Shown in pieces: positions 1 to 64,000 of a stretch of DNA of 64,000 nucleotides. Within the stretch, counting starts at the first letter, position 1. Each line of letters opens with the position of its first letter. A model generated the notes under the pieces. It saw nothing but the letters and a program-made list of their open reading frames with translations, made no database searches and had not been told where the DNA came from. Source of the stretch: Polytrichum commune (taxonomy: Eukaryota; Streptophyta; Polytrichopsida; Polytrichales; Polytrichaceae); contig OX485808.1 of the NCBI GenBank assembly GCA_950295325.1, forward strand, positions 10,230,501-10,294,500, given 5' to 3'. The translations under genes and the position numbers were made by a program.

Positions 1-1
1 A

Positions 2-1608
2 TCACCATCCCCATCACTAACAAACGATAACCTAGACCGACCATCACCCTATGAATACGAAAATATAAATAGAGAAGAGCAAAGAGACACCGTCACTCCA
101 TTAGGAACATTCGAAACGAACACTAGAGAAGGGATACCCCGGAATATTAATTTTGATCAAGACACACAAGAAAGCATAGTAGAGAACGAAAATTCAACAA
201 CAACTCAAAGTGAGGAACCAACATCAAGACAAGTCAACCAAACATTTGAAGAATTTTTGCAACAAGAAAGGGCTAGTGAACAATTATTTGACTATAGAGT
301 ACCCATTAATAGCACAACAAGATCCGNNNNNNNNNNNNNNNNNNNNNNNNNNNNNNNNNNNNNNNNNNNNNNNNNNNNNNNNNNNNNNNNNNNNNNNNNN
401 NNNNNNNNNNNNNNNNNNNNNNNNNNNNNNNNNNNNNNNNNNNNNNNNNNNNNNNNNNNNNNNNNNNNNNNNNNNNNNNNNNNNNNNNNNNNNNNNNNNN
501 NNNNNNNNNNNNNNNNNNNNNNNNNNCAACAAGATCCGGAACAACGTCATTAGGGACGAATATTGGAGGTTCCGGAGGAGGAAGAGGAAGTGGAACTATA
601 GCAATGTCGGGAGGAGCACCACCTCCCCCGAGAAGAGGGAAGATACCTCTTCCCACATACAAAGGAAAAGAGGATCCGGACACTTACATACAAGAGTATG
701 TCAATATATGTCATGCCAATCAAGAAGGAACCGATGCGGAGAAACTAAGATTGTTTCCGGTGACTCTTAAGAAAAAGGCACTAGAATGGTACACTCAATT
801 TCCCGCGAATCACTTTTTGAATTGGAACGATTTAAAGACAACGTTTATCCAACGATTCCGATCAACCAAATCGGAAGGGGAGATCATCAACAACTTGTCA
901 CATGTAAAGCAAAAGAAAGATGAATCGGTGGAAGAGTTTTATGAACGAGTAATGGTAGCGGCGGCTAAAATTCAACCCGCGCCGGGAGAACAAATTAGAA
1001 AAACTTGGTTCATAAATGGACTAAGGAAGGAATACGAGAAATATGTAAACATTTTACCAAGTGATACCTTGGAAGAAGCACTAGCTTCGGCACGAAAGAT
1101 TGAGATGAGCAAAACGAAAAAGGAAAGGATGAGAGAAGACGATTCAAGTGGAGATTCAAGTAGCGATTCCGATGATGATACAAGAAGAAGGAAGAAAAAG
1201 GGAAAGGCTAAGAAAGCCGATGTTACTAAAGATGATTTAAAGGCTCTTAAACAAGAGATAGAGGAACTAGCCATCGGCACTCGGAAGTTTAGGACGGGAG
1301 TCACTTGCCGGAGATGCCGCAATGAAGGCCATTATTCAAATGAGTGCCAATTAAAGAGTTGCTCGAATTGCAATAGCACTACACACAATACAAATGAATG
1401 TGTTTATGATGGAAGAAGGCGAGAAAGGAGATTTGGAGTGAATCAAGTACAACCACAATTGAACAACAACCGGAGAAGGGCGGGAGCCGAGCCTCCGAGA
1501 TTTAGAAATGAAGAGAGACTGCGGTTCGGGGAGAATCGGCGAGATATGAGATACCCCTATCAAGGGAGGGATAAGCTAAGGGATGAAGGATACCCCTATA
1601 ACGGGTAG
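2..1608 (+). CDS. gag: Element A gag (5'-truncated, split by an N gap)
   Basis: Structural capsid/nucleocapsid polyprotein of the retrotransposon; it would form the virus-like particle that packages the RNA. Before the gap the frame starts at base 2; after it the frame is that of base 604, and the frame change is explained by the artificial gap. A Retrotrans_gag-type capsid region follows (about 640-1110, with the motif ALEWYTQF). A serine/aspartate-rich basic linker comes next, then two adjacent CCHC zinc knuckles (CRRCRNEGHYSNEC and CSNCNSTTHNTNEC, about 1306-1392). The tail is rich in YPY repeats and ends at TAG 1606-1608. The same frame stays open after this TAG, so gag-pol may be one frame separated by a stop. 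The twin in element C (40421-42025) has no gap and shows the N terminus. Confidence 0.88.
327..526. other. Assembly gap, 200 N
   Basis: Exactly 200 N. The bases before it (315-326) and after it (527-538) are the same 12-mer, CAACAAGATCCG. In element C the sequence is continuous with a single copy of this 12-mer (around 41491-41502). The gap therefore most likely has no missing bases: it joins two contigs that overlap by 12 bp inside gag. Confidence 0.97.
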
Positions 1609-1730
1609 GAATACCGAAGAGGAGATCGGTACCCGTACGACAATTACCGGAGGGAAGCGACATACCCCTACCGAAGCCAATACTACCCAAGGGAAGAAGA
1701 ATACCCCTATCAGGGCGGCCCTAGAGGACC
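1549..1730 (+). repeat. YPY-repeat tract spanning the gag stop codon
   Basis: The gag tail and the continuation of the same frame after the TAG at 1606-1608 hold at least five tyrosine-proline-tyrosine (YPY) units separated by 8-14 mostly charged residues (R, E, D) with glycine. Because the repeat runs through the stop without a change of frame, the TAG either interrupts an originally continuous gag-pol frame or is a read-through stop. Sequence cannot separate these. Confidence 0.7.
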
Positions 1731-4524
1731 CATTAATCACGGGAGATTGGAGTACCCCAGGGATGTGATGGACAACAATGGCCAAAAAGCCGCGCCGAGA
1801 ATCGGGTACACTGGCCTACCGCGACGGGAAGGCAACGCCGACAAGTGCTATTATTGTCATCAACAGGGTCATAGAAAACCGGAATGCTCATTGTTTAGAA
1901 AACATCAAGAAGAAGCGAATGATTACGCGAAGAAGCCCACGGTGGCGGTAAATGTAGTGACACCAAGTGTGTGTGTGATGACGAGAGCCCAAAGAGCGGC
2001 GAAAGAAAACTCTAAGGAAGAGAGTGAATCGGAAGATGAAGATAATGGAGATGATAGAAAGAGCAAAGACTCGGAGAATAGTGATGATGAAGATGGTGAG
2101 AACACCATAAAGGTTATGGATGATGATAGTGAAGATGAGCAAATGTCACAGGAGGTGCGGGATGCACCGGATGACTTAACATGGAAGAAGAATCGGGAGA
2201 TTCACCATGGAGAAACCGGTAACGCGAAGACGCCAAGGAGAAGGCGAAAGGAACTTAAGTCACAGGAGGTGCGGGATGCACCGGAGGACTTAGAACGGAA
2301 GAAGAATCGGAAGATTCACGATGAAGAAAGCGAAGAGCTTAGTGAAAATGAGAATGAGCCCATGATGAGGCGAAAGGAAAATGAGTCACAGGAGGTGCGG
2401 GATGCACCGGAGGACTCGGAATGGAAGAAGAAGCGGGAGATACACCGCCAAGTAACGAATACGATTAAGAAGATACAACGGGAAGCAGGCGAAGATCTTT
2501 TAGAGCCAGAAGATCTTGCAACGGAGTACCGGACGTCGTCTAGGAGAAAAGCGACGGAAGAAGAACCCCGATCAAGGGTAGGACAAATTATTCGAAAAAT
2601 ACTAGATTCAACTCAAGCAAATATAACAATAGGGCAACTTTTGGAGATAGCCCCTTATTGCAAAAGAAAAGTAATGGAAGCAATTTACACGAACGGGCGA
2701 GATGAGAGGAAAGTACCTCAAACGTATCTCGTAGCCACGAAAGACTTTGATGAAGAGATGCCGATGATAGCGGTATGGACTAAGAATCGACGAATATCCA
2801 ACGTATTACTAGATGGAGGATCGGGAGTGAACATTATTACGGACACTTTGATGGACAAATTGGGAATAGAAAAACAACTTGAAGTGGCACCATTTACGAT
2901 CAAAATGGCGGATCAAAGGAAGGTTACGCCACTTGGAATTATCAAAAATTTGAAAATCACAATTGGAGGTTTGACCTTTAAGGTTACCGTAACGGTAATG
3001 AAGATGGAAAATCAAGAGAATTGTTACTCAATGCTACTTGGACGACCATGGCTTAAGCAAGCACGTGCCAAGCATGATTGGGGAAAGAGTCAATTAGTTC
3101 TATATCAAAAAGGGGTAGATGTATGTATTGGTACTAATCGAAGACCAAAACTCCCGGATTCATCAAGACCAATCAATATCGAAGGTTTTGATTGGGAGGC
3201 CGGATTAACCGATGAAGAGGAACAAATAGTTTATCAAGCTTATCCAAGTTTACACCACATAGCCGATGTAGAACTAGATGGATTGAAGCTATTATATGAA
3301 ACCGATTGCAATATGGTTATGACAAGCATCGAAGGAGAAAATGTAGAGAATATCAACAAAAAGGGACTCAAAGCAAATACCAAGAAGAAGGAGAAACAAG
3401 TCCCTAAGCTCAAAGAAGGAACTCCAAAACAAAAGGAAGACATGGGAGAGAGACCGGTTTATCCATCTCATTTTTATGAGATGAAAGAAGGAGAACAAGC
3501 GATCGATCGAACACCGGCATCCGAAGCGGTGAAAGGAAAAACAATCGCCGGATGGATTATCGAAGATGAAGATATGATAAAGGAGATTAACCTTGGGACA
3601 ACGGAGGATCCCAAAATGGTACGAATAGGAAAGGAACTTGACCCCTCCTATGAAAACCAAGTGATTGAGATACTAAGGGATTACAAGGATGTATTCGCAT
3701 GGACGTATGAGGATATGAAAGGGATACCACCTCACATTTGTGAACACAAGATAGAACTCAAACCAAATACCAAGCCGATCAAGCAAAGCCGATATCGAAT
3801 GAATCCGAATTATGCGGCAAAGGTGAAAGAGGAGATCTACAAATTGCTCAAGGCCGGATTCATATACCCGGTAGATAGAGCGGAATGGCTTTCACCGATA
3901 GTGATAGTACCAAAGACAAATGGAAAGTTAAGAGTATGCGTAGATTATCGGAAACTCAACGGAGCAACAAAATCCGACCCATTTCCATTACCATTCACGG
4001 AGGAGATTCTTGAAACGGTAGCCGGACACGAGATGTTGTCACTACTAGACGGGTTTAGTGGTTACAATCAAGTGAGGATAGCACCGGAAGATCAACCGAA
4101 AACTTGTTTTATTACGGAGTGGGGAGCTTATGCCACTAGAGTTATGTCATTTGGACTTATGAGTGCGCCATCTACTTTTCAAAGGGGAGTAATGACAATT
4201 TTCACGGAGTTTCTAAATGATTTTATGAAAGTATTTTTGGACGATTTTAGTATATATGGGACAAAGGCGGATCATATCAAGCACCTTAAGCTTTGTCTTC
4301 AACGATGTAGGGAGAGTGGGTTAAGTCTTAATCCGGAGAAATGCATGATTTGTGTGACCTCGGGGAGATTACTTGGTCACGTGGTTTGCAAAGAGGGACT
4401 TTTGATAGATCCCAAAAAGATTTCCGTGATTCAAAAATTACCACCACCAACCAATGTCAAGAATTTACGAGCATTCTTAGGCTCGGTAACATACCATAGG
4501 AGATTCATATGGATGTTTGCATAA
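1609..4524 (+). CDS. pol: Element A pol, first part: zinc knuckle, repeats, aspartic protease, reverse transcriptase
   Basis: The frame continues from gag without a shift; the first ATG after the gag stop is at 1747 (925 codons from there). In order: a third CCHC knuckle CYYCHQQGHRKPEC (residues about 34-47 from 1747); an acidic Glu/Asp/Ser region; three SQEVRDAPED repeats (residues about 134-235); aspartic protease with LLDGGSGVNI (active-site Asp codon at 2812) and the downstream LLGRPWL; then reverse transcriptase with YRKLNG, LLDGFSGYNQ and the catalytic box FLDD (Asp codons 4240 and 4243). The frame stops at TAA 4522-4524, but the connection to RNase H continues in the same frame straight after it, so this is a nonsense mutation inside RT-RNase H. 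Element C has the same stop. Confidence 0.9.
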   Translation, partial: EYRRGDRYPYDNYRREATYPYRSQYYPREEEYPYQGGPRGPINHGRLEYPRDVMDNNGQKAAPRIGYTGLPRREGNADKCYYCHQQGHRKPECSLFRKHQEEANDYAKKPTVAVNVVTPSVCVMTRAQRAAKENSKEESESEDEDNGDDRKSKDSENSDDEDGENTIKVMDDDSEDEQMSQEVRDAPDDLTWKKNREIHHGETGNAKTPRRRRKELKSQEVRDAPEDLERKKNRKIHDEESEELSENENEPMMRRKENESQEVRDAPEDSEWKKKREIHRQVTNTIKKIQREAGEDLLEPEDLATEYRTSSRRKATEEEPRSRVGQIIRKILDSTQANITIGQLLEIAPYCKRKVMEAIYTNGRDERKVPQTYLVATKDFDEEMPMIAVWTKNRRISNVLLDGGSGVNIITDTLMDKLGIEKQLEVAPFTIKMADQRKVTPLGIIKNLKITIGGLTFKVTVTVMKMENQENCYSMLLGRPWLKQARAKHDWGKSQLVLYQKGVDVCIGTNRRPKLPDSSRPINIEGFDWEAGLTDEEEQIVYQAYPSLHHIADVELDGLKLLYETDCNMVMTSIEGENVENINKKGLKANTKKKEKQVPKLKEGTPKQKEDMGERPVYPSHFYEMKEGEQAIDRTPASEAVKGKTIAGWIIEDEDMIKEINLGTTEDPKMVRIGKELDPSYENQVIEILRDYKDVFAWTYEDMKGIPPHICEHKIELKPNTKPIKQSRYRMNPNYAAKVKEEIYKLLKAGFIYPVDRAEWLSPIVIVPKTNGKLRVCVDYRKLNGATKSDPFPLPFTEEILETVAGHEMLSLLDGFSGYNQVRIAPEDQPKTCFITEWGAYATRVMSFGLMSAPSTFQRGVMTIFTEFLNDFMKVFLDDFSIYGTKADHIKHLKLCLQRCRESGLSLNPEKCMICVTSGRLLGHVVCKEGLLIDPKKISVIQKLPPPTNVKNLRAFLGSVTYHRRFIWMFA
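2146..2450 (+). repeat. Three tandem coding repeats (SQEVRDAPED...KK.R.IH)
   Basis: The 25-mer beginning TCACAGGAGGTGCGGGATGC recurs at 2146, 2260 and 2386, in frame, with periods of 114 and 126 bases. Each unit encodes SQEVRDAPED/DDL followed by KK.R.IH and a charged spacer. It lies between the third zinc knuckle and the protease. The DNA is more conserved than the spacer, which suggests recent duplication or repeat homogenisation. Confidence 0.9.
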
Positions 4525-5187
4525 ATTACGAGACCTCTTTATGCTCTCCTCAAAAAAGATGAAGCATATGAATGGACGACAAATTGCCAACAAACATTTG
4601 AACTAGTCAAGAGACTTCTAACTACGACACCAATACTAATGGCCCCAAATTGGTCAATGGAATTTCATGTCCATTGTGACGCATCAAACATAGCCATTGG
4701 AGCGGTACTAGCGCAAAAGGTGAATGGAAATATTGACTCACCGATATATTACGCAAGCCAATTATTAAATCAAGCGGAGAAAAATTATAGCACGACGGAA
4801 CGAGAAGCCTTAACAATGGTATATTCGGTAAACAAATTCCGACACTACCTCTTGGCGAATCATTTCGTGTTTTACGTGGATCATCAAGCATTGTTATACT
4901 TGATAAATAGACCGATAATCTCGGGGAGAATCGCAAGATGGATGCTTCTTCTACAAGAATACGATTTTGAGATTATGTATATGCCCGGAAGACGACACGT
5001 GATGGCGGATCACCTCTCAAGAATCGATAATGGAGAACCACCCACCGGAGTAAACGACCAACTACCGGATGCAAATTTGTTTTGTATGGAGGTACTAGAA
5101 GAAGAAGATGATTACATGGAAGAAAAAGAGCAATCAAATGAAGAAAATGAACGAGGAAAGGAAAACATGACACCATGTCTTGAATGA
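4525..5187 (+). CDS. Element A pol, RNase H
   Basis: Degrades the RNA strand of the RNA-DNA hybrid during reverse transcription. The frame is the same as the preceding RT. The signature HCDASNIAIGAVLAQ (first catalytic Asp) begins near 4672, STTEREAL (catalytic Glu) follows near 4791, then FYVDHQAL (Asp) and the closing HVMADHLSRI. An acidic tail leads to TGA 5185-5187, after which the same frame resumes with the first integrase zinc module. There is no second archaeal-type RNase H (aRNH). Confidence 0.9.
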   Translation: MTRPLYALLKKDEAYEWTTNCQQTFELVKRLLTTTPILMAPNWSMEFHVHCDASNIAIGAVLAQKVNGNIDSPIYYASQLLNQAEKNYSTTEREALTMVYSVNKFRHYLLANHFVFYVDHQALLYLINRPIISGRIARWMLLLQEYDFEIMYMPGRRHVMADHLSRIDNGEPPTGVNDQLPDANLFCMEVLEEEDDYMEEKEQSNEENERGKENMTPCLE

Positions 5188-6399
5188 TATATGGTATATG
5201 TTCAACCAACGGAAGATTGGAGGAAACCGTTCAAAGAATATTTCAAGTATGGAAAGTTGTTAACAAAAGGAACAACGGAAGACGAACAAACACGCATAAG
5301 ACGATCTAGTGAACCTTACATCATGGATGGAGATAAATTAATACGAGTTAGCCCAAGTGGAGAATCGAAGACATGCATAGCGGGACAAGTTATTGAGGAA
5401 ATTATCGCGGAAACGCATGAACAAGAAGGCCATCATCAAACCTTCGAAAATACTTGGTTCACCATATTAAGTGGACCTTATTGGTGGCCAACAAAAAAGA
5501 GGGACGTAGCAAGTTATTGCGAAGAATGTCCGGTTTGCTTACGACAAAATGAAGGACGAATACATGAACTAGAAAATGATACTCTAGTACTAGACTCGGT
5601 ATCGGATGACGAGTCAACTACGGAAGAAAACCACTCGACGGATTGGAGAACACCCTATTTTGAGTACTTAAGGAATGGACAAGTAAATGGAGAAAATGTT
5701 ACCAATGAAAAACAACTTCGATGGGCAAACAAATGCAAGCGGTTCGTTCTCAACGAAGGAACCTTGATAAGATTACTACCCAACGAAGATACGCGAATAT
5801 GCGTCACACGAAGTCGAGGAGGAAAACTCATAGCGGCCACTCACAACGCAAAAGGCAAGCATTTGACCTTACCTATGACTAAACAATTAATATTCTTTAG
5901 TCTTTATTGGTGGCCTACAATTGACAAAGACATCAAGTATCACGCGGAATACGAATGTGAAGAATGCATGTTGCAACTCAATGGGAAGCAAGAAGAGATG
6001 AATCTAAAAGATAAACAAGTGACTATATTAAAGCAAATGTCACCATCGGATTGGAAAAAATCTTACCTCAAATACCTATTATTCGGGAAGGTAATGAGCA
6101 ATGACTTAACCGGAGAAGAGAAGGAACGGATTGCGAATAGAAGTCAATTCTTCGCCATCATGAATGGGAAACTAATGAGACGATTTGTCGCCAATGAGAT
6201 ACCTAAAGAATGCATCTCGGAGAATCGGATACAAGGATTTTTAAAGGAACTTCATGAAAAATATCAAACATGTAAAGAAATGATAAAACAAGCAACACAA
6301 GGACCATATTGGTGGCCTACGATGACTCGCGACATTCAAAGTTTTATCAAGCAATACAATGGTACTACGCTAAGGAGTGATTCAACCGAAATGGATTAG
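5188..6399 (+). CDS. Element A: three tandem copies of the integrase N-terminal zinc module
   Basis: The 402-residue frame from ATG 5191 consists of three diverged copies of one module of about 110-140 residues. Each begins with (E/T/S)DW(R/K)(K/T)(P/S) and a YLxxG-like segment, carries a conserved cysteine block, then a His-containing helix and YWWPT (at 5479, 5905 and 6307). This is the arrangement of the H2C2 zinc-binding domain that precedes a gypsy integrase core. Copy 1 (about 5212-5560) and copy 2 (about 5638-5985) keep paired His and CxxC. Copy 3 (about 6046-6393) has Cys in place of the second His and has lost CxxC. The frame ends at TAG 6397-6399, which replaces the Trp codon of the conserved DW that begins the next copy. 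Normal integrases have one such module. Confidence 0.85.
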   Translation, partial: YMVYVQPTEDWRKPFKEYFKYGKLLTKGTTEDEQTRIRRSSEPYIMDGDKLIRVSPSGESKTCIAGQVIEEIIAETHEQEGHHQTFENTWFTILSGPYWWPTKKRDVASYCEECPVCLRQNEGRIHELENDTLVLDSVSDDESTTEENHSTDWRTPYFEYLRNGQVNGENVTNEKQLRWANKCKRFVLNEGTLIRLLPNEDTRICVTRSRGGKLIAATHNAKGKHLTLPMTKQLIFFSLYWWPTIDKDIKYHAEYECEECMLQLNGKQEEMNLKDKQVTILKQMSPSDWKKSYLKYLLFGKVMSNDLTGEEKERIANRSQFFAIMNGKLMRRFVANEIPKECISENRIQGFLKELHEKYQTCKEMIKQATQGPYWWPTMTRDIQSFIKQYNGTTLRSDSTEMD

Positions 6400-8610
6400 A
6401 AAAAACCAATAATGGAATATTTGAACCATAGGAAAACCGGAGATCAACGTCCATTTGAACAAGAGAATGGAACTTACTTTATGGAAGAGGGAGAATTACG
6501 GAAGGAAGTAGACCGCGGAGAAACAAAGATATGTATCGCGGGAGATCCAATCAAGCATCTAATCATACGAGTGCATGAACAAAATGATTATCATCTCAAC
6601 CCGAACGATACTATTCAACAAATTCTCAACGGGCTTTATTGGTGGCCTACTATAGCACAAGACACGGGACATTATATCAATGGAGAATGTCCGAGATGTA
6701 AGAAGAAAACAACAACTAAAATAGAATGCGGAGCAATTACCACCGATCCACAAGAGGATTGGAGAACACCATTTATTGACTACTTATCGCATGGAAGATT
6801 GACAACACCGGCAACGACTTCTCAAAGACAACAAATAGCGATAAGAAGTAGATTTTTTCAACTAATCAATGGAGACCAATTAATCAAGGAAGGGGCCGAT
6901 GGAATGAAAATGAGATGTGTCTCCGGACCAATTACCGAGGCGATCATCGCCGAAGCACATGAAGGCATTGCGGGAGGACATTTCGCGGCAAACATCACAT
7001 TACACAAAATATTAACGGCTCTTTATTGGTGGCCTACTATGAAAAGGGACGTATATTTATATTGCAAACAATGTGACATATGTCAAAGAGTGGGACCAAA
7101 AGTATCAAAATCCGCACAACCACTACATCCAATTATGCATACAGAGGTGTTTCAAAGATGGGGTTTGGACTTTATAGGACCAATCAATCCTCCAGCTAAA
7201 GGTACTAAAAATAGATACATTATTACCGCCACGGATTACACTACCAAATGGGTAGAAGCAAGAGCACTTAAGGATAATACCGCGGCATCTACCGCGAAAT
7301 TCATATTTGAGGAGATTATCACCAAATTCGGATGTCCGATTGAACTAGTTAGTGATCAAGGGAGTCACTTTCTAAATGAGACAATCCAAATCTTAACCAA
7401 GACATTTATGGTCTTACATCGTAAATCGACAACTTACTACCCTCAAGCCAACGGACAAGCTGAGAGCACCAACAAAGTCATTAAAACGACACTTACCAAA
7501 ATGGTAAACGCCAATCGTACGGATTGGGACACTAAATTATATGCGGCACTATGGGCGTATAGAACGGCATACAAAGTCACCACCAAGCATACACCATTTT
7601 CATTGGTATTTGGAACGGAAGCATTACTTCCATTAACATTCATCTACAACGGGGAGAATCTCCAAAGGAATCAAGAATGGTATCCCGTTCTTAAACGAAG
7701 AATGGAACAATTAAAGACACTAGATTTAACCCGTATTGAAGCCGAGGAGAATATCGAGCATACTCAAACCATGAGAAAAAGAAGACAAGATAAAACCTTA
7801 ATGGAAGGCAAGAGGTGCAAACATTGCAAGAAACCCTCTTATGACACCAAGGAAAAGACTGAGAACACTCATCAAGCAAAGGATAAATCACAAGAAAACA
7901 AAAGTCCAAAATTTTACAAAGGTCAAAAGATTTTGTGGCATCAAAGGATGAACAAACCCGGTCCAGGCAAATTCCGAATCCGATGGAGTGGACCTTACGA
8001 GATTACGGAAATTTACGGTAACAACACCGTGGATGTAAGCACATTGCAAGGAGAAAATCTTGGAAGGGTAAATATGAGTAAGATTAAACCTTACCATGAA
8101 CCCCTTGAAGCAAAGGCATATGTTTTAGAAGTGGATGACGCCACGAACTCACCATTTGACAATACAAGTACAAATTGTATAAACAGATCCATTGATACCA
8201 ACCACCACGAGGGAGAATCAAGCCATTCAAGGACAAGTTCATTCTACGAAGGGCAAAAAGTAGTGACCAAATACCTATCAAACAAACAAGACGACGCACC
8301 TTTTGAGAAGCAAAAATGGGTAGGCCCTTACACCATCACAAGAATCCATGATGACGATACCATGGAGATCAAGACCGTTCATCAAAAACAATTGGGACGA
8401 TGGCGATCAAAGAAATTTTTACCATACGCCGGGGTTAATCCCAACCAAGTTATCACTTTTGATCAAGGAGGAATGAAGACTTTTACATCCCCGGATTATG
8501 ATGAAGTCCATCACAAAATGCTTGAATGTTATTCTATACAACCAATGAGAAAGGGGACTTTGGATGAAAACTTATCAACGGTACCGGAACGACAAAAATT
8601 GGAAGTATAG
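6400..8610 (+). CDS. int: Element A integrase: two more zinc modules, DDE core, two GPY/F domains
   Basis: Joins element cDNA to host DNA. The longest open stretch starts at ATG 6412 (732 codons). Residues 1-110 form the fourth zinc module (YWWPT at 6637, CPRC at 6688). Residues about 115-235 form the fifth (HEGIAGGHF, YWWPT at 7024, CKQCDICQ), which is closest to a standard H2C2 domain. The catalytic core is complete: Asp in LDFIGP (7168), Asp in SDQGSHF (7354) and Glu in GQAEST (7462), a DD35E spacing. A CxxC segment (RCKHCKK) lies between the core and the C-terminal domains. Two GPY/F (SH3-like) domains follow, with KFRIRWSGPYEI (about 7909-8105) and KWVGPYTI (about 8237-8440). No chromodomain is visible. 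Ends at TAG 8608-8610. Confidence 0.92.
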   Translation, partial: KKPIMEYLNHRKTGDQRPFEQENGTYFMEEGELRKEVDRGETKICIAGDPIKHLIIRVHEQNDYHLNPNDTIQQILNGLYWWPTIAQDTGHYINGECPRCKKKTTTKIECGAITTDPQEDWRTPFIDYLSHGRLTTPATTSQRQQIAIRSRFFQLINGDQLIKEGADGMKMRCVSGPITEAIIAEAHEGIAGGHFAANITLHKILTALYWWPTMKRDVYLYCKQCDICQRVGPKVSKSAQPLHPIMHTEVFQRWGLDFIGPINPPAKGTKNRYIITATDYTTKWVEARALKDNTAASTAKFIFEEIITKFGCPIELVSDQGSHFLNETIQILTKTFMVLHRKSTTYYPQANGQAESTNKVIKTTLTKMVNANRTDWDTKLYAALWAYRTAYKVTTKHTPFSLVFGTEALLPLTFIYNGENLQRNQEWYPVLKRRMEQLKTLDLTRIEAEENIEHTQTMRKRRQDKTLMEGKRCKHCKKPSYDTKEKTENTHQAKDKSQENKSPKFYKGQKILWHQRMNKPGPGKFRIRWSGPYEITEIYGNNTVDVSTLQGENLGRVNMSKIKPYHEPLEAKAYVLEVDDATNSPFDNTSTNCINRSIDTNHHEGESSHSRTSSFYEGQKVVTKYLSNKQDDAPFEKQKWVGPYTITRIHDDDTMEIKTVHQKQLGRWRSKKFLPYAGVNPNQVITFDQGGMKTFTSPDYDEVHHKMLECYSIQPMRKGTLDENLSTVPERQKLEV

Positions 8611-9048
8611 TCACTCAATTATCAACAAAAGGAGAAAATTTCAAAGGGAGTATACCATACATATATTTATCGGAGGATTCACGACCAAACACATTATGCG
8701 AGACAACCATGATCATCAACAACAACACATATGACAAGTACAAAGTACCTCCAAAATATAAGACGGCAAACGAATTAACCATTAAGTGGTTACAACACAT
8801 GTGTGAGATTTGGTACATAATCTTCATACAACTCATAGTTCAAAGTTTGTACTTACATCCAAGGAATTCATCCATCCGTTCATCAAATCATTCAAGAGGG
8901 GATACAACACTTACAAATGCGGAAGTCAAGAAGAATTATTATACAACTCAAGCGTCAAAGGGACGAACTCAACCACAAATTGGAGATATGGAGTTAACTT
9001 CCTACACCACAACAATGTTGTTTCTCAAAACGGAAGATACCTCCAAAT
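8611..9048 (+). pseudogene. Region between pol and 3' ORF, decayed coding sequence likely
   Basis: Short open stretches occupy two frames in succession (from 8709 in one frame, from 8810 to 9052 in another) and lead into the frame of the next ORF. This looks like the N-terminal part of the 3' reading frame broken by frameshifts. No domain is recognised. A non-coding linker is equally possible. Confidence 0.4.
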
Positions 9049-9894
9049 TTGAATCTTATTCGAACAGACAACACAAGGCACAAACTACTACGCAAGATAT
9101 GGATTTTCTGCAAGGGTTGGAGGCAAACAATGAAAGTAGTGTTCTATCTCAACACATTCATCGCCAAGAGGGAGCCACGAACACCAAGGGTACATGCATC
9201 AGACATATTTCCAAACATCAAGGAGAAGATGAAGACCAAGATTGGAACATGCAAGATTAACGACTGCACAATCCCTGAGGCAAGACGACCTCTCAAATTT
9301 TTCAATTCATTGTTTTTACTAAGAACCAGTGCTAACACAATAGCATGCACAGCAGTAGTGCACATACAAGATGCACTAAACGGAAGAGAGGTTGATTGGC
9401 CTGCATTGTTTTATGGATACATCAAAACGGAACTCATCACTCTCAAAGAGGCACTATACAAAGACAAGAGCACTACTCTAAGGACACTAGTGGGACCCCC
9501 ACTTACCATGATTCTGATTAGTGAAGGACTGCTTACAGTCCAGCAAGAAATAGGGGCCGGCATTCTTATGCCTTCGGAATTAATAGAGGAACCAATTTCC
9601 AAAAAGAGGAAAACCCAACCATCAATGGAGTTCACCACGGGAGAGACATCAAAAACAAAAGAACCTCCACAGATTTTGGCAGCCATGGCTAAACCAATAC
9701 CAGCTCCTAACATCGTTATAGAATTAGGAGACCCCTTACAAGTCAGACCATACTCATTCACGCGACAGAAAGGAATTCCAAAACCTTTAAGTACCCCAAT
9801 GGAACCAACCAGTAGCAGAAATGTGCTTGTAGGCACAAAGGAGGATACTACATTACAGTTCAACCCAACACCATTGAGAAATATTTGGCAGTAG
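9049..9894 (+). CDS. Element A 3' ORF, N-terminal part, unrecognised
   Basis: 281 codons on the same strand as pol. Basic at the N terminus, with a hydrophobic-charged central segment (VDWPALFYGYIKTEL, then PPLTMILISEGLL). The centre faintly recalls the accessory proteins of Athila-type plant elements, but I cannot assign a family. The C-terminal third is rich in Pro, Thr and Lys. TAG 9892-9894 ends the frame, yet the same frame stays open into the coiled-coil region, so this may be one protein broken by a stop. No signal peptide or membrane span is visible, which argues against an envelope protein. Confidence 0.6.
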   Translation: MNLIRTDNTRHKLLRKIWIFCKGWRQTMKVVFYLNTFIAKREPRTPRVHASDIFPNIKEKMKTKIGTCKINDCTIPEARRPLKFFNSLFLLRTSANTIACTAVVHIQDALNGREVDWPALFYGYIKTELITLKEALYKDKSTTLRTLVGPPLTMILISEGLLTVQQEIGAGILMPSELIEEPISKKRKTQPSMEFTTGETSKTKEPPQILAAMAKPIPAPNIVIELGDPLQVRPYSFTRQKGIPKPLSTPMEPTSSRNVLVGTKEDTTLQFNPTPLRNIWQ

Positions 9895-11913
9895 CTCAGT
9901 CACGCTACCAAATCACTGGAAAAATGGTTAGCAGAAACATCACTGTCATCCAACCTGATAGAAAACACACCAGATAAACGACCACCGATTACAGATTTCA
10001 ACAATACAAATCTGCATTCCATACAACACAAGCAGAGATCTGTTGCAAGTTCAGAGGAGCCCAATCCAAACATCTCAGAGGGCTTAGAATTAAATTACAA
10101 AAGTTCCACAACAGAAGAACATCGTTTTACAGATACCGCCCCTGTTCAGGCGGAAGACCAACTTCAGCACCAATTGGAACTCCTACAGACGAAGTACAAA
10201 GCTCAAGAAGAACGCCACTGCCGCCTCACACAGGAGAATCGGAACTTGATACAACAATTGGCATCCTACAGACAGGTTGCCGCAGAGAGGGAGGTATTGC
10301 AAAAAGACACAAGAATGCACGGCGCCCGACACACGACATTCCTTGTGCAGCAGGTCTTCGAAGAAACATCCGCCGTTGTCAGAACACTGTCCCCTGATAT
10401 GCAAGGATGCACAGCGACCCCTTCAAACGGCCAACAGCTCGCCGAAAATGGCCAACACCGAAACTCCGAACAAGAGACGGCACTCTGCGACTCTGCAACC
10501 ACGCCGAAAAACACAAACAAACTACAGAGTGTTGCAGCTGGAATGAAAACAGGCCATCTGGCGACCGGGATCGACCACTCAACCAACCCCGTCGCCCAGA
10601 AAACCGCACCCCAACCAGAGGCGACACTTCTCCAGAGACATATTGGAGCAGAAATTGATTCTCATTTCGCCATAGCCTGCCAGGAAGAAAACCAATTACT
10701 AAAACAAGAAATAGAAATCCTACAAACTAAACACAACACCGAAGTGGAGCGCTATCACCATAGCATCAAAGAAAACCAGTGCTTCCAACAAGATTTGGCA
10801 CTCTGCAAAACAAAGTATGTTGCATCAGTAGAGCGAAATAGATTGATTGACGAGGACAACAAGCAGAAATCAATCCTGTATACCCAAGCGCTGGAACGAA
10901 TCCATCAGCTAACCAAGGAGAACCAGCTGACCGAAGAAAACAAGCGATTCCGAGCAAAAAACGACACCACAGAGGAACGTTGTCACCGGATTTCTACAAC
11001 CCAAAAAGAAAATGAGGATCTTCGGTAGCAGGTAGAAACCCTGCAAAACCAGCACGAAGCGGAGCTGGAACACAACAAGAAGGAGCAGCAGGTAATTCGA
11101 AAACAACTCGAACATTCAAAGAGCCTGCAGGCAGCGGCACTTGAACGAAATCAAAGAATAGGTGCCGAAAATGATGACTTACAGAAACAACATGAGACAG
11201 CAGTGCGAGAAGCCAAACAAATACTCACACTTACTCAAGCAGAGAAACAAGCCTTACGAGAGGAACTCGAAATCCTCCGAACCCAACACACCCTCACCCA
11301 GAAAGTAGCCGAAGAAAATAGGGTAATCGCCAACCAGTTGAGAGAACAGATAGCGCTCCTTCAAGCTCAGCACGAAGGAGCACTAGATCGCAACACACAA
11401 CTCGCCGCAAGCCTCCAACAATCAACACAACAGCTTGAAGACTGCAAACAGGATGATTGCCGACACCGAAAGGAGGTTGCAGCCATTGCCGGACAACGAC
11501 TCAAGACATTTTGAAGCACTGTCTCCGAACTTCGGTACGAAATTGCGACCCAATTACAGAGCTTCCAGGCGCAGGTTAAATCTTGCACAACCCAACTGAA
11601 CTCATTAGCCATAGCCGCTCAAGAGCACACAAACCCGGATCGACTAATGGAAATAGCAAAGATTGAAGCCTTCGACCTCTGGATAAAGGGGCGTTCCGAC
11701 ACAGAGACAGAAAACCAGCATTCGGCACAAAATTTGCTCCAGAGAGTCACAAACAAAATCAATCACACACTCAGATCCCTCAAGACAGAATTACATCAAA
11801 CTACAACGGAGAGAGATGAACTTCAAGCTCAGATTGAACAACAGGAGGAAGAAAGAGAAGATCCTTACGCATTAGAGCATCTGTTAGGGTTTGATAAGGT
11901 CGAAGATCCATGA
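9895..11913 (+). CDS. Element A 3' ORF, long repetitive coiled coil
   Basis: One frame with two internal stops (TAG 11026-11028 and TGA 11512-11514) and a terminal TGA at 11911-11913; open parts are 10174-11028, 11203-11514 and 11647-11913. The product is dominated by heptad-like Leu/Ile/Gln/Glu/Lys sequence built on a repeated unit of about 35-40 residues beginning L(Q/R)(T/N)(K/Q)(Y/H), for example LLQTKYKAQEERH, ILQTKHNTEVERYH and ILRTQHTLTQKVAEEN. Base composition is visibly more G+C-rich than the A-rich gag-pol. Such a domain would oligomerise or tether; the function is unknown. Extra sense-strand 3' ORFs are known in Athila-type elements, but I do not know a family with this coiled coil. 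Confidence 0.65.
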
Positions 11914-12603
11914 AACGCTATCACAGTAACTATGCAGAATCTGCCACCCCCAGTGAGTATTTTCCAATACTACATGGCATTCAAACCAATGATTTTGAGG
12001 TGGAGCAGCCTTCCAGACATTCGCAACAAGACACACTTATCACAGGCACAGTTTCAAGCATTATGGCAAAAAGCCAACTCCGCGGGAAGAGATCTGCTCG
12101 TATTCATGTGGATTTTGAAAGATTTAAATGTTCCAAAGGGCGTGGTCGAGGTGACCACAGCAAACCCACCATTTTACCTTACCAGATTCTGTGTAGCGGC
12201 ACTTACACATATGAGCAAGCATCATGAAGAGTTCTACACAAACATTGACAACAGGAACTCTCTACCACACTTAGATCCATATGAACCAGAAGTGATAAGG
12301 GAGATACAAGAGATGGCGAATTCACAATTTCCGGAATTCCTATCGGCACTTGATGTCTTAGCAGGAGAGGACACAACATTGTTACATGAAGCCAGCCAAC
12401 ACCACCAAAATTTGAGTAGAAAATTTTCGGACTCCTTTCCACAGACCTTCCACCGGATCCAACTACATGGATACATCACAAGGGCATTAGAGGACAGAAA
12501 GAACACATTAGAGCAGAGACAGATTTCGACACCACATTCTAGAACCTTGCTCTATCTTCCTCAATACGATCCAGGGAGTATGAGAATTCCTAAAAGATCC
12601 TAA
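11914..12603 (+). CDS. Element A 3' ORF, C-terminal globular part, unrecognised
   Basis: The frame continues after the TGA at 11911-11913, with an ATG at 11932 giving 223 codons to TAA 12601-12603. Mixed alpha-helical composition with aromatic residues (IFQYYMAF, LLVFMWILKDLNV, FYLTRFCVAALTHM); no known motif. Because the whole 9049-12603 region keeps one frame across four stops, I infer an ancestral single protein of about 1180 residues with a coiled-coil centre. It lies immediately upstream of the polypurine tract, where retroviral-type elements carry env or accessory ORFs. Confidence 0.6.
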   Translation, partial: NAITVTMQNLPPPVSIFQYYMAFKPMILRWSSLPDIRNKTHLSQAQFQALWQKANSAGRDLLVFMWILKDLNVPKGVVEVTTANPPFYLTRFCVAALTHMSKHHEEFYTNIDNRNSLPHLDPYEPEVIREIQEMANSQFPEFLSALDVLAGEDTTLLHEASQHHQNLSRKFSDSFPQTFHRIQLHGYITRALEDRKNTLEQRQISTPHSRTLLYLPQYDPGSMRIPKRS

Positions 12604-12620
12604 GGGCAGGATCTCAATCC

Positions 12621-12635
12621 GGGAGGGGGATAAAA
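12621..12635 (+). other. Polypurine tract of element A
   Basis: GGGAGGGGGATAAAA is an uninterrupted purine run except for one T and directly abuts the LTR start TGTTGAATACAACA. This is the expected primer for plus-strand DNA synthesis and fixes the LTR boundary. Confidence 0.88.
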
Positions 12636-13428
12636 TGTTGAATACAACATTATATCAAGAACAAGCAAGTGGAAGTAGGAAGAGGAACACCGAAATCTCA
12701 ATCTAACATCAAAGACAAGCAAGTGGAAGTAGAAGAGGAACACCGAAATTCAAAGGAACGGTTGAAGAATGCACTTCGGAGGCGAAGCAACCTCGACCAC
12801 GGTTATAGGGTCCACTGTCACGGAAATACAAGGAAGTCGCACTGTTATAGGGTCCCTTACCCACGGGTATAGGACAATCAGAGTTTTAGTGAAGGAGAAC
12901 TTAGGAATTAAGTAGAAGGCTATTATATTAGTATAAAGGAGTTAGTGTTAAGCATTATGGAGTATATAGGAATGTAAGATTTCGAGGTTTAAAAACTATT
13001 TTGAGGCATAATTATGAAGTATTACGAAGGTAGGATATTGAAGAGACATAATTATGTATTTAGGATTTTAATTGAGGATGAATGACTATCCAAGGAAGCA
13101 TGATTATGGAATAGATAGAATGTAGGATTTTGAGGAGACACGATTATGGAATATATGGGAATTTTGGGATATTAAGTTCGAGAGACATTATGAAGACACT
13201 AAGGGGAATATAGAACTATGGTACATTCTACTAGCATGATCATTATTCAATCAACATGAAGATTTGATTGATCCCCAAAAAGAGTTTAGAATGTAACCAC
13301 AACAAGGAGTTAGAGTAATCTTGGAAATAGGAACATTAAGGTGATAAAACGGTTATAACCGTTTAAGATAGGAATCATCTACATATTTTGAAGATAGATA
13401 GTTATTTAGAAAAATGGAGATCACAACC
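12636..13428 (+). repeat. Element A 3' LTR, first 793 bp only
   Basis: Begins with TG directly after the polypurine tract. The same sequence in element C continues to a full 2301 bp. Here it is cut after 793 bp by the LTR of element B at 13429. Near the start it holds a 52-bp-period duplication of AAGCAAGTGGAAGTAG (12664-12750), and near the end an 18-bp perfect palindrome (13347-13364). Confidence 0.9.
13347..13364. promoter_or_regulatory. LTR palindrome AAACGGTTATAACCGTTT
   Basis: A perfect 18-bp palindrome with two inverted AACGG cores, as in MYB (MSA-type) binding sites of plant cell-cycle promoters. It lies in the U3 side of the LTR, where enhancers are expected. The copy in element C is 28665-28682. 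The binding-site reading is inference. Confidence 0.4.
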
Positions 13429-15627
13429 TGTGAGGCCAAACCCCCCACCCTTAAGCGTCCGTAGTCCGAGTAGTGGGTTTGGGCTCACATTCCTCCGCGG
13501 TATTGGATTTGGACTTGGATGAGTCCATAGTGCAAGGTTCACCCTTCAAGTGGTCTTGGATTTAACTGGAATTTCACTTTTAACAACTCAATGTACGATT
13601 TCAATACGTATGTGGAGAATGCACAAGTTAACTATGTTATTTTAACCTCCTTATGCTCGGGTGCTATTTTGTCTTTGTTGGCTTCTAACGTCCATCCGGC
13701 TGCTTTAGCTACACAAGCCCTTAAGGATATCCCTCTCCTAAATGGAGTCCGTGCCGTTGACTCTATACTACCGCTTGAGCTCTCCCTTGTAGATTCCATG
13801 TAAGCTTAAGTATTAAAAAATACTTGTAAGCCTTATGGTAGTTTCACAAGCTTTAATAATTCCTCCCTACTTGTGATCACAAGTAATGGCTCTTGTTCTC
13901 CTAGTGTTGTATGAGCCCCGTACGTGATTTAGCCTAAGCTCGCTTCTAATATCATTAAGCATAAGTCCTTCCCCTTTCAACTAATCTTATCCTAATGTTA
14001 ATACTTAAGTTAGCTTTCAACTAACTATGCCTAAGGTTTAGACCAGCTCAATCAATGATCGGGGAGAACCGGCAGTTAGTTACGAATGAACAGGTTGAGC
14101 TTGAGAGATAACCGGTTGAAGTTGAAGACTGCTGGAAATACCCGATCATTTCAGAGGAATCTATATAATATACCCCAAGCTAATAAATAAAAACAGGAGG
14201 ATGGCAACCTGTAACCATTTGGACTTGCAAACAGTAGGATCTCAACTGGTTATGCCCAAAACCCATCCAACCAGTTAGAGAAAGCTACAGAATATACCCC
14301 AAGCTAATAATATTACCAGTTAGACTTGCAAACAGTAGGATCTCAATTGTAACCGGTTGGACTTGCAGACAGGAGGATCTCAACAGGTTACCGGTTGGAC
14401 TTGCAGACAGAAGGATCTCAATAGGTTATGCCCAGAAATTTGTCTGACCAGCTTAGAGGGGACTATAGAATATAACCCGATCTAATAAAGGAAAACAGGA
14501 GGATGTGGACATGTAACCGGTTGGGATTGTAAACTCTAGGATCTCAACAGGTTATGCCCAAAAATGTATCCGGCCCTCAACTGAAGGATTACTTAACAAA
14601 ACTAAATGCTCCTCTCAATATAAACTTTCCGACAAAACTAGATGCTCAATCCTTCATACATAACACTTATAAGTCCAAACCATTATGTAAATCCAAGAAC
14701 TAAAATTGAAAGCTATAAGATAAATTCTAAATTCTTCAAACTCAAGCTACTTCTAGTCAAGAGGTCAAGCCCTCTTCAAGGCCAAATAGCCTTGGCTCTC
14801 CAACTACAAACTAAGCACACACATGTGCTCCAATCTTGCTTCCAACAACCACACTTATAACCCGTGGGGTGCCTTGGAGCACGAAGGAAAGAGAGGATGA
14901 GTGAGGGAAGAATGAGGGATTATATAGTAAGCTTGAGGGGGTGAGCACCCTCAAGGCTCACGATAAGCCCTTGAGATTTCCTCCTACTTAGTAGGCGCCA
15001 ATCCTATCTTCTAAGCCTTCCTCCCTCAAATGATCAACAAGGATCCTAATTCGAACATTTAACTAGCCTTGGCTTTCTACCTACCACACTTTACCAAACT
15101 TGGGATGCTTCAACCCAAACTTAGCCTCCTTCGCTTTCCGCCGCCATAACTTTCTCCCCTTACTTTCCCAAATCGTCGCTCACCACTTAATTCAAACCAC
15201 GATGCTCAACTCGTGATTTGATTGGTGCTTTGAGAATTTGCTTATCCTCCACCTTGCATTCTTCCTTGGGCCTTCCCCATTAAGTGGCCATGATGAGGTG
15301 GTCCACTTGTGCGCTCCATGTGATCCTCCATTCATCCCAATTCGAATGCACTTGCCTCTTTAGTCACTTTGGTTGTCTCCATCCATTTGTACTAGCCTAC
15401 TCACTAACTACTCAATCCAAGTTCTCCTTACCTATCCTCATTCACTCAAATCCTTCCGAAGGTAAAAACACAATAACAACTCACATCCTAGCCTCTTACA
15501 ACATGGTACTTCTAAGACTAACATTTCACTCTTTTTATATTTTTGTGAAGTAACATGCTACTTCAAAGTGCATCAACTAACGTTTCAAGGGTCTAAGACT
15601 AAATGTGGGCACCCTTTTGGGCTCACA
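13429..15627 (-). repeat. Element B left (3') LTR, 2199 bp
   Basis: Shares its first 138 bp and last 870 bp with the right LTR with equal lengths. The middle, 13567-14757, is specific to this copy; it contains a 70-codon open frame (13591-13803) and about five spaced repeats of a motif like GGACTTGCAGACAGGAGGAT within 14215-14560. A TATA-like TATATAA lies at 14920-14926 on the minus strand, in the expected transcription direction. Confidence 0.88.
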
Positions 15628-15648
15628 TAATTGGCGACCATCGGGGGA
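15628..15648 (+). other. Primer-binding-site-like motif at the wrong LTR of element B
   Basis: Directly inside the left LTR, on the + strand, TAAT is followed by TGGCGACCATCGGGGGA. This is the geometry of an LTR followed by a tRNA primer binding site, but gag-pol reads the other way and a polypurine tract is expected here. The start TGGCGACCAT equals the start of the primer site of element C. No purine run is visible next to this LTR. Confidence 0.5.
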
Positions 15649-15688
15649 TGAATCCAAACATCTCTTGCTCCAAGGGTAAGTTGCCTAG

Positions 15689-16882
15689 TCAAGCTCGGTA
15701 CTCCTTACATCTACTTCCCGATGTACGGGTAGGAAAGAGCTCACCATTCAACGTTTCCAATTGAATTGAATTATTAGGAAAGACCTCTTAGACAAGGTAA
15801 GGTCCTAACCATACCGCATTGAATTTCGCCGGAAATTCAAGCTTTCGTGCGTCTTGAATCATGACCATCATTCCCGGTGTTAGGGCCCTTCTCTTATGTC
15901 GTTTGTCGAAAGTAATCTTTCTCCTTCTTTGGGTTGCCTCAATATGTTGAGCCGCCATTCTCCTCCCTTCGTCAAGTGCTTCCAAATCGGTTAGTCGATT
16001 TCGTAAGGATTGACTTTCGGTAAGTCTCGTACTCACGGCCACCCTAAGTGACTCGACTTCATATTCGATTGGTAGTGTCGCTTCAAGACCATAGACTAAG
16101 GAAAATGGTGTAGCACGCGTAGTTACCTTATAGGTTGTACGGTATGCCCAAAGTGCCGCCGTTAGTTTCGTATCCCAATCCCGCTTCGAGTCTATAACCG
16201 TCTTGCGTAGTATACTCACCAAAATTCCGTTAACCCTTTCCGTTTGTCCATTGGTTTGTGGGTGGTAGGGAGTAGTCTTCCGGTGATCAATTTTAAATTT
16301 CTCTGTCATCTCTCGAATCAAGTCATTCAAAAAGTGAGTACCCCTATCACTTACTAGGATCTTCGGCACCCCGAACCGCGAAATTATGTTTTCGTACATA
16401 AATGTTGCCGCGTGTTCCGCCGTGTCGGTCTTCACCGCTTTGGCTTCCGCCCACTTGGTGAGGTACTCGGTTGCCACCACAATATATTTCATTCCTTTTG
16501 AAGATTGGGGATGGACCTCACCCACATAGTCGATGCCCCATTTTTCGAAAGGAATTAAGGGTAATGATACATGTAAAGGCATCTCCATTCTAAGGTCGTC
16601 TCGGGCATACCGTTGGCAAGCGTCGCATTTCCTTACATAGTCATGGGCGTCCTTAAATAGTGTAGGCCAAAAGTAGCCCGCTCTAAGTATTTTTTGCCCG
16701 GTGAGTTGACCCGAGAAGTGACCGCCGCAAGCGCTATCGTGGCAAGCGATTAAAATCGCTTCAACCTCCGTTTTTGACACGCATCGTCGTAAAATACCAT
16801 CGGACCCCCTTCTAAACAACCTATGGCCCACTACAACAAATTGCCTACTATTTACCCTCACCTTCCTTCTCTCTTCTTTTGT
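15689..16882 (-). CDS. int: Element B integrase (one internal stop near the C terminus)
   Basis: Same frame as the RT-RNase H part upstream. The open part 16861-15788 holds the H2C2 zinc module (CHDSACGGHF, YFWPT, CDACQR), and a complete catalytic triad: Asp in GIDYVG, Asp in SDRGTHF, Glu in GQTERVNG. It then reaches the GPY/F domain at WLGPYLV. TAA at 15788-15790 interrupts this domain; the same frame then stays open to TGA 15689-15691, only about 60 bases from the LTR. Unlike elements A and C it has one zinc module and one GPY/F domain, the usual architecture. Confidence 0.9.
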
Positions 16883-18088
16883 TCACTCTTTGGGCAACTT
16901 GTGGGTTGTTAGAAATTCCACTATGCCCGCATACCACTCCGGTGTAGAAGTGACCACAAAGAGGCTATCATCTACTAACATATCATTTACCGGATTTTTT
17001 CCTATCTCCTCCGACAACCTAGACAAGTGGTCCGCTTGTAAATGCATACGACCCGGTTTATATTCCACCGTGTAGTCGAATTCTTCTAATAACAAAACCC
17101 ACCTAGCTAACCTACCACTTAACTCCGCCTTGTTAATTAGATACTTGATAGCCATGTGGTCAACAAAAAATACAACCGGGTTGCACATGAGGTAATGCCT
17201 AAACTTTTTAACGGAAAACACCATGGCTAGGCACTCCCTCTCCGTCGTAGAGTAGTTTCTTTCGGCGGGGGTCAATTGCTTACTCGCATAAGCTATAGGT
17301 TGATCCTTCTCTTTTTCTCCCGTTGCTTGACAAAGCGCACTCCCTATTGCCACATTACTAGCATCACAATAGACGTGAAAAGGTTTACCCCAATTGGGTG
17401 GTATCAACACCGGATAGGTGCTCAACCTATCCCGCAATTCCTCAAAGGCTTTTTGACAAGCATCCGTCCACTCGAATTTGACATCCTTTTTGAGCAAATG
17501 GGTAATGGGCACCGCTATCTTTGAAAAATTAGGAATAAGTTCCCGGTACCATCCCACATGTCCTAACAACTTAGAGATCCCCTTGGAATTGGTTGGAGTT
17601 GCCAAGTCGCTTATGGCCGCAATCTTATCCGGATCGGGTTCTCTACCTTTCTCACTAACAACATAACCCAACAACACTCCCTTATTCACTCCCAAAAATG
17701 TCTTATCCGGGTTCAATGCTAACCTCATCTTCCTACACCTAACCAATGCCTCCCTAACACAATGTAGGTGATCATCCACATTACTTTGTGTGCTAAAATC
17801 GTCCACAAAGACGGTCATGGATTTGAACAACAAGTCGGTGAAGATATACATTACTAATCGTTGGAAAGTAGCCGGGGCATTACATAACCCAAATGGCATC
17901 ACTACCCACACAAAAGTACCCCAAGGTGTAGTAAAAGCCGTTTTATGGATATCTTGGAGGGCTATGGAAATTTGATTATAACCCGCATACCCATCCATAA
18001 AGGTATATCGCGAATGACCTCCAACCTCCTCAAGCAACAAGGTGATAAAAGGTAAGGGGAAGTGATCCTTTTGTGTGCACGAATTCAA
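16883..18088 (-). CDS. pol: Element B reverse transcriptase (C-terminal part) and RNase H
   Basis: The open frame starts inside RT after a frameshift at 18123-18131. It has the RT core (FMDGYAGYNQ, then FVDDFS with the catalytic Asp pair, GYVVSEKG), the connection domain, and RNase H (YCDASNVAIG, STTERECLAM, FFVDHMAI, LQADHLSRL). It ends at TGA 16883-16885, after which integrase continues in the same frame, so the stop is a mutation within pol. Confidence 0.9.
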   Translation of the reverse strand: MNSCTQKDHFPLPFITLLLEEVGGHSRYTFMDGYAGYNQISIALQDIHKTAFTTPWGTFVWVVMPFGLCNAPATFQRLVMYIFTDLLFKSMTVFVDDFSTQSNVDDHLHCVREALVRCRKMRLALNPDKTFLGVNKGVLLGYVVSEKGREPDPDKIAAISDLATPTNSKGISKLLGHVGWYRELIPNFSKIAVPITHLLKKDVKFEWTDACQKAFEELRDRLSTYPVLIPPNWGKPFHVYCDASNVAIGSALCQATGEKEKDQPIAYASKQLTPAERNYSTTERECLAMVFSVKKFRHYLMCNPVVFFVDHMAIKYLINKAELSGRLARWVLLLEEFDYTVEYKPGRMHLQADHLSRLSEEIGKNPVNDMLVDDSLFVVTSTPEWYAGIVEFLTTHKLPKE

Positions 18089-18092
18089 TTTC

Positions 18093-21000
18093 CTATAGTC
18101 GACACAAACCCTTAATTTCCCATTTTTTTTTCTTTACTAAGACCATAGGAGAAACCCAATCCGTGATTTCCACCGGCTTGATAAACCCGGCCTTCAATAA
18201 CCTTTCCAATTCCGCTTTCACCAACAATTGCAATTGAGGATTCATCCTCCTCTCCTTTTGTCTAATTGGCCTCGCCCCCGGAATTAAAGGAATCCGGTGC
18301 TCTACCATTTCCCTAGGAATTCCCTTAAGCTCATCGTAGGACCATGCAAAAGTATCACTAAACTCATCCACCAAATTGCTATACTCCCTAACCTCTTTCT
18401 CCCCCAATTTGGAGCCCATCTTCATTTGTCGGGTTTTTCCATTCTTTAATTTCACATCCACGTACCGCCAATCCGCTTCCGACACATGTGCTTGTTCCTC
18501 TTTGTTCCGATACCAATCGGAAGGCACATTGGGGTAATCTTTCACATCTTGACCTACAACTATCCCCGTAGACGTGGTCTTGAAATGTAAAGGCTCCTCC
18601 AATTTCGATGACTCAATAATCACATCCTCCTCTTGAGTCCCATCTACATGAATTAAACTAACCTCACCCTCTTCCACGTCATCTACCCAAGGTGTTAACC
18701 CACCGCTAACCCACTCTTCCTCGGTGAGCACCTCACATGGCTCCAACAATGAGCCCTCTCCTAAACTAACACTAGGAAATTCACTCCCTAAGCCTACTTG
18801 GTGAAATGTAACCATTACATCAACCTCGGACTCGGGGTACTCCCTTAGCCATTGGGCATAATCCCCATTATCCCCATAATTGTAAAAATTAGGACCTAGA
18901 CTTCCCGAGCCCGAATCTATAACAACCCTTTGACCTTCGGGATGGACGACTCCCACCAATGCCTTGCCAATCTCATTCTCGTTTAAGTCATCAATTTCCT
19001 TCTCCAATGGCAAATACATCTCCTTCTTCATCCATCCTTCTAATGAACCAATGGACACTATGACCCTATTACCCTCCGGACCATAAGTGATGGATGGTTT
19101 AGGTCCACCCCAATTGACCATAGCATTCGCCATCCGCAACCAAGGCCTACCTAGCAAAATGGGGAAGGTGTCCTTGTTGGAGTGCATTTTAATGACATGG
19201 AAGGTGACCAAGTACTCCTCACCTCCCGTAGTCATTCTACAATCCTTGATCATCCCCAAAGGCGTAGTCGAACTTTGATTTGCCATATTTATGACCAAAG
19301 GTGAAGGCCCCGTGAGTCCAAGTCCCAATTTTTTCATAGTATCCTCCGGTAGTATATTTAGACTACTCCCTCCGTCGACTAGCACATTAGGAACCACCTT
19401 ATCTACTATAACAACTTCTATTTCTATAGCTTTCACGTCTCTTCCACCTTGTGATTGGATCCTAGCGGCTATTTTAGCTTTCACCTTCCTCATCCTCTTG
19501 TGTACCGGCATTCCCTCCTTTAATGTTTTCCTTGCCGTGGGTGAAATTTCCAATAGTTGGCCGAAAGTAATATCCGCCTTGAGTGTACTAAGGTCCGCCC
19601 ACAAGTCGTACCCGGTAGATCTTTCCACCTTAGAATTACCCACTACGTCGAATTCGTCTACGGGAACCCCCGGTCCTTCCCATTCACCCACATCGCTATT
19701 ATCCAAGTCATGTACCGCATTAGTCCTCTCCCTATCTTGTAAAATTATATTTTCCCTCTCCACATCCTTAGTAGCTCTTCTAGCTACCCTATCCAACTCG
19801 GAGAGATTAATCTCTTCATCCGAAGAGTAATTTCCTTGCTCTCCTATTCCTACCTCCAACGGGGCATCCCCTCTCCTAGCCCTAGTAGTTACCGCTAGTG
19901 CAGGTGCTTCTTCAACCACACCCTTACCCTTCACTAACTCATATGTAATAGCATTGGTGTGAGGAGGCCATTGACTTTGCTCCTCTCCAATTCTCGTTGG
20001 GAGAGGAAGCATGTCATCACATGTGGCCTCCAACACTCCATCCATGAACCTAACATCTTGGGAGTTAGATGGTCCCGGATCCGTTGGAGGCGCTTGTCTC
20101 CCGTTACTACCATTAGGTGGAACTCCTTGTCTATTTTGTATTGGAATGTAACCGGTTGTAGTTTGCAAGCCCGCCGGTGGATGAAAAGTTTGCCTAGCAT
20201 TACTATGGTCATAGTATAAGTTAGGTGGCCTAAGTTCATTGGCCGGTACTCCTTGTGGCCTAGCGCCTCGCATATTATCCCTTGCTTGTTGTTGTGGATT
20301 AGCCACCGGGTAAGGGACATTAATTATTTTGTCCGGTTGGCGACACGTATCCGAGGGATGACTTCCTCCACAATTGCTACAATTAAACTCTTGACCTTCG
20401 GACCAACATTGTCCTTGAGCGTGCCACCTTCCACAAAAGGGATGAAATTCCTTCTTCTCTAAATTTTGGCCACCTTGCCCTCTAGGTTGTGGTCCTCTAT
20501 TGCTTCCATTTCCATAGTGAGGTGGCGCTTGACCTCGTTGATTTTGTTGAGGTGGGTTACCGTTTCCTCTTTGGTCACGGTTTTGTCCACTTCTACAAAA
20601 TTGACGCGTGTGGCCCGGTTGGCCACATTGGACACACCATAATCCGGAAGAATGCCTACCCGACTCAACCGGGGGTGGAGGCCCCGGTTGTTGACTCCGG
20701 ATCATTAATGACATTTGATCCGTGAGGCTTTGCATTTGTTTTATCATAGCCTCTTGGAATCCTAGTTGGCTAGCACCTAGTCTTCTCTCAACCTCCTCCA
20801 AGTGTGGATCCGTTCTAGGGGCCGGTAGTGCCAAAAGAGGTGCCGGTTCCCTAACCGCTAAAGGTCGGGGACCGGTGTCCACAATGGCATATGGAATTTG
20901 GTTCTCATACTTAGCGGGTTCTACCGCTACCACCCTAGGGCGTATGGGGATGAATTGTGGGATCAATTCATCCTCCCTTCTCCATAGCCTTTCGTGATCT

Positions 21001-21929
21001 TTATCCAAGTTTTCAATATCTCTAGCCGCACGCTTGGCATCCGCCAAGGTCAAGGGATTCCTTTCTAGAACACCCCTAATAGTTCCGGACTTAAAAAACC
21101 CTTGAATGAAAAATTGCTTTAGCGTGTCGTCGTTGAGCATGGTACCCACAAATCTAGTGCACACTAAATCAAACCTCCTAATGTAAGCCGAAATTTCTTC
21201 CTCCCTTCCTTGCTTCAATGACGACAATGCCCTTAATGCGGTACTTTGACCCACTTCCGGCCTAAATTCGTTAAGAAACTCCCTTTGTAATTGTTCCCAT
21301 CCCCTAAAATGTCCCTCGGCATGATCCCGATACCATTCATAGGCTTCCCCCTCTAGAGTGGTAGGAAACCACACTAACCAATAACCCGGGTCGGTTATGA
21401 GGAAGCTAGCCAACCGTTCGATATACCGTTCCATGTGCCGAGAGGGGTCCTCATCCTTGGTCCCATAAAATTTAGGGAGATGAGATGGCATATCCATCGC
21501 CGCTAAATTTTGTGGAACCACAATTGGTAGGCCTCTTGGCCTAACCAATGGGTCTATTGGAGGTATAGGAGGTATGGGCGGAATTGGGGGTATGGGTGGT
21601 GGATCCATCCCCCGTTCCTCGGCCATGGTGACCGGTGAACTATTCAACAATCCCCTATCAACTTCTACCGGGAATTCTTCTCTAAGTGTGTAATTTTCCG
21701 AAAAAGTTTCACCACTCAATTTGGAGGGAGTGATCTCCTCTTCAAGTTGAGCTCCAAGTTCTAAGGTGTCTAGAATTGACCTAGTCCTAGGTTCGACGTT
21801 CAAACAACTCTCTATTCTAACATTATCTTGTTCTAATCTATCACTGATTTTAGAGGACCGCCTCTTTCGAGTAGATTTCTCTAGTCCTACTATCAAACTT
21901 GGTTTTTGTGAGCGAGTCCTACCTTGCAT
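18093..21929 (-). CDS. gag-pol: Element B gag, protease and start of reverse transcriptase
   Basis: 1278 codons from ATG 21929. N-terminal basic region with a Pro-Pro-Ile repeat (about residues 108-128), capsid-type domain (about 148-330, with EGEAYEWYRDH), then zinc knuckle CVQCGQPGHTRQFC (about 430-445) and a second, shorter-spaced one (CSNCGGSHPSDTC). The protease has VLVDGGSSLNI (residue about 848) and LLGRPWL. RT begins near residue 1200 (GIPREMVEHRIPL). The frame is lost at a run of nine A (T on the + strand, 18123-18131); one base fewer would join it to the next ORF. Gag and pol share one frame, without a stop between them. Confidence 0.92.
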   Translation of the reverse strand: MQGRTRSQKPSLIVGLEKSTRKRRSSKISDRLEQDNVRIESCLNVEPRTRSILDTLELGAQLEEEITPSKLSGETFSENYTLREEFPVEVDRGLLNSSPVTMAEERGMDPPPIPPIPPIPPIPPIDPLVRPRGLPIVVPQNLAAMDMPSHLPKFYGTKDEDPSRHMERYIERLASFLITDPGYWLVWFPTTLEGEAYEWYRDHAEGHFRGWEQLQREFLNEFRPEVGQSTALRALSSLKQGREEEISAYIRRFDLVCTRFVGTMLNDDTLKQFFIQGFFKSGTIRGVLERNPLTLADAKRAARDIENLDKDHERLWRREDELIPQFIPIRPRVVAVEPAKYENQIPYAIVDTGPRPLAVREPAPLLALPAPRTDPHLEEVERRLGASQLGFQEAMIKQMQSLTDQMSLMIRSQQPGPPPPVESGRHSSGLWCVQCGQPGHTRQFCRSGQNRDQRGNGNPPQQNQRGQAPPHYGNGSNRGPQPRGQGGQNLEKKEFHPFCGRWHAQGQCWSEGQEFNCSNCGGSHPSDTCRQPDKIINVPYPVANPQQQARDNMRGARPQGVPANELRPPNLYYDHSNARQTFHPPAGLQTTTGYIPIQNRQGVPPNGSNGRQAPPTDPGPSNSQDVRFMDGVLEATCDDMLPLPTRIGEEQSQWPPHTNAITYELVKGKGVVEEAPALAVTTRARRGDAPLEVGIGEQGNYSSDEEINLSELDRVARRATKDVERENIILQDRERTNAVHDLDNSDVGEWEGPGVPVDEFDVVGNSKVERSTGYDLWADLSTLKADITFGQLLEISPTARKTLKEGMPVHKRMRKVKAKIAARIQSQGGRDVKAIEIEVVIVDKVVPNVLVDGGSSLNILPEDTMKKLGLGLTGPSPLVINMANQSSTTPLGMIKDCRMTTGGEEYLVTFHVIKMHSNKDTFPILLGRPWLRMANAMVNWGGPKPSITYGPEGNRVIVSIGSLEGWMKKEMYLPLEKEIDDLNENEIGKALVGVVHPEGQRVVIDSGSGSLGPNFYNYGDNGDYAQWLREYPESEVDVMVTFHQVGLGSEFPSVSLGEGSLLEPCEVLTEEEWVSGGLTPWVDDVEEGEVSLIHVDGTQEEDVIIESSKLEEPLHFKTTSTGIVVGQDVKDYPNVPSDWYRNKEEQAHVSEADWRYVDVKLKNGKTRQMKMGSKLGEKEVREYSNLVDEFSDTFAWSYDELKGIPREMVEHRIPLIPGARPIRQKERRMNPQLQLLVKAELERLLKAGFIKPVEITDWVSPMVLVKKKKWEIKGLCRL

Positions 21930-22816
21930 TCCATAAGAATCGATCGACCCTCACTTGACCACACATAATCCTAGCAATTCCCCTCTTAATATTTTCACTT
22001 GTCTTGGTGTGGTTATAATTTTTTTAGGAGGTGAGGAAAAGAACCTGCAAGCCCACTTAGGTGAAAGAATCCCAATAGGGGATAGGCATGTTCATGTTAA
22101 TTTTTTTGGTTAAGTCGGAGCATCACCTCCGCACCTTCCCGCAAATTAACACTCACCACAATACCGATTGTGAGGGGGTGACCTTCCGAGTAGATTATGT
22201 TAAAAGTCGAGGCTTCACCCTTCAACTTCTCACACCATCCACAATTCGGGAATTACCCTCTACAACGGATAACAACAATCACGAGTACAAAAGGCATTCC
22301 TTAATTAGTTAATGAGTTCACTTTGAAGAAATAAACATACCTTGAGCAATCGCATCCCCCTGTGAGTTAGCACTCCCCTCAATCGTGACTCAATGTAACA
22401 ACACCATAAACTTTGTGAAATATTAATTTAATCTAGAGCATGAAATGACAACTCCCAAAACTTTGAGACTCACCCCGAGGTGAGTGTCAAAGTTCAATGT
22501 CCTAAGGTGAATTTACCCTCTAATGTTTTAATGAGCTACTCGGTTATAGGTTCCTTTTAAGTTCTTAGCAAATCCCCAAAAAGGTTGAGGACGTACCTTC
22601 GCCGCGCTCCTTCCTCAAAAATGAATTTGCGTAATTGACAATGCAATTCATTCCAAGGAATAGTTGAAATACAATGAATTCAAATGTAACCCAAAGAGAG
22701 AATACTTACCGAGTTTCGGGTGCTCCTTCCCTTCTCTCAAGTTTGTGTCTCCAATTTTTCCTAGTTGCCTCCAAGTCTCCTAGTCGCCTCCAAGTCTTGT
22801 AACTACCTTCCGCTTC
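21930..22816 (-). other. Element B untranslated leader
   Basis: Lies between the primer binding site and the gag start. No convincing open frame on either strand. It would be the 5' leader with the packaging signal; no specific structure recognised. Confidence 0.6.
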
Positions 22817-22835
22817 GCTCCCGGCGGACGCACCA
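22817..22835 (-). other. Primer binding site of element B
   Basis: On the minus strand, four bases (TAAT) inside the 5' LTR, TGGTGCGTCCGCCGGGAGC begins with TGG, the complement of a tRNA CCA end. Position and spacing are as expected for minus-strand priming. I cannot assign the tRNA with confidence. Confidence 0.6.
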
Positions 22836-22839
22836 ATTA

Positions 22840-24409
22840 TGTGAGGCCAAACCCCCCACCCTTAAGCGTCCGTAGTCCGAGTAGTGGGTTTGGGCTCACA
22901 TTCCTCCGCGGTATTGGATTTGGACTTGGATGAGTCCATAGTGCAAGGTTCACCCTTCAAGTGGTCTTGGATTTAACTAGCTCCTTCATAAACCCAGCTC
23001 CTTCATAAACCCAGCTTCTTAGCTTCTAACTAAACAAACCCAGCTCCTTCATAAACCCAGCTCCTTCATGAACCCAGCTCCTTAGCTTCTAACTAAACAA
23101 ACCCAGGTCCTTCATAAACCCAGCTCTTTACTTTCTAACTAAACAAACCCAGCTCCTTCATAAACCCAGCTCCTTCATGAACCCACAACTTTGTAGTTGT
23201 AATCCCCAACTACCTCACTAATTATTCAAGCCCTTAACTAATCTTCCTACCTAATTTCCCTAATTCTACTAACAACCCCTTTCTAATCACACAATTCTTC
23301 TCTAATCCTAAAATCCTAAAATCCTAGAGAGGAGAGGGGGAGAGGGGGAGAGAGAATTTCCTAACTTCACTAAGACTAACTAATCCACACAAGTATATTT
23401 TTGCACTCATCACAACATCAAGTGCTCAACTCTTAAACATGGAACTTGCAACCACGTGTATTCAAAACATGAACTTTAAGTACCACAAATTGGAATCATG
23501 AATTAACTTTAAAATCCTTCACGTCAACACTAACTCTACCAAGAGGTCAAGCCCTCTTCAAGGCCAAATAGCCTTGGCTCTCCAACTACAAACTAAGCAC
23601 ACACATGTGCTCCAATCTTGCTTCCAACAACCACACTTATAACCCGTGGGGTGCCTTGGAGCACGAAGGAAAGAGAGGATGAGTGAGGGAAGAATGAGGG
23701 ATTATATAGTAAGCTTGAGGGGGTGAGCACCCTCAAGGCTCACGATAAGCCCTTGAGATTTCCTCCTACTTAGTAGGCGCCAATCCTATCTTCTAAGCCT
23801 TCCTCCCTCAAATGATCAACAAGGATCCTAATTCGAACATTTAACTAGCCTTGGCTTTCTACCTACCACACTTTACCAAACTTGGGATGCTTCAACCCAA
23901 ACTTAGCCTCCTTCGCTTTCCGCCGCCATAACTTTCTCCCCTTACTTTCCCAAATCGTCGCTCACCACTTAATTCAAACCACGATGCTCAACTCGTGATT
24001 TGATTGGTGCTTTGAGAATTTGCTTATCCTCCACCTTGCATTCTTCCTTGGGCCTTCCCCATTAAGTGGCCATGATGAGGTGGTCCACTTGTGCGCTCCA
24101 TGTGATCCTCCATTCATCCCAATTCGAATGCACTTGCCTCTTTAGTCACTTTGGTTGTCTCCATCCATTTGTACTAGCCTACTCACTAACTACTCAATCC
24201 AAGTTCTCCTTACCTATCCTCATTCACTCAAATCCTTCCGAAGGTAAAAACACAATAACAACTCACATCCTAGCCTCTTACAACATGGTACTTCTAAGAC
24301 TAACATTTCACTCTTTTTATATTTTTGTGAAGTAACATGCTACTTCAAAGTGCATCAACTAACGTTTCAAGGGTCTAAGACTAAATGTGGGCACCCTTTT
24401 GGGCTCACA
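22840..24409 (-). repeat. Element B right (5') LTR, 1570 bp
   Basis: Same length and sequence as the solo LTR at 47093-48662 in inverted orientation. Holds TATATAA at 23702-23708 (minus strand), about 700 bp from the LTR start. Its variable middle (22978-23539) carries repeats of AGCTCCTTCATAAACCC. Confidence 0.9.
22978..23195 (-). repeat. Tandem repeats inside the B LTR
   Basis: A 17-bp unit AGCTCCTTCATAAACCC occurs singly or in pairs, separated by a spacer containing CTTCTAACTAAACAAACCC, giving a higher-order pattern with about four cycles. It lies downstream of the predicted transcription start, so it would be in the RNA leader. The inverted copy is at 48307-48524. Confidence 0.85.
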
Positions 24410-25498
24410 TTGAGGTTCTGATATAAGGCTCGGATAATAAGACTAATCAACCTTAAGTTATTGCAGATATATGGGAGGATCTTCCCGTATTGCATAAGCT
24501 TCAATAGGAGACATTTAATTTGTCTATCTTGGCGATGGAGATAGATAAGATTGGACATCGAATAACAAGGTTATGTTGGGAGAACATTTTGTTATTTTGA
24601 TTGTGGCCAGATGGGATAATGCGTATTATTTCTAGACCGAATCAGAGGGCCTCCTTGGTGCGACAAGTGCACGAGGAACTTGGCCATTTTGGCATACGCA
24701 TGACACATTTGATGTTGTGTAGCCAATATTGGTGGACTAGCATGTATCAACATGTTGTTGCTCATGTCGGGAGGTGTGAAGTTTGTGACCGGGTTAGGTC
24801 TAGCTTCAACACCTTGTCACCTCAACTGCGGCCCTTATCTATCATGGGACTGGGCTACCATTGGTCATTGGACTTTGCAGGGCCGATGGTTGTCACCCCA
24901 CGTGGAGAAAATTACGTGCTGGTGATGGTGGAGCATTTCAGCAAATGGATAGAGCTTGTCACTCTACCCCAAAACTTTACAGAGTTGGACGCGACAACAT
25001 TTTTGGATCGTGTGTTAGCACGTTTTGGAGCACCGGCTCAAGTTTTGACGGACTAGGGAAGGGAGTTCATTGGTGCTTCTAAGGAATTATGCAGTAAGGC
25101 TCTCATAGATCACCATACCACCTTGCGAAATCATTTGGAGGCGGATGGCTTGGTTGAACGGGTTGTTTAGACAACCAAACGTGGAGGAGCCACCGGGATT
25201 GGGACCTTATGTTGCCTTGGATTGATGTGGGCTATCGATTTAATAAGCATGCCTCTTTGGCGTCCTACAACCCATACTAGTTGTTGTACGAACGTGAGCT
25301 TGTACTCCCAAGTTCTATTCGGGAAAATTAGTTCATATTGTAGACGTGGATGACCCAAACATTTGGGCATAGTGTTTACAGGAGCGGACTCAATTCTTCT
25401 TGAGGGCCATGCCTATGGCCATGGAAAAGTTGTCCATTGCTCAAGCACTGTAACATATTGCGTTATGCACCCATTCGCAGTGGTGCTTACTGACCTCC

Positions 25499-26472
25499 TG
25501 TCGCAACCCTTGCTAGCCCCCTTAGCAATCTTGCCAATTTTCCTTTCTAGCAAAGGTTACGAGCGCTAACCCTTCGCATACCGCCATGCTAATGGTTAGC
25601 TCCTCTTACCCCGGACCATATAATTCAAAGGAGGGGAACCAACCCTCCTACTTTGCTTTCGGGACTCACCCCTTAGTCGGTAACCCATTTCTTCGATGTG
25701 GACTTCCATCCATGGAAGTCCCATCTTATGTTGATCATCGCATTGCCGGAGCAACACTACAACAACCCAAACCATACTAGGCAACTATGGCCTCACAATG
25801 GGCCAAAGCCCATGGAGGCCGTGCCGTTCGGCCTCGGGTGGGTGAGGCCACACCACCTCACCCATATAAGCCTCTAGGACTCTACGCGGGGCCCCTACCC
25901 CACCGTCAACCAACCTCTTGTCTCTCCACCAAGAGTTGGGGCCAAGTGGACATTTTCCTTTAGCTGTTGGGCCTAGAACCCCCCAGCAGCTTCAGACCAT
26001 CATAACTTCCTTGTATGATGTCTGATCATAACAACCAACCACTTCATCTTCATCTACGCTTCACGTAGATGCCGATGGACTCCTCACTTGCCCCATTCGG
26101 GCAAGTCTTGAGGAAGTTATGCCTGTTTGAACCTTGGCAGTCCTGGGAATCACTCCCAGGCACTGCTGTACCAGGGCGCTGTCCCGGGACAGCGCCCCAC
26201 TCAAATTGCCATAACTCCTAACTCACACCTCCGCTTGAGGTGATCTTGAGCATTCTAGAATCACCACGCCATGAGCTACGCATAGCTCATGGCCTTACCC
26301 TCATGCCTCCTAGTCTCCGTGGGTGGGAGGCGTTCCCAACGCCCGGGGCCCTCACCCACACTAGGATCACTTAGGCCCTCTCACCAACGGCGCCACAAGT
26401 CCCGGGTGTCACTCCGGGGTCCCCCTTGTGCCCATGGTGTTTCGGGCACTCCTCATGGAGAGGTGCGCGACA
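25499..26472 (+). mobile_element. Solo LTR D (left copy), 974 bp, perfect 5-bp target duplication
   Basis: Starts TGTCGC and ends GCGACA, a perfect 6-bp inverted end. It is flanked by CCTCC on both sides (25494-25498 and 26473-26477). Removing it and one CCTCC rejoins the integrase remnant in register. It is G+C-rich compared with its surroundings, carries a TATA-like CATATAAG at about 25864 and a cluster of stem-loops downstream. There is no internal region, so the element was lost by LTR-LTR recombination. Orientation is given by the TATA. Confidence 0.9.
26040..26295 (+). repeat. Stem-loop cluster in LTR D
   Basis: Successive inverted repeats: CATCTACG/CGTAGATG (26051-26071), ACTTGCCC/GGGCAAGT (near 26090-26112), CCTGGGA/TCCCAGG (near 26143-26161), a 24-bp perfect palindrome centred on CCCGGG (26174-26197), and GCCATGAGCT/AGCTCATGGC (26268-26293). 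All are downstream of the TATA-like box and so would lie in the transcript. Confidence 0.8.
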
Positions 26473-26582
26473 CCTCCACTGTGGAGATTCTGTCATGGTG
26501 ATTATGTTTGTCTCCAAGGTGAGGTGCCTACAACATTGGATATCAGGATGAGGCGCATTATCCTTTGGATGAAGGAGGTGTT

Positions 26583-27092
26583 GGGTGCAAGCATAGTAAA
26601 GTGGACCAAAAAAATGCTCTGGTATACTAAAACCATAATTTTTTTGGTCAAAGGCCTAAAAGTAGTAGCAAAGAGTTATTTAAATTGGAATTTTTTTTAT
26701 GATGACCTCTATTATTGTGTTAAATATTCAAATGTAGAATATCAAGTTGAGATCTTCAATACTTAGCATCAAAAGTGATGCTAAAAAACAAATGGTTGAG
26801 TCTGGTTTTGGATGTAGATTTCATGACCTTAACTATTTTGAAGTTAGAATTTTTTTTATATTCCTTGAATTCATTATCTACTTGAGGGCATCACCACAAA
26901 ACTTTGTAAAAAACCATCAATTTAATGTAATTTTATCATATTTAAAACAAATTTTAGACAATCACTTATTTAATATCACCTACTTGCACGCCACTTGCAC
27001 CGTCTTCTAAAATAGGTAGACTTTTTTTGGAATTCTTTTTGTTATCATAAATTGCTTGGCTTTGTAGATCAAGATGTTTTTAAAATGTCTAT
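26583..27092. repeat. Dispersed AT-rich repeat F (left copy)
   Basis: About 500 bp. A diverged copy lies at 58180-58682 in the same orientation and an exact inverted partial copy at 44432-44919. No coding capacity or terminal repeats recognised. Element C is inserted at its right end; the copy at 58 kb shows that the repeat approaches its own end there. Confidence 0.8.
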
Positions 27093-29393
27093 TGATGCAC
27101 CCCGTGGGTCGTTCTCTTGCAAATTAGCTCAAGAAGACTCACGGTGAGACATCACGTAAATTTATATTCGCTTGAGAACTACCGTGCCTCATTAATATGT
27201 TCGGTCTCGAATTAATAATCCCTCTCTTCTCCTTATGATATGAATATAATTATTGGAGTGAACACAATCTCATTATCTTAATTCTTACTCTCAATGTAAG
27301 GCATCATTGATAATAAGAACCATTAGATTTAAAGAAAGCTTCAAGAGGTGTAACAATATCCTCGATAATAATATAGTTTTCAATAAATCATACGAGTCTT
27401 TAAGACTCGTAATTCATAAGCATCAATCACATAAATGATAGTATCTTATAATAATGAAGAAGATATAATATTCTTGAGTCTTCCTTTTTAAGCTCAAGTG
27501 TTACTACGTATAATATTGTAACTTGACAATTATGCATATAGTAGTTATAAGTTCATGAACACTTCATTAATTGTTTTGCAATGTCACGTTGAACTTCAAA
27601 GTGTTTTAATAACAAGAATAATTATACTCTCTTGAGTTTTACTCAAGAATAAGAACTCCTCTTTGATTGTTAATGACATCCAACAACTCACAAAGTATCT
27701 TAAGAGAATAAACACTTTTACTACAAAGTGTTTCTTGATGACGAGAAGATAAACCTATCTCTCTTGAGTTTTGCTCAAGAGAAGAGAGATCTTCTCTTGA
27801 ATAGATAATCCTTCAAATTGTAATGACATCCAACAACTCACAAAGAATCTTAAAGTAAGAAGCTTCAATAACAATTGTAGTAAGTAAATTATCTTATATC
27901 AATATTACTTCATTCATATGTATTCAAACTTTGATATGAATTAATGTCTTCATCATTCTTATTAATCATAAGTTCAACAATCAATATGTAGTATAATATG
28001 TATAATACTTATAAGTCAATTATGTAGTTTTCAATAATAAGCTCCTCCTCTTTTGAAGGAGTTGTAATCGTTAAGTTGTTTTGCTTAAATCATAACATGC
28101 ATATAATTCTTCAATCATTCAATCACATGTATATTTATAATTCCCTTTTGAGGAGATCAATGATAAGTTCCGCTTTGAGAGATAATCTTGTTTCCTTCAC
28201 TCAAGTTTGACAATCGCTTTCTCAATTCAATCTCTCTCAAAGTCCCATTGATTCTCCAATTTGTCTTGAGCGCTTTGTTCTCACCCTCACACTATCTTTT
28301 GAGTTCTTTCTCAAAAGAGTCTACTCAATCTACTCTACTCTCGGTTGCTCAATCACTTAAGCTACAAAGTACCATTGACGACTCGTAGTTCAAATTGAGA
28401 GAGGTAGAAAGATCACACGCATTTGTAGAAAAGATAAGTGTATTGCAAAAGTTCCTCGAGAGGAGAGTTACAAAAGCTTCAAGTGATTCTTGACACTCAA
28501 ATTCAAGATAACTTCGTTGTGTAGAAAATGAGGTAATAGTCTCCTAATTTGCTTCCCTTATGTAGTCTTCTCTTCCTAATCCAAAATCTACATTAAGAGT
28601 GGTTGTGATCTCCATTTTTCTAAATAACTATCTATCTTCAAAATATGTAGATGATTCCTATCTTAAACGGTTATAACCGTTTTATCACCTTAATGTTCCT
28701 ATTTCCAAGATTACTCTAACTCCTTGTTGTGGTTACATTCTAAACTCTTTTTGGGGATCAATCAAATCTTCATGTTGATTGAATAATGATCATGCTAGTA
28801 GAATGTACCATAGTTCTATATTCCCCTTAGTGTCTTCATAATGTCTCTCGAACTTAATATCCCAAAATTCCCATATATTCCATAATCGTGTCTCCTCAAA
28901 ATCCTACATTCTATCTATTCCATAATCATGCTTCCTTGGATAGTCATTCATCCTCAATTAAAATCCTAAATACATAATTATGTCTCTTCAATATCCTACC
29001 TTCGTAATACTTCATAATTATGCCTCAAAATAGTTTTTAAACCTCGAAATCTTACATTCCTATATACTCCATAATGCTTAACACTAACTCCTTTATACTA
29101 ATATAATAGCCTTCTACTTAATTCCTAAGTTCTCCTTCACTAAAACTCTGATTGTCCTATACCCGTGGGTAAGGGACCCTATAACAGTGCGACTTCCTTG
29201 TATTTCCGTGACAGTGGACCCTATAACCGTGGTCGAGGTTGCTTCGCCTCCGAAGTGCATTCTTCAACCGTTCCTTTGAATTTCGGTGTTCCTCTTCTAC
29301 TTCCACTTGCTTGTCTTTGATGTTAGATTGAGATTTCGGTGTTCCTCTTCCTACTTCCACTTGCTTGTTCTTGATATAATGTTGTATTCAACA
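27093..29393 (-). repeat. Element C 3' LTR, complete, 2301 bp
   Basis: Runs from TGTTGAATACAACA (minus strand, 29393) to GGTGCATCA (27093). Contains repeated blocks: TAATGACATCCAACAACTCA at about 27671 and 27821, and Leu-zipper-unlike inverted CTCTTGAG/CTCAAGAG motifs near 27633-27656 and 27761-27781. The 18-bp AACGG palindrome is at 28665-28682. It is AT-rich, with no coding capacity. Confidence 0.9.
27743..27796. repeat. Hairpin in the C LTR at the position of the 5' LTR breakpoint
   Basis: GAGAAGAT (27743-27750) pairs with ATCTTCTC (27789-27796), and inside it CTCTTGAG (27761-27768) pairs with CTCAAGAG (27774-27781) around a 5-base loop. In the truncated 5' LTR the sequence ends exactly after GAGAAGAT (44427-44434). 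Confidence 0.85.
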
Positions 29394-29408
29394 TTTTATC
29401 CCCCTCCC
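29394..29408 (-). other. Polypurine tract of element C
   Basis: Mirror of 12621-12635: on the minus strand GGGAGGGGGATAAAA abuts the LTR start. Confidence 0.88.
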
Positions 29409-29425
29409 GGATTGAGATCCTGCCC

Positions 29426-30115
29426 TTAGGATCTTTTAGGAATTCTCATACTCCCTGGATCGTATTGAGGAAGATAGAGCAAGGTTCTAGAATGTGGTGT
29501 CGAAATCTGTCTCTGCTCTAATGTGTTCTTTCTGTCCTCTAATGCCCTTGTGATGTATCCATGTAGTTGGATCCGGTGGAAGGTCTGTGGAAAGGAGTCC
29601 GAAAATTTTCTACTCAAATTTTGGTGGTGTTGGCTGGCTTCATGTAACAATGTTGTGTCCTCTCCTGCTAAGACATCAAGTGCCGATAGGAATTCCGGAA
29701 ATTGTGAATTCGCCATCTCTTGTATCTCCCTTATCACTTCTGGTTCATATGGATCTAAGTGTGGTAGAGAGTTCCTGTTGTCAATGTTTGTGTAGAACTC
29801 TTCATGATGCTTGCTCATATGTGTAAGTGCCGCTACACAGAATCTGGTAAGGTAAAATGGTGGGTTTGCTGTGGTCACCTCGACCACGCCCTTTGGAACA
29901 TTTAAATCTTTCAAAATCCACATGAATACGAGCAGATCTCTTCCCGCGGAGTTGGCTTTTTGCCATAATGCTTGAAACTGTGCCTGTGATAAGTGTGTCT
30001 TGTTGCGAATGTCTGGAAGGCTGCTCCACCTCAAAATCATTGGTTTGAATGCCATGTAGTATTGGAAAATACTCACTGGGGGTGGCAGATTCTGCATAGT
30101 TACTGTGATAGCGTT
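29426..30115 (-). CDS. Element C 3' ORF, C-terminal globular part
   Basis: Mirror of 11914-12603, with ATG at 30097 and the same 223-residue product. It has no recognised domain; aromatic and helical segments as described for element A. The identical sequence in both copies, including the preceding TGA at 30116-30118, means that no selective information can be drawn from comparing them. Confidence 0.6.
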   Translation of the reverse strand, partial: NAITVTMQNLPPPVSIFQYYMAFKPMILRWSSLPDIRNKTHLSQAQFQALWQKANSAGRDLLVFMWILKDLNVPKGVVEVTTANPPFYLTRFCVAALTHMSKHHEEFYTNIDNRNSLPHLDPYEPEVIREIQEMANSQFPEFLSALDVLAGEDTTLLHEASQHHQNLSRKFSDSFPQTFHRIQLHGYITRALEDRKNTLEQRQISTPHSRTLLYLPQYDPGSMRIPKRS

Positions 30116-32134
30116 TCATGGATCTTCGACCTTATCAAACCCTAACAGATGCTCTAATGCGTAAGGATCTTCTCTTTCTTCCTCCTGTTGTTCAATCTGA
30201 GCTTGAAGTTCATCTCTCTCCGTTGTAGTTTGATGTAATTCTGTCTTGAGGGATCTGAGTGTGTGATTGATTTTGTTTGTGACTCTCTGGAGCAAATTTT
30301 GTGCCGAATGCTGGTTTTCTGTCTCTGTGTCGGAACGCCCCTTTATCCAGAGGTCGAAGGCTTCAATCTTTGCTATTTCCATTAGTCGATCCGGGTTTGT
30401 GTGCTCTTGAGCGGCTATGGCTAATGAGTTCAGTTGGGTTGTGCAAGATTTAACCTGCGCCTGGAAGCTCTGTAATTGGGTCGCAATTTCGTACCGAAGT
30501 TCGGAGACAGTGCTTCAAAATGTCTTGAGTCGTTGTCCGGCAATGGCTGCAACCTCCTTTCGGTGTCGGCAATCATCCTGTTTGCAGTCTTCAAGCTGTT
30601 GTGTTGATTGTTGGAGGCTTGCGGCGAGTTGTGTGTTGCGATCTAGTGCTCCTTCGTGCTGAGCTTGAAGGAGCGCTATCTGTTCTCTCAACTGGTTGGC
30701 GATTACCCTATTTTCTTCGGCTACTTTCTGGGTGAGGGTGTGTTGGGTTCGGAGGATTTCGAGTTCCTCTCGTAAGGCTTGTTTCTCTGCTTGAGTAAGT
30801 GTGAGTATTTGTTTGGCTTCTCGCACTGCTGTCTCATGTTGTTTCTGTAAGTCATCATTTTCGGCACCTATTCTTTGATTTCGTTCAAGTGCCGCTGCCT
30901 GCAGGCTCTTTGAATGTTCGAGTTGTTTTCGAATTACCTGCTGCTCCTTCTTGTTGTGTTCCAGCTCCGCTTCGTGCTGGTTTTGCAGGGTTTCTACCTG
31001 CTACCGAAGATCCTCATTTTCTTTTTGGGTTGTAGAAATCCGGTGACAACGTTCCTCTGTGGTGTCGTTTTTTGCTCGGAATCGCTTGTTTTCTTCGGTC
31101 AGCTGGTTCTCCTTGGTTAGCTGATGGATTCGTTCCAGCGCTTGGGTATACAGGATTGATTTCTGCTTGTTGTCCTCGTCAATCAATCTATTTCGCTCTA
31201 CTGATGCAACATACTTTGTTTTGCAGAGTGCCAAATCTTGTTGGAAGCACTGGTTTTCTTTGATGCTATGGTGATAGCGCTCCACTTCGGTGTTGTGTTT
31301 AGTTTGTAGGATTTCTATTTCTTGTTTTAGTAATTGGTTTTCTTCCTGGCAGGCTATGGCGAAATGAGAATCAATTTCTGCTCCAATATGTCTCTGGAGA
31401 AGTGTCGCCTCTGGTTGGGGTGCGGTTTTCTGGGCGACGGGGTTGGTTGAGTGGTCGATCCCGGTCGCCAGATGGCCTGTTTTCATTCCAGCTGCAACAC
31501 TCTGTAGTTTGTTTGTGTTTTTCGGCGTGGTTGCAGAGTCGCAGAGTGCCGTCTCTTGTTCGGAGTTTCGGTGTTGGCCATTTTCGGCGAGCTGTTGGCC
31601 GTTTGAAGGGGTCGCTGTGCATCCTTGCATATCAGGGGACAGTGTTCTGACAACGGCGGATGTTTCTTCGAAGACCTGCTGCACAAGGAATGTCGTGTGT
31701 CGGGCGCCGTGCATTCTTGTGTCTTTTTGCAATACCTCCCTCTCTGCGGCAACCTGTCTGTAGGATGCCAATTGTTGTATCAAGTTCCGATTCTCCTGTG
31801 TGAGGCGGCAGTGGCGTTCTTCTTGAGCTTTGTACTTCGTCTGTAGGAGTTCCAATTGGTGCTGAAGTTGGTCTTCCGCCTGAACAGGGGCGGTATCTGT
31901 AAAACGATGTTCTTCTGTTGTGGAACTTTTGTAATTTAATTCTAAGCCCTCTGAGATGTTTGGATTGGGCTCCTCTGAACTTGCAACAGATCTCTGCTTG
32001 TGTTGTATGGAATGCAGATTTGTATTGTTGAAATCTGTAATCGGTGGTCGTTTATCTGGTGTGTTTTCTATCAGGTTGGATGACAGTGATGTTTCTGCTA
32101 ACCATTTTTCCAGTGATTTGGTAGCGTGACTGAG
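30116..32134 (-). CDS. Element C 3' ORF, repetitive coiled coil
   Basis: Mirror of 9895-11913; open parts 31855-31001, 30826-30515 and 30382-30116 in one frame. Same two internal stops (TAG ending at 31001, TGA ending at 30515). Glu/Gln/Lys/Leu-rich heptad-like repeats; function unknown. The shared stops show that the damage predates the separation of A and C. Confidence 0.65.
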
Positions 32135-32980
32135 CTACTGCCAAATATTTCTCAATGGTGTTGGGTTGAACTGTAATGTAGTATCCTCCTTTGTGCCTAC
32201 AAGCACATTTCTGCTACTGGTTGGTTCCATTGGGGTACTTAAAGGTTTTGGAATTCCTTTCTGTCGCGTGAATGAGTATGGTCTGACTTGTAAGGGGTCT
32301 CCTAATTCTATAACGATGTTAGGAGCTGGTATTGGTTTAGCCATGGCTGCCAAAATCTGTGGAGGTTCTTTTGTTTTTGATGTCTCTCCCGTGGTGAACT
32401 CCATTGATGGTTGGGTTTTCCTCTTTTTGGAAATTGGTTCCTCTATTAATTCCGAAGGCATAAGAATGCCGGCCCCTATTTCTTGCTGGACTGTAAGCAG
32501 TCCTTCACTAATCAGAATCATGGTAAGTGGGGGTCCCACTAGTGTCCTTAGAGTAGTGCTCTTGTCTTTGTATAGTGCCTCTTTGAGAGTGATGAGTTCC
32601 GTTTTGATGTATCCATAAAACAATGCAGGCCAATCAACCTCTCTTCCGTTTAGTGCATCTTGTATGTGCACTACTGCTGTGCATGCTATTGTGTTAGCAC
32701 TGGTTCTTAGTAAAAACAATGAATTGAAAAATTTGAGAGGTCGTCTTGCCTCAGGGATTGTGCAGTCGTTAATCTTGCATGTTCCAATCTTGGTCTTCAT
32801 CTTCTCCTTGATGTTTGGAAATATGTCTGATGCATGTACCCTTGGTGTTCGTGGCTCCCTCTTGGCGATGAATGTGTTGAGATAGAACACTACTTTCATT
32901 GTTTGCCTCCAACCCTTGCAGAAAATCCATATCTTGCGTAGTAGTTTGTGCCTTGTGTTGTCTGTTCGAATAAGATTCAA
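32135..32980 (-). CDS. Element C 3' ORF, N-terminal part, unrecognised
   Basis: Mirror of 9049-9894, 281 codons from ATG 32980 to TAG 32135. Product identical to that of element A. The upstream 32981-33418 holds the same frame-broken coding-like stretch as 8611-9048. Confidence 0.6.
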   Translation of the reverse strand: MNLIRTDNTRHKLLRKIWIFCKGWRQTMKVVFYLNTFIAKREPRTPRVHASDIFPNIKEKMKTKIGTCKINDCTIPEARRPLKFFNSLFLLRTSANTIACTAVVHIQDALNGREVDWPALFYGYIKTELITLKEALYKDKSTTLRTLVGPPLTMILISEGLLTVQQEIGAGILMPSELIEEPISKKRKTQPSMEFTTGETSKTKEPPQILAAMAKPIPAPNIVIELGDPLQVRPYSFTRQKGIPKPLSTPMEPTSSRNVLVGTKEDTTLQFNPTPLRNIWQ

Positions 32981-33418
32981 ATTTGGAGGTATCTTCCGTT
33001 TTGAGAAACAACATTGTTGTGGTGTAGGAAGTTAACTCCATATCTCCAATTTGTGGTTGAGTTCGTCCCTTTGACGCTTGAGTTGTATAATAATTCTTCT
33101 TGACTTCCGCATTTGTAAGTGTTGTATCCCCTCTTGAATGATTTGATGAACGGATGGATGAATTCCTTGGATGTAAGTACAAACTTTGAACTATGAGTTG
33201 TATGAAGATTATGTACCAAATCTCACACATGTGTTGTAACCACTTAATGGTTAATTCGTTTGCCGTCTTATATTTTGGAGGTACTTTGTACTTGTCATAT
33301 GTGTTGTTGTTGATGATCATGGTTGTCTCGCATAATGTGTTTGGTCGTGAATCCTCCGATAAATATATGTATGGTATACTCCCTTTGAAATTTTCTCCTT
33401 TTGTTGATAATTGAGTGA

Positions 33419-35629
33419 CTATACTTCCAATTTTTGTCGTTCCGGTACCGTTGATAAGTTTTCATCCAAAGTCCCCTTTCTCATTGGTTGTATAGAATAA
33501 CATTCAAGCATTTTGTGATGGACTTCATCATAATCCGGGGATGTAAAAGTCTTCATTCCTCCTTGATCAAAAGTGATAACTTGGTTGGGATTAACCCCGG
33601 CGTATGGTAAAAATTTCTTTGATCGCCATCGTCCCAATTGTTTTTGATGAACGGTCTTGATCTCCATGGTATCGTCATCATGGATTCTTGTGATGGTGTA
33701 AGGGCCTACCCATTTTTGCTTCTCAAAAGGTGCGTCGTCTTGTTTGTTTGATAGGTATTTGGTCACTACTTTTTGCCCTTCGTAGAATGAACTTGTCCTT
33801 GAATGGCTTGATTCTCCCTCGTGGTGGTTGGTATCAATGGATCTGTTTATACAATTTGTACTTGTATTGTCAAATGGTGAGTTCGTGGCGTCATCCACTT
33901 CTAAAACATATGCCTTTGCTTCAAGGGGTTCATGGTAAGGTTTAATCTTACTCATATTTACCCTTCCAAGATTTTCTCCTTGCAATGTGCTTACATCCAC
34001 GGTGTTGTTACCGTAAATTTCCGTAATCTCGTAAGGTCCACTCCATCGGATTCGGAATTTGCCTGGACCGGGTTTGTTCATCCTTTGATGCCACAAAATC
34101 TTTTGACCTTTGTAAAATTTTGGACTTTTGTTTTCTTGTGATTTATCCTTTGCTTGATGAGTGTTCTCAGTCTTTTCCTTGGTGTCATAAGAGGGTTTCT
34201 TGCAATGTTTGCACCTCTTGCCTTCCATTAAGGTTTTATCTTGTCTTCTTTTTCTCATGGTTTGAGTATGCTCGATATTCTCCTCGGCTTCAATACGGGT
34301 TAAATCTAGTGTCTTTAATTGTTCCATTCTTCGTTTAAGAACGGGATACCATTCTTGATTCCTTTGGAGATTCTCCCCGTTGTAGATGAATGTTAATGGA
34401 AGTAATGCTTCCGTTCCAAATACCAATAAAAATGGTGTATGCTTGGTGGTGACTTTGTATGCCGTTCTATACGCCCATAGTGCCGCATATAATTTAGTGT
34501 CCCAATCCGTACGATTGGCGTTTACCATTTTGGTAAGTGTCGTTTTAATGACTTTGTTGGTGCTCTCAGCTTGTCCGTTGGCTTGAGGGTAGTAAGTTGT
34601 CGATTTACGATGTAAGACCATAAATGTCTTGGTTAAGATTTGGATTGTCTCATTTAGAAAGTGACTCCCTTGATCACTAACTAGTTCAATCGGACATCCG
34701 AATTTGGTGATAATCTCCTCAAATATGAATTTCGCGGTAGATGCCGCGGTATTATCCTTAAGTGCTCTTGCTTCTACCCATTTGGTAGTGTAATCCGTGG
34801 CGGTAATAATGTATCTATTTTTAGTACCTTTAGCTGGAGGATTGATTGGTCCTATAAAGTCCAAACCCCATCTTTGAAACACCTCTGTATGCATAATTGG
34901 ATGTAGTGGTTGTGCGGATTTTGATACTTTTGGTCCCACTCTTTGACATATGTCACATTGTTTGCAATATAAATATACGTCCCTTTTCATAGTAGGCCAC
35001 CAATAAAGAGCCGTTAATATTTTGTGTAATGTGATGTTTGCCGCGAAATGTCCTCCCGCAATGCCTTCATGTGCTTCGGCGATGATCGCCTCGGTAATTG
35101 GTCCGGAGACACATCTCATTTTCATTCCATCGGCCCCTTCCTTGATTAATTGGTCTCCATTGATTAGTTGAAAAAATCTACTTCTTATCGCTATTTGTTG
35201 TCTTTGAGAAGTCGTTGCCGGTGTTGTCAATCTTCCATGCGATAAGTAGTCAATAAATGGTGTTCTCCAATCCTCTTGTGGATCGGTGGTAATTGCTCCG
35301 CATTCTATTTTAGTTGTTGTTTTCTTCTTACATCTCGGACATTCTCCATTGATATAATGTCCCGTGTCTTGTGCTATAGTAGGCCACCAATAAAGCCCGT
35401 TGAGAATTTGTTGAATAGTATCGTTCGGGTTGAGATGATAATCATTTTGTTCATGCACTCGTATGATTAGATGCTTGATTGGATCTCCCGCGATACATAT
35501 CTTTGTTTCTCCGCGGTCTACTTCCTTCCGTAATTCTCCCTCTTCCATAAAGTAAGTTCCATTCTCTTGTTCAAATGGACGTTGATCTCCGGTTTTCCTA
35601 TGGTTCAAATATTCCATTATTGGTTTTTT
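33419..35629 (-). CDS. int: Element C integrase: zinc modules 4 and 5, DDE core, two GPY/F domains
   Basis: Mirror of 6400-8610; ATG at 35617, 732 codons, stop at 33419. The product differs from that of A by one residue: the motif after HTPF reads LLVFG here and SLVFG in A, caused by one base (34428 versus 7601). Gypsy integrases normally have Ser or Ala-type small residues there, so A is likely the older state; this last point is inference. Catalytic triad and both GPY/F domains are intact. Confidence 0.92.
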   Translation of the reverse strand, partial: KKPIMEYLNHRKTGDQRPFEQENGTYFMEEGELRKEVDRGETKICIAGDPIKHLIIRVHEQNDYHLNPNDTIQQILNGLYWWPTIAQDTGHYINGECPRCKKKTTTKIECGAITTDPQEDWRTPFIDYLSHGRLTTPATTSQRQQIAIRSRFFQLINGDQLIKEGADGMKMRCVSGPITEAIIAEAHEGIAGGHFAANITLHKILTALYWWPTMKRDVYLYCKQCDICQRVGPKVSKSAQPLHPIMHTEVFQRWGLDFIGPINPPAKGTKNRYIITATDYTTKWVEARALKDNTAASTAKFIFEEIITKFGCPIELVSDQGSHFLNETIQILTKTFMVLHRKSTTYYPQANGQAESTNKVIKTTLTKMVNANRTDWDTKLYAALWAYRTAYKVTTKHTPFLLVFGTEALLPLTFIYNGENLQRNQEWYPVLKRRMEQLKTLDLTRIEAEENIEHTQTMRKRRQDKTLMEGKRCKHCKKPSYDTKEKTENTHQAKDKSQENKSPKFYKGQKILWHQRMNKPGPGKFRIRWSGPYEITEIYGNNTVDVSTLQGENLGRVNMSKIKPYHEPLEAKAYVLEVDDATNSPFDNTSTNCINRSIDTNHHEGESSHSRTSSFYEGQKVVTKYLSNKQDDAPFEKQKWVGPYTITRIHDDDTMEIKTVHQKQLGRWRSKKFLPYAGVNPNQVITFDQGGMKTFTSPDYDEVHHKMLECYSIQPMRKGTLDENLSTVPERQKLEV

Positions 35630-36841
35630 CTAATCCATTTCGGTTGAATCACTCCTTAGCGTAGTACCATTGTATTGCTTGATAAAACTTTGAATGTCGC
35701 GAGTCATCGTAGGCCACCAATATGGTCCTTGTGTTGCTTGTTTTATCATTTCTTTACATGTTTGATATTTTTCATGAAGTTCCTTTAAAAATCCTTGTAT
35801 CCGATTCTCCGAGATGCATTCTTTAGGTATCTCATTGGCGACAAATCGTCTCATTAGTTTCCCATTCATGATGGCGAAGAATTGACTTCTATTCGCAATC
35901 CGTTCCTTCTCTTCTCCGGTTAAGTCATTGCTCATTACCTTCCCGAATAATAGGTATTTGAGGTAAGATTTTTTCCAATCCGATGGTGACATTTGCTTTA
36001 ATATAGTCACTTGTTTATCTTTTAGATTCATCTCTTCTTGCTTCCCATTGAGTTGCAACATGCATTCTTCACATTCGTATTCCGCGTGATACTTGATGTC
36101 TTTGTCAATTGTAGGCCACCAATAAAGACTAAAGAATATTAATTGTTTAGTCATAGGTAAGGTCAAATGCTTGCCTTTTGCGTTGTGAGTGGCCGCTATG
36201 AGTTTTCCTCCTCGACTTCGTGTGACGCATATTCGCGTATCTTCGTTGGGTAGTAATCTTATCAAGGTTCCTTCGTTGAGAACGAACCGCTTGCATTTGT
36301 TTGCCCATCGAAGTTGTTTTTCATTGGTAACATTTTCTCCATTTACTTGTCCATTCCTTAAGTACTCAAAATAGGGTGTTCTCCAATCCGTCGAGTGGTT
36401 TTCTTCCGTAGTTGACTCGTCATCCGATACCGAGTCTAGTACTAGAGTATCATTTTCTAGTTCATGTATTCGTCCTTCATTTTGTCGTAAGCAAACCGGA
36501 CATTCTTCGCAATAACTTGCTACGTCCCTCTTTTTTGTTGGCCACCAATAAGGTCCACTTAATATGGTGAACCAAGTATTTTCGAAGGTTTGATGATGGC
36601 CTTCTTGTTCATGCGTTTCCGCGATAATTTCCTCAATAACTTGTCCCGCTATGCATGTCTTCGATTCTCCACTTGGGCTAACTCGTATTAATTTATCTCC
36701 ATCCATGATGTAAGGTTCACTAGATCGTCTTATGCGTGTTTGTTCGTCTTCCGTTGTTCCTTTTGTTAACAACTTTCCATACTTGAAATATTCTTTGAAC
36801 GGTTTCCTCCAATCTTCCGTTGGTTGAACATATACCATATA
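35630..36841 (-). CDS. Element C: zinc modules 1-3 before integrase
   Basis: Mirror of 5188-6399; ATG 36838, 402 codons. Three copies of the DW...YWWPT module; the third lacks the second His and CxxC. It ends at the TAG that replaces the conserved Trp codon of module 4 (35630-35632). Identical to the A product. Confidence 0.85.
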   Translation of the reverse strand, partial: YMVYVQPTEDWRKPFKEYFKYGKLLTKGTTEDEQTRIRRSSEPYIMDGDKLIRVSPSGESKTCIAGQVIEEIIAETHEQEGHHQTFENTWFTILSGPYWWPTKKRDVASYCEECPVCLRQNEGRIHELENDTLVLDSVSDDESTTEENHSTDWRTPYFEYLRNGQVNGENVTNEKQLRWANKCKRFVLNEGTLIRLLPNEDTRICVTRSRGGKLIAATHNAKGKHLTLPMTKQLIFFSLYWWPTIDKDIKYHAEYECEECMLQLNGKQEEMNLKDKQVTILKQMSPSDWKKSYLKYLLFGKVMSNDLTGEEKERIANRSQFFAIMNGKLMRRFVANEIPKECISENRIQGFLKELHEKYQTCKEMIKQATQGPYWWPTMTRDIQSFIKQYNGTTLRSDSTEMD

Positions 36842-37504
36842 TCATTCAAGACATGGTGTCATGTTTTCCTTTCCTCGTTCATTTTCTTCATTTGATTGCT
36901 CTTTTTCTTCCATGTAATCATCTTCTTCTTCTAGTACCTCCATACAAAACAAATTTGCATCCGGTAGTTGGTCGTTTACTCCGGTGGGTGGTTCTCCATT
37001 ATCGATTCTTGAGAGGTGATCCGCCATCACGTGTCGTCTTCCGGGCATATACATAATCTCAAAATCGTATTCTTGTAGAAGAAGCATCCATCTTGCGATT
37101 CTCCCCGAGATTATCGGTCTATTTATCAAGTATAACAATGCTTGATGATCCACGTAAAACACGAAATGATTCGCCAAGAGGTAGTGTCGGAATTTGTTTA
37201 CCGAATATACCATTGTTAAGGCTTCTCGTTCCGTCGTGCTATAATTTTTCTCCGCTTGATTTAATAATTGGCTTGCGTAATATATCGGTGAGTCAATATT
37301 TCCATTCACCTTTTGCGCTAGTACCGCTCCAATGGCTATGTTTGATGCGTCACAATGGACATGAAATTCCATTGACCAATTTGGGGCCATTAGTATTGGT
37401 GTCGTAGTTAGAAGTCTCTTGACTAGTTCAAATGTTTGTTGGCAATTTGTCGTCCATTCATATGCTTCATCTTTTTTGAGGAGAGCATAAAGAGGTCTCG
37501 TAAT
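36842..37504 (-). CDS. Element C RNase H
   Basis: Mirror of 4525-5187, with the complete set of catalytic motifs (HCDASN, STTEREAL, YVDHQAL, MADHLSRI). Bounded by the same TAA (RT side) and TGA (zinc-module side) as element A. Confidence 0.9.
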   Translation of the reverse strand: MTRPLYALLKKDEAYEWTTNCQQTFELVKRLLTTTPILMAPNWSMEFHVHCDASNIAIGAVLAQKVNGNIDSPIYYASQLLNQAEKNYSTTEREALTMVYSVNKFRHYLLANHFVFYVDHQALLYLINRPIISGRIARWMLLLQEYDFEIMYMPGRRHVMADHLSRIDNGEPPTGVNDQLPDANLFCMEVLEEEDDYMEEKEQSNEENERGKENMTPCLE

Positions 37505-40420
37505 TTATGCAAACATCCATATGAATCTCCTATGGTATGTTACCGAGCCTAAGAATGCTCGTAAATTCTTGACATTGGTTGGTGGTGGTAATTTTTGAAT
37601 CACGGAAATCTTTTTGGGATCTATCAAAAGTCCCTCTTTGCAAACCACGTGACCAAGTAATCTCCCCGAGGTCACACAAATCATGCATTTCTCCGGATTA
37701 AGACTTAACCCACTCTCCCTACATCGTTGAAGACAAAGCTTAAGGTGCTTGATATGATCCGCCTTTGTCCCATATATACTAAAATCGTCCAAAAATACTT
37801 TCATAAAATCATTTAGAAACTCCGTGAAAATTGTCATTACTCCCCTTTGAAAAGTAGATGGCGCACTCATAAGTCCAAATGACATAACTCTAGTGGCATA
37901 AGCTCCCCACTCCGTAATAAAACAAGTTTTCGGTTGATCTTCCGGTGCTATCCTCACTTGATTGTAACCACTAAACCCGTCTAGTAGTGACAACATCTCG
38001 TGTCCGGCTACCGTTTCAAGAATCTCCTCCGTGAATGGTAATGGAAATGGGTCGGATTTTGTTGCTCCGTTGAGTTTCCGATAATCTACGCATACTCTTA
38101 ACTTTCCATTTGTCTTTGGTACTATCACTATCGGTGAAAGCCATTCCGCTCTATCTACCGGGTATATGAATCCGGCCTTGAGCAATTTGTAGATCTCCTC
38201 TTTCACCTTTGCCGCATAATTCGGATTCATTCGATATCGGCTTTGCTTGATCGGCTTGGTATTTGGTTTGAGTTCTATCTTGTGTTCACAAATGTGAGGT
38301 GGTATCCCTTTCATATCCTCATACGTCCATGCGAATACATCCTTGTAATCCCTTAGTATCTCAATCACTTGGTTTTCATAGGAGGGGTCAAGTTCCTTTC
38401 CTATTCGTACCATTTTGGGATCCTCCGTTGTCCCAAGGTTAATCTCCTTTATCATATCTTCATCTTCGATAATCCATCCGGCGATTGTTTTTCCTTTCAC
38501 CGCTTCGGATGCCGGTGTTCGATCGATCGCTTGTTCTCCTTCTTTCATCTCATAAAAATGAGATGGATAAACCGGTCTCTCTCCCATGTCTTCCTTTTGT
38601 TTTGGAGTTCCTTCTTTGAGCTTAGGGACTTGTTTCTCCTTCTTCTTGGTATTTGCTTTGAGTCCCTTTTTGTTGATATTCTCTACATTTTCTCCTTCGA
38701 TGCTTGTCATAACCATATTGCAATCGGTTTCATATAATAGCTTCAATCCATCTAGTTCTACATCGGCTATGTGGTGTAAACTTGGATAAGCTTGATAAAC
38801 TATTTGTTCCTCTTCATCGGTTAATCCGGCCTCCCAATCAAAACCTTCGATATTGATTGGTCTTGATGAATCCGGGAGTTTTGGTCTTCGATTAGTACCA
38901 ATACATACATCTACCCCTTTTTGATATAGAACTAATTGACTCTTTCCCCAATCATGCTTGGCACGTGCTTGCTTAAGCCATGGTCGTCCAAGTAGCATTG
39001 AGTAACAATTCTCTTGATTTTCCATCTTCATTACCGTTACGGTAACCTTAAAGGTCAAACCTCCAATTGTGATTTTCAAATTTTTGATAATTCCAAGTGG
39101 CGTAACCTTCCTTTGATCCGCCATTTTGATCGTAAATGGTGCCACTTCAAGTTGTTTTTCTATTCCCAATTTGTCCATCAAAGTGTCCGTAATAATGTTC
39201 ACTCCCGATCCTCCATCTAGTAATACGTTGGATATTCGTCGATTCTTAGTCCATACCGCTATCATCGGCATCTCTTCATCAAAGTCTTTCGTGGCTACGA
39301 GATACGTTTGAGGTACTTTCCTCTCATCTCGCCCGTTCGTGTAAATTGCTTCCATTACTTTTCTTTTGCAATAAGGGGCTATCTCCAAAAGTTGCCCTAT
39401 TGTTATATTTGCTTGAGTTGAATCTAGTATTTTTCGAATAATTTGTCCTACCCTTGATCGGGGTTCTTCTTCCGTCGCTTTTCTCCTAGACGACGTCCGG
39501 TACTCCGTTGCAAGATCTTCTGGCTCTAAAAGATCTTCGCCTGCTTCCCGTTGTATCTTCTTAATCGTATTCGTTACTTGGCGGTGTATCTCCCGCTTCT
39601 TCTTCCATTCCGAGTCCTCCGGTGCATCCCGCACCTCCTGTGACTCATTTTCCTTTCGCCTCATCATGGGCTCATTCTCATTTTCACTAAGCTCTTCGCT
39701 TTCTTCATCGTGAATCTTCCGATTCTTCTTCCGTTCTAAGTCCTCCGGTGCATCCCGCACCTCCTGTGACTTAAGTTCCTTTCGCCTTCTCCTTGGCGTC
39801 TTCGCGTTACCGGTTTCTCCATGGTGAATCTCCCGATTCTTCTTCCATGTTAAGTCATCCGGTGCATCCCGCACCTCCTGTGACATTTGCTCATCTTCAC
39901 TATCATCATCCATAACCTTTATGGTGTTCTCACCATCTTCATCATCACTATTCTCCGAGTCTTTGCTCTTTCTATCATCTCCATTATCTTCATCTTCCGA
40001 TTCACTCTCTTCCTTAGAGTTTTCTTTCGCCGCTCTTTGGGCTCTCGTCATCACACACACACTTGGTGTCACTACATTTACCGCCACCGTGGGCTTCTTC
40101 GCGTAATCATTCGCTTCTTCTTGATGTTTTCTAAACAATGAGCATTCCGGTTTTCTATGACCCTGTTGATGACAATAATAGCACTTGTCGGCGTTGCCTT
40201 CCCGTCGCGGTAGGCCAGTGTACCCGATTCTCGGCGCGGCTTTTTGGCCATTGTTGTCCATCACATCCCTGGGGTACTCCAATCTCCCGTGATTAATGGG
40301 TCCTCTAGGGCCGCCCTGATAGGGGTATTCTTCTTCCCTTGGGTAGTATTGGCTTCGGTAGGGGTATGTCGCTTCCCTCCGGTAATTGTCGTACGGGTAC
40401 CGATCTCCTCTTCGGTATTC
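37505..40420 (-). CDS. pol: Element C pol: zinc knuckle, repeats, protease, reverse transcriptase
   Basis: Mirror of 1609-4524; first ATG 40282, 925 codons to TAA 37505-37507. CCHC knuckle, three SQEVRDAPED repeats (39579-39883), protease DGGSG, RT with FLDD. Product identical to element A. Confidence 0.9.
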   Translation of the reverse strand, partial: EYRRGDRYPYDNYRREATYPYRSQYYPREEEYPYQGGPRGPINHGRLEYPRDVMDNNGQKAAPRIGYTGLPRREGNADKCYYCHQQGHRKPECSLFRKHQEEANDYAKKPTVAVNVVTPSVCVMTRAQRAAKENSKEESESEDEDNGDDRKSKDSENSDDEDGENTIKVMDDDSEDEQMSQEVRDAPDDLTWKKNREIHHGETGNAKTPRRRRKELKSQEVRDAPEDLERKKNRKIHDEESEELSENENEPMMRRKENESQEVRDAPEDSEWKKKREIHRQVTNTIKKIQREAGEDLLEPEDLATEYRTSSRRKATEEEPRSRVGQIIRKILDSTQANITIGQLLEIAPYCKRKVMEAIYTNGRDERKVPQTYLVATKDFDEEMPMIAVWTKNRRISNVLLDGGSGVNIITDTLMDKLGIEKQLEVAPFTIKMADQRKVTPLGIIKNLKITIGGLTFKVTVTVMKMENQENCYSMLLGRPWLKQARAKHDWGKSQLVLYQKGVDVCIGTNRRPKLPDSSRPINIEGFDWEAGLTDEEEQIVYQAYPSLHHIADVELDGLKLLYETDCNMVMTSIEGENVENINKKGLKANTKKKEKQVPKLKEGTPKQKEDMGERPVYPSHFYEMKEGEQAIDRTPASEAVKGKTIAGWIIEDEDMIKEINLGTTEDPKMVRIGKELDPSYENQVIEILRDYKDVFAWTYEDMKGIPPHICEHKIELKPNTKPIKQSRYRMNPNYAAKVKEEIYKLLKAGFIYPVDRAEWLSPIVIVPKTNGKLRVCVDYRKLNGATKSDPFPLPFTEEILETVAGHEMLSLLDGFSGYNQVRIAPEDQPKTCFITEWGAYATRVMSFGLMSAPSTFQRGVMTIFTEFLNDFMKVFLDDFSIYGTKADHIKHLKLCLQRCRESGLSLNPEKCMICVTSGRLLGHVVCKEGLLIDPKKISVIQKLPPPTNVKNLRAFLGSVTYHRRFIWMFA

Positions 40421-42025
40421 CTACCCGTTATAGGGGTATCCTTCATCCCTTAGCTTATCCCTCCCTTGATAGGGGTATCTCATATCTCGCCGATTCTCCC
40501 CGAACCGCAGTCTCTCTTCATTTCTAAATCTCGGAGGCTCGGCTCCCGCCCTTCTCCGGTTGTTGTTCAATTGTGGTTGTACTTGATTCACTCCAAATCT
40601 CCTTTCTCGCCTTCTTCCATCATAAACACATTCATTTGTATTGTGTGTAGTGCTATTGCAATTCGAGCAACTCTTTAATTGGCACTCATTTGAATAATGG
40701 CCTTCATTGCGGCATCTCCGGCAAGTGACTCCCGTCCTAAACTTCCGAGTGCCGATGGCTAGTTCCTCTATCTCTTGTTTAAGAGCCTTTAAATCATCTT
40801 TAGTAACATCGGCTTTCTTAGCCTTTCCCTTTTTCTTCCTTCTTCTTGTATCATCATCGGAATCGCTACTTGAATCTCCACTTGAATCGTCTTCTCTCAT
40901 CCTTTCCTTTTTCGTTTTGCTCATCTCAATCTTTCGTGCCGAAGCTAGTGCTTCTTCCAAGGTATCACTTGGTAAAATGTTTACATATTTCTCGTATTCC
41001 TTCCTTAGTCCATTTATGAACCAAGTTTTTCTAATTTGTTCTCCCGGCGCGGGTTGAATTTTAGCCGCCGCTACCATTACTCGTTCATAAAACTCTTCCA
41101 CCGATTCATCTTTCTTTTGCTTTACATGTGACAAGTTGTTGATGATCTCCCCTTCCGATTTGGTTGATCGGAATCGTTGGATAAACGTTGTCTTTAAATC
41201 GTTCCAATTCAAAAAGTGATTCGCGGGAAATTGAGTGTACCATTCTAGTGCCTTTTTCTTAAGAGTCACCGGAAACAATCTTAGTTTCTCCGCATCGGTT
41301 CCTTCTTGATTGGCATGACATATATTGACATACTCTTGTATGTAAGTGTCCGGATCCTCTTTTCCTTTGTATGTGGGAAGAGGTATCTTCCCTCTTCTCG
41401 GGGGAGGTGGTGCTCCTCCCGACATTGCTATAGTTCCACTTCCTCTTCCTCCTCCGGAACCTCCAATATTCGTCCCTAATGACGTTGTTCCGGATCTTGT
41501 TGTGCTATTAATGGGTACTCTATAGTCAAATAATTGTTCACTAGCCCTTTCTTGTTGCAAAAATTCTTCAAATGTTTGGTTGACTTGTCTTGATGTTGGT
41601 TCCTCACTTTGAGTTGTTGTTGAATTTTCGTTCTCTACTATGCTTTCTTGTGTGTCTTGATCAAAATTAATATTCCGGGGTATCCCTTCTCTAGTGTTCG
41701 TTTCGAATGTTCCTAATGGAGTGACGGTGTCTCTTTGCTCTTCTCTATTTATATTTTCGTATTCATAGGGTGATGGTCGGTCTAGGTTATCGTTTGTTAG
41801 TGATGGGGATGGTGATCTAGATATATCAAGACCTTCGGCTCTTTGTCTTGCCCGTCTCTCGTATCGTTCCGCTCTCTCTCTTCTTTGCCTCTCGGCTCTT
41901 CCTTCCTCGCTATTGGGGTTTACTCCATGTTGCATACGGTTAATGTGCTTACGTTCGGCCTCGGCCTCTCTCCTAGATGGCGGCGAACGACTTCGCTCCC
42001 AAGTGTCTTCCTCTTCGTCGTACAT
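40421..42025 (-). CDS. gag: Element C gag, complete
   Basis: Gives the full gag that A lacks: about 534 codons from ATG 42025 (MYDEEED) to TAG 40421-40423. An Arg/Glu-rich N-terminal region (RAERQRRERAERYERR) precedes a Ser/Thr-rich stretch, the capsid domain (residues about 212-370), a basic Lys/Arg linker and two CCHC knuckles (about 434-463). No gap interrupts it. A codon upstream could extend the frame only through a non-ATG start, so I prefer 42025. The ATG lies inside a 150-bp duplication, and the upstream duplicate encodes only about ten codons before a stop. Confidence 0.9.
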   Translation of the reverse strand: MYDEEEDTWERSRSPPSRREAEAERKHINRMQHGVNPNSEEGRAERQRRERAERYERRARQRAEGLDISRSPSPSLTNDNLDRPSPYEYENINREEQRDTVTPLGTFETNTREGIPRNINFDQDTQESIVENENSTTTQSEEPTSRQVNQTFEEFLQQERASEQLFDYRVPINSTTRSGTTSLGTNIGGSGGGRGSGTIAMSGGAPPPPRRGKIPLPTYKGKEDPDTYIQEYVNICHANQEGTDAEKLRLFPVTLKKKALEWYTQFPANHFLNWNDLKTTFIQRFRSTKSEGEIINNLSHVKQKKDESVEEFYERVMVAAAKIQPAPGEQIRKTWFINGLRKEYEKYVNILPSDTLEEALASARKIEMSKTKKERMREDDSSGDSSSDSDDDTRRRKKKGKAKKADVTKDDLKALKQEIEELAIGTRKFRTGVTCRRCRNEGHYSNECQLKSCSNCNSTTHNTNECVYDGRRRERRFGVNQVQPQLNNNRRRAGAEPPRFRNEERLRFGENRRDMRYPYQGRDKLRDEGYPYNG

Positions 42026-42300
42026 TAACACTACTTAGCATGATCTTAGACCACCCTAGTTGGCCCTCCTGGCTTCAACTATGTGCATTCTATATTCATC
42101 CTTTTGCTAGTACGGTTCTTAGGACACACTATTCTTCTTGATTCAATTAGTTTTCTCTTCCTCTTCGTCGTACATTAACACTACTTAGCATGATCTTAGA
42201 CCACCCTAGTTGGCCCTCCCGGCTTCAACTATGTGCATTCTATATTCATCCTTTCGCTAGTACGACTCTTAGGACAAACTATCTCTTAATCTAATTTTCT
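42007..42300 (-). repeat. Tandem duplication around the gag start, period 150 bp
   Basis: CTTCCTCTTCGTCGTACATT recurs at 42007 and 42157, followed by about 120 nearly identical bases with a few substitutions (for example CCTGG versus CCCGG). Each unit carries a gag-like ATG; only the inner one opens into gag. Confidence 0.9.
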
Positions 42301-42327
42301 CTTCCTCCCCAATGGATTCTTAATTTT

Positions 42328-43559
42328 TCACTCATTTAACTTGATCAACCCTCGCTCACTATTTTCCAATTTCTCTAGTCCGTTGTAAAGTTTTATCATC
42401 ACCCTTTCGAAGTACAAGTTGTATAATAATCCCTCTTGCGGGTAGTGGTACCCTCTATGACTTGTGGCGCCTTTTGCCCACCTTCCGATTCCAATTCTCC
42501 CGTGATTCCACACTTTTGAGAATATCTTCGCTTGTAGTTCTTCCGGTAGTTCGTAGATTCTCCTCTCGAACTCCGATCGATAAGTAAATCCGATTTGTTT
42601 CTTGATAAAGTTCTTGGTTGCTTTTGTCTTATAAACTTTGTGCATGTTCCACATCAAATCATGGAACCTCTTTACTCCTTCATATTGAGTTAGTACCTTT
42701 TCGTCCCAACTAAACTTCGGGTACTCCCAAGGCCAATGACTCACAATTCCTTTAGTGTCAATGTCTTCTATAGTATCCTCAATCACGTATACTCCTTTCA
42801 CGTTTGATCTCTCAATCTTTCTCAAAATTGCTCTTTCAACATGTGAGGCTTCAAGTGGTCCGATTAAATGCTTCTCTTCGGATCCTTCTTCTAATCTTTC
42901 TCGTAAGTTATCGCGGCAATGGATATTCTCAAACCAAGGAATCATTGATTGTAGCCGGTACCATTACTCGTGTGTAGTATAGGTCGTAAAAAAACCCTTC
43001 TAGATTATAATGGTACCCACTTTGTTTTGTTGTTCCCGGCATGCATTCCCACAATGTATCCTTGCTTTTGTTCCACACTTTAGAAAAGATGATGGCTTGT
43101 AATTCTTCGGGTCAGTCCTTGATTCTTCTCTCAAACTCCGATCGGTACGTGAAACTAATCCGTCTTTCTTCAAAACTTCTCCACGCTTGATCGATGTATA
43201 CTCGGTTCATACATACCATTAAGTCACGAAATCGTTTGGTGCTAATTCATTCTTCCGCTTTGTTAGATTCTTTGATGTAATCGGGATATTCCCACGGCCA
43301 ACTTGATATTAGTTCCTTTTGGTCGTTCACTATCTTCTCCTTTGATTTAACATTCCAATTTTGCTTGTTGTTCATTGGAAATTTCTTCCGTTGTGTGCCA
43401 CAATTTGTAAAGTAGGGATTCCTCAATCTCCACTTGATAGAATTTCTCTTGAGTTTCGGTCTCCTTGAGTATCGCCTCGCAAAAAGTGATGAAGTTTAAT
43501 TCATTCAACGTATCACGTATCTCCCGGTCGTCTTCCGTATGTCTCTTCTCATTTGACAT
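42328..43559 (-). pseudogene. Upstream ORF region (before gag) with a duplicated domain
   Basis: Between the primer binding site and gag there is a coding-like region. An intact part, 42945-42328 (205 codons), contains SHWPWEYPKF, FTYRSEFERRI, LPEELQAKIFSKVWN and GYHYPQEGLLYNLY. Upstream, about 42960-43340, a second diverged copy can be read with SSWPWEYPDY, FTYRSEFERRI, PEELQAIIFSKVWN and GYHYNLEGFFYDLY, broken by two TGA codons and a frame change; a 70-codon frame (43559-43347) lies before it. Ogre-type plant elements carry an ORF at this position; I do not recognise this family. This segment is outside the window in element A. Confidence 0.65.
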
Positions 43560-43755
43560 TCTTACTATTAAGGCGCATTATCTCCAAATCGTGTTTAGTT
43601 CCAATTGCTAGATATGACGTTGCGGTTATCCGCTCTTCTTGGCATAATTCTCCACGTGCTTAGTTAACGCATTCGCCAAGAACCTCCGCTTTCGTCCTTT
43701 TCACACTTAAAACACCGAGACACATTAAATCACCCTTTCACATTAATGGCAAGAA

Positions 43756-43773
43756 TCCCCAGCATGGTCGCCA
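43756..43773 (-). other. Primer binding site of element C
   Basis: On the minus strand, three bases inside the 5' LTR, TGGCGACCATGCTGGGGA. Position and the TGG start fit a tRNA primer binding site; the tRNA is not assigned. Confidence 0.7.
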
Positions 43774-43776
43774 AAA

Positions 43777-44434
43777 TGATGCACCCCGTGGGTCGTTCTC
43801 TTGCAAATTAGCTCAAGAAGACTCACGGTGAGACATCACGTAAATTTATATTCGCTTGAGAACTACCGTGCCTCATTAATATGTTCGGTCTCGAATTAAT
43901 AATCCCTCTCTTCTCCTTATGATATGAATATAATTATTGGAGTGAACACAATCTCATTATCTTAATTCTTACTCTCAATGTAAGGCATCATTGATAATAA
44001 GAACCATTAGATTTAAAGAAAGCTTCAAGAGGTGTAACAATATCCTCGATAATAATATAGTTTTCAATAAATCATACGAGTCTTTAAGACTCGTAATTCA
44101 TAAGCATCAATCACATAAATGATAGTATCTTATAATAATGAAGAAGATATAATATTCTTGAGTCTTCCTTTTTAAGCTCAAGTGTTACTACGTATAATAT
44201 TGTAACTTGACAATTATGCATATAGTAGTTATAAGTTCATGAACACTTCATTAATTGTTTTGCAATGTCACGTTGAACTTCAAAGTGTTTTAATAACAAG
44301 AATAATTATACTCTCTTGAGTTTTACTCAAGAATAAGAACTCCTCTTTGATTGTTAATGACATCCAACAACTCACAAAGTATCTTAAGAGAATAAACACT
44401 TTTACTACAAAGTGTTTCTTGATGACGAGAAGAT
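43777..44434 (-). repeat. Element C 5' LTR, truncated to 658 bp
   Basis: Same sequence and length as 27093-27750, then an abrupt switch to the inverted copy of 27070 leftward. Most of U3, with its promoter, is lost, so this copy should not be transcribed from its own LTR. Confidence 0.93.
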
Positions 44435-44919
44435 CTACAAAGCCAAGCAATTTATGATAACAAAAAGAATTCCAAAAAAAGTCTACCTATTTTAGAAGAC
44501 GGTGCAAGTGGCGTGCAAGTAGGTGATATTAAATAAGTGATTGTCTAAAATTTGTTTTAAATATGATAAAATTACATTAAATTGATGGTTTTTTACAAAG
44601 TTTTGTGGTGATGCCCTCAAGTAGATAATGAATTCAAGGAATATAAAAAAAATTCTAACTTCAAAATAGTTAAGGTCATGAAATCTACATCCAAAACCAG
44701 ACTCAACCATTTGTTTTTTAGCATCACTTTTGATGCTAAGTATTGAAGATCTCAACTTGATATTCTACATTTGAATATTTAACACAATAATAGAGGTCAT
44801 CATAAAAAAAATTCCAATTTAAATAACTCTTTGCTACTACTTTTAGGCCTTTGACCAAAAAAATTATGGTTTTAGTATACCAGAGCATTTTTTTGGTCCA
44901 CTTTACTATGCTTGCACCC
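44432..44919. repeat. Repeat F (inverted copy, last 22 bases missing)
   Basis: Reverse complement of 26583-27070. The 22 bases that join F to element C on the left side (27071-27092) are absent here, which marks the junction as a rearrangement and not a second insertion site. Confidence 0.85.
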
Positions 44920-47092
44920 AACACCTCCTTCATCCAAAGGATAATGCGCCTCATCCTGATATCCAATGTTGTAGGCACCTCACCTTGGAGACAAACATAA
45001 TCACCATGACAGAATCTCCACAGTGGAGGTGTCGCGCACCTCTCCATGAGGAGTGCCCGAAACACCATGGGCACAAGGGGGACCCCGGAGTGACACCCGG
45101 GACTTGTGGCGCCGTTGGTGAGAGGGCCTAAGTGATCCTAGTGTGGGTGAGGGCCCCGGGCGTTGGGAACGCCTCCCACCCACGGAGACTAGGAGGCATG
45201 AGGGTAAGGCCATGAGCTATGCGTAGCTCATGGCGTGGTGATTCTAGAATGCTCAAGATCACCTCAAGCGGAGGTGTGAGTTAGGAGTTATGGCAATTTG
45301 AGTGGGGCGCTGTCCCGGGACAGCGCCCTGGTACAGCAGTGCCTGGGAGTGATTCCCAGGACTGCCAAGGTTCAAACAGGCATAACTTCCTCAAGACTTG
45401 CCCGAATGGGGCAAGTGAGGAGTCCATCGGCATCTACGTGAAGCGTAGATGAAGATGAAGTGGTTGGTTGTTATGATCAGACATCATACAAGGAAGTTAT
45501 GATGGTCTGAAGCTGCTGGGGGGTTCTAGGCCCAACAGCTAAAGGAAAATGTCCACTTGGCCCCAACTCTTGGTGGAGAGACAAGAGGTTGGTTGACGGT
45601 GGGGTAGGGGCCCCGCGTAGAGTCCTAGAGGCTTATATGGGTGAGGTGGTGTGGCCTCACCCACCCGAGGCCGAACGGCACGGCCTCCATGGGCTTTGGC
45701 CCATTGTGAGGCCATAGTTGCCTAGTATGGTTTGGGTTGTTGTAGTGTTGCTCCGGCAATGCGATGATCAACATAAGATGGGACTTCCATGGATGGAAGT
45801 CCACATCGAAGAAATGGGTTACCGACTAAGGGGTGAGTCCCGAAAGCAAAGTAGGAGGGTTGGTTCCCCTCCTTTGAATTATATGGTCCGGGGTAAGAGG
45901 AGCTAACCATTAGCATGGCGGTATGCGAAGGGTTAGCGCTCGTAACCTTTGCTAGAAAGGAAAATTGGCAAGATTGCTAAGGGGGCTAGCAAGGGTTGCG
46001 ACAGGAGGTCAGTAAGCACCACTGCGAATGGGTGCATAACGCAATATGTTACAGTGCTTGAGCAATGGACAACTTTTCCATGGCCATAGGCATGGCCCTC
46101 AAGAAGAATTGAGTCCGCTCCTGTAAACACTATGCCCAAATGTTTGGGTCATCCACGTCTACAATATGAACTAATTTTCCCGAATAGAACTTGGGAGTAC
46201 AAGCTCACGTTCGTACAACAACTAGTATGGGTTGTAGGACGCCAAAGAGGCATGCTTATTAAATCGATAGCCCACATCAATCCAAGGCAACATAAGGTCC
46301 CAATCCCGGTGGCTCCTCCACGTTTGGTTGTCTAAACAACCCGTTCAACCAAGCCATCCGCCTCCAAATGATTTCGCAAGGTGGTATGGTGATCTATGAG
46401 AGCCTTACTGCATAATTCCTTAGAAGCACCAATGAACTCCCTTCCCTAGTCCGTCAAAACTTGAGCCGGTGCTCCAAAACGTGCTAACACACGATCCAAA
46501 AATGTTGTCGCGTCCAACTCTGTAAAGTTTTGGGGTAGAGTGACAAGCTCTATCCATTTGCTGAAATGCTCCACCATCACCAGCACGTAATTTTCTCCAC
46601 GTGGGGTGACAACCATCGGCCCTGCAAAGTCCAATGACCAATGGTAGCCCAGTCCCATGATAGATAAGGGCCGCAGTTGAGGTGACAAGGTGTTGAAGCT
46701 AGACCTAACCCGGTCACAAACTTCACACCTCCCGACATGAGCAACAACATGTTGATACATGCTAGTCCACCAATATTGGCTACACAACATCAAATGTGTC
46801 ATGCGTATGCCAAAATGGCCAAGTTCCTCGTGCACTTGTCGCACCAAGGAGGCCCTCTGATTCGGTCTAGAAATAATACGCATTATCCCATCTGGCCACA
46901 ATCAAAATAACAAAATGTTCTCCCAACATAACCTTGTTATTCGATGTCCAATCTTATCTATCTCCATCGCCAAGATAGACAAATTAAATGTCTCCTATTG
47001 AAGCTTATGCAATACGGGAAGATCCTCCCATATATCTGCAATAACTTAAGGTTGATTAGTCTTATTATCCGAGCCTTATATCAGAACCTCAA
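44920..47092 (-). pseudogene. Integrase remnant (right copy)
   Basis: Inverted copy of 24410-26582: zinc module and partial catalytic core at 46901-46446, later segments decayed, C-terminal part resuming at 45024 after the solo LTR. Here it sits in its original context: across the B solo LTR (47093-48662) the same minus-strand element continues with an RNase H tail and a DNA methyltransferase. Confidence 0.82.
45030..46003 (-). mobile_element. Solo LTR D (right copy)
   Basis: Inverted copy of 25499-26472, flanked by GGAGG on the + strand at 45025-45029 and 46004-46008, the complement of CCTCC. It shares the insertion site with the left copy, so the insertion predates the inverted duplication. 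Confidence 0.9.
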
Positions 47093-48662
47093 TGTGAGCC
47101 CAAAAGGGTGCCCACATTTAGTCTTAGACCCTTGAAACGTTAGTTGATGCACTTTGAAGTAGCATGTTACTTCACAAAAATATAAAAAGAGTGAAATGTT
47201 AGTCTTAGAAGTACCATGTTGTAAGAGGCTAGGATGTGAGTTGTTATTGTGTTTTTACCTTCGGAAGGATTTGAGTGAATGAGGATAGGTAAGGAGAACT
47301 TGGATTGAGTAGTTAGTGAGTAGGCTAGTACAAATGGATGGAGACAACCAAAGTGACTAAAGAGGCAAGTGCATTCGAATTGGGATGAATGGAGGATCAC
47401 ATGGAGCGCACAAGTGGACCACCTCATCATGGCCACTTAATGGGGAAGGCCCAAGGAAGAATGCAAGGTGGAGGATAAGCAAATTCTCAAAGCACCAATC
47501 AAATCACGAGTTGAGCATCGTGGTTTGAATTAAGTGGTGAGCGACGATTTGGGAAAGTAAGGGGAGAAAGTTATGGCGGCGGAAAGCGAAGGAGGCTAAG
47601 TTTGGGTTGAAGCATCCCAAGTTTGGTAAAGTGTGGTAGGTAGAAAGCCAAGGCTAGTTAAATGTTCGAATTAGGATCCTTGTTGATCATTTGAGGGAGG
47701 AAGGCTTAGAAGATAGGATTGGCGCCTACTAAGTAGGAGGAAATCTCAAGGGCTTATCGTGAGCCTTGAGGGTGCTCACCCCCTCAAGCTTACTATATAA
47801 TCCCTCATTCTTCCCTCACTCATCCTCTCTTTCCTTCGTGCTCCAAGGCACCCCACGGGTTATAAGTGTGGTTGTTGGAAGCAAGATTGGAGCACATGTG
47901 TGTGCTTAGTTTGTAGTTGGAGAGCCAAGGCTATTTGGCCTTGAAGAGGGCTTGACCTCTTGGTAGAGTTAGTGTTGACGTGAAGGATTTTAAAGTTAAT
48001 TCATGATTCCAATTTGTGGTACTTAAAGTTCATGTTTTGAATACACGTGGTTGCAAGTTCCATGTTTAAGAGTTGAGCACTTGATGTTGTGATGAGTGCA
48101 AAAATATACTTGTGTGGATTAGTTAGTCTTAGTGAAGTTAGGAAATTCTCTCTCCCCCTCTCCCCCTCTCCTCTCTAGGATTTTAGGATTTTAGGATTAG
48201 AGAAGAATTGTGTGATTAGAAAGGGGTTGTTAGTAGAATTAGGGAAATTAGGTAGGAAGATTAGTTAAGGGCTTGAATAATTAGTGAGGTAGTTGGGGAT
48301 TACAACTACAAAGTTGTGGGTTCATGAAGGAGCTGGGTTTATGAAGGAGCTGGGTTTGTTTAGTTAGAAAGTAAAGAGCTGGGTTTATGAAGGACCTGGG
48401 TTTGTTTAGTTAGAAGCTAAGGAGCTGGGTTCATGAAGGAGCTGGGTTTATGAAGGAGCTGGGTTTGTTTAGTTAGAAGCTAAGAAGCTGGGTTTATGAA
48501 GGAGCTGGGTTTATGAAGGAGCTAGTTAAATCCAAGACCACTTGAAGGGTGAACCTTGCACTATGGACTCATCCAAGTCCAAATCCAATACCGCGGAGGA
48601 ATGTGAGCCCAAACCCACTACTCGGACTACGGACGCTTAAGGGTGGGGGGTTTGGCCTCACA
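47093..48662 (+). mobile_element. Solo LTR of element B family, 1570 bp
   Basis: TGTGAGCC...GGCCTCACA with flanks CTCAA (47088-47092) and TTCAA (48663-48667), a 5-bp target duplication with one mismatch. TATATAA at 47794-47800 in the forward direction. It is inserted between the RNase H tail and the integrase linker of the old minus-strand element. Sequence and length match the 5' LTR of element B at 22840-24409. Confidence 0.9.
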
Positions 48663-49100
48663 TTCAACAACAGAGCCAGAAAACATAGTGAGGTAGGCAG
48701 TTGCGTGCCAACTTGGAACCGCCTCTCGATCATAGTCCCAATGCCACCCTGCTCCGGTTAAGTCCTCATCCAGAGGACTTGGATTGTGTGAGAGTTCATC
48801 TACATCCAAGTTGGTAATACCAGCATAGTGTATCACCTCAAAGTCTTCATCACCACCAACATCTTCAATAAGACATCATAGTAGGACACCACGGGAACAT
48901 GCGAGGCATATTCATCACCAACAACATGTGATGATGAAGCCACCTCCAGAGGCAGAGAATCATATGAAACCATTTGTGGGAATATCCTCCATGTTTCCCC
49001 CCTCCCAAACTCGGAAGCCAAAACAACATAAACATTTTGAGCTCGAAGCTCCTCCATCACTTGCTACTTGAAATGAGAGATTTGTTCAGCTTCTACAACC
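48663..49100 (-). pseudogene. RNase H tail and linker of the old methyltransferase-type element
   Basis: Open stretch 48836-48627 runs into the B LTR; up to 48663 it reads DELSHNPSPLDEDLTG, like the (A)D.LSR.P end of gypsy RNase H. Upstream, 49060-48833 encodes an acidic linker-like segment (PLEVASSSHVVGDEYASHVPV). No reverse transcriptase core is visible between the methyltransferase and this tail, so an internal deletion of RT is likely. Confidence 0.6.
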
Positions 49101-49177
49101 ATGGCCTCAATTCCCTTCTCCATAGATGTGGACCGATATGCCCCTTGACTAGAGTCCTCTGTCCCTAAAGATAACAA

Positions 49178-50245
49178 CTACTCACCACGATGCCTTTGCA
49201 ATGCAAGGCATAAACCAATAGTCCACACTAGGGTATTAAGATCCATAGTTTGGTCCAACACGAACCGTCGTTGGCCCTCAAAAAGTTTCAGAGCTGTTGT
49301 GATTCCAATGTAAAATCCCATGGCATGAACATGTTCATCGGCAAAGGGTTTGTAATGGGCTTTAGTGTGAGCATCCCACATCATACCAGGCCCCCGATCG
49401 CGGAATATGAATGACTATGGAAAAATCATAAAGGTTGGGAAGGCCCTCCGTGGTGCCCCCACTTTGTTGACCAATGCCATTGGGGGTAAATTATCTCAAA
49501 CAAATGGCAAAGAGGTCCGGTTGGGATCCAAGATGTCATCTACCTTCTGATCAGAAGGTGGAGGCACTGCAAAAAATGTTGCAGCTAAAGTGGATGGCGA
49601 TACAAGGTTGGCCCAAAAACACCGAGGACGGTGGCAATACGAACCAACTCTAGCGGCATCCACAAAAACGGGATCCCCAAGGTGTTGGCAAACATAATGT
49701 TTGCCTTCCAACACCTTTTCCCGAGAGTCTCCCAACATAGATACACTATCAAATGTGTACCTTGCAGGGGAAAGTTGGTGGACAAACCACCACTGCATAA
49801 GTTGGATGAGGTCCCATAATAGACTAGACTTAGGATCCTCGAAACTTTGGCCTGCTCCAACACGTGAGTGGCCCTAGCATGGCCATCCCGCAATCACCAG
49901 ATCCAGAGGTTCCAACCTTTGTGAGTCTTCCTCATTGATAAGTGTAACATCACGAGGAAGGCATCCAAAGCATTCACGGATGGCAGTCGGGTTAAACTGC
50001 TATAGGTACAATATCATCAACTGGTGTAAATGGTGACGAGTCACACGGGTGGACACAAGATTATCATCCACATAGACATATTGTCGAACGGTCAGGCCAG
50101 CCTCCAACACGGCCGCCAATCTTGTCCCAATGCCCCCAAACAGTTTCATCAAAGTGATCCGCTTGTCTGGCGGACGCCATCGAATGGGATATGCCAACAA
50201 TGATGGGGTATCCAGTATGGTTGGCGTCGTAGAATCCAGAGACAA
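49178..50245 (-). pseudogene. Retrotransposon-borne cytosine-5 DNA methyltransferase remnant
   Basis: Reading leftward from 50245: motif I KLFGGIGTRLAAVLEAGL (cofactor binding), then YVYVDDN (motif II-like), the catalytic loop LVIAGWPC (motif IV Cys codon at 49877-49879) immediately followed by TAG 49874-49876 where Gln of PCQ is expected, FDSV in place of the ENV of motif VI, GSYCHRPR (motif VIII-like Arg pair), and a C-terminal block MDLNTLVWTIGLCLALQ. Several further frame breaks. It would methylate cytosine in DNA if intact; here it is dead. C5 methyltransferases captured by gypsy elements have been described in a charophyte alga (Klebsormidium) and in dinoflagellates; the family match here is from memory, not a search. 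Confidence 0.78.
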
Positions 50246-50349
50246 GAGGATGTCCTCACATCTCTAGAATAACTTTGCAGAATCGCGCCAGGGAGAAAAT
50301 CCTTGGGATGGTGCACCAATGTACATTTAGGTGTTATCTCCCGTTGATC

Positions 50350-51129
50350 CTAATTACTCCCTATGAGTACCAGTGTCTCCTCCAATAAGGCGGACCCATA
50401 GGGCAATGTGTCAACAGTAGCATCACATCTAAAAATCATAGATAATGGTGCTATGGTCACAACTGCCACAAATGCCACAGGATTAAGCTCCTTCCGGCCG
50501 TCCCCATGGTCAAATTCACGGCTCCTCAATCTAGTTGTCGAAACCAAAATCAAGGGGGTCTAGTGCCTACTGACCAACTAAAATGTTGCAGTTGGTCGCA
50601 TTTGTCACTGCACACTTGAAAATAAGATGAGCGGGTGGATCTTAAGGTGTCACTCGGAAGCTAAGTTGTAATGGCTCTTGAGTATAACTAATGGCCTGCT
50701 CCGCGTGGACAATGGATGTAACAATCGTGAATGGGCAAGGAGCCCAATCCTCGGTTGTAAACCCCAACTCATAGACAAATCTCTTATCCATCATAATTGT
50801 TTGTGTCCCTGAATCCATTATCACACAACGGGGAGCAACCCGAGTAGCGTTGCCCGACTGACTACCAGAATGCCAATATCATTCATCAATTGTACAGCGT
50901 TTGGTCGAATGCCCTGGCGTTCGCAAGCATGTCTAGCAGCTACATTAGGCATGTAAGTTATTTTCGCAGACATTGGTGAGTCAGAAGATGTATACGGCCC
51001 CACGTCATTTGAGGTATGTGCGTTCAAATACGCAATGGCCTCCGCAACAAGCCTTGCTCGCCGTTTGGCCACTTCCTCGAGATCTTCAATGACAAGGATG
51101 TTGTGGTGGCTTGAGCCATGGTTAAACAA
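50350..51129 (-). pseudogene. Aspartic protease region of the old element
   Basis: 51129-50821 encodes a charged linker (EDLEEVAKRRARLVAEAIAYLNA). The protease active site follows at 50824-50642 with MDSGTQTIMM (Asp-Ser-Gly) and a hydrophobic flap-like region. A stretch to 50350 continues the post-protease domain (DTLPYGSALLEETL). It lies directly before the methyltransferase. Frames change between the parts. Confidence 0.7.
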
Positions 51130-51649
51130 GACAAAGATGTTTTTCCTTCCAAAATCCTACCTACTAGATAGAAAATCTTAGCATGTTGAAAGCATGGCGA
51201 CAACCACACCATCGTTATGAATAGAGGTGTGTGTAACACTTTGGACGCCAACATGTACATCATGTTGGTTGGCAAATTTAAAGCGTCCATGCTTAAATTA
51301 CGACCATTGATAGATTAGACAACATCTGTCAATCCAAAAAATAATGGCAGTTGTACCTTACCAATATGATCTGTGGGACAATTGCTCTGAGTTTGTAGGC
51401 TCTCCACAGACTCTCATGTGATCAAAAGTATAGCTTGTGACATGGATCAAGTACGTATCACATCGGCCATATTCACAACCTCACCCAAAGCTCCGAATAT
51501 ATAATAATCCGCAATGAAAGAGTTAGCTTGTCCATCGTGTAATTGAGCCTCTCATAGTGGGAACACTTCAACTGCTTCGGTGAAGGTTTGTCAACCTCCT
51601 ACGCCAAATCTTTAGCGGAGACAATTGTCTTACGCTTTGGTTTTTTCAT

Positions 51650-52680
51650 AGTTTATGTTTTTTCTGTTACGAAAGACAATCCTTCCTATGGTGGCCCAAA
51701 TCCCCCACAATACCAACATGTATAAGGCCTTATCCACCTCCACCTCTACAAATCTTGCAGTCGCGACCGGAGTCTTCTGGGATTTGCTAGAATCCATTAG
51801 CAAGGAACCAAATCAATGGCATCGTGTTGACACAACGTACGATCACACTGCTCCACAATGGTGAATGCCTCTGAAAGTGTCGCTCGACCACCATGATGCA
51901 TAATGATTATGGGCGGTACTAAATCAAAGAGACCTTTGTTAATTTGTGACAAAAGACCTTCACCAATTGACTCTCTGCGAAAACACCTCCAAACTCTCTA
52001 GCAAACCTCACCAACCTCGTGTATATAGTACAAGGTGTACTGTCCTTCTCTTGCTTGAAGTCTTGTATCCGCTGCATCTGATCCCGACTGAAACCTTTGT
52101 ATTTCTTCTCTAGATAGAGAATAAATGTCTGCAAAGGCTCAAAAATTTGCGGAGCCCTAAAAAGGCTAAGGTTGTTTAGGTAGCCTAGGTATTACAAAAT
52201 AGTACAATAATTGAACTCAACGTATTTGCGGATGTAGGAGTTGCAACCTTCTCCTTAAATTCACCAGGGAAAAACTCTTCTACATTTATTACAAATACGC
52301 CCTCCGATGTCTCCGACTTAACCACGTAAGTAGCCAACAAACTAGAAGCCACTTCTTCCTACAATGTAAAAACATAGTTCACTCGAGTCTCTCAGTACTG
52401 CTCGACCTAGCATATTTCCATCTAATGAGCATATATCCATTCCTCATAGATATGGAGTGCTTTGTACTCCAAATATTGGGATAGAAGTTCAAACGCATAC
52501 CAGTCATAGAAGCTGTCATTATATTAACTTCTCTCAATTTATGTCCTACACTATATTTTCCAATCTTGCGGAGAAATGATATGTATTCGATTGAAAAATT
52601 GGTCATGTATTTTTCATCACGTCTCCTCTTTTATATCATCAAAGGTTGTCACCCAGAAAACGTAAGAACGATTGGTAAAC
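51650..52680 (-). pseudogene. Gag remnant of the old element
   Basis: 52134-51919 reads a capsid-like helical segment (RDQMQRIQDFKQ, YTRLVRFAREFGGVFAESQLVKVF), typical of Retrotrans_gag. Downstream near 51.7 kb a degenerate CWYCGG... segment is probably the zinc knuckle. Upstream to about 52.66 kb one frame gives FFNRIHIISPQDWK and YEEWIYAH, broken by stops, which I take as the gag N-terminal domain. Beyond this, the 5' end of the element is not recognised. Confidence 0.6.
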
Positions 52681-55600
52681 TCTCATACCAAAGAAGGCTA
52701 AAGATCCTCGTCAAGTACTACTATTAATTCAACGTCCAAAAGGTTGAAAGATCGACCTTCCGATACTTCTAGATATGGGAAACGATAATATTGGGTCCAA
52801 GTTAAAACCATAAACCCACAGTAAATCCGGTCACTGGACTCAATAACCTACACTAATATGATATCAAGGTAAAAGAAGAAAATCTGAAATATAACATGCA
52901 TCTGCACCAACCATTAACCTTATGATCTGTTGGTCATTAACACAACTATATCATCAAGGAATTCAAACACCGCTCACTTGGTGCACATACAAGGCTCACG
53001 TCGGTCATCACTCCAACCTCACCCAATGATATCCTATTACAAACTAACACAACACAAAATGGGGCAATGTTTCCAAAATCTCCAAAGCAGAAGATGGTTG
53101 TTAAACTAATTTATATAAAACTTCATCTTCACCCTTAGCACTATTTTTTCACTTCCGCTGGTTTTGGGTCTGCATTCTCAAACCAAATTCCCGCCTCCAA
53201 ATTCAAAACCATATTTGATGCTCGAATCGAAACACCTCTCCCTTAATCTCAATCTCGAGGGCACATCAAAAACCTAATATGTGTCACTCCTGTAATACTC
53301 CCGCAATAGCCCCTTGGCAACCAGTGAATAGCACACAACACTTGCACCTGCCAATTAAGCACCTAGCCCTAGCTCCCGACTCACTAAGCTCACAATACAC
53401 ACCTCCCGATCCACACAACTTAACTCCAAGAGAACATGCACAAACTCCTCCAAGAGCCTATGTGAGGCACAAGCAAAAACATTTGTGGCAACATGTACCC
53501 AACCCACACACTCACCACTTGGTGGGCTCGAAACCATTGGCATTTATCTACATTGTGGTCAGGTGTGTTTCATCAATCGTTTGATCAATGCAACTAACCT
53601 CCGTTGAGAGAGCCTCGCCACCACAATAGTAACAACCTTGATCAACACTAAGCCTAGATTAAACCGAGCCAAACGTTTCCCTGCTTCCTACCCATCCAGG
53701 GTTCCAAAGATAATGTGTACTTAGCTCAAAGAAAGCACAATGGGTTGTGCATCAAGCAACACCGTGCGTGTGTGCATGTGCGCTTCTGCTACAGCCACAA
53801 TGGTTAACAAGTCCAAACTAGCCCACTGTCACAATGAAAACTCCCTGAAGTCGAACTGCAACCTGCAGCCAACCACCTCAAGGCAACGCACCAACTTTGT
53901 TTTTTTTGCTTTCCCCATTGTCCCTCAAATGCCACTCATGCTCTCGGCAATCCTCTTGAAGATGGAATGGCGAACATCCTCGGCCTATCTGTTCACACCA
54001 CTACATTCTTCCTCTCAACTTGACACAGTTCAAATCTCAGTTTAGTCCCCTCTACTCCGAGCTCTCCATCTCTCTCTGCTTCTATTTTCTTGCCCGATCC
54101 CTCACTTTACACGCAAACCCCTCTCACCTCCTACCTACGACTACGACCATCATGTCCACACACAACATCATGCAACCTAATTGCTCGAGGGCACCACAGC
54201 AATGCAGGTTCCCACTTCGGTAGGGCTTTCACTTGCCTCTCTCTTGCTTTGCTCTCCTTCTTCCCTAATGAGCTCTCCTTTTCCCTACCTCCCGAGACCC
54301 CTCCAACTCTTCTTTTTTTGTCGCGTTGCCCAACATCTTGGGCTGCCTGAAGGAAAAAAATAGGTTTGACCCTTCTTATTGACATTCTCTCCCCTTTTTA
54401 GACTTCATCTCCCGGCACATCCTTCCTTATGGTAATCGCACTTAACTTTTGATTTTTCTCTTATCCTTAGGGTGAGGTTCACCTCTTTTGATTGCCTCTT
54501 ATATCCCGATACTTCATATTAGGATTAAATAACATGTGAATATTGCTTTTTGGGCTCATATGGTATCTCTATATCCCTCCGTTATAAAGGTCAAAAGCCT
54601 CAATCAATTCAAACATAACCTATTACTAGGTTGCGACTTCAGCCAGTAAGAACCTGCCTAATTATTCCATTCAGGTTTTCATCAACAAGTGCATTGAGAT
54701 TGCATTGGGCAAAGGTGAGCAACGACATAGCCTGGCTGGTGTGGTGCAATTACATTTGGTAATCTTAATCTCTTGCAATGGGAATTTCAACATATTATCA
54801 TCTTTGCCTAAAATCCTATGAGAGTCCTCCGATAACACAAAGTTGTAATCCCAGACTATGGACTAATCAAGATGAGGTCATGGATTACAATCCTTCTAGG
54901 GAACTTCTAAGGAAGTCTATCGCCGTAACATACTTTGATCAAGCATGGTGAGTGCACTGACAACGGCCAATCCCTCTCTAATTTACTCATAAAATAATCA
55001 ATCACTCAAAATTCCCTTAATCATATACAATGGTCAACACATATGACAACTTGTTGATCATGATAAAACTATATTTATATTATTGAATCCTTATTGCTCA
55101 ACCAGGATTGAAACAATTGACTTGATCCATGGAGGTAAATCAATTAATTCAAACAAACAATTGCCTTAGCATATATGAATCACTCATAGATGCTTCAAGA
55201 TGTTTTTCAAACTTGGGGAAGGACTATTGACAACAAATCTGACCGAGTCCTCTTGACAACAAGGTAACTCAATTCTACACACACTTTCCTTTTAAATTAA
55301 TCCTTCTTATATCATTTTCCTCCTTCCCCTGTAGATATGGAAGTATTTGCCTATTGCTATTTGACTGTGGCCTTTGCAATCACTCCTTTCCGATATCTCG
55401 AGACCATGGCCTATTCTCACATGTTTAATTAGGTATTCTAGTTCATATAAAGTTCTATTCTCACTAGAATCCTAGTTTTGTTTTTAAATATTAATTAATT
55501 AAATAAATAAATAAAACCACATCTCTCATCCCCCCACTACAACCTAAAAACTCCCTCCTTACAGAGATCCTTGGAATTCGTGTTTCTAAACACAATTTGA

Positions 55601-56130
55601 TCATAATAATATTTTTTTAGGTCGAACGGCGATTCCACATGCCAAACAATTCTAATTGGTAATCCCTTGGCAACCCCGTGCATCACATCCCTAAATGAAT
55701 TCCAATGCCGGCCAACTTACCCCCAAGAATTCAAATATGTGGTTGGTTAAGTTTCTTTCATTTTTAATTTTTTTAAACCAAAAGAAAAGGAAAACACCCT
55801 TTTATGCCAAGTACCTCTCACAACTTGATGTGGAGGAAGAGTGAGTCATCCACAAACTCGCCGCAATCCCACGCCTTCTGTGTGTTTCCGGATGCTCCAA
55901 CAAACTCTTCCCGCGATGTTCCACCCTTAATTTCTCATAAGGTGTTTGTGAGGTCATCAAATTAACACTTGAAAATCCCTAGTCGACTTCGTTTATGATT
56001 GAGACTAGGATGGTTTCTGATTGTCTTTGAGCCCCCAACTTTCATTCTTGATTAATGAAAATATCCTTGGCAAATATTTTTGCCGAAGTTTGTCTTTTAT
56101 ATATCCAAGAATTTCACCTCCGAGAGAAGA
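52681..56130. other. Sequence without supported genes
   Basis: Short open frames occur on both strands (for example 53279-53584, 54090-54350 and the antisense 54131-54385) but have no recognisable domains, and several overlap on opposite strands. The first few hundred bases may be the leader and 5' LTR of the methyltransferase-type element; I cannot find the LTR end. No RNA gene recognised. Confidence 0.6.
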
Positions 56131-56134
56131 AGGG

Positions 56135-56210
56135 AAAAAAAAAAAAAAAAAAAAAAAAAACGCCCCCAACCAAAGGTGGGGGTGGGGGAAGCACTAAGGT
56201 GGGGGGGGGG
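56135..56210. repeat. A26 run followed by G-rich runs
   Basis: Twenty-six consecutive A (56135-56160), then CGCCCCCAACC, then GGTGGGGGTGGGGG (56175-56188) and ten G (56201-56210). The A run could be the tail of a retroposed RNA in + orientation; the G runs could form a quadruplex. There is no clear retroposed gene to the left. Confidence 0.85.
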
Positions 56211-58179
56211 ATTGCTGTTGGTTGCCACTAGCCAGGAGAAGGGAGGACGGACAAGGGCCGGCCAGGGGCTCTGACTCCCGGAGTTGGCTCCTCTCCCCTT
56301 CCCTTCTTCTTAATTTTTTTTTTGAATCAATTTCTCCTTCATTTAAAATCAAGAATTTGCTTTCAAAGCTCAATGGCGTGAATTCATGCTTGCAAGCGAC
56401 CAAATGACATGAAATTCCATGGGAAAATTCAATGATTCCTCACCACAATTTACCTTGATGTGTCATTTACAAGCAAGTAATCTTCTTGTTGTTACTTCGG
56501 CAATTTGCGGTGTTCTTCGCTCCGACACTCCGCAACTTTATTGCTCCTTGCTCTCACGCTTTCCTTTGCATGTTATATCTCAAGATTGAAGAAGAAAAGA
56601 GGAGAAATAAAACATTCTTGCCAAGTGAGAAGAAAGATAATCAAACCCTAGCAAGAGCTTTAATTTTCTCTTCAAATGCACACATTAATGAGTCAAGTTA
56701 TCTTTAACTCCACCACGAGAGAATCCAACAGTGTAAGTAAGGGGAGAATAACTCAAGATTTTATTATAACAACATGCAATCTTCACCTCACACAAGCTCT
56801 CTCCACATACTCACTCACAAAGCTTGACTTGGCAAGAATGCCAAATCAAGGAGGAGGCTCCTCACTTAAGAGCATCTCTCCAACTCCTAGGGTTCATCCA
56901 TCCAACTCTAAATAGATGAAACTCCCCGGATGCGGTGTGGACACCGACGCCGCATACTGTGACATCTGGGTTAACATACTATCTCAAGGCTCCATGTTGG
57001 ATGAATAACGGGCACATTCATATACAATGATACCCTCTCTATTAAGCTAAGGGCATGATGGGAGAGAGGATATCATTGCATATGAGTATACCTCTCATTC
57101 ATCCAACATAAAAGCCTTGAATGCAATCCATGTGTTACTTCTTATTAATGTTGAATGAATGCACAAATAGTATGTAATCCATGTGCTATTGAAATAGTAT
57201 GCCCGGAAATAGTATGTAATGTATATGTTACTTTTTAGTTAATATGACATTGGAATTAGTTTCAAAGACCCATAATTAGTTCGGTCCAAGTCATTTGAGA
57301 TAAATTGGCCATAAACCTATAGGGGGTCAAATTTTTATGTTGGATGGATGAGAGTAACACTCATATGCAATAATTCCCACTCTCTGTCATGATTATGATA
57401 AATTCTTATACCTAATTTTCACCCTTTCTTACTCATGAGAGATTTCATGGATTCATTGCCTATAATGGTTGTGTGTTGAACATGAGAATCTACGGTTGGT
57501 TTTGGACAAACATATAATCCACACATTGAAAATCATATGGCTTAGTTATAAGGTATTTAAAATTCACTAAATTTTTCAGTGGTCTAATGGGGGTTTGCAC
57601 CAACACCTTCATGGCTGTTAACTACAACACCTACCAACCCTTTATTTGCCTACACCTACTTAGGGTGAGTTTTCATGTAGGTCATTTGCCCCCCAGATAA
57701 TAGTGGGAATATGGACAACTCGCTCAAATGTGGATGGAAGTTGGTGGGGTCAGGTTTGTATGTGCCAAAAAGCTACACTCATACTTTACTAGACGTATGG
57801 AAGTCTAGTGGCCCATGTCTAGACTCCACATTCTAGTAGTCCACCAAAATGTAGTTGGTTGGTGGCTTACGCTTATCCATATGAGAGCACCTCCAACCCA
57901 CTATTATTTAAAATCTAGTGGGCAAGCGGCTTGTATGGAAATTCACCCTTATTACACATCTACACCACTAACTGTGCATGTCATGGCATGCAGATAACCC
58001 CTAAAAGGGGTAGTAGCGTGCAAGTGAAGAGGCTCTTCATTCATGCTTGCTCCATAATGGAGCCATTGTTAATATCTATCTTCATGCGATGTTCATGATG
58101 TATATGTTAAGACATGTCAAAGCATGTTCATTTAACTAGAAGATTCGATCATCATTTCTTGCCAAAAGAGTTCATCATA
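56211..58179. other. Sequence without supported genes; holds a foldback
   Basis: Short frames at 56486-56707 and 56676-56915 have no recognisable domain. The 133-nt foldback at 56986-57118 and a half copy near 57337-57386 are the only structures I can support. Confidence 0.6.
56986..57118. repeat. Imperfect foldback hairpin, 133 nt
   Basis: Starts AAGGCTCCATGTTGGATGAA and ends with the inverse, ATTCATCCAACATAAAAGCCTT at its 3' arm (positions 57097-57118). The arms of about 55 nt also pair through CAATGATACCCTCTCT and AGAGAGGATATCATTG, around a loop of about 20 nt. A related sequence of the arm lies at 57337-57386. Either a small MITE or a microRNA-like precursor. Confidence 0.75.
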
Positions 58180-58682
58180 GGGAGCAAGCATGGTCAGGTA
58201 TATGGAGAAAATGCTATGGTATACTAAATCCGTAATTTTTTTTCGGTTAGATGCCTAAAAGTAGTAGCAAAATCTTGTTTAAATTGGATTTTTTTATGGC
58301 GTCCTTTGTTGTTGTGTTAGGTACTCAAATATAGAATATTAACATGAGATCTTCAAAACTTTTCATTACAATTATTGCTCAATAGGTAATGGCTAAATTT
58401 GGTTTTTGACGTAGTTTTCATGACCTTAAATATTTTGAAGTTGGAATTGTTCAGATTCCTTGAATTTATTAAAAACTTGATGGCACCATTACAAAATTTT
58501 GTAGAAACTCATCAATTCAATGTAATTTTACCATTCAAAATTTTTAGATAATTACATGTTCAATAAATCTACTTGCACATTATTTGCACCATTTTCTAAA
58601 ATATGTAGATTTTTCTTAAAAAAACTTTTGGTCAAAAAAAATTGCTTAGCTTTATAGATCAAAGTGTTTTTCAAATGTTTAT
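58180..58682. repeat. Repeat F, diverged copy
   Basis: Aligns over its whole length with 26583-27092 (shared ATGCT.TGGTATACTAAA, TGCCTAAAAGTAGTAGCAAA, CTACTTGCAC). Many substitutions and small indels. It has no element C inserted and so shows the empty site: the match ends near the point where C begins on the left copy. Confidence 0.8.
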
Positions 58683-61600
58683 GATTTTTTCCTTCACCAA
58701 ATTCAAAGTTAGTATAGAGTTTTGAATCACTTTCGCTTGAACCTTTGCAGGGTAATGGGGTTGTGTACTTGACTGTGCTTGTGCCCCGTAATATCTTTGA
58801 TTGTCTAGACTTATAAAATCCTCAAGTGTTGACATAACCTTATTCAACCACATGGGTTGGTTCCATGGCCCAGGAACATGTCAATTATATTTTGTGGGGC
58901 CCTTGAACAAAGTAAAATTATTTGTTTATTATTCATACATTCATGTTGATACTTGAAAATTTGGATGGAGTTATATTCCAACATTATTTACATGAATCAC
59001 CATTCATCCTGGCATTATTCACAAGAAAAATTGTTCATCATGGTGTTATTCATTGAAAATACTGACATTATTCACCAACATTATTCATTATTCGTACCGG
59101 TGTCAATTTCTTCTTATTTTCTAAGTTTTTTCCTATGAAGATGAGACAGTGGAGGCCTATGTTACATACTACATATAGAATGGAACACAACCATGCAACT
59201 GAAGAATGTCATGGATGAAGTTCCAATTGTATTGCTCTCTAATAATTCAATTAGGTGGAAAGGCAAAATTGCACGCGTTGTTGCACCTAAAATTTCTATA
59301 TGGGACTAATTTCTGAGTTCTACCATTCAAGCAAGATTTTAAAAAAATTAAAAAGAATAATCAATGGTGTAACCCAAATCTCTTTGAATAATTCCATAAT
59401 TTTCAATCATTTAAATTTAATTATGGGAATACTCTAGATGATACTATACTTTTACATCTATTCAAGCCTTGTCTTAGCTTTGTCTTTTTAATGACAAGCA
59501 TAATGTAAAGATATCTCCTTCACAAAGTCATTTCCAAATTGGAGATCATGGCAAGAACAAAAAAAATTAATGTACTCTTTGTTCTTATAACTTTCAATGC
59601 AATCTTTTCCGGCCACATGACAAATATTCTTGACTTCTTTTTTACCACAATTACCAATTGGTGTGGTTGTCGTATAAAACCCCTTGGCTCTTAGCTGTGT
59701 TTGCTTCCTTTGTTCTACTATCATGAAGTTGACATGAACTATTTGCTATAATATTTCTTAAATTCTTTGAGTTGAGGTTTCAAACATTGTTGATTCAACG
59801 CCTCAATAAAATGTTTGCGCAGAGGGTCAAGGTCTTTGATTAACAATATCTTTAACCAACACTACTCACATGAATTATCATTTTGAATGTACACAGTGAA
59901 AGTCAACCTTAGGTATTAACAAACCAAAAATGACCACAAGATTGAATATTAAAAATGGCATTCCTAATCTCATGTAAAAATAATTTGATAATGCGCATAA
60001 GTTGGAAATCATTTTGAATGTGTTGAACAATCACATGGTCATTATTGTTCTAATTGCATACTTAATTTGAAGAAATTTAGTATCCATACATGGATTTAGT
60101 AAATGGATCAATAAAAAATAAGGGTTCTGGTTGTCTAAATCTTTTGGTTTCTCTGTTCATGTTGTCAAATGATGATTCCAACAACAACAACAAACAAACA
60201 AACAAACAAACAAATACATGTACATATGTCATCACTCTACTTACCTTTGGGGAATGGTGGAGAATGGTGGAGAATGGTCTCACCAGCACAACATATTGTC
60301 CATTATATGTTGATAGTATGGACCCATGTCGTCCCAGTCCCTTGCACCCATACATACAACACAACACTCCCCTCCACCTTTCTAGAACAATGGGGAATGG
60401 TGCAGCACGGTGAGGAACGGCATAGCAACAACCTCGCCACCACCACCACGTTGTCTGTTGTAGATAGATGTTTCAGATATGGTAGATGGATTGTATGCCC
60501 AACAAGCTTCCTTTAACTTGTTATGTAAGGGAATTGTTCTATATTTAATCATAATGCTTATTCTATTCATAATATTAAATGAATGTCGACAAATCTAGAT
60601 TTGTCTCTATTAAGATCAAATGTGTCACTTAAACCAAAAAGGAGTAATTATTTGTAAAATAAGTTATCATCTACATTCTAAACTCCGCATTATCACGCTC
60701 ATGGCAACCATAGTGCACGTGATAGTAAGGATTTCTATAGTGTTAACATGGATGTGTGACAAAAGAGGACTAGTGTAGGGTGTGACATCATGGTATGACA
60801 CAAAATCAACATTGCAATAATGACAATATTTACAATGATGACAATGTGATGCATGCAAGCGTGCAGTTTGAATTCTTTGGCGGTAAATTTTAAAAATCAA
60901 AACATGTGATATATGAGAAAGGAACTTGATAACAAGGAGTGAGATTTAAAGTGAGAACATCCATTCCCTAGGGTTCCCGGATATAAGAGAAGGAGTGACA
61001 TTAAGGAGGGTGATATTACGGAGTTTACAGTGTAATTTGTTTGTAAATAAACCTCGAGCAATATCAACATCTCTCCAGACTGTAGTCCTAACTTAATAGG
61101 AAGTCTGACTGCATCAAATCTGAAGAGTTTGCATAAAAATTATCTCATGCATTACATAGACACAAATATAATAGCTCATGGCTTGATTGCAATGCTCAAT
61201 GTTAAAATTAAGCTCCTAACACGACTTCAGTTACTTTGGACAGGTTGGAGCTTTGAGGCCGGGGTTAACCATGACTTGCATTATGTAGCACACTACACTG
61301 TTCATGGCAAATAGTGTGGGCCACACTATAAACAAGGAAACCAACACTAAACACATTTCGGAATAATATTGTGAATGCAAACTATATTTCGACCCACAAT
61401 ATATAACATCGAAGATTTATAATATGTATATTGGATGAAAAATAGTGTGCATTTGATCATCTTCTAATAGGTGAGATCCAAATCATATCCATTCTACAAG
61501 ACGGTTTCAAATCAGTAGTTCAAATACATAAGCCATTTCCCAAAGTCGTCTTCAACATGAAAATTGTATTTCTCAAAAAAGTTCCTTGTTAAATGTTCTT

Positions 61601-64000
61601 TTGTCTTGAAATAAAATTTGATTAACTTTTGATATTTTACAATTCAATAATATAGTTTTTATCAAAGCCACCAAGGTAGGATGGGTATGTAGAGAGATTG
61701 ATATGAAATTGAATTCCTCTGGTATAAGATTCCATGCTATTTGAATGCATGATGGTGTATATTGTAGACATCGTTATAGTGCATTGAAGACTAAGTCACA
61801 CTCTAAATTTGCCCCATACTATTTACCATGAAGAATGTAGTGATGGTATTGAGATTCTTTCATAGGTATTTGGCTTTAAGGAGAGTGCCAGTGATTATAA
61901 ACCCCCATAGCCAAAGCTTGGTAAACAAGTCCTATCTCCAATAATAATCCAGATAGGTTGAAATATGTAAATGAATATGAATTTTTAATGATTTCCTTTA
62001 AAAGGAGGAAGGACTCTTTATCCAAGATCATCAAGATGATCTTAATAAAAATTATTAGTGGGTTTGAAATTCTCAAAGTTGGCTGGTATACTATGAACTT
62101 GTTGAACGATTGATCTATTGATTATATTTTCATTGTACACTTTAATTTGATTTAACTCTTTATTGCCCCAGGGTGTATTGCAATGAACTTGGAATTTCAT
62201 ACCACCTTTGATGTTGAGGGCATTTGAGTCCATTATTATCAACATTTGTCTTCATTGGCCACTTTTTTGTGCGAGCTAGCTCTAAAATGAAGAAACAAAT
62301 CATTATTCCAACAAAATTTGAGGAAATTCAACAGTCCTCGGGGAGGTCACTAGCAAAAATCGTAGAAACAACGCGCAATAAAAATTAGGGTCCAATAAAT
62401 TAATTGTGGATAAATTTTGCAGAAAACATACATATAATATAGGGGGTTTTAAATAATAAAACACGTTTACATGTAAAATACCATCACATATAATGGCCTC
62501 TTTTATCTAGTCAACACACATAAAATAATGTGGAAACAATTACTAGCGGTGGCGGATCTAGGGTAGGGTATGTGCCAGTGGATAAAAATAGGTGATTTTT
62601 TGATGAAAAAGCTTGGATGGATGACTTTGCAGGCTGATTGGCTTGACGTTACTGAACCATTGCATCCAATGTGGAGTTAATGTTCTCTACCTACGTGTCG
62701 GGAGGGAAAATTTCAACGCGTTATTCGAATTGCAATCCTCTTTCCAATTTTCTTTGGCAGTATAAGTAAAATAGGGTATTTTTGAATGATTCCCCCAAAA
62801 TTTTATAAATACTTATAGGGTATATTAAAATACAAGCATTTACCTTTATTTTGAGAAATACCATACCTTATAATCTTTTCTACAAGGTAAATAACCCCCC
62901 AATAAATAAGTCTTGAGGGCACGTGTATGCATTCATATAAGGAGTGACCACCCCGAGCAATAGTCGCAAAGTTGAAGTTGTCGAATTGGGGCACCTAGTG
63001 AAATACCTTTTCCTAAATTTGGATGGAGGGATGGATGTAGACCCCCGATTGAAATATACACGCATGTACCAACTTGGAAAGCATACATGTGAGGATTTGA
63101 ATTTTCAAATTTAAAGTTCGTATGCCTCTTCTAGAGGTTGTCAAGATTCATTGACTTGATGATGTATGTCTCAAATATTGAACTTGAATGTCATCTTTGA
63201 AGGATGTTTGCTTTGGGTTGTTGCCCAAATTGTTAAAGATAGCTGATTCTTACAAGGGGCAACACCCACGGGCAAGAAAACTTGCATCCTTGCTCAAGTC
63301 TTGGTGACCTTCTACAAGGATGAAATTCACCTCAAAGCATCAATCTCCTTCATATCAATTTCAAAATCCAACAAGACTTGTGCCTATCTCTTCTTGAAAC
63401 ATACAAGAATCATCATGCTAACTGGGAAACCCATATGACGATTTGAGTTGGCGACTCATAACACTCTTCTAGCAAGAGATGACCCCTCATGTCACTGGGG
63501 ACAATAAAGTGTTAAAGTGTGTTGAAAGGAGTGTGTCCTTGATTAACACAACCGTATTCCAAAATTTGTGCTTAATCATGTGCTTTGGAGTAATGTGTAT
63601 GTTTGACATTAAACTTCAAATCCAAAGTCTCACATGACGTTTTCAAAAACAAATGAATGTCAATTGACATCTACATTTTCTCTCAAATGACACCTCAATG
63701 TCACATGCCTTGGAGTACGTGTCATTTCAATTTCTAACATGTGTGATCTTATTCTTCACAAGTCACACTACATGTCAATTTCTAAATTGTGTGTCTCAAT
63801 TTACATGCATTATTTTTATTATTTTTATGCAAGTTTTTGCATGTCAAATGTCAAAAACTTTGTCAAAAATTACATGCAGCTTTGAAGTCTGAACAATCAA
63901 ATGATAGGTATGAAAGTAAACTATATGTGACCACCAATCACATTTGGTTCATGTAGATGGGCAACTTGTCAGTAAATTTTGGAAAAGTTGTTTTTAACAA
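58683..64000. other. AT-rich sequence without supported genes
   Basis: Only short unconvincing frames (60-115 codons). Simple repeats: (CAA)/(CAAA) at about 60178-60214 and a GGAGAATGGT triple at about 60250-60280. No tRNA, rRNA or retroelement motifs recognised by reading. Confidence 0.6.
60178..60214. repeat. (CAA)n/(CAAA)n microsatellite
   Basis: Four CAA units run into six CAAA units. Followed about 40 bases later by a short GGAGAATGGT tandem repeat. Confidence 0.9.

Follow-up and report, generated by a model that had tools for sequence, protein, structure and literature searches.

The integrase of a Ty3/gypsy element in Polytrichum commune has five tandem N-terminal modules in front of its catalytic core, and relatives in the same genome have five, eight or eleven. 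In the usual view, an integrase has one N-terminal domain, a core and a C-terminal domain, and extra N-terminal domains are supplied only via additional chains. The Ty3/gypsy integrase itself is known; chains with 5, 8 or 11 natural N-terminal units in a row are an unusual variant of it. All 16 module classes, including one that has lost its zinc ligands, are under purifying selection among the genome copies compared.

The integrase and its element

The features below lie in the window, the whole stretch of 64,000 nucleotides that was analysed.

529..1605, plus strand: Gag with capsid and zinc knuckle (Pfam)
1609..4521, plus strand: protease and reverse transcriptase (Pfam)
4525..5184, plus strand: RNase H, adjoining the array on its 5' side and followed by TGA (Pfam, open reading frame)
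5212..5571, plus strand: module 1 (A1), NED-like half and HHCC (alignment, Pfam, ligand check)
5641..6006, plus strand: module 2 (A2), HHCC kept (alignment, Pfam, ligand check)
6049..6387, plus strand: module 3 (A3), YWWPT kept, zinc ligands lost (alignment, Pfam, ligand check)
6400..6738, plus strand: module 4 (A4), HHCC kept, in-frame TAG at 6397-6399 just before it (alignment, Pfam, ligand check)
6757..7119, plus strand: module 5 (A5), core-adjacent, canonical integrase N-terminal domain (alignment, Pfam, tree)
7150..7800, plus strand: integrase catalytic core (rve) with D 7168, D 7354 and E 7462, the last two 35 residues apart
7900..8094, plus strand: C-terminal GPY-type module, copy 1
8230..8427, plus strand: second copy of the C-terminal GPY-type module, with 35% identity to the first (E 1e-13)
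16580..16939, minus strand: single integrase N-terminal module of a different element, used as an internal comparison
27093..27750, minus strand: 3' LTR of the minus-strand element, equal to the 5' LTR in 658 of 658 bases
34910..36817, minus strand: mirrored five-module array in a second element copy that has both LTRs
43777..44434, minus strand: 5' LTR of the minus-strand element

The repeat unit, of about 115 residues, begins at DW(R/K), followed by a NED-like half, a His pair, YWWPT and CxxC. The five homologous blocks described in the earlier note are borne out by codon positions, alignment, BLASTP and Pfam, with YWWPT at 5479, 5905, 6307, 6637 and 7024 (spacings 426, 402, 330 and 387). 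The YWWPT codons occur in this frame and in the mirrored minus-strand copy only. The five copies can be aligned over at least 100 residues with 27-42% identity and pairwise BLASTP E-values of 3e-8 to 2e-31. They do share one frame, as had been claimed, but the TAG at 6397-6399 splits copies 1-3 from copies 4-5 into two open stretches. The claim of a repeated zinc module also holds in part, since the zinc module is repeated but the unit is larger and includes the NED-like upstream half. The earlier reading overlooked two features, the TAG that separates copy 3 from copy 4 in frame and the duplication of the C-terminal GPY-type module; by eye, the open frames P0030 and P0033 also have both GPY modules.

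Each copy matches the Pfam Integrase_H2C2 profile (PF17921), the check that the earlier note had proposed, with E-values of 1.5e-10, 2.8e-3, 3.8e-5, 1.7e-4 and 7e-16 for modules 1-5. Modules 1 and 5 are above its cut-off of 25.5 bits, while modules 2-4 score 18.2, 24.1 and 22.1 bits; the two open stretches score 70.9 bits (three matched stretches) and 72.5 bits (two matched stretches). As a control, the module profile has no match (E up to 10) across 2000 shuffles of the window protein. Against solved structures, the five-module profile matches the integrase of prototype foamy virus (PFV) with an E-value of 7e-7, aligning to its residues 31-107, and that of Ty3 weakly (E 0.027). The last module and core of a relative align with PFV integrase as well. 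The possibility that copies 1-4 are not homologous to the H2C2 domain, which had been named as a refutation, thus fails, the copies being homologues of that domain and of the PFV N-terminal domain (NTD). The four predicted zinc ligands of PF17921 are present in four of the five window modules at the sequence level; the HHCC check agrees with the earlier observation that copies 1, 2, 4 and 5 have the paired His and CxxC and copy 3 does not.

The rve core carries an intact D,D-35-E, and the HHCC domain directly before it is module 5, both as in Ty3/gypsy integrases, but in place of the single N-terminal domain usual there, five modules are found. In the module tree, module 5 clusters with N-terminal domains from elements that have a single module, while the 47 upstream modules of the window lineage form their own group (100/100). 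Judged by sequence, module 5 is the ordinary integrase N-terminal domain. The description of the array as copies of an N-terminal zinc module is therefore right as to five homologues, with the qualification that copy 5 is that domain itself.

The domain order of the element, Gag-PR-RT-RH-INT by Pfam, and its 658-bp LTRs are those of Ty3/gypsy elements. A chromodomain, the mark of chromoviruses, has no match (PF00385, E <=1) in 6400-8607, and the additional RNase H (PF13456, E <=1) has none in the pieces searched; an additional, archaeal-type RNase H defines the Tat clade in the accessible part of PMC6317226. The whole coding region is in one frame with four in-frame stops, TAG 1606, TAA 4522, TGA 5185 and TAG 6397. 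The plus-strand copy is truncated by the left window edge and has 1 mismatch in 12,902 bases relative to the minus-strand copy, which spans 27093-44434 and has both 658-bp LTRs, 100% identical to each other. Identical LTRs together with four stops mark the window copy as very young and yet decayed, the insertion of a broken element; we infer that enzymes from other copies produced it. No target-site duplication is seen at the LTR edges of the window element. A third copy, 17 kb to the left, has an identical array protein sequence. Because the window has perfect inverted repeats and a 200-N gap whose edges share a 12-base overlap, these three near-identical copies on C6, two of them in the window, may be either true duplicates or an assembly product.

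Relatives, array length and origin

Protein searches give two subfamilies, A (the window type) and B; in one search 120 of 326 matches were listed, and the relatives number at least those listed. The B array is tiled by metagenome proteins: P0149 covers RNase H-B1-B2-B3, P0143 covers B1 to B6 and, by eye, the start of B7, and P0028 covers B3 to B8 and the core. Adjacent modules assignable to A or B classes are consecutive in 105 of 106 pairs; the sole exception, P0190, may represent a third subfamily. This conserved order, together with relatives that have the array in open frames, agrees with the module amplification in the element lineage that the earlier note had suggested. In the module tree, modules group by position across elements rather than by element, which indicates that the array already existed when the copies diverged. 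At position 1, the A and B modules are mutual nearest classes and fall outside the group that the remaining upstream modules all form (97/97); B6 plus B7 is the sister of A4 (98/85). In metagenomic B pairs, upstream modules are 60-86% identical, with no internal gaps where both proteins cover them (a partial module of 41 residues is 49% identical), and linkers are 17-73% identical; the ranges overlap in single cases, as in P0025/P0024, where linker 6 is 64% and its module 60% identical. A linker 4, of 10 residues, is 80-100% identical between relatives. Searches of viral and bacterial/archaeal sequence collections gave no relatives.

In the assembly that contains the window (407.8 Mb, 64 contigs), at least 18 copies are 82-94% identical to window modules 1-3 over at least 365 residues. 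The A copies have five modules, and three of them (L015, L017 and L024) have all five without a stop in the array. B copies were detected with an A query, so that their number is a lower bound; 20 B regions were retrieved for analysis. Five of these have eight modules (L044, L051, L052, L054 and L058) and three have eleven (L039, L040 and L041), stop-free from first to last module and with the core motif in frame; at the places of the latter three, open frames of 3306, 3716 and 3652 residues, respectively, are listed, and L040 has HHCC in 11 of 11 modules. Among the others, one stop is present in five eight-module copies (L045, L048, L050, L053 and L055) and three eleven-module copies (L042, L043 and L047), L056 has two stops, and L046, L049 and L057 are frameshifted. 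The window array is therefore not a decay product, as several relatives have array and core in one open frame, and the alternative that relatives would have one module and this copy be a unique product of decay gives way to relatives with 5, 8 and 11.

The eleven-module layout is alpha1-3, beta1-3 and then modules 4-8, while the eight-module copies have either the alpha block (L048 and L050, which cluster with the first blocks at 100/100) or the beta block. Differences in array length thus come down to modules 1-3, a block of which there are two types, present singly or in succession. In the tree of modules 4-8 and the core, eleven-module copies are dispersed among eight-module copies. The simplest reading is that whole three-module blocks have been gained and lost, or exchanged.

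The earlier statement that gypsy integrases have one H2C2 domain is incomplete, since two-module integrases occur in two other clades. Of 51 proteins in which the RNase H end is visible, 30 have one module, 17 have two before the core and 4 end before the core. On the catalytic-core tree, multi-module integrases form three separate clades, and the other two clades have two modules each. The fewest state changes are three, both in a quick tree of 105 rows (80 of them with a state) and in a careful tree of 73 rows, built after the removal of long and near-identical ones. The core tree rejects the grouping of multi-module elements in one clade (AU p 8e-5, 29 multi-module rows against 76 others, the group being defined after the tree had been viewed). 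On the module tree, a single origin of all upstream modules has an AU p of 0.108, or 0.185 with the P0037 type alone. Three gains of the multi-module state would be the simplest reading of these trees; one early gain with losses in single-module lineages is also possible because the module tree is compatible with a common origin.

The two-module integrases have distinctive features of their own. In Tat-type elements with an additional RNase H (P0121 and its kin; the named member is P0137 from Fagus sylvatica), a second N-terminal unit is present upstream of the canonical one, as in the window lineage, but there are only two modules, PF13456 is ahead of the integrase and the core-tree clade is separate. 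P0037, P0039, P0048, P0056, P0065, P0072 and P0195 also have two tandem N-terminal units before the core; unlike the window lineage, this type groups with elements of the fern Adiantum nelumboides (99/93), P0195 being outside the tree. Among the openly accessible literature matches listed, no report of tandem or duplicated integrase-module arrays is recognisable from titles and abstract openings. Neither 'zinc' nor 'HHCC' occurs in the available portion of PMC6317226, nor 'zinc' or 'H2C2' in that of PMC11963269.

Constraint, zinc ligands and charge

The A sample consists of 14 copies of 29 loci (L009-L037), leaving out L010 and L011, which are copies of L009, and 13 that are frameshifted, truncated, lacking modules or repeating a place. 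The B sample consists of 17 of the 20 regions, omitting the three frameshifted ones. Stop-bearing copies were retained and their stop codons skipped; pN/pS was counted by an NG86-type method that ignores transition bias, for which the frame control partly compensates. Pooled ratios are 0.25, 0.18, 0.30, 0.29 and 0.12 for A1-A5, 0.17, 0.21, 0.25, 0.23, 0.27, 0.32, 0.24 and 0.09 for B1-B8, and 0.15, 0.12 and 0.19 for B1-B3 of the first block. The core has 0.04 in B and 0.24 in A, where some copies are out of frame in the core and the median omega is 0.06. In disjoint pairs, with each copy used once, the ratios are 0.08-0.33 (p <=9e-9 for every module), and the same DNA in other frames gives 0.79-2.98. 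The past selection on the copies proposed in the earlier note is thus supported for every class (pooled range 0.09-0.32). Two linkers with few sites each were tested: one is unconstrained (0.68, p 0.44) and the other, A linker 1, is constrained (0.18, p 2e-3, 3 pairs). The low ratio of A linker 1 and the conservation of A linker 4 speak against a picture of neutral linkers.

HHCC is kept in most modules of the genome copies: in 12/13, 13/14, 0/14, 13/14 and 14/14 copies for A1-A5, in 17, 17, 16, 17, 15, 9, 17 and 17 of 17 for B1-B8, and in 6/6 for each first-block module. Retention is lower in the metagenome proteins, which include decayed copies (for example, A4 6/12, A5 2/4 and B6 11/18). 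A3 is constrained (0.30 pooled, 0.33 disjoint) even though its ligands are gone in 14/14 copies, suggesting that zinc is dispensable in some modules; P0001, one A relative, has HHCC in A3. Mean net charge is characteristic of each position, with some spread between copies: A1, A4, B1, B6 and B7 are acidic, while A2, A3, A5, B3 and B8 are basic. This position-specific charge speaks for specialised modules that are not interchangeable, and against all of them merely binding nucleic acid.

Proposed role of the array

By analogy with known integrases, the array is probably part of the integrase and may act as a set of specialised docking units, a reading favoured with some reserve. PFV integrase has a NED, an HHCC NTD, a D,D-35-E core and a CTD, as here, but only one N-terminal unit instead of 5, 8 or 11 in tandem, and the window element also has two GPY-type modules. 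Its NED is required for the complex with viral DNA, according to the portion of PMC3738965 available. The Ty3 integrase (7q5b), also of the Ty3/gypsy type with NED, NTD, CCD and CTD, has one N-terminal unit and a chromodomain (PMC8632968, in part), for which the window element has no match. The last module would do the usual job of synapsis, viral-DNA contact and NTD exchange between catalytic chains, and the upstream modules could add multivalent contacts in cis as extra NED/NTD units, for assembly or tethering. The basic modules A2, A3 and B3 might contact cDNA ends, neighbouring integrase chains or RNA, and the acidic modules A1, A4, B1, B6 and B7 might contact proteins, such as chromatin or other element proteins. 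The array would then do covalently what large retroviral intasomes achieve with additional integrase chains. The MVV hexadecamer intasome likewise has many NTDs per complex, but they come from 16 separate chains, whereas here many are on one chain. Predicted models have a repeated helix and strand pattern at modest confidence (mean pLDDT 64 and 52, pTM 0.27 and 0.26), with an unreliable arrangement of modules; the comparison of folds mainly reflects the core (model 652-815) and hardly tests the upstream modules, and for the window piece with three modules the model matches PFV integrase with an E-value of only 0.18.

As a special case of docking, each module could read a different host chromatin or transcription-factor partner, so that the array sets the choice of insertion site. 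The diverged module charges are in keeping with such a targeting device, as are the NED-TFIIIC interaction reported for Ty3, whose NED also aids in holding the LTRs (PMC8632968, in the part available), and the multivalent chromatin contact proposed for the 16-chain MVV intasome in the accessible text of PMC9065133; it is nevertheless on the unlikely side. Less likely still, the element protease could cut off the upstream modules to give separate small zinc proteins that serve as RNA chaperones, packaging factors or nuclear-import adaptors. Linkers between modules are variable, and deletion relatives without a core keep modules: by eye, B7 is joined to the C-terminal module in P0148 and P0180 by an internal deletion, and in P0008, P0012, P0017 and P0021 the start of A5 leads to the region that follows the second GPY module. 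However, the modules keep their order as far as the one next to the core, and the deletion derivatives may be merely non-autonomous copies; in the window, the A-type junction has CCGG at either edge, which is compatible with template switching.

Neutral tandem amplification kept by recent copying, with modules 1-4 functionless, would fit the stops in the window copy and the variable length of the B array (8 to 11). It is highly improbable and is contradicted by the per-module substitution pattern, with low pN/pS in all classes and in disjoint pairs against values near or above 1 in shifted frames, as well as by the retained zinc ligands. An assembly artefact or chimera as the source of the repeat is hardly credible: although the perfect inverted copies and the gap with overlapping edges would suit it, it is contradicted by like arrays in metagenome proteins and at many other places in the genome.

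A bolder reading, although somewhat doubtful, is that of a cis-multivalent integrase in which up to 11 NED-NTD units per chain replace the extra chains of large intasomes or read several distinct partners; evolution would have tuned the array length (5, 8 or 11) by adding and removing entire blocks. The ligand-free A3, kept by selection, would then be an N-terminal fold recruited to a zinc-independent role. At least two tandem N-terminal units are present in three clades of plant-type elements, and annotation that counts one 'INT' domain could miss them. With 5-11 selected N-terminal units in cis, in different lengths in one genome, these elements offer a way to test the role of the N-terminal unit in assembly, DNA-end binding, chromatin tethering and RNA binding.

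C-terminal part of the window integrase and the region behind it

The integrase of the window element, a Ty3/gypsy LTR retrotransposon, carries two GPY-type C-terminal modules in tandem at window 7900-8427, whereas those relatives of the eight- or eleven-module subfamily B that were inspected by eye show a single one. Further open stretches, parts of which are coiled-coil-like in appearance, lie 3' of the integrase at window 8998-12603 and are possibly additional ORFs of the element; a Pfam search with five stretches from this region gave no matches above the cut-off.

Other features and repeat structure of the window

Two further features are present in the window:

14758-24410, minus strand: second Ty3/gypsy element, with identical 871-bp LTRs and one N-terminal module
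55918-56043, minus strand: SSU rRNA-like fragment of eukaryotic type (59 bits)

Perfect or near-perfect inverted repeats occupy window 1-13428, 22839-27070, 28601-41502 and 44432-48663, and the edges of a 200-N gap overlap. The repeats and the gap reflect either a recent duplication or a product of the assembly.

Related proteins with several modules or without a core

In the Tat-type integrases P0121, P0123, P0125, P0137 (Fagus sylvatica) and their kin, the canonical N-terminal module is preceded by a second one, which lies downstream of the extra RNase H. The separate two-module elements P0037, P0039 and P0072 have an aspartic-protease-like segment in an unusual location, 3' of the integrase; in P0037 it was recognized from a weak Pfam match, in P0039 from precomputed Pfam annotation and in P0072 by eye. 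The module pair of P0190 is near neither B nor the five-module, window-type subfamily A, and this protein perhaps represents a third subfamily. Modules are retained and the catalytic core is absent in P0148 and P0180, and in P0008, P0012, P0017 and P0021, with junctions in common; these core-less derivatives may constitute non-autonomous families.
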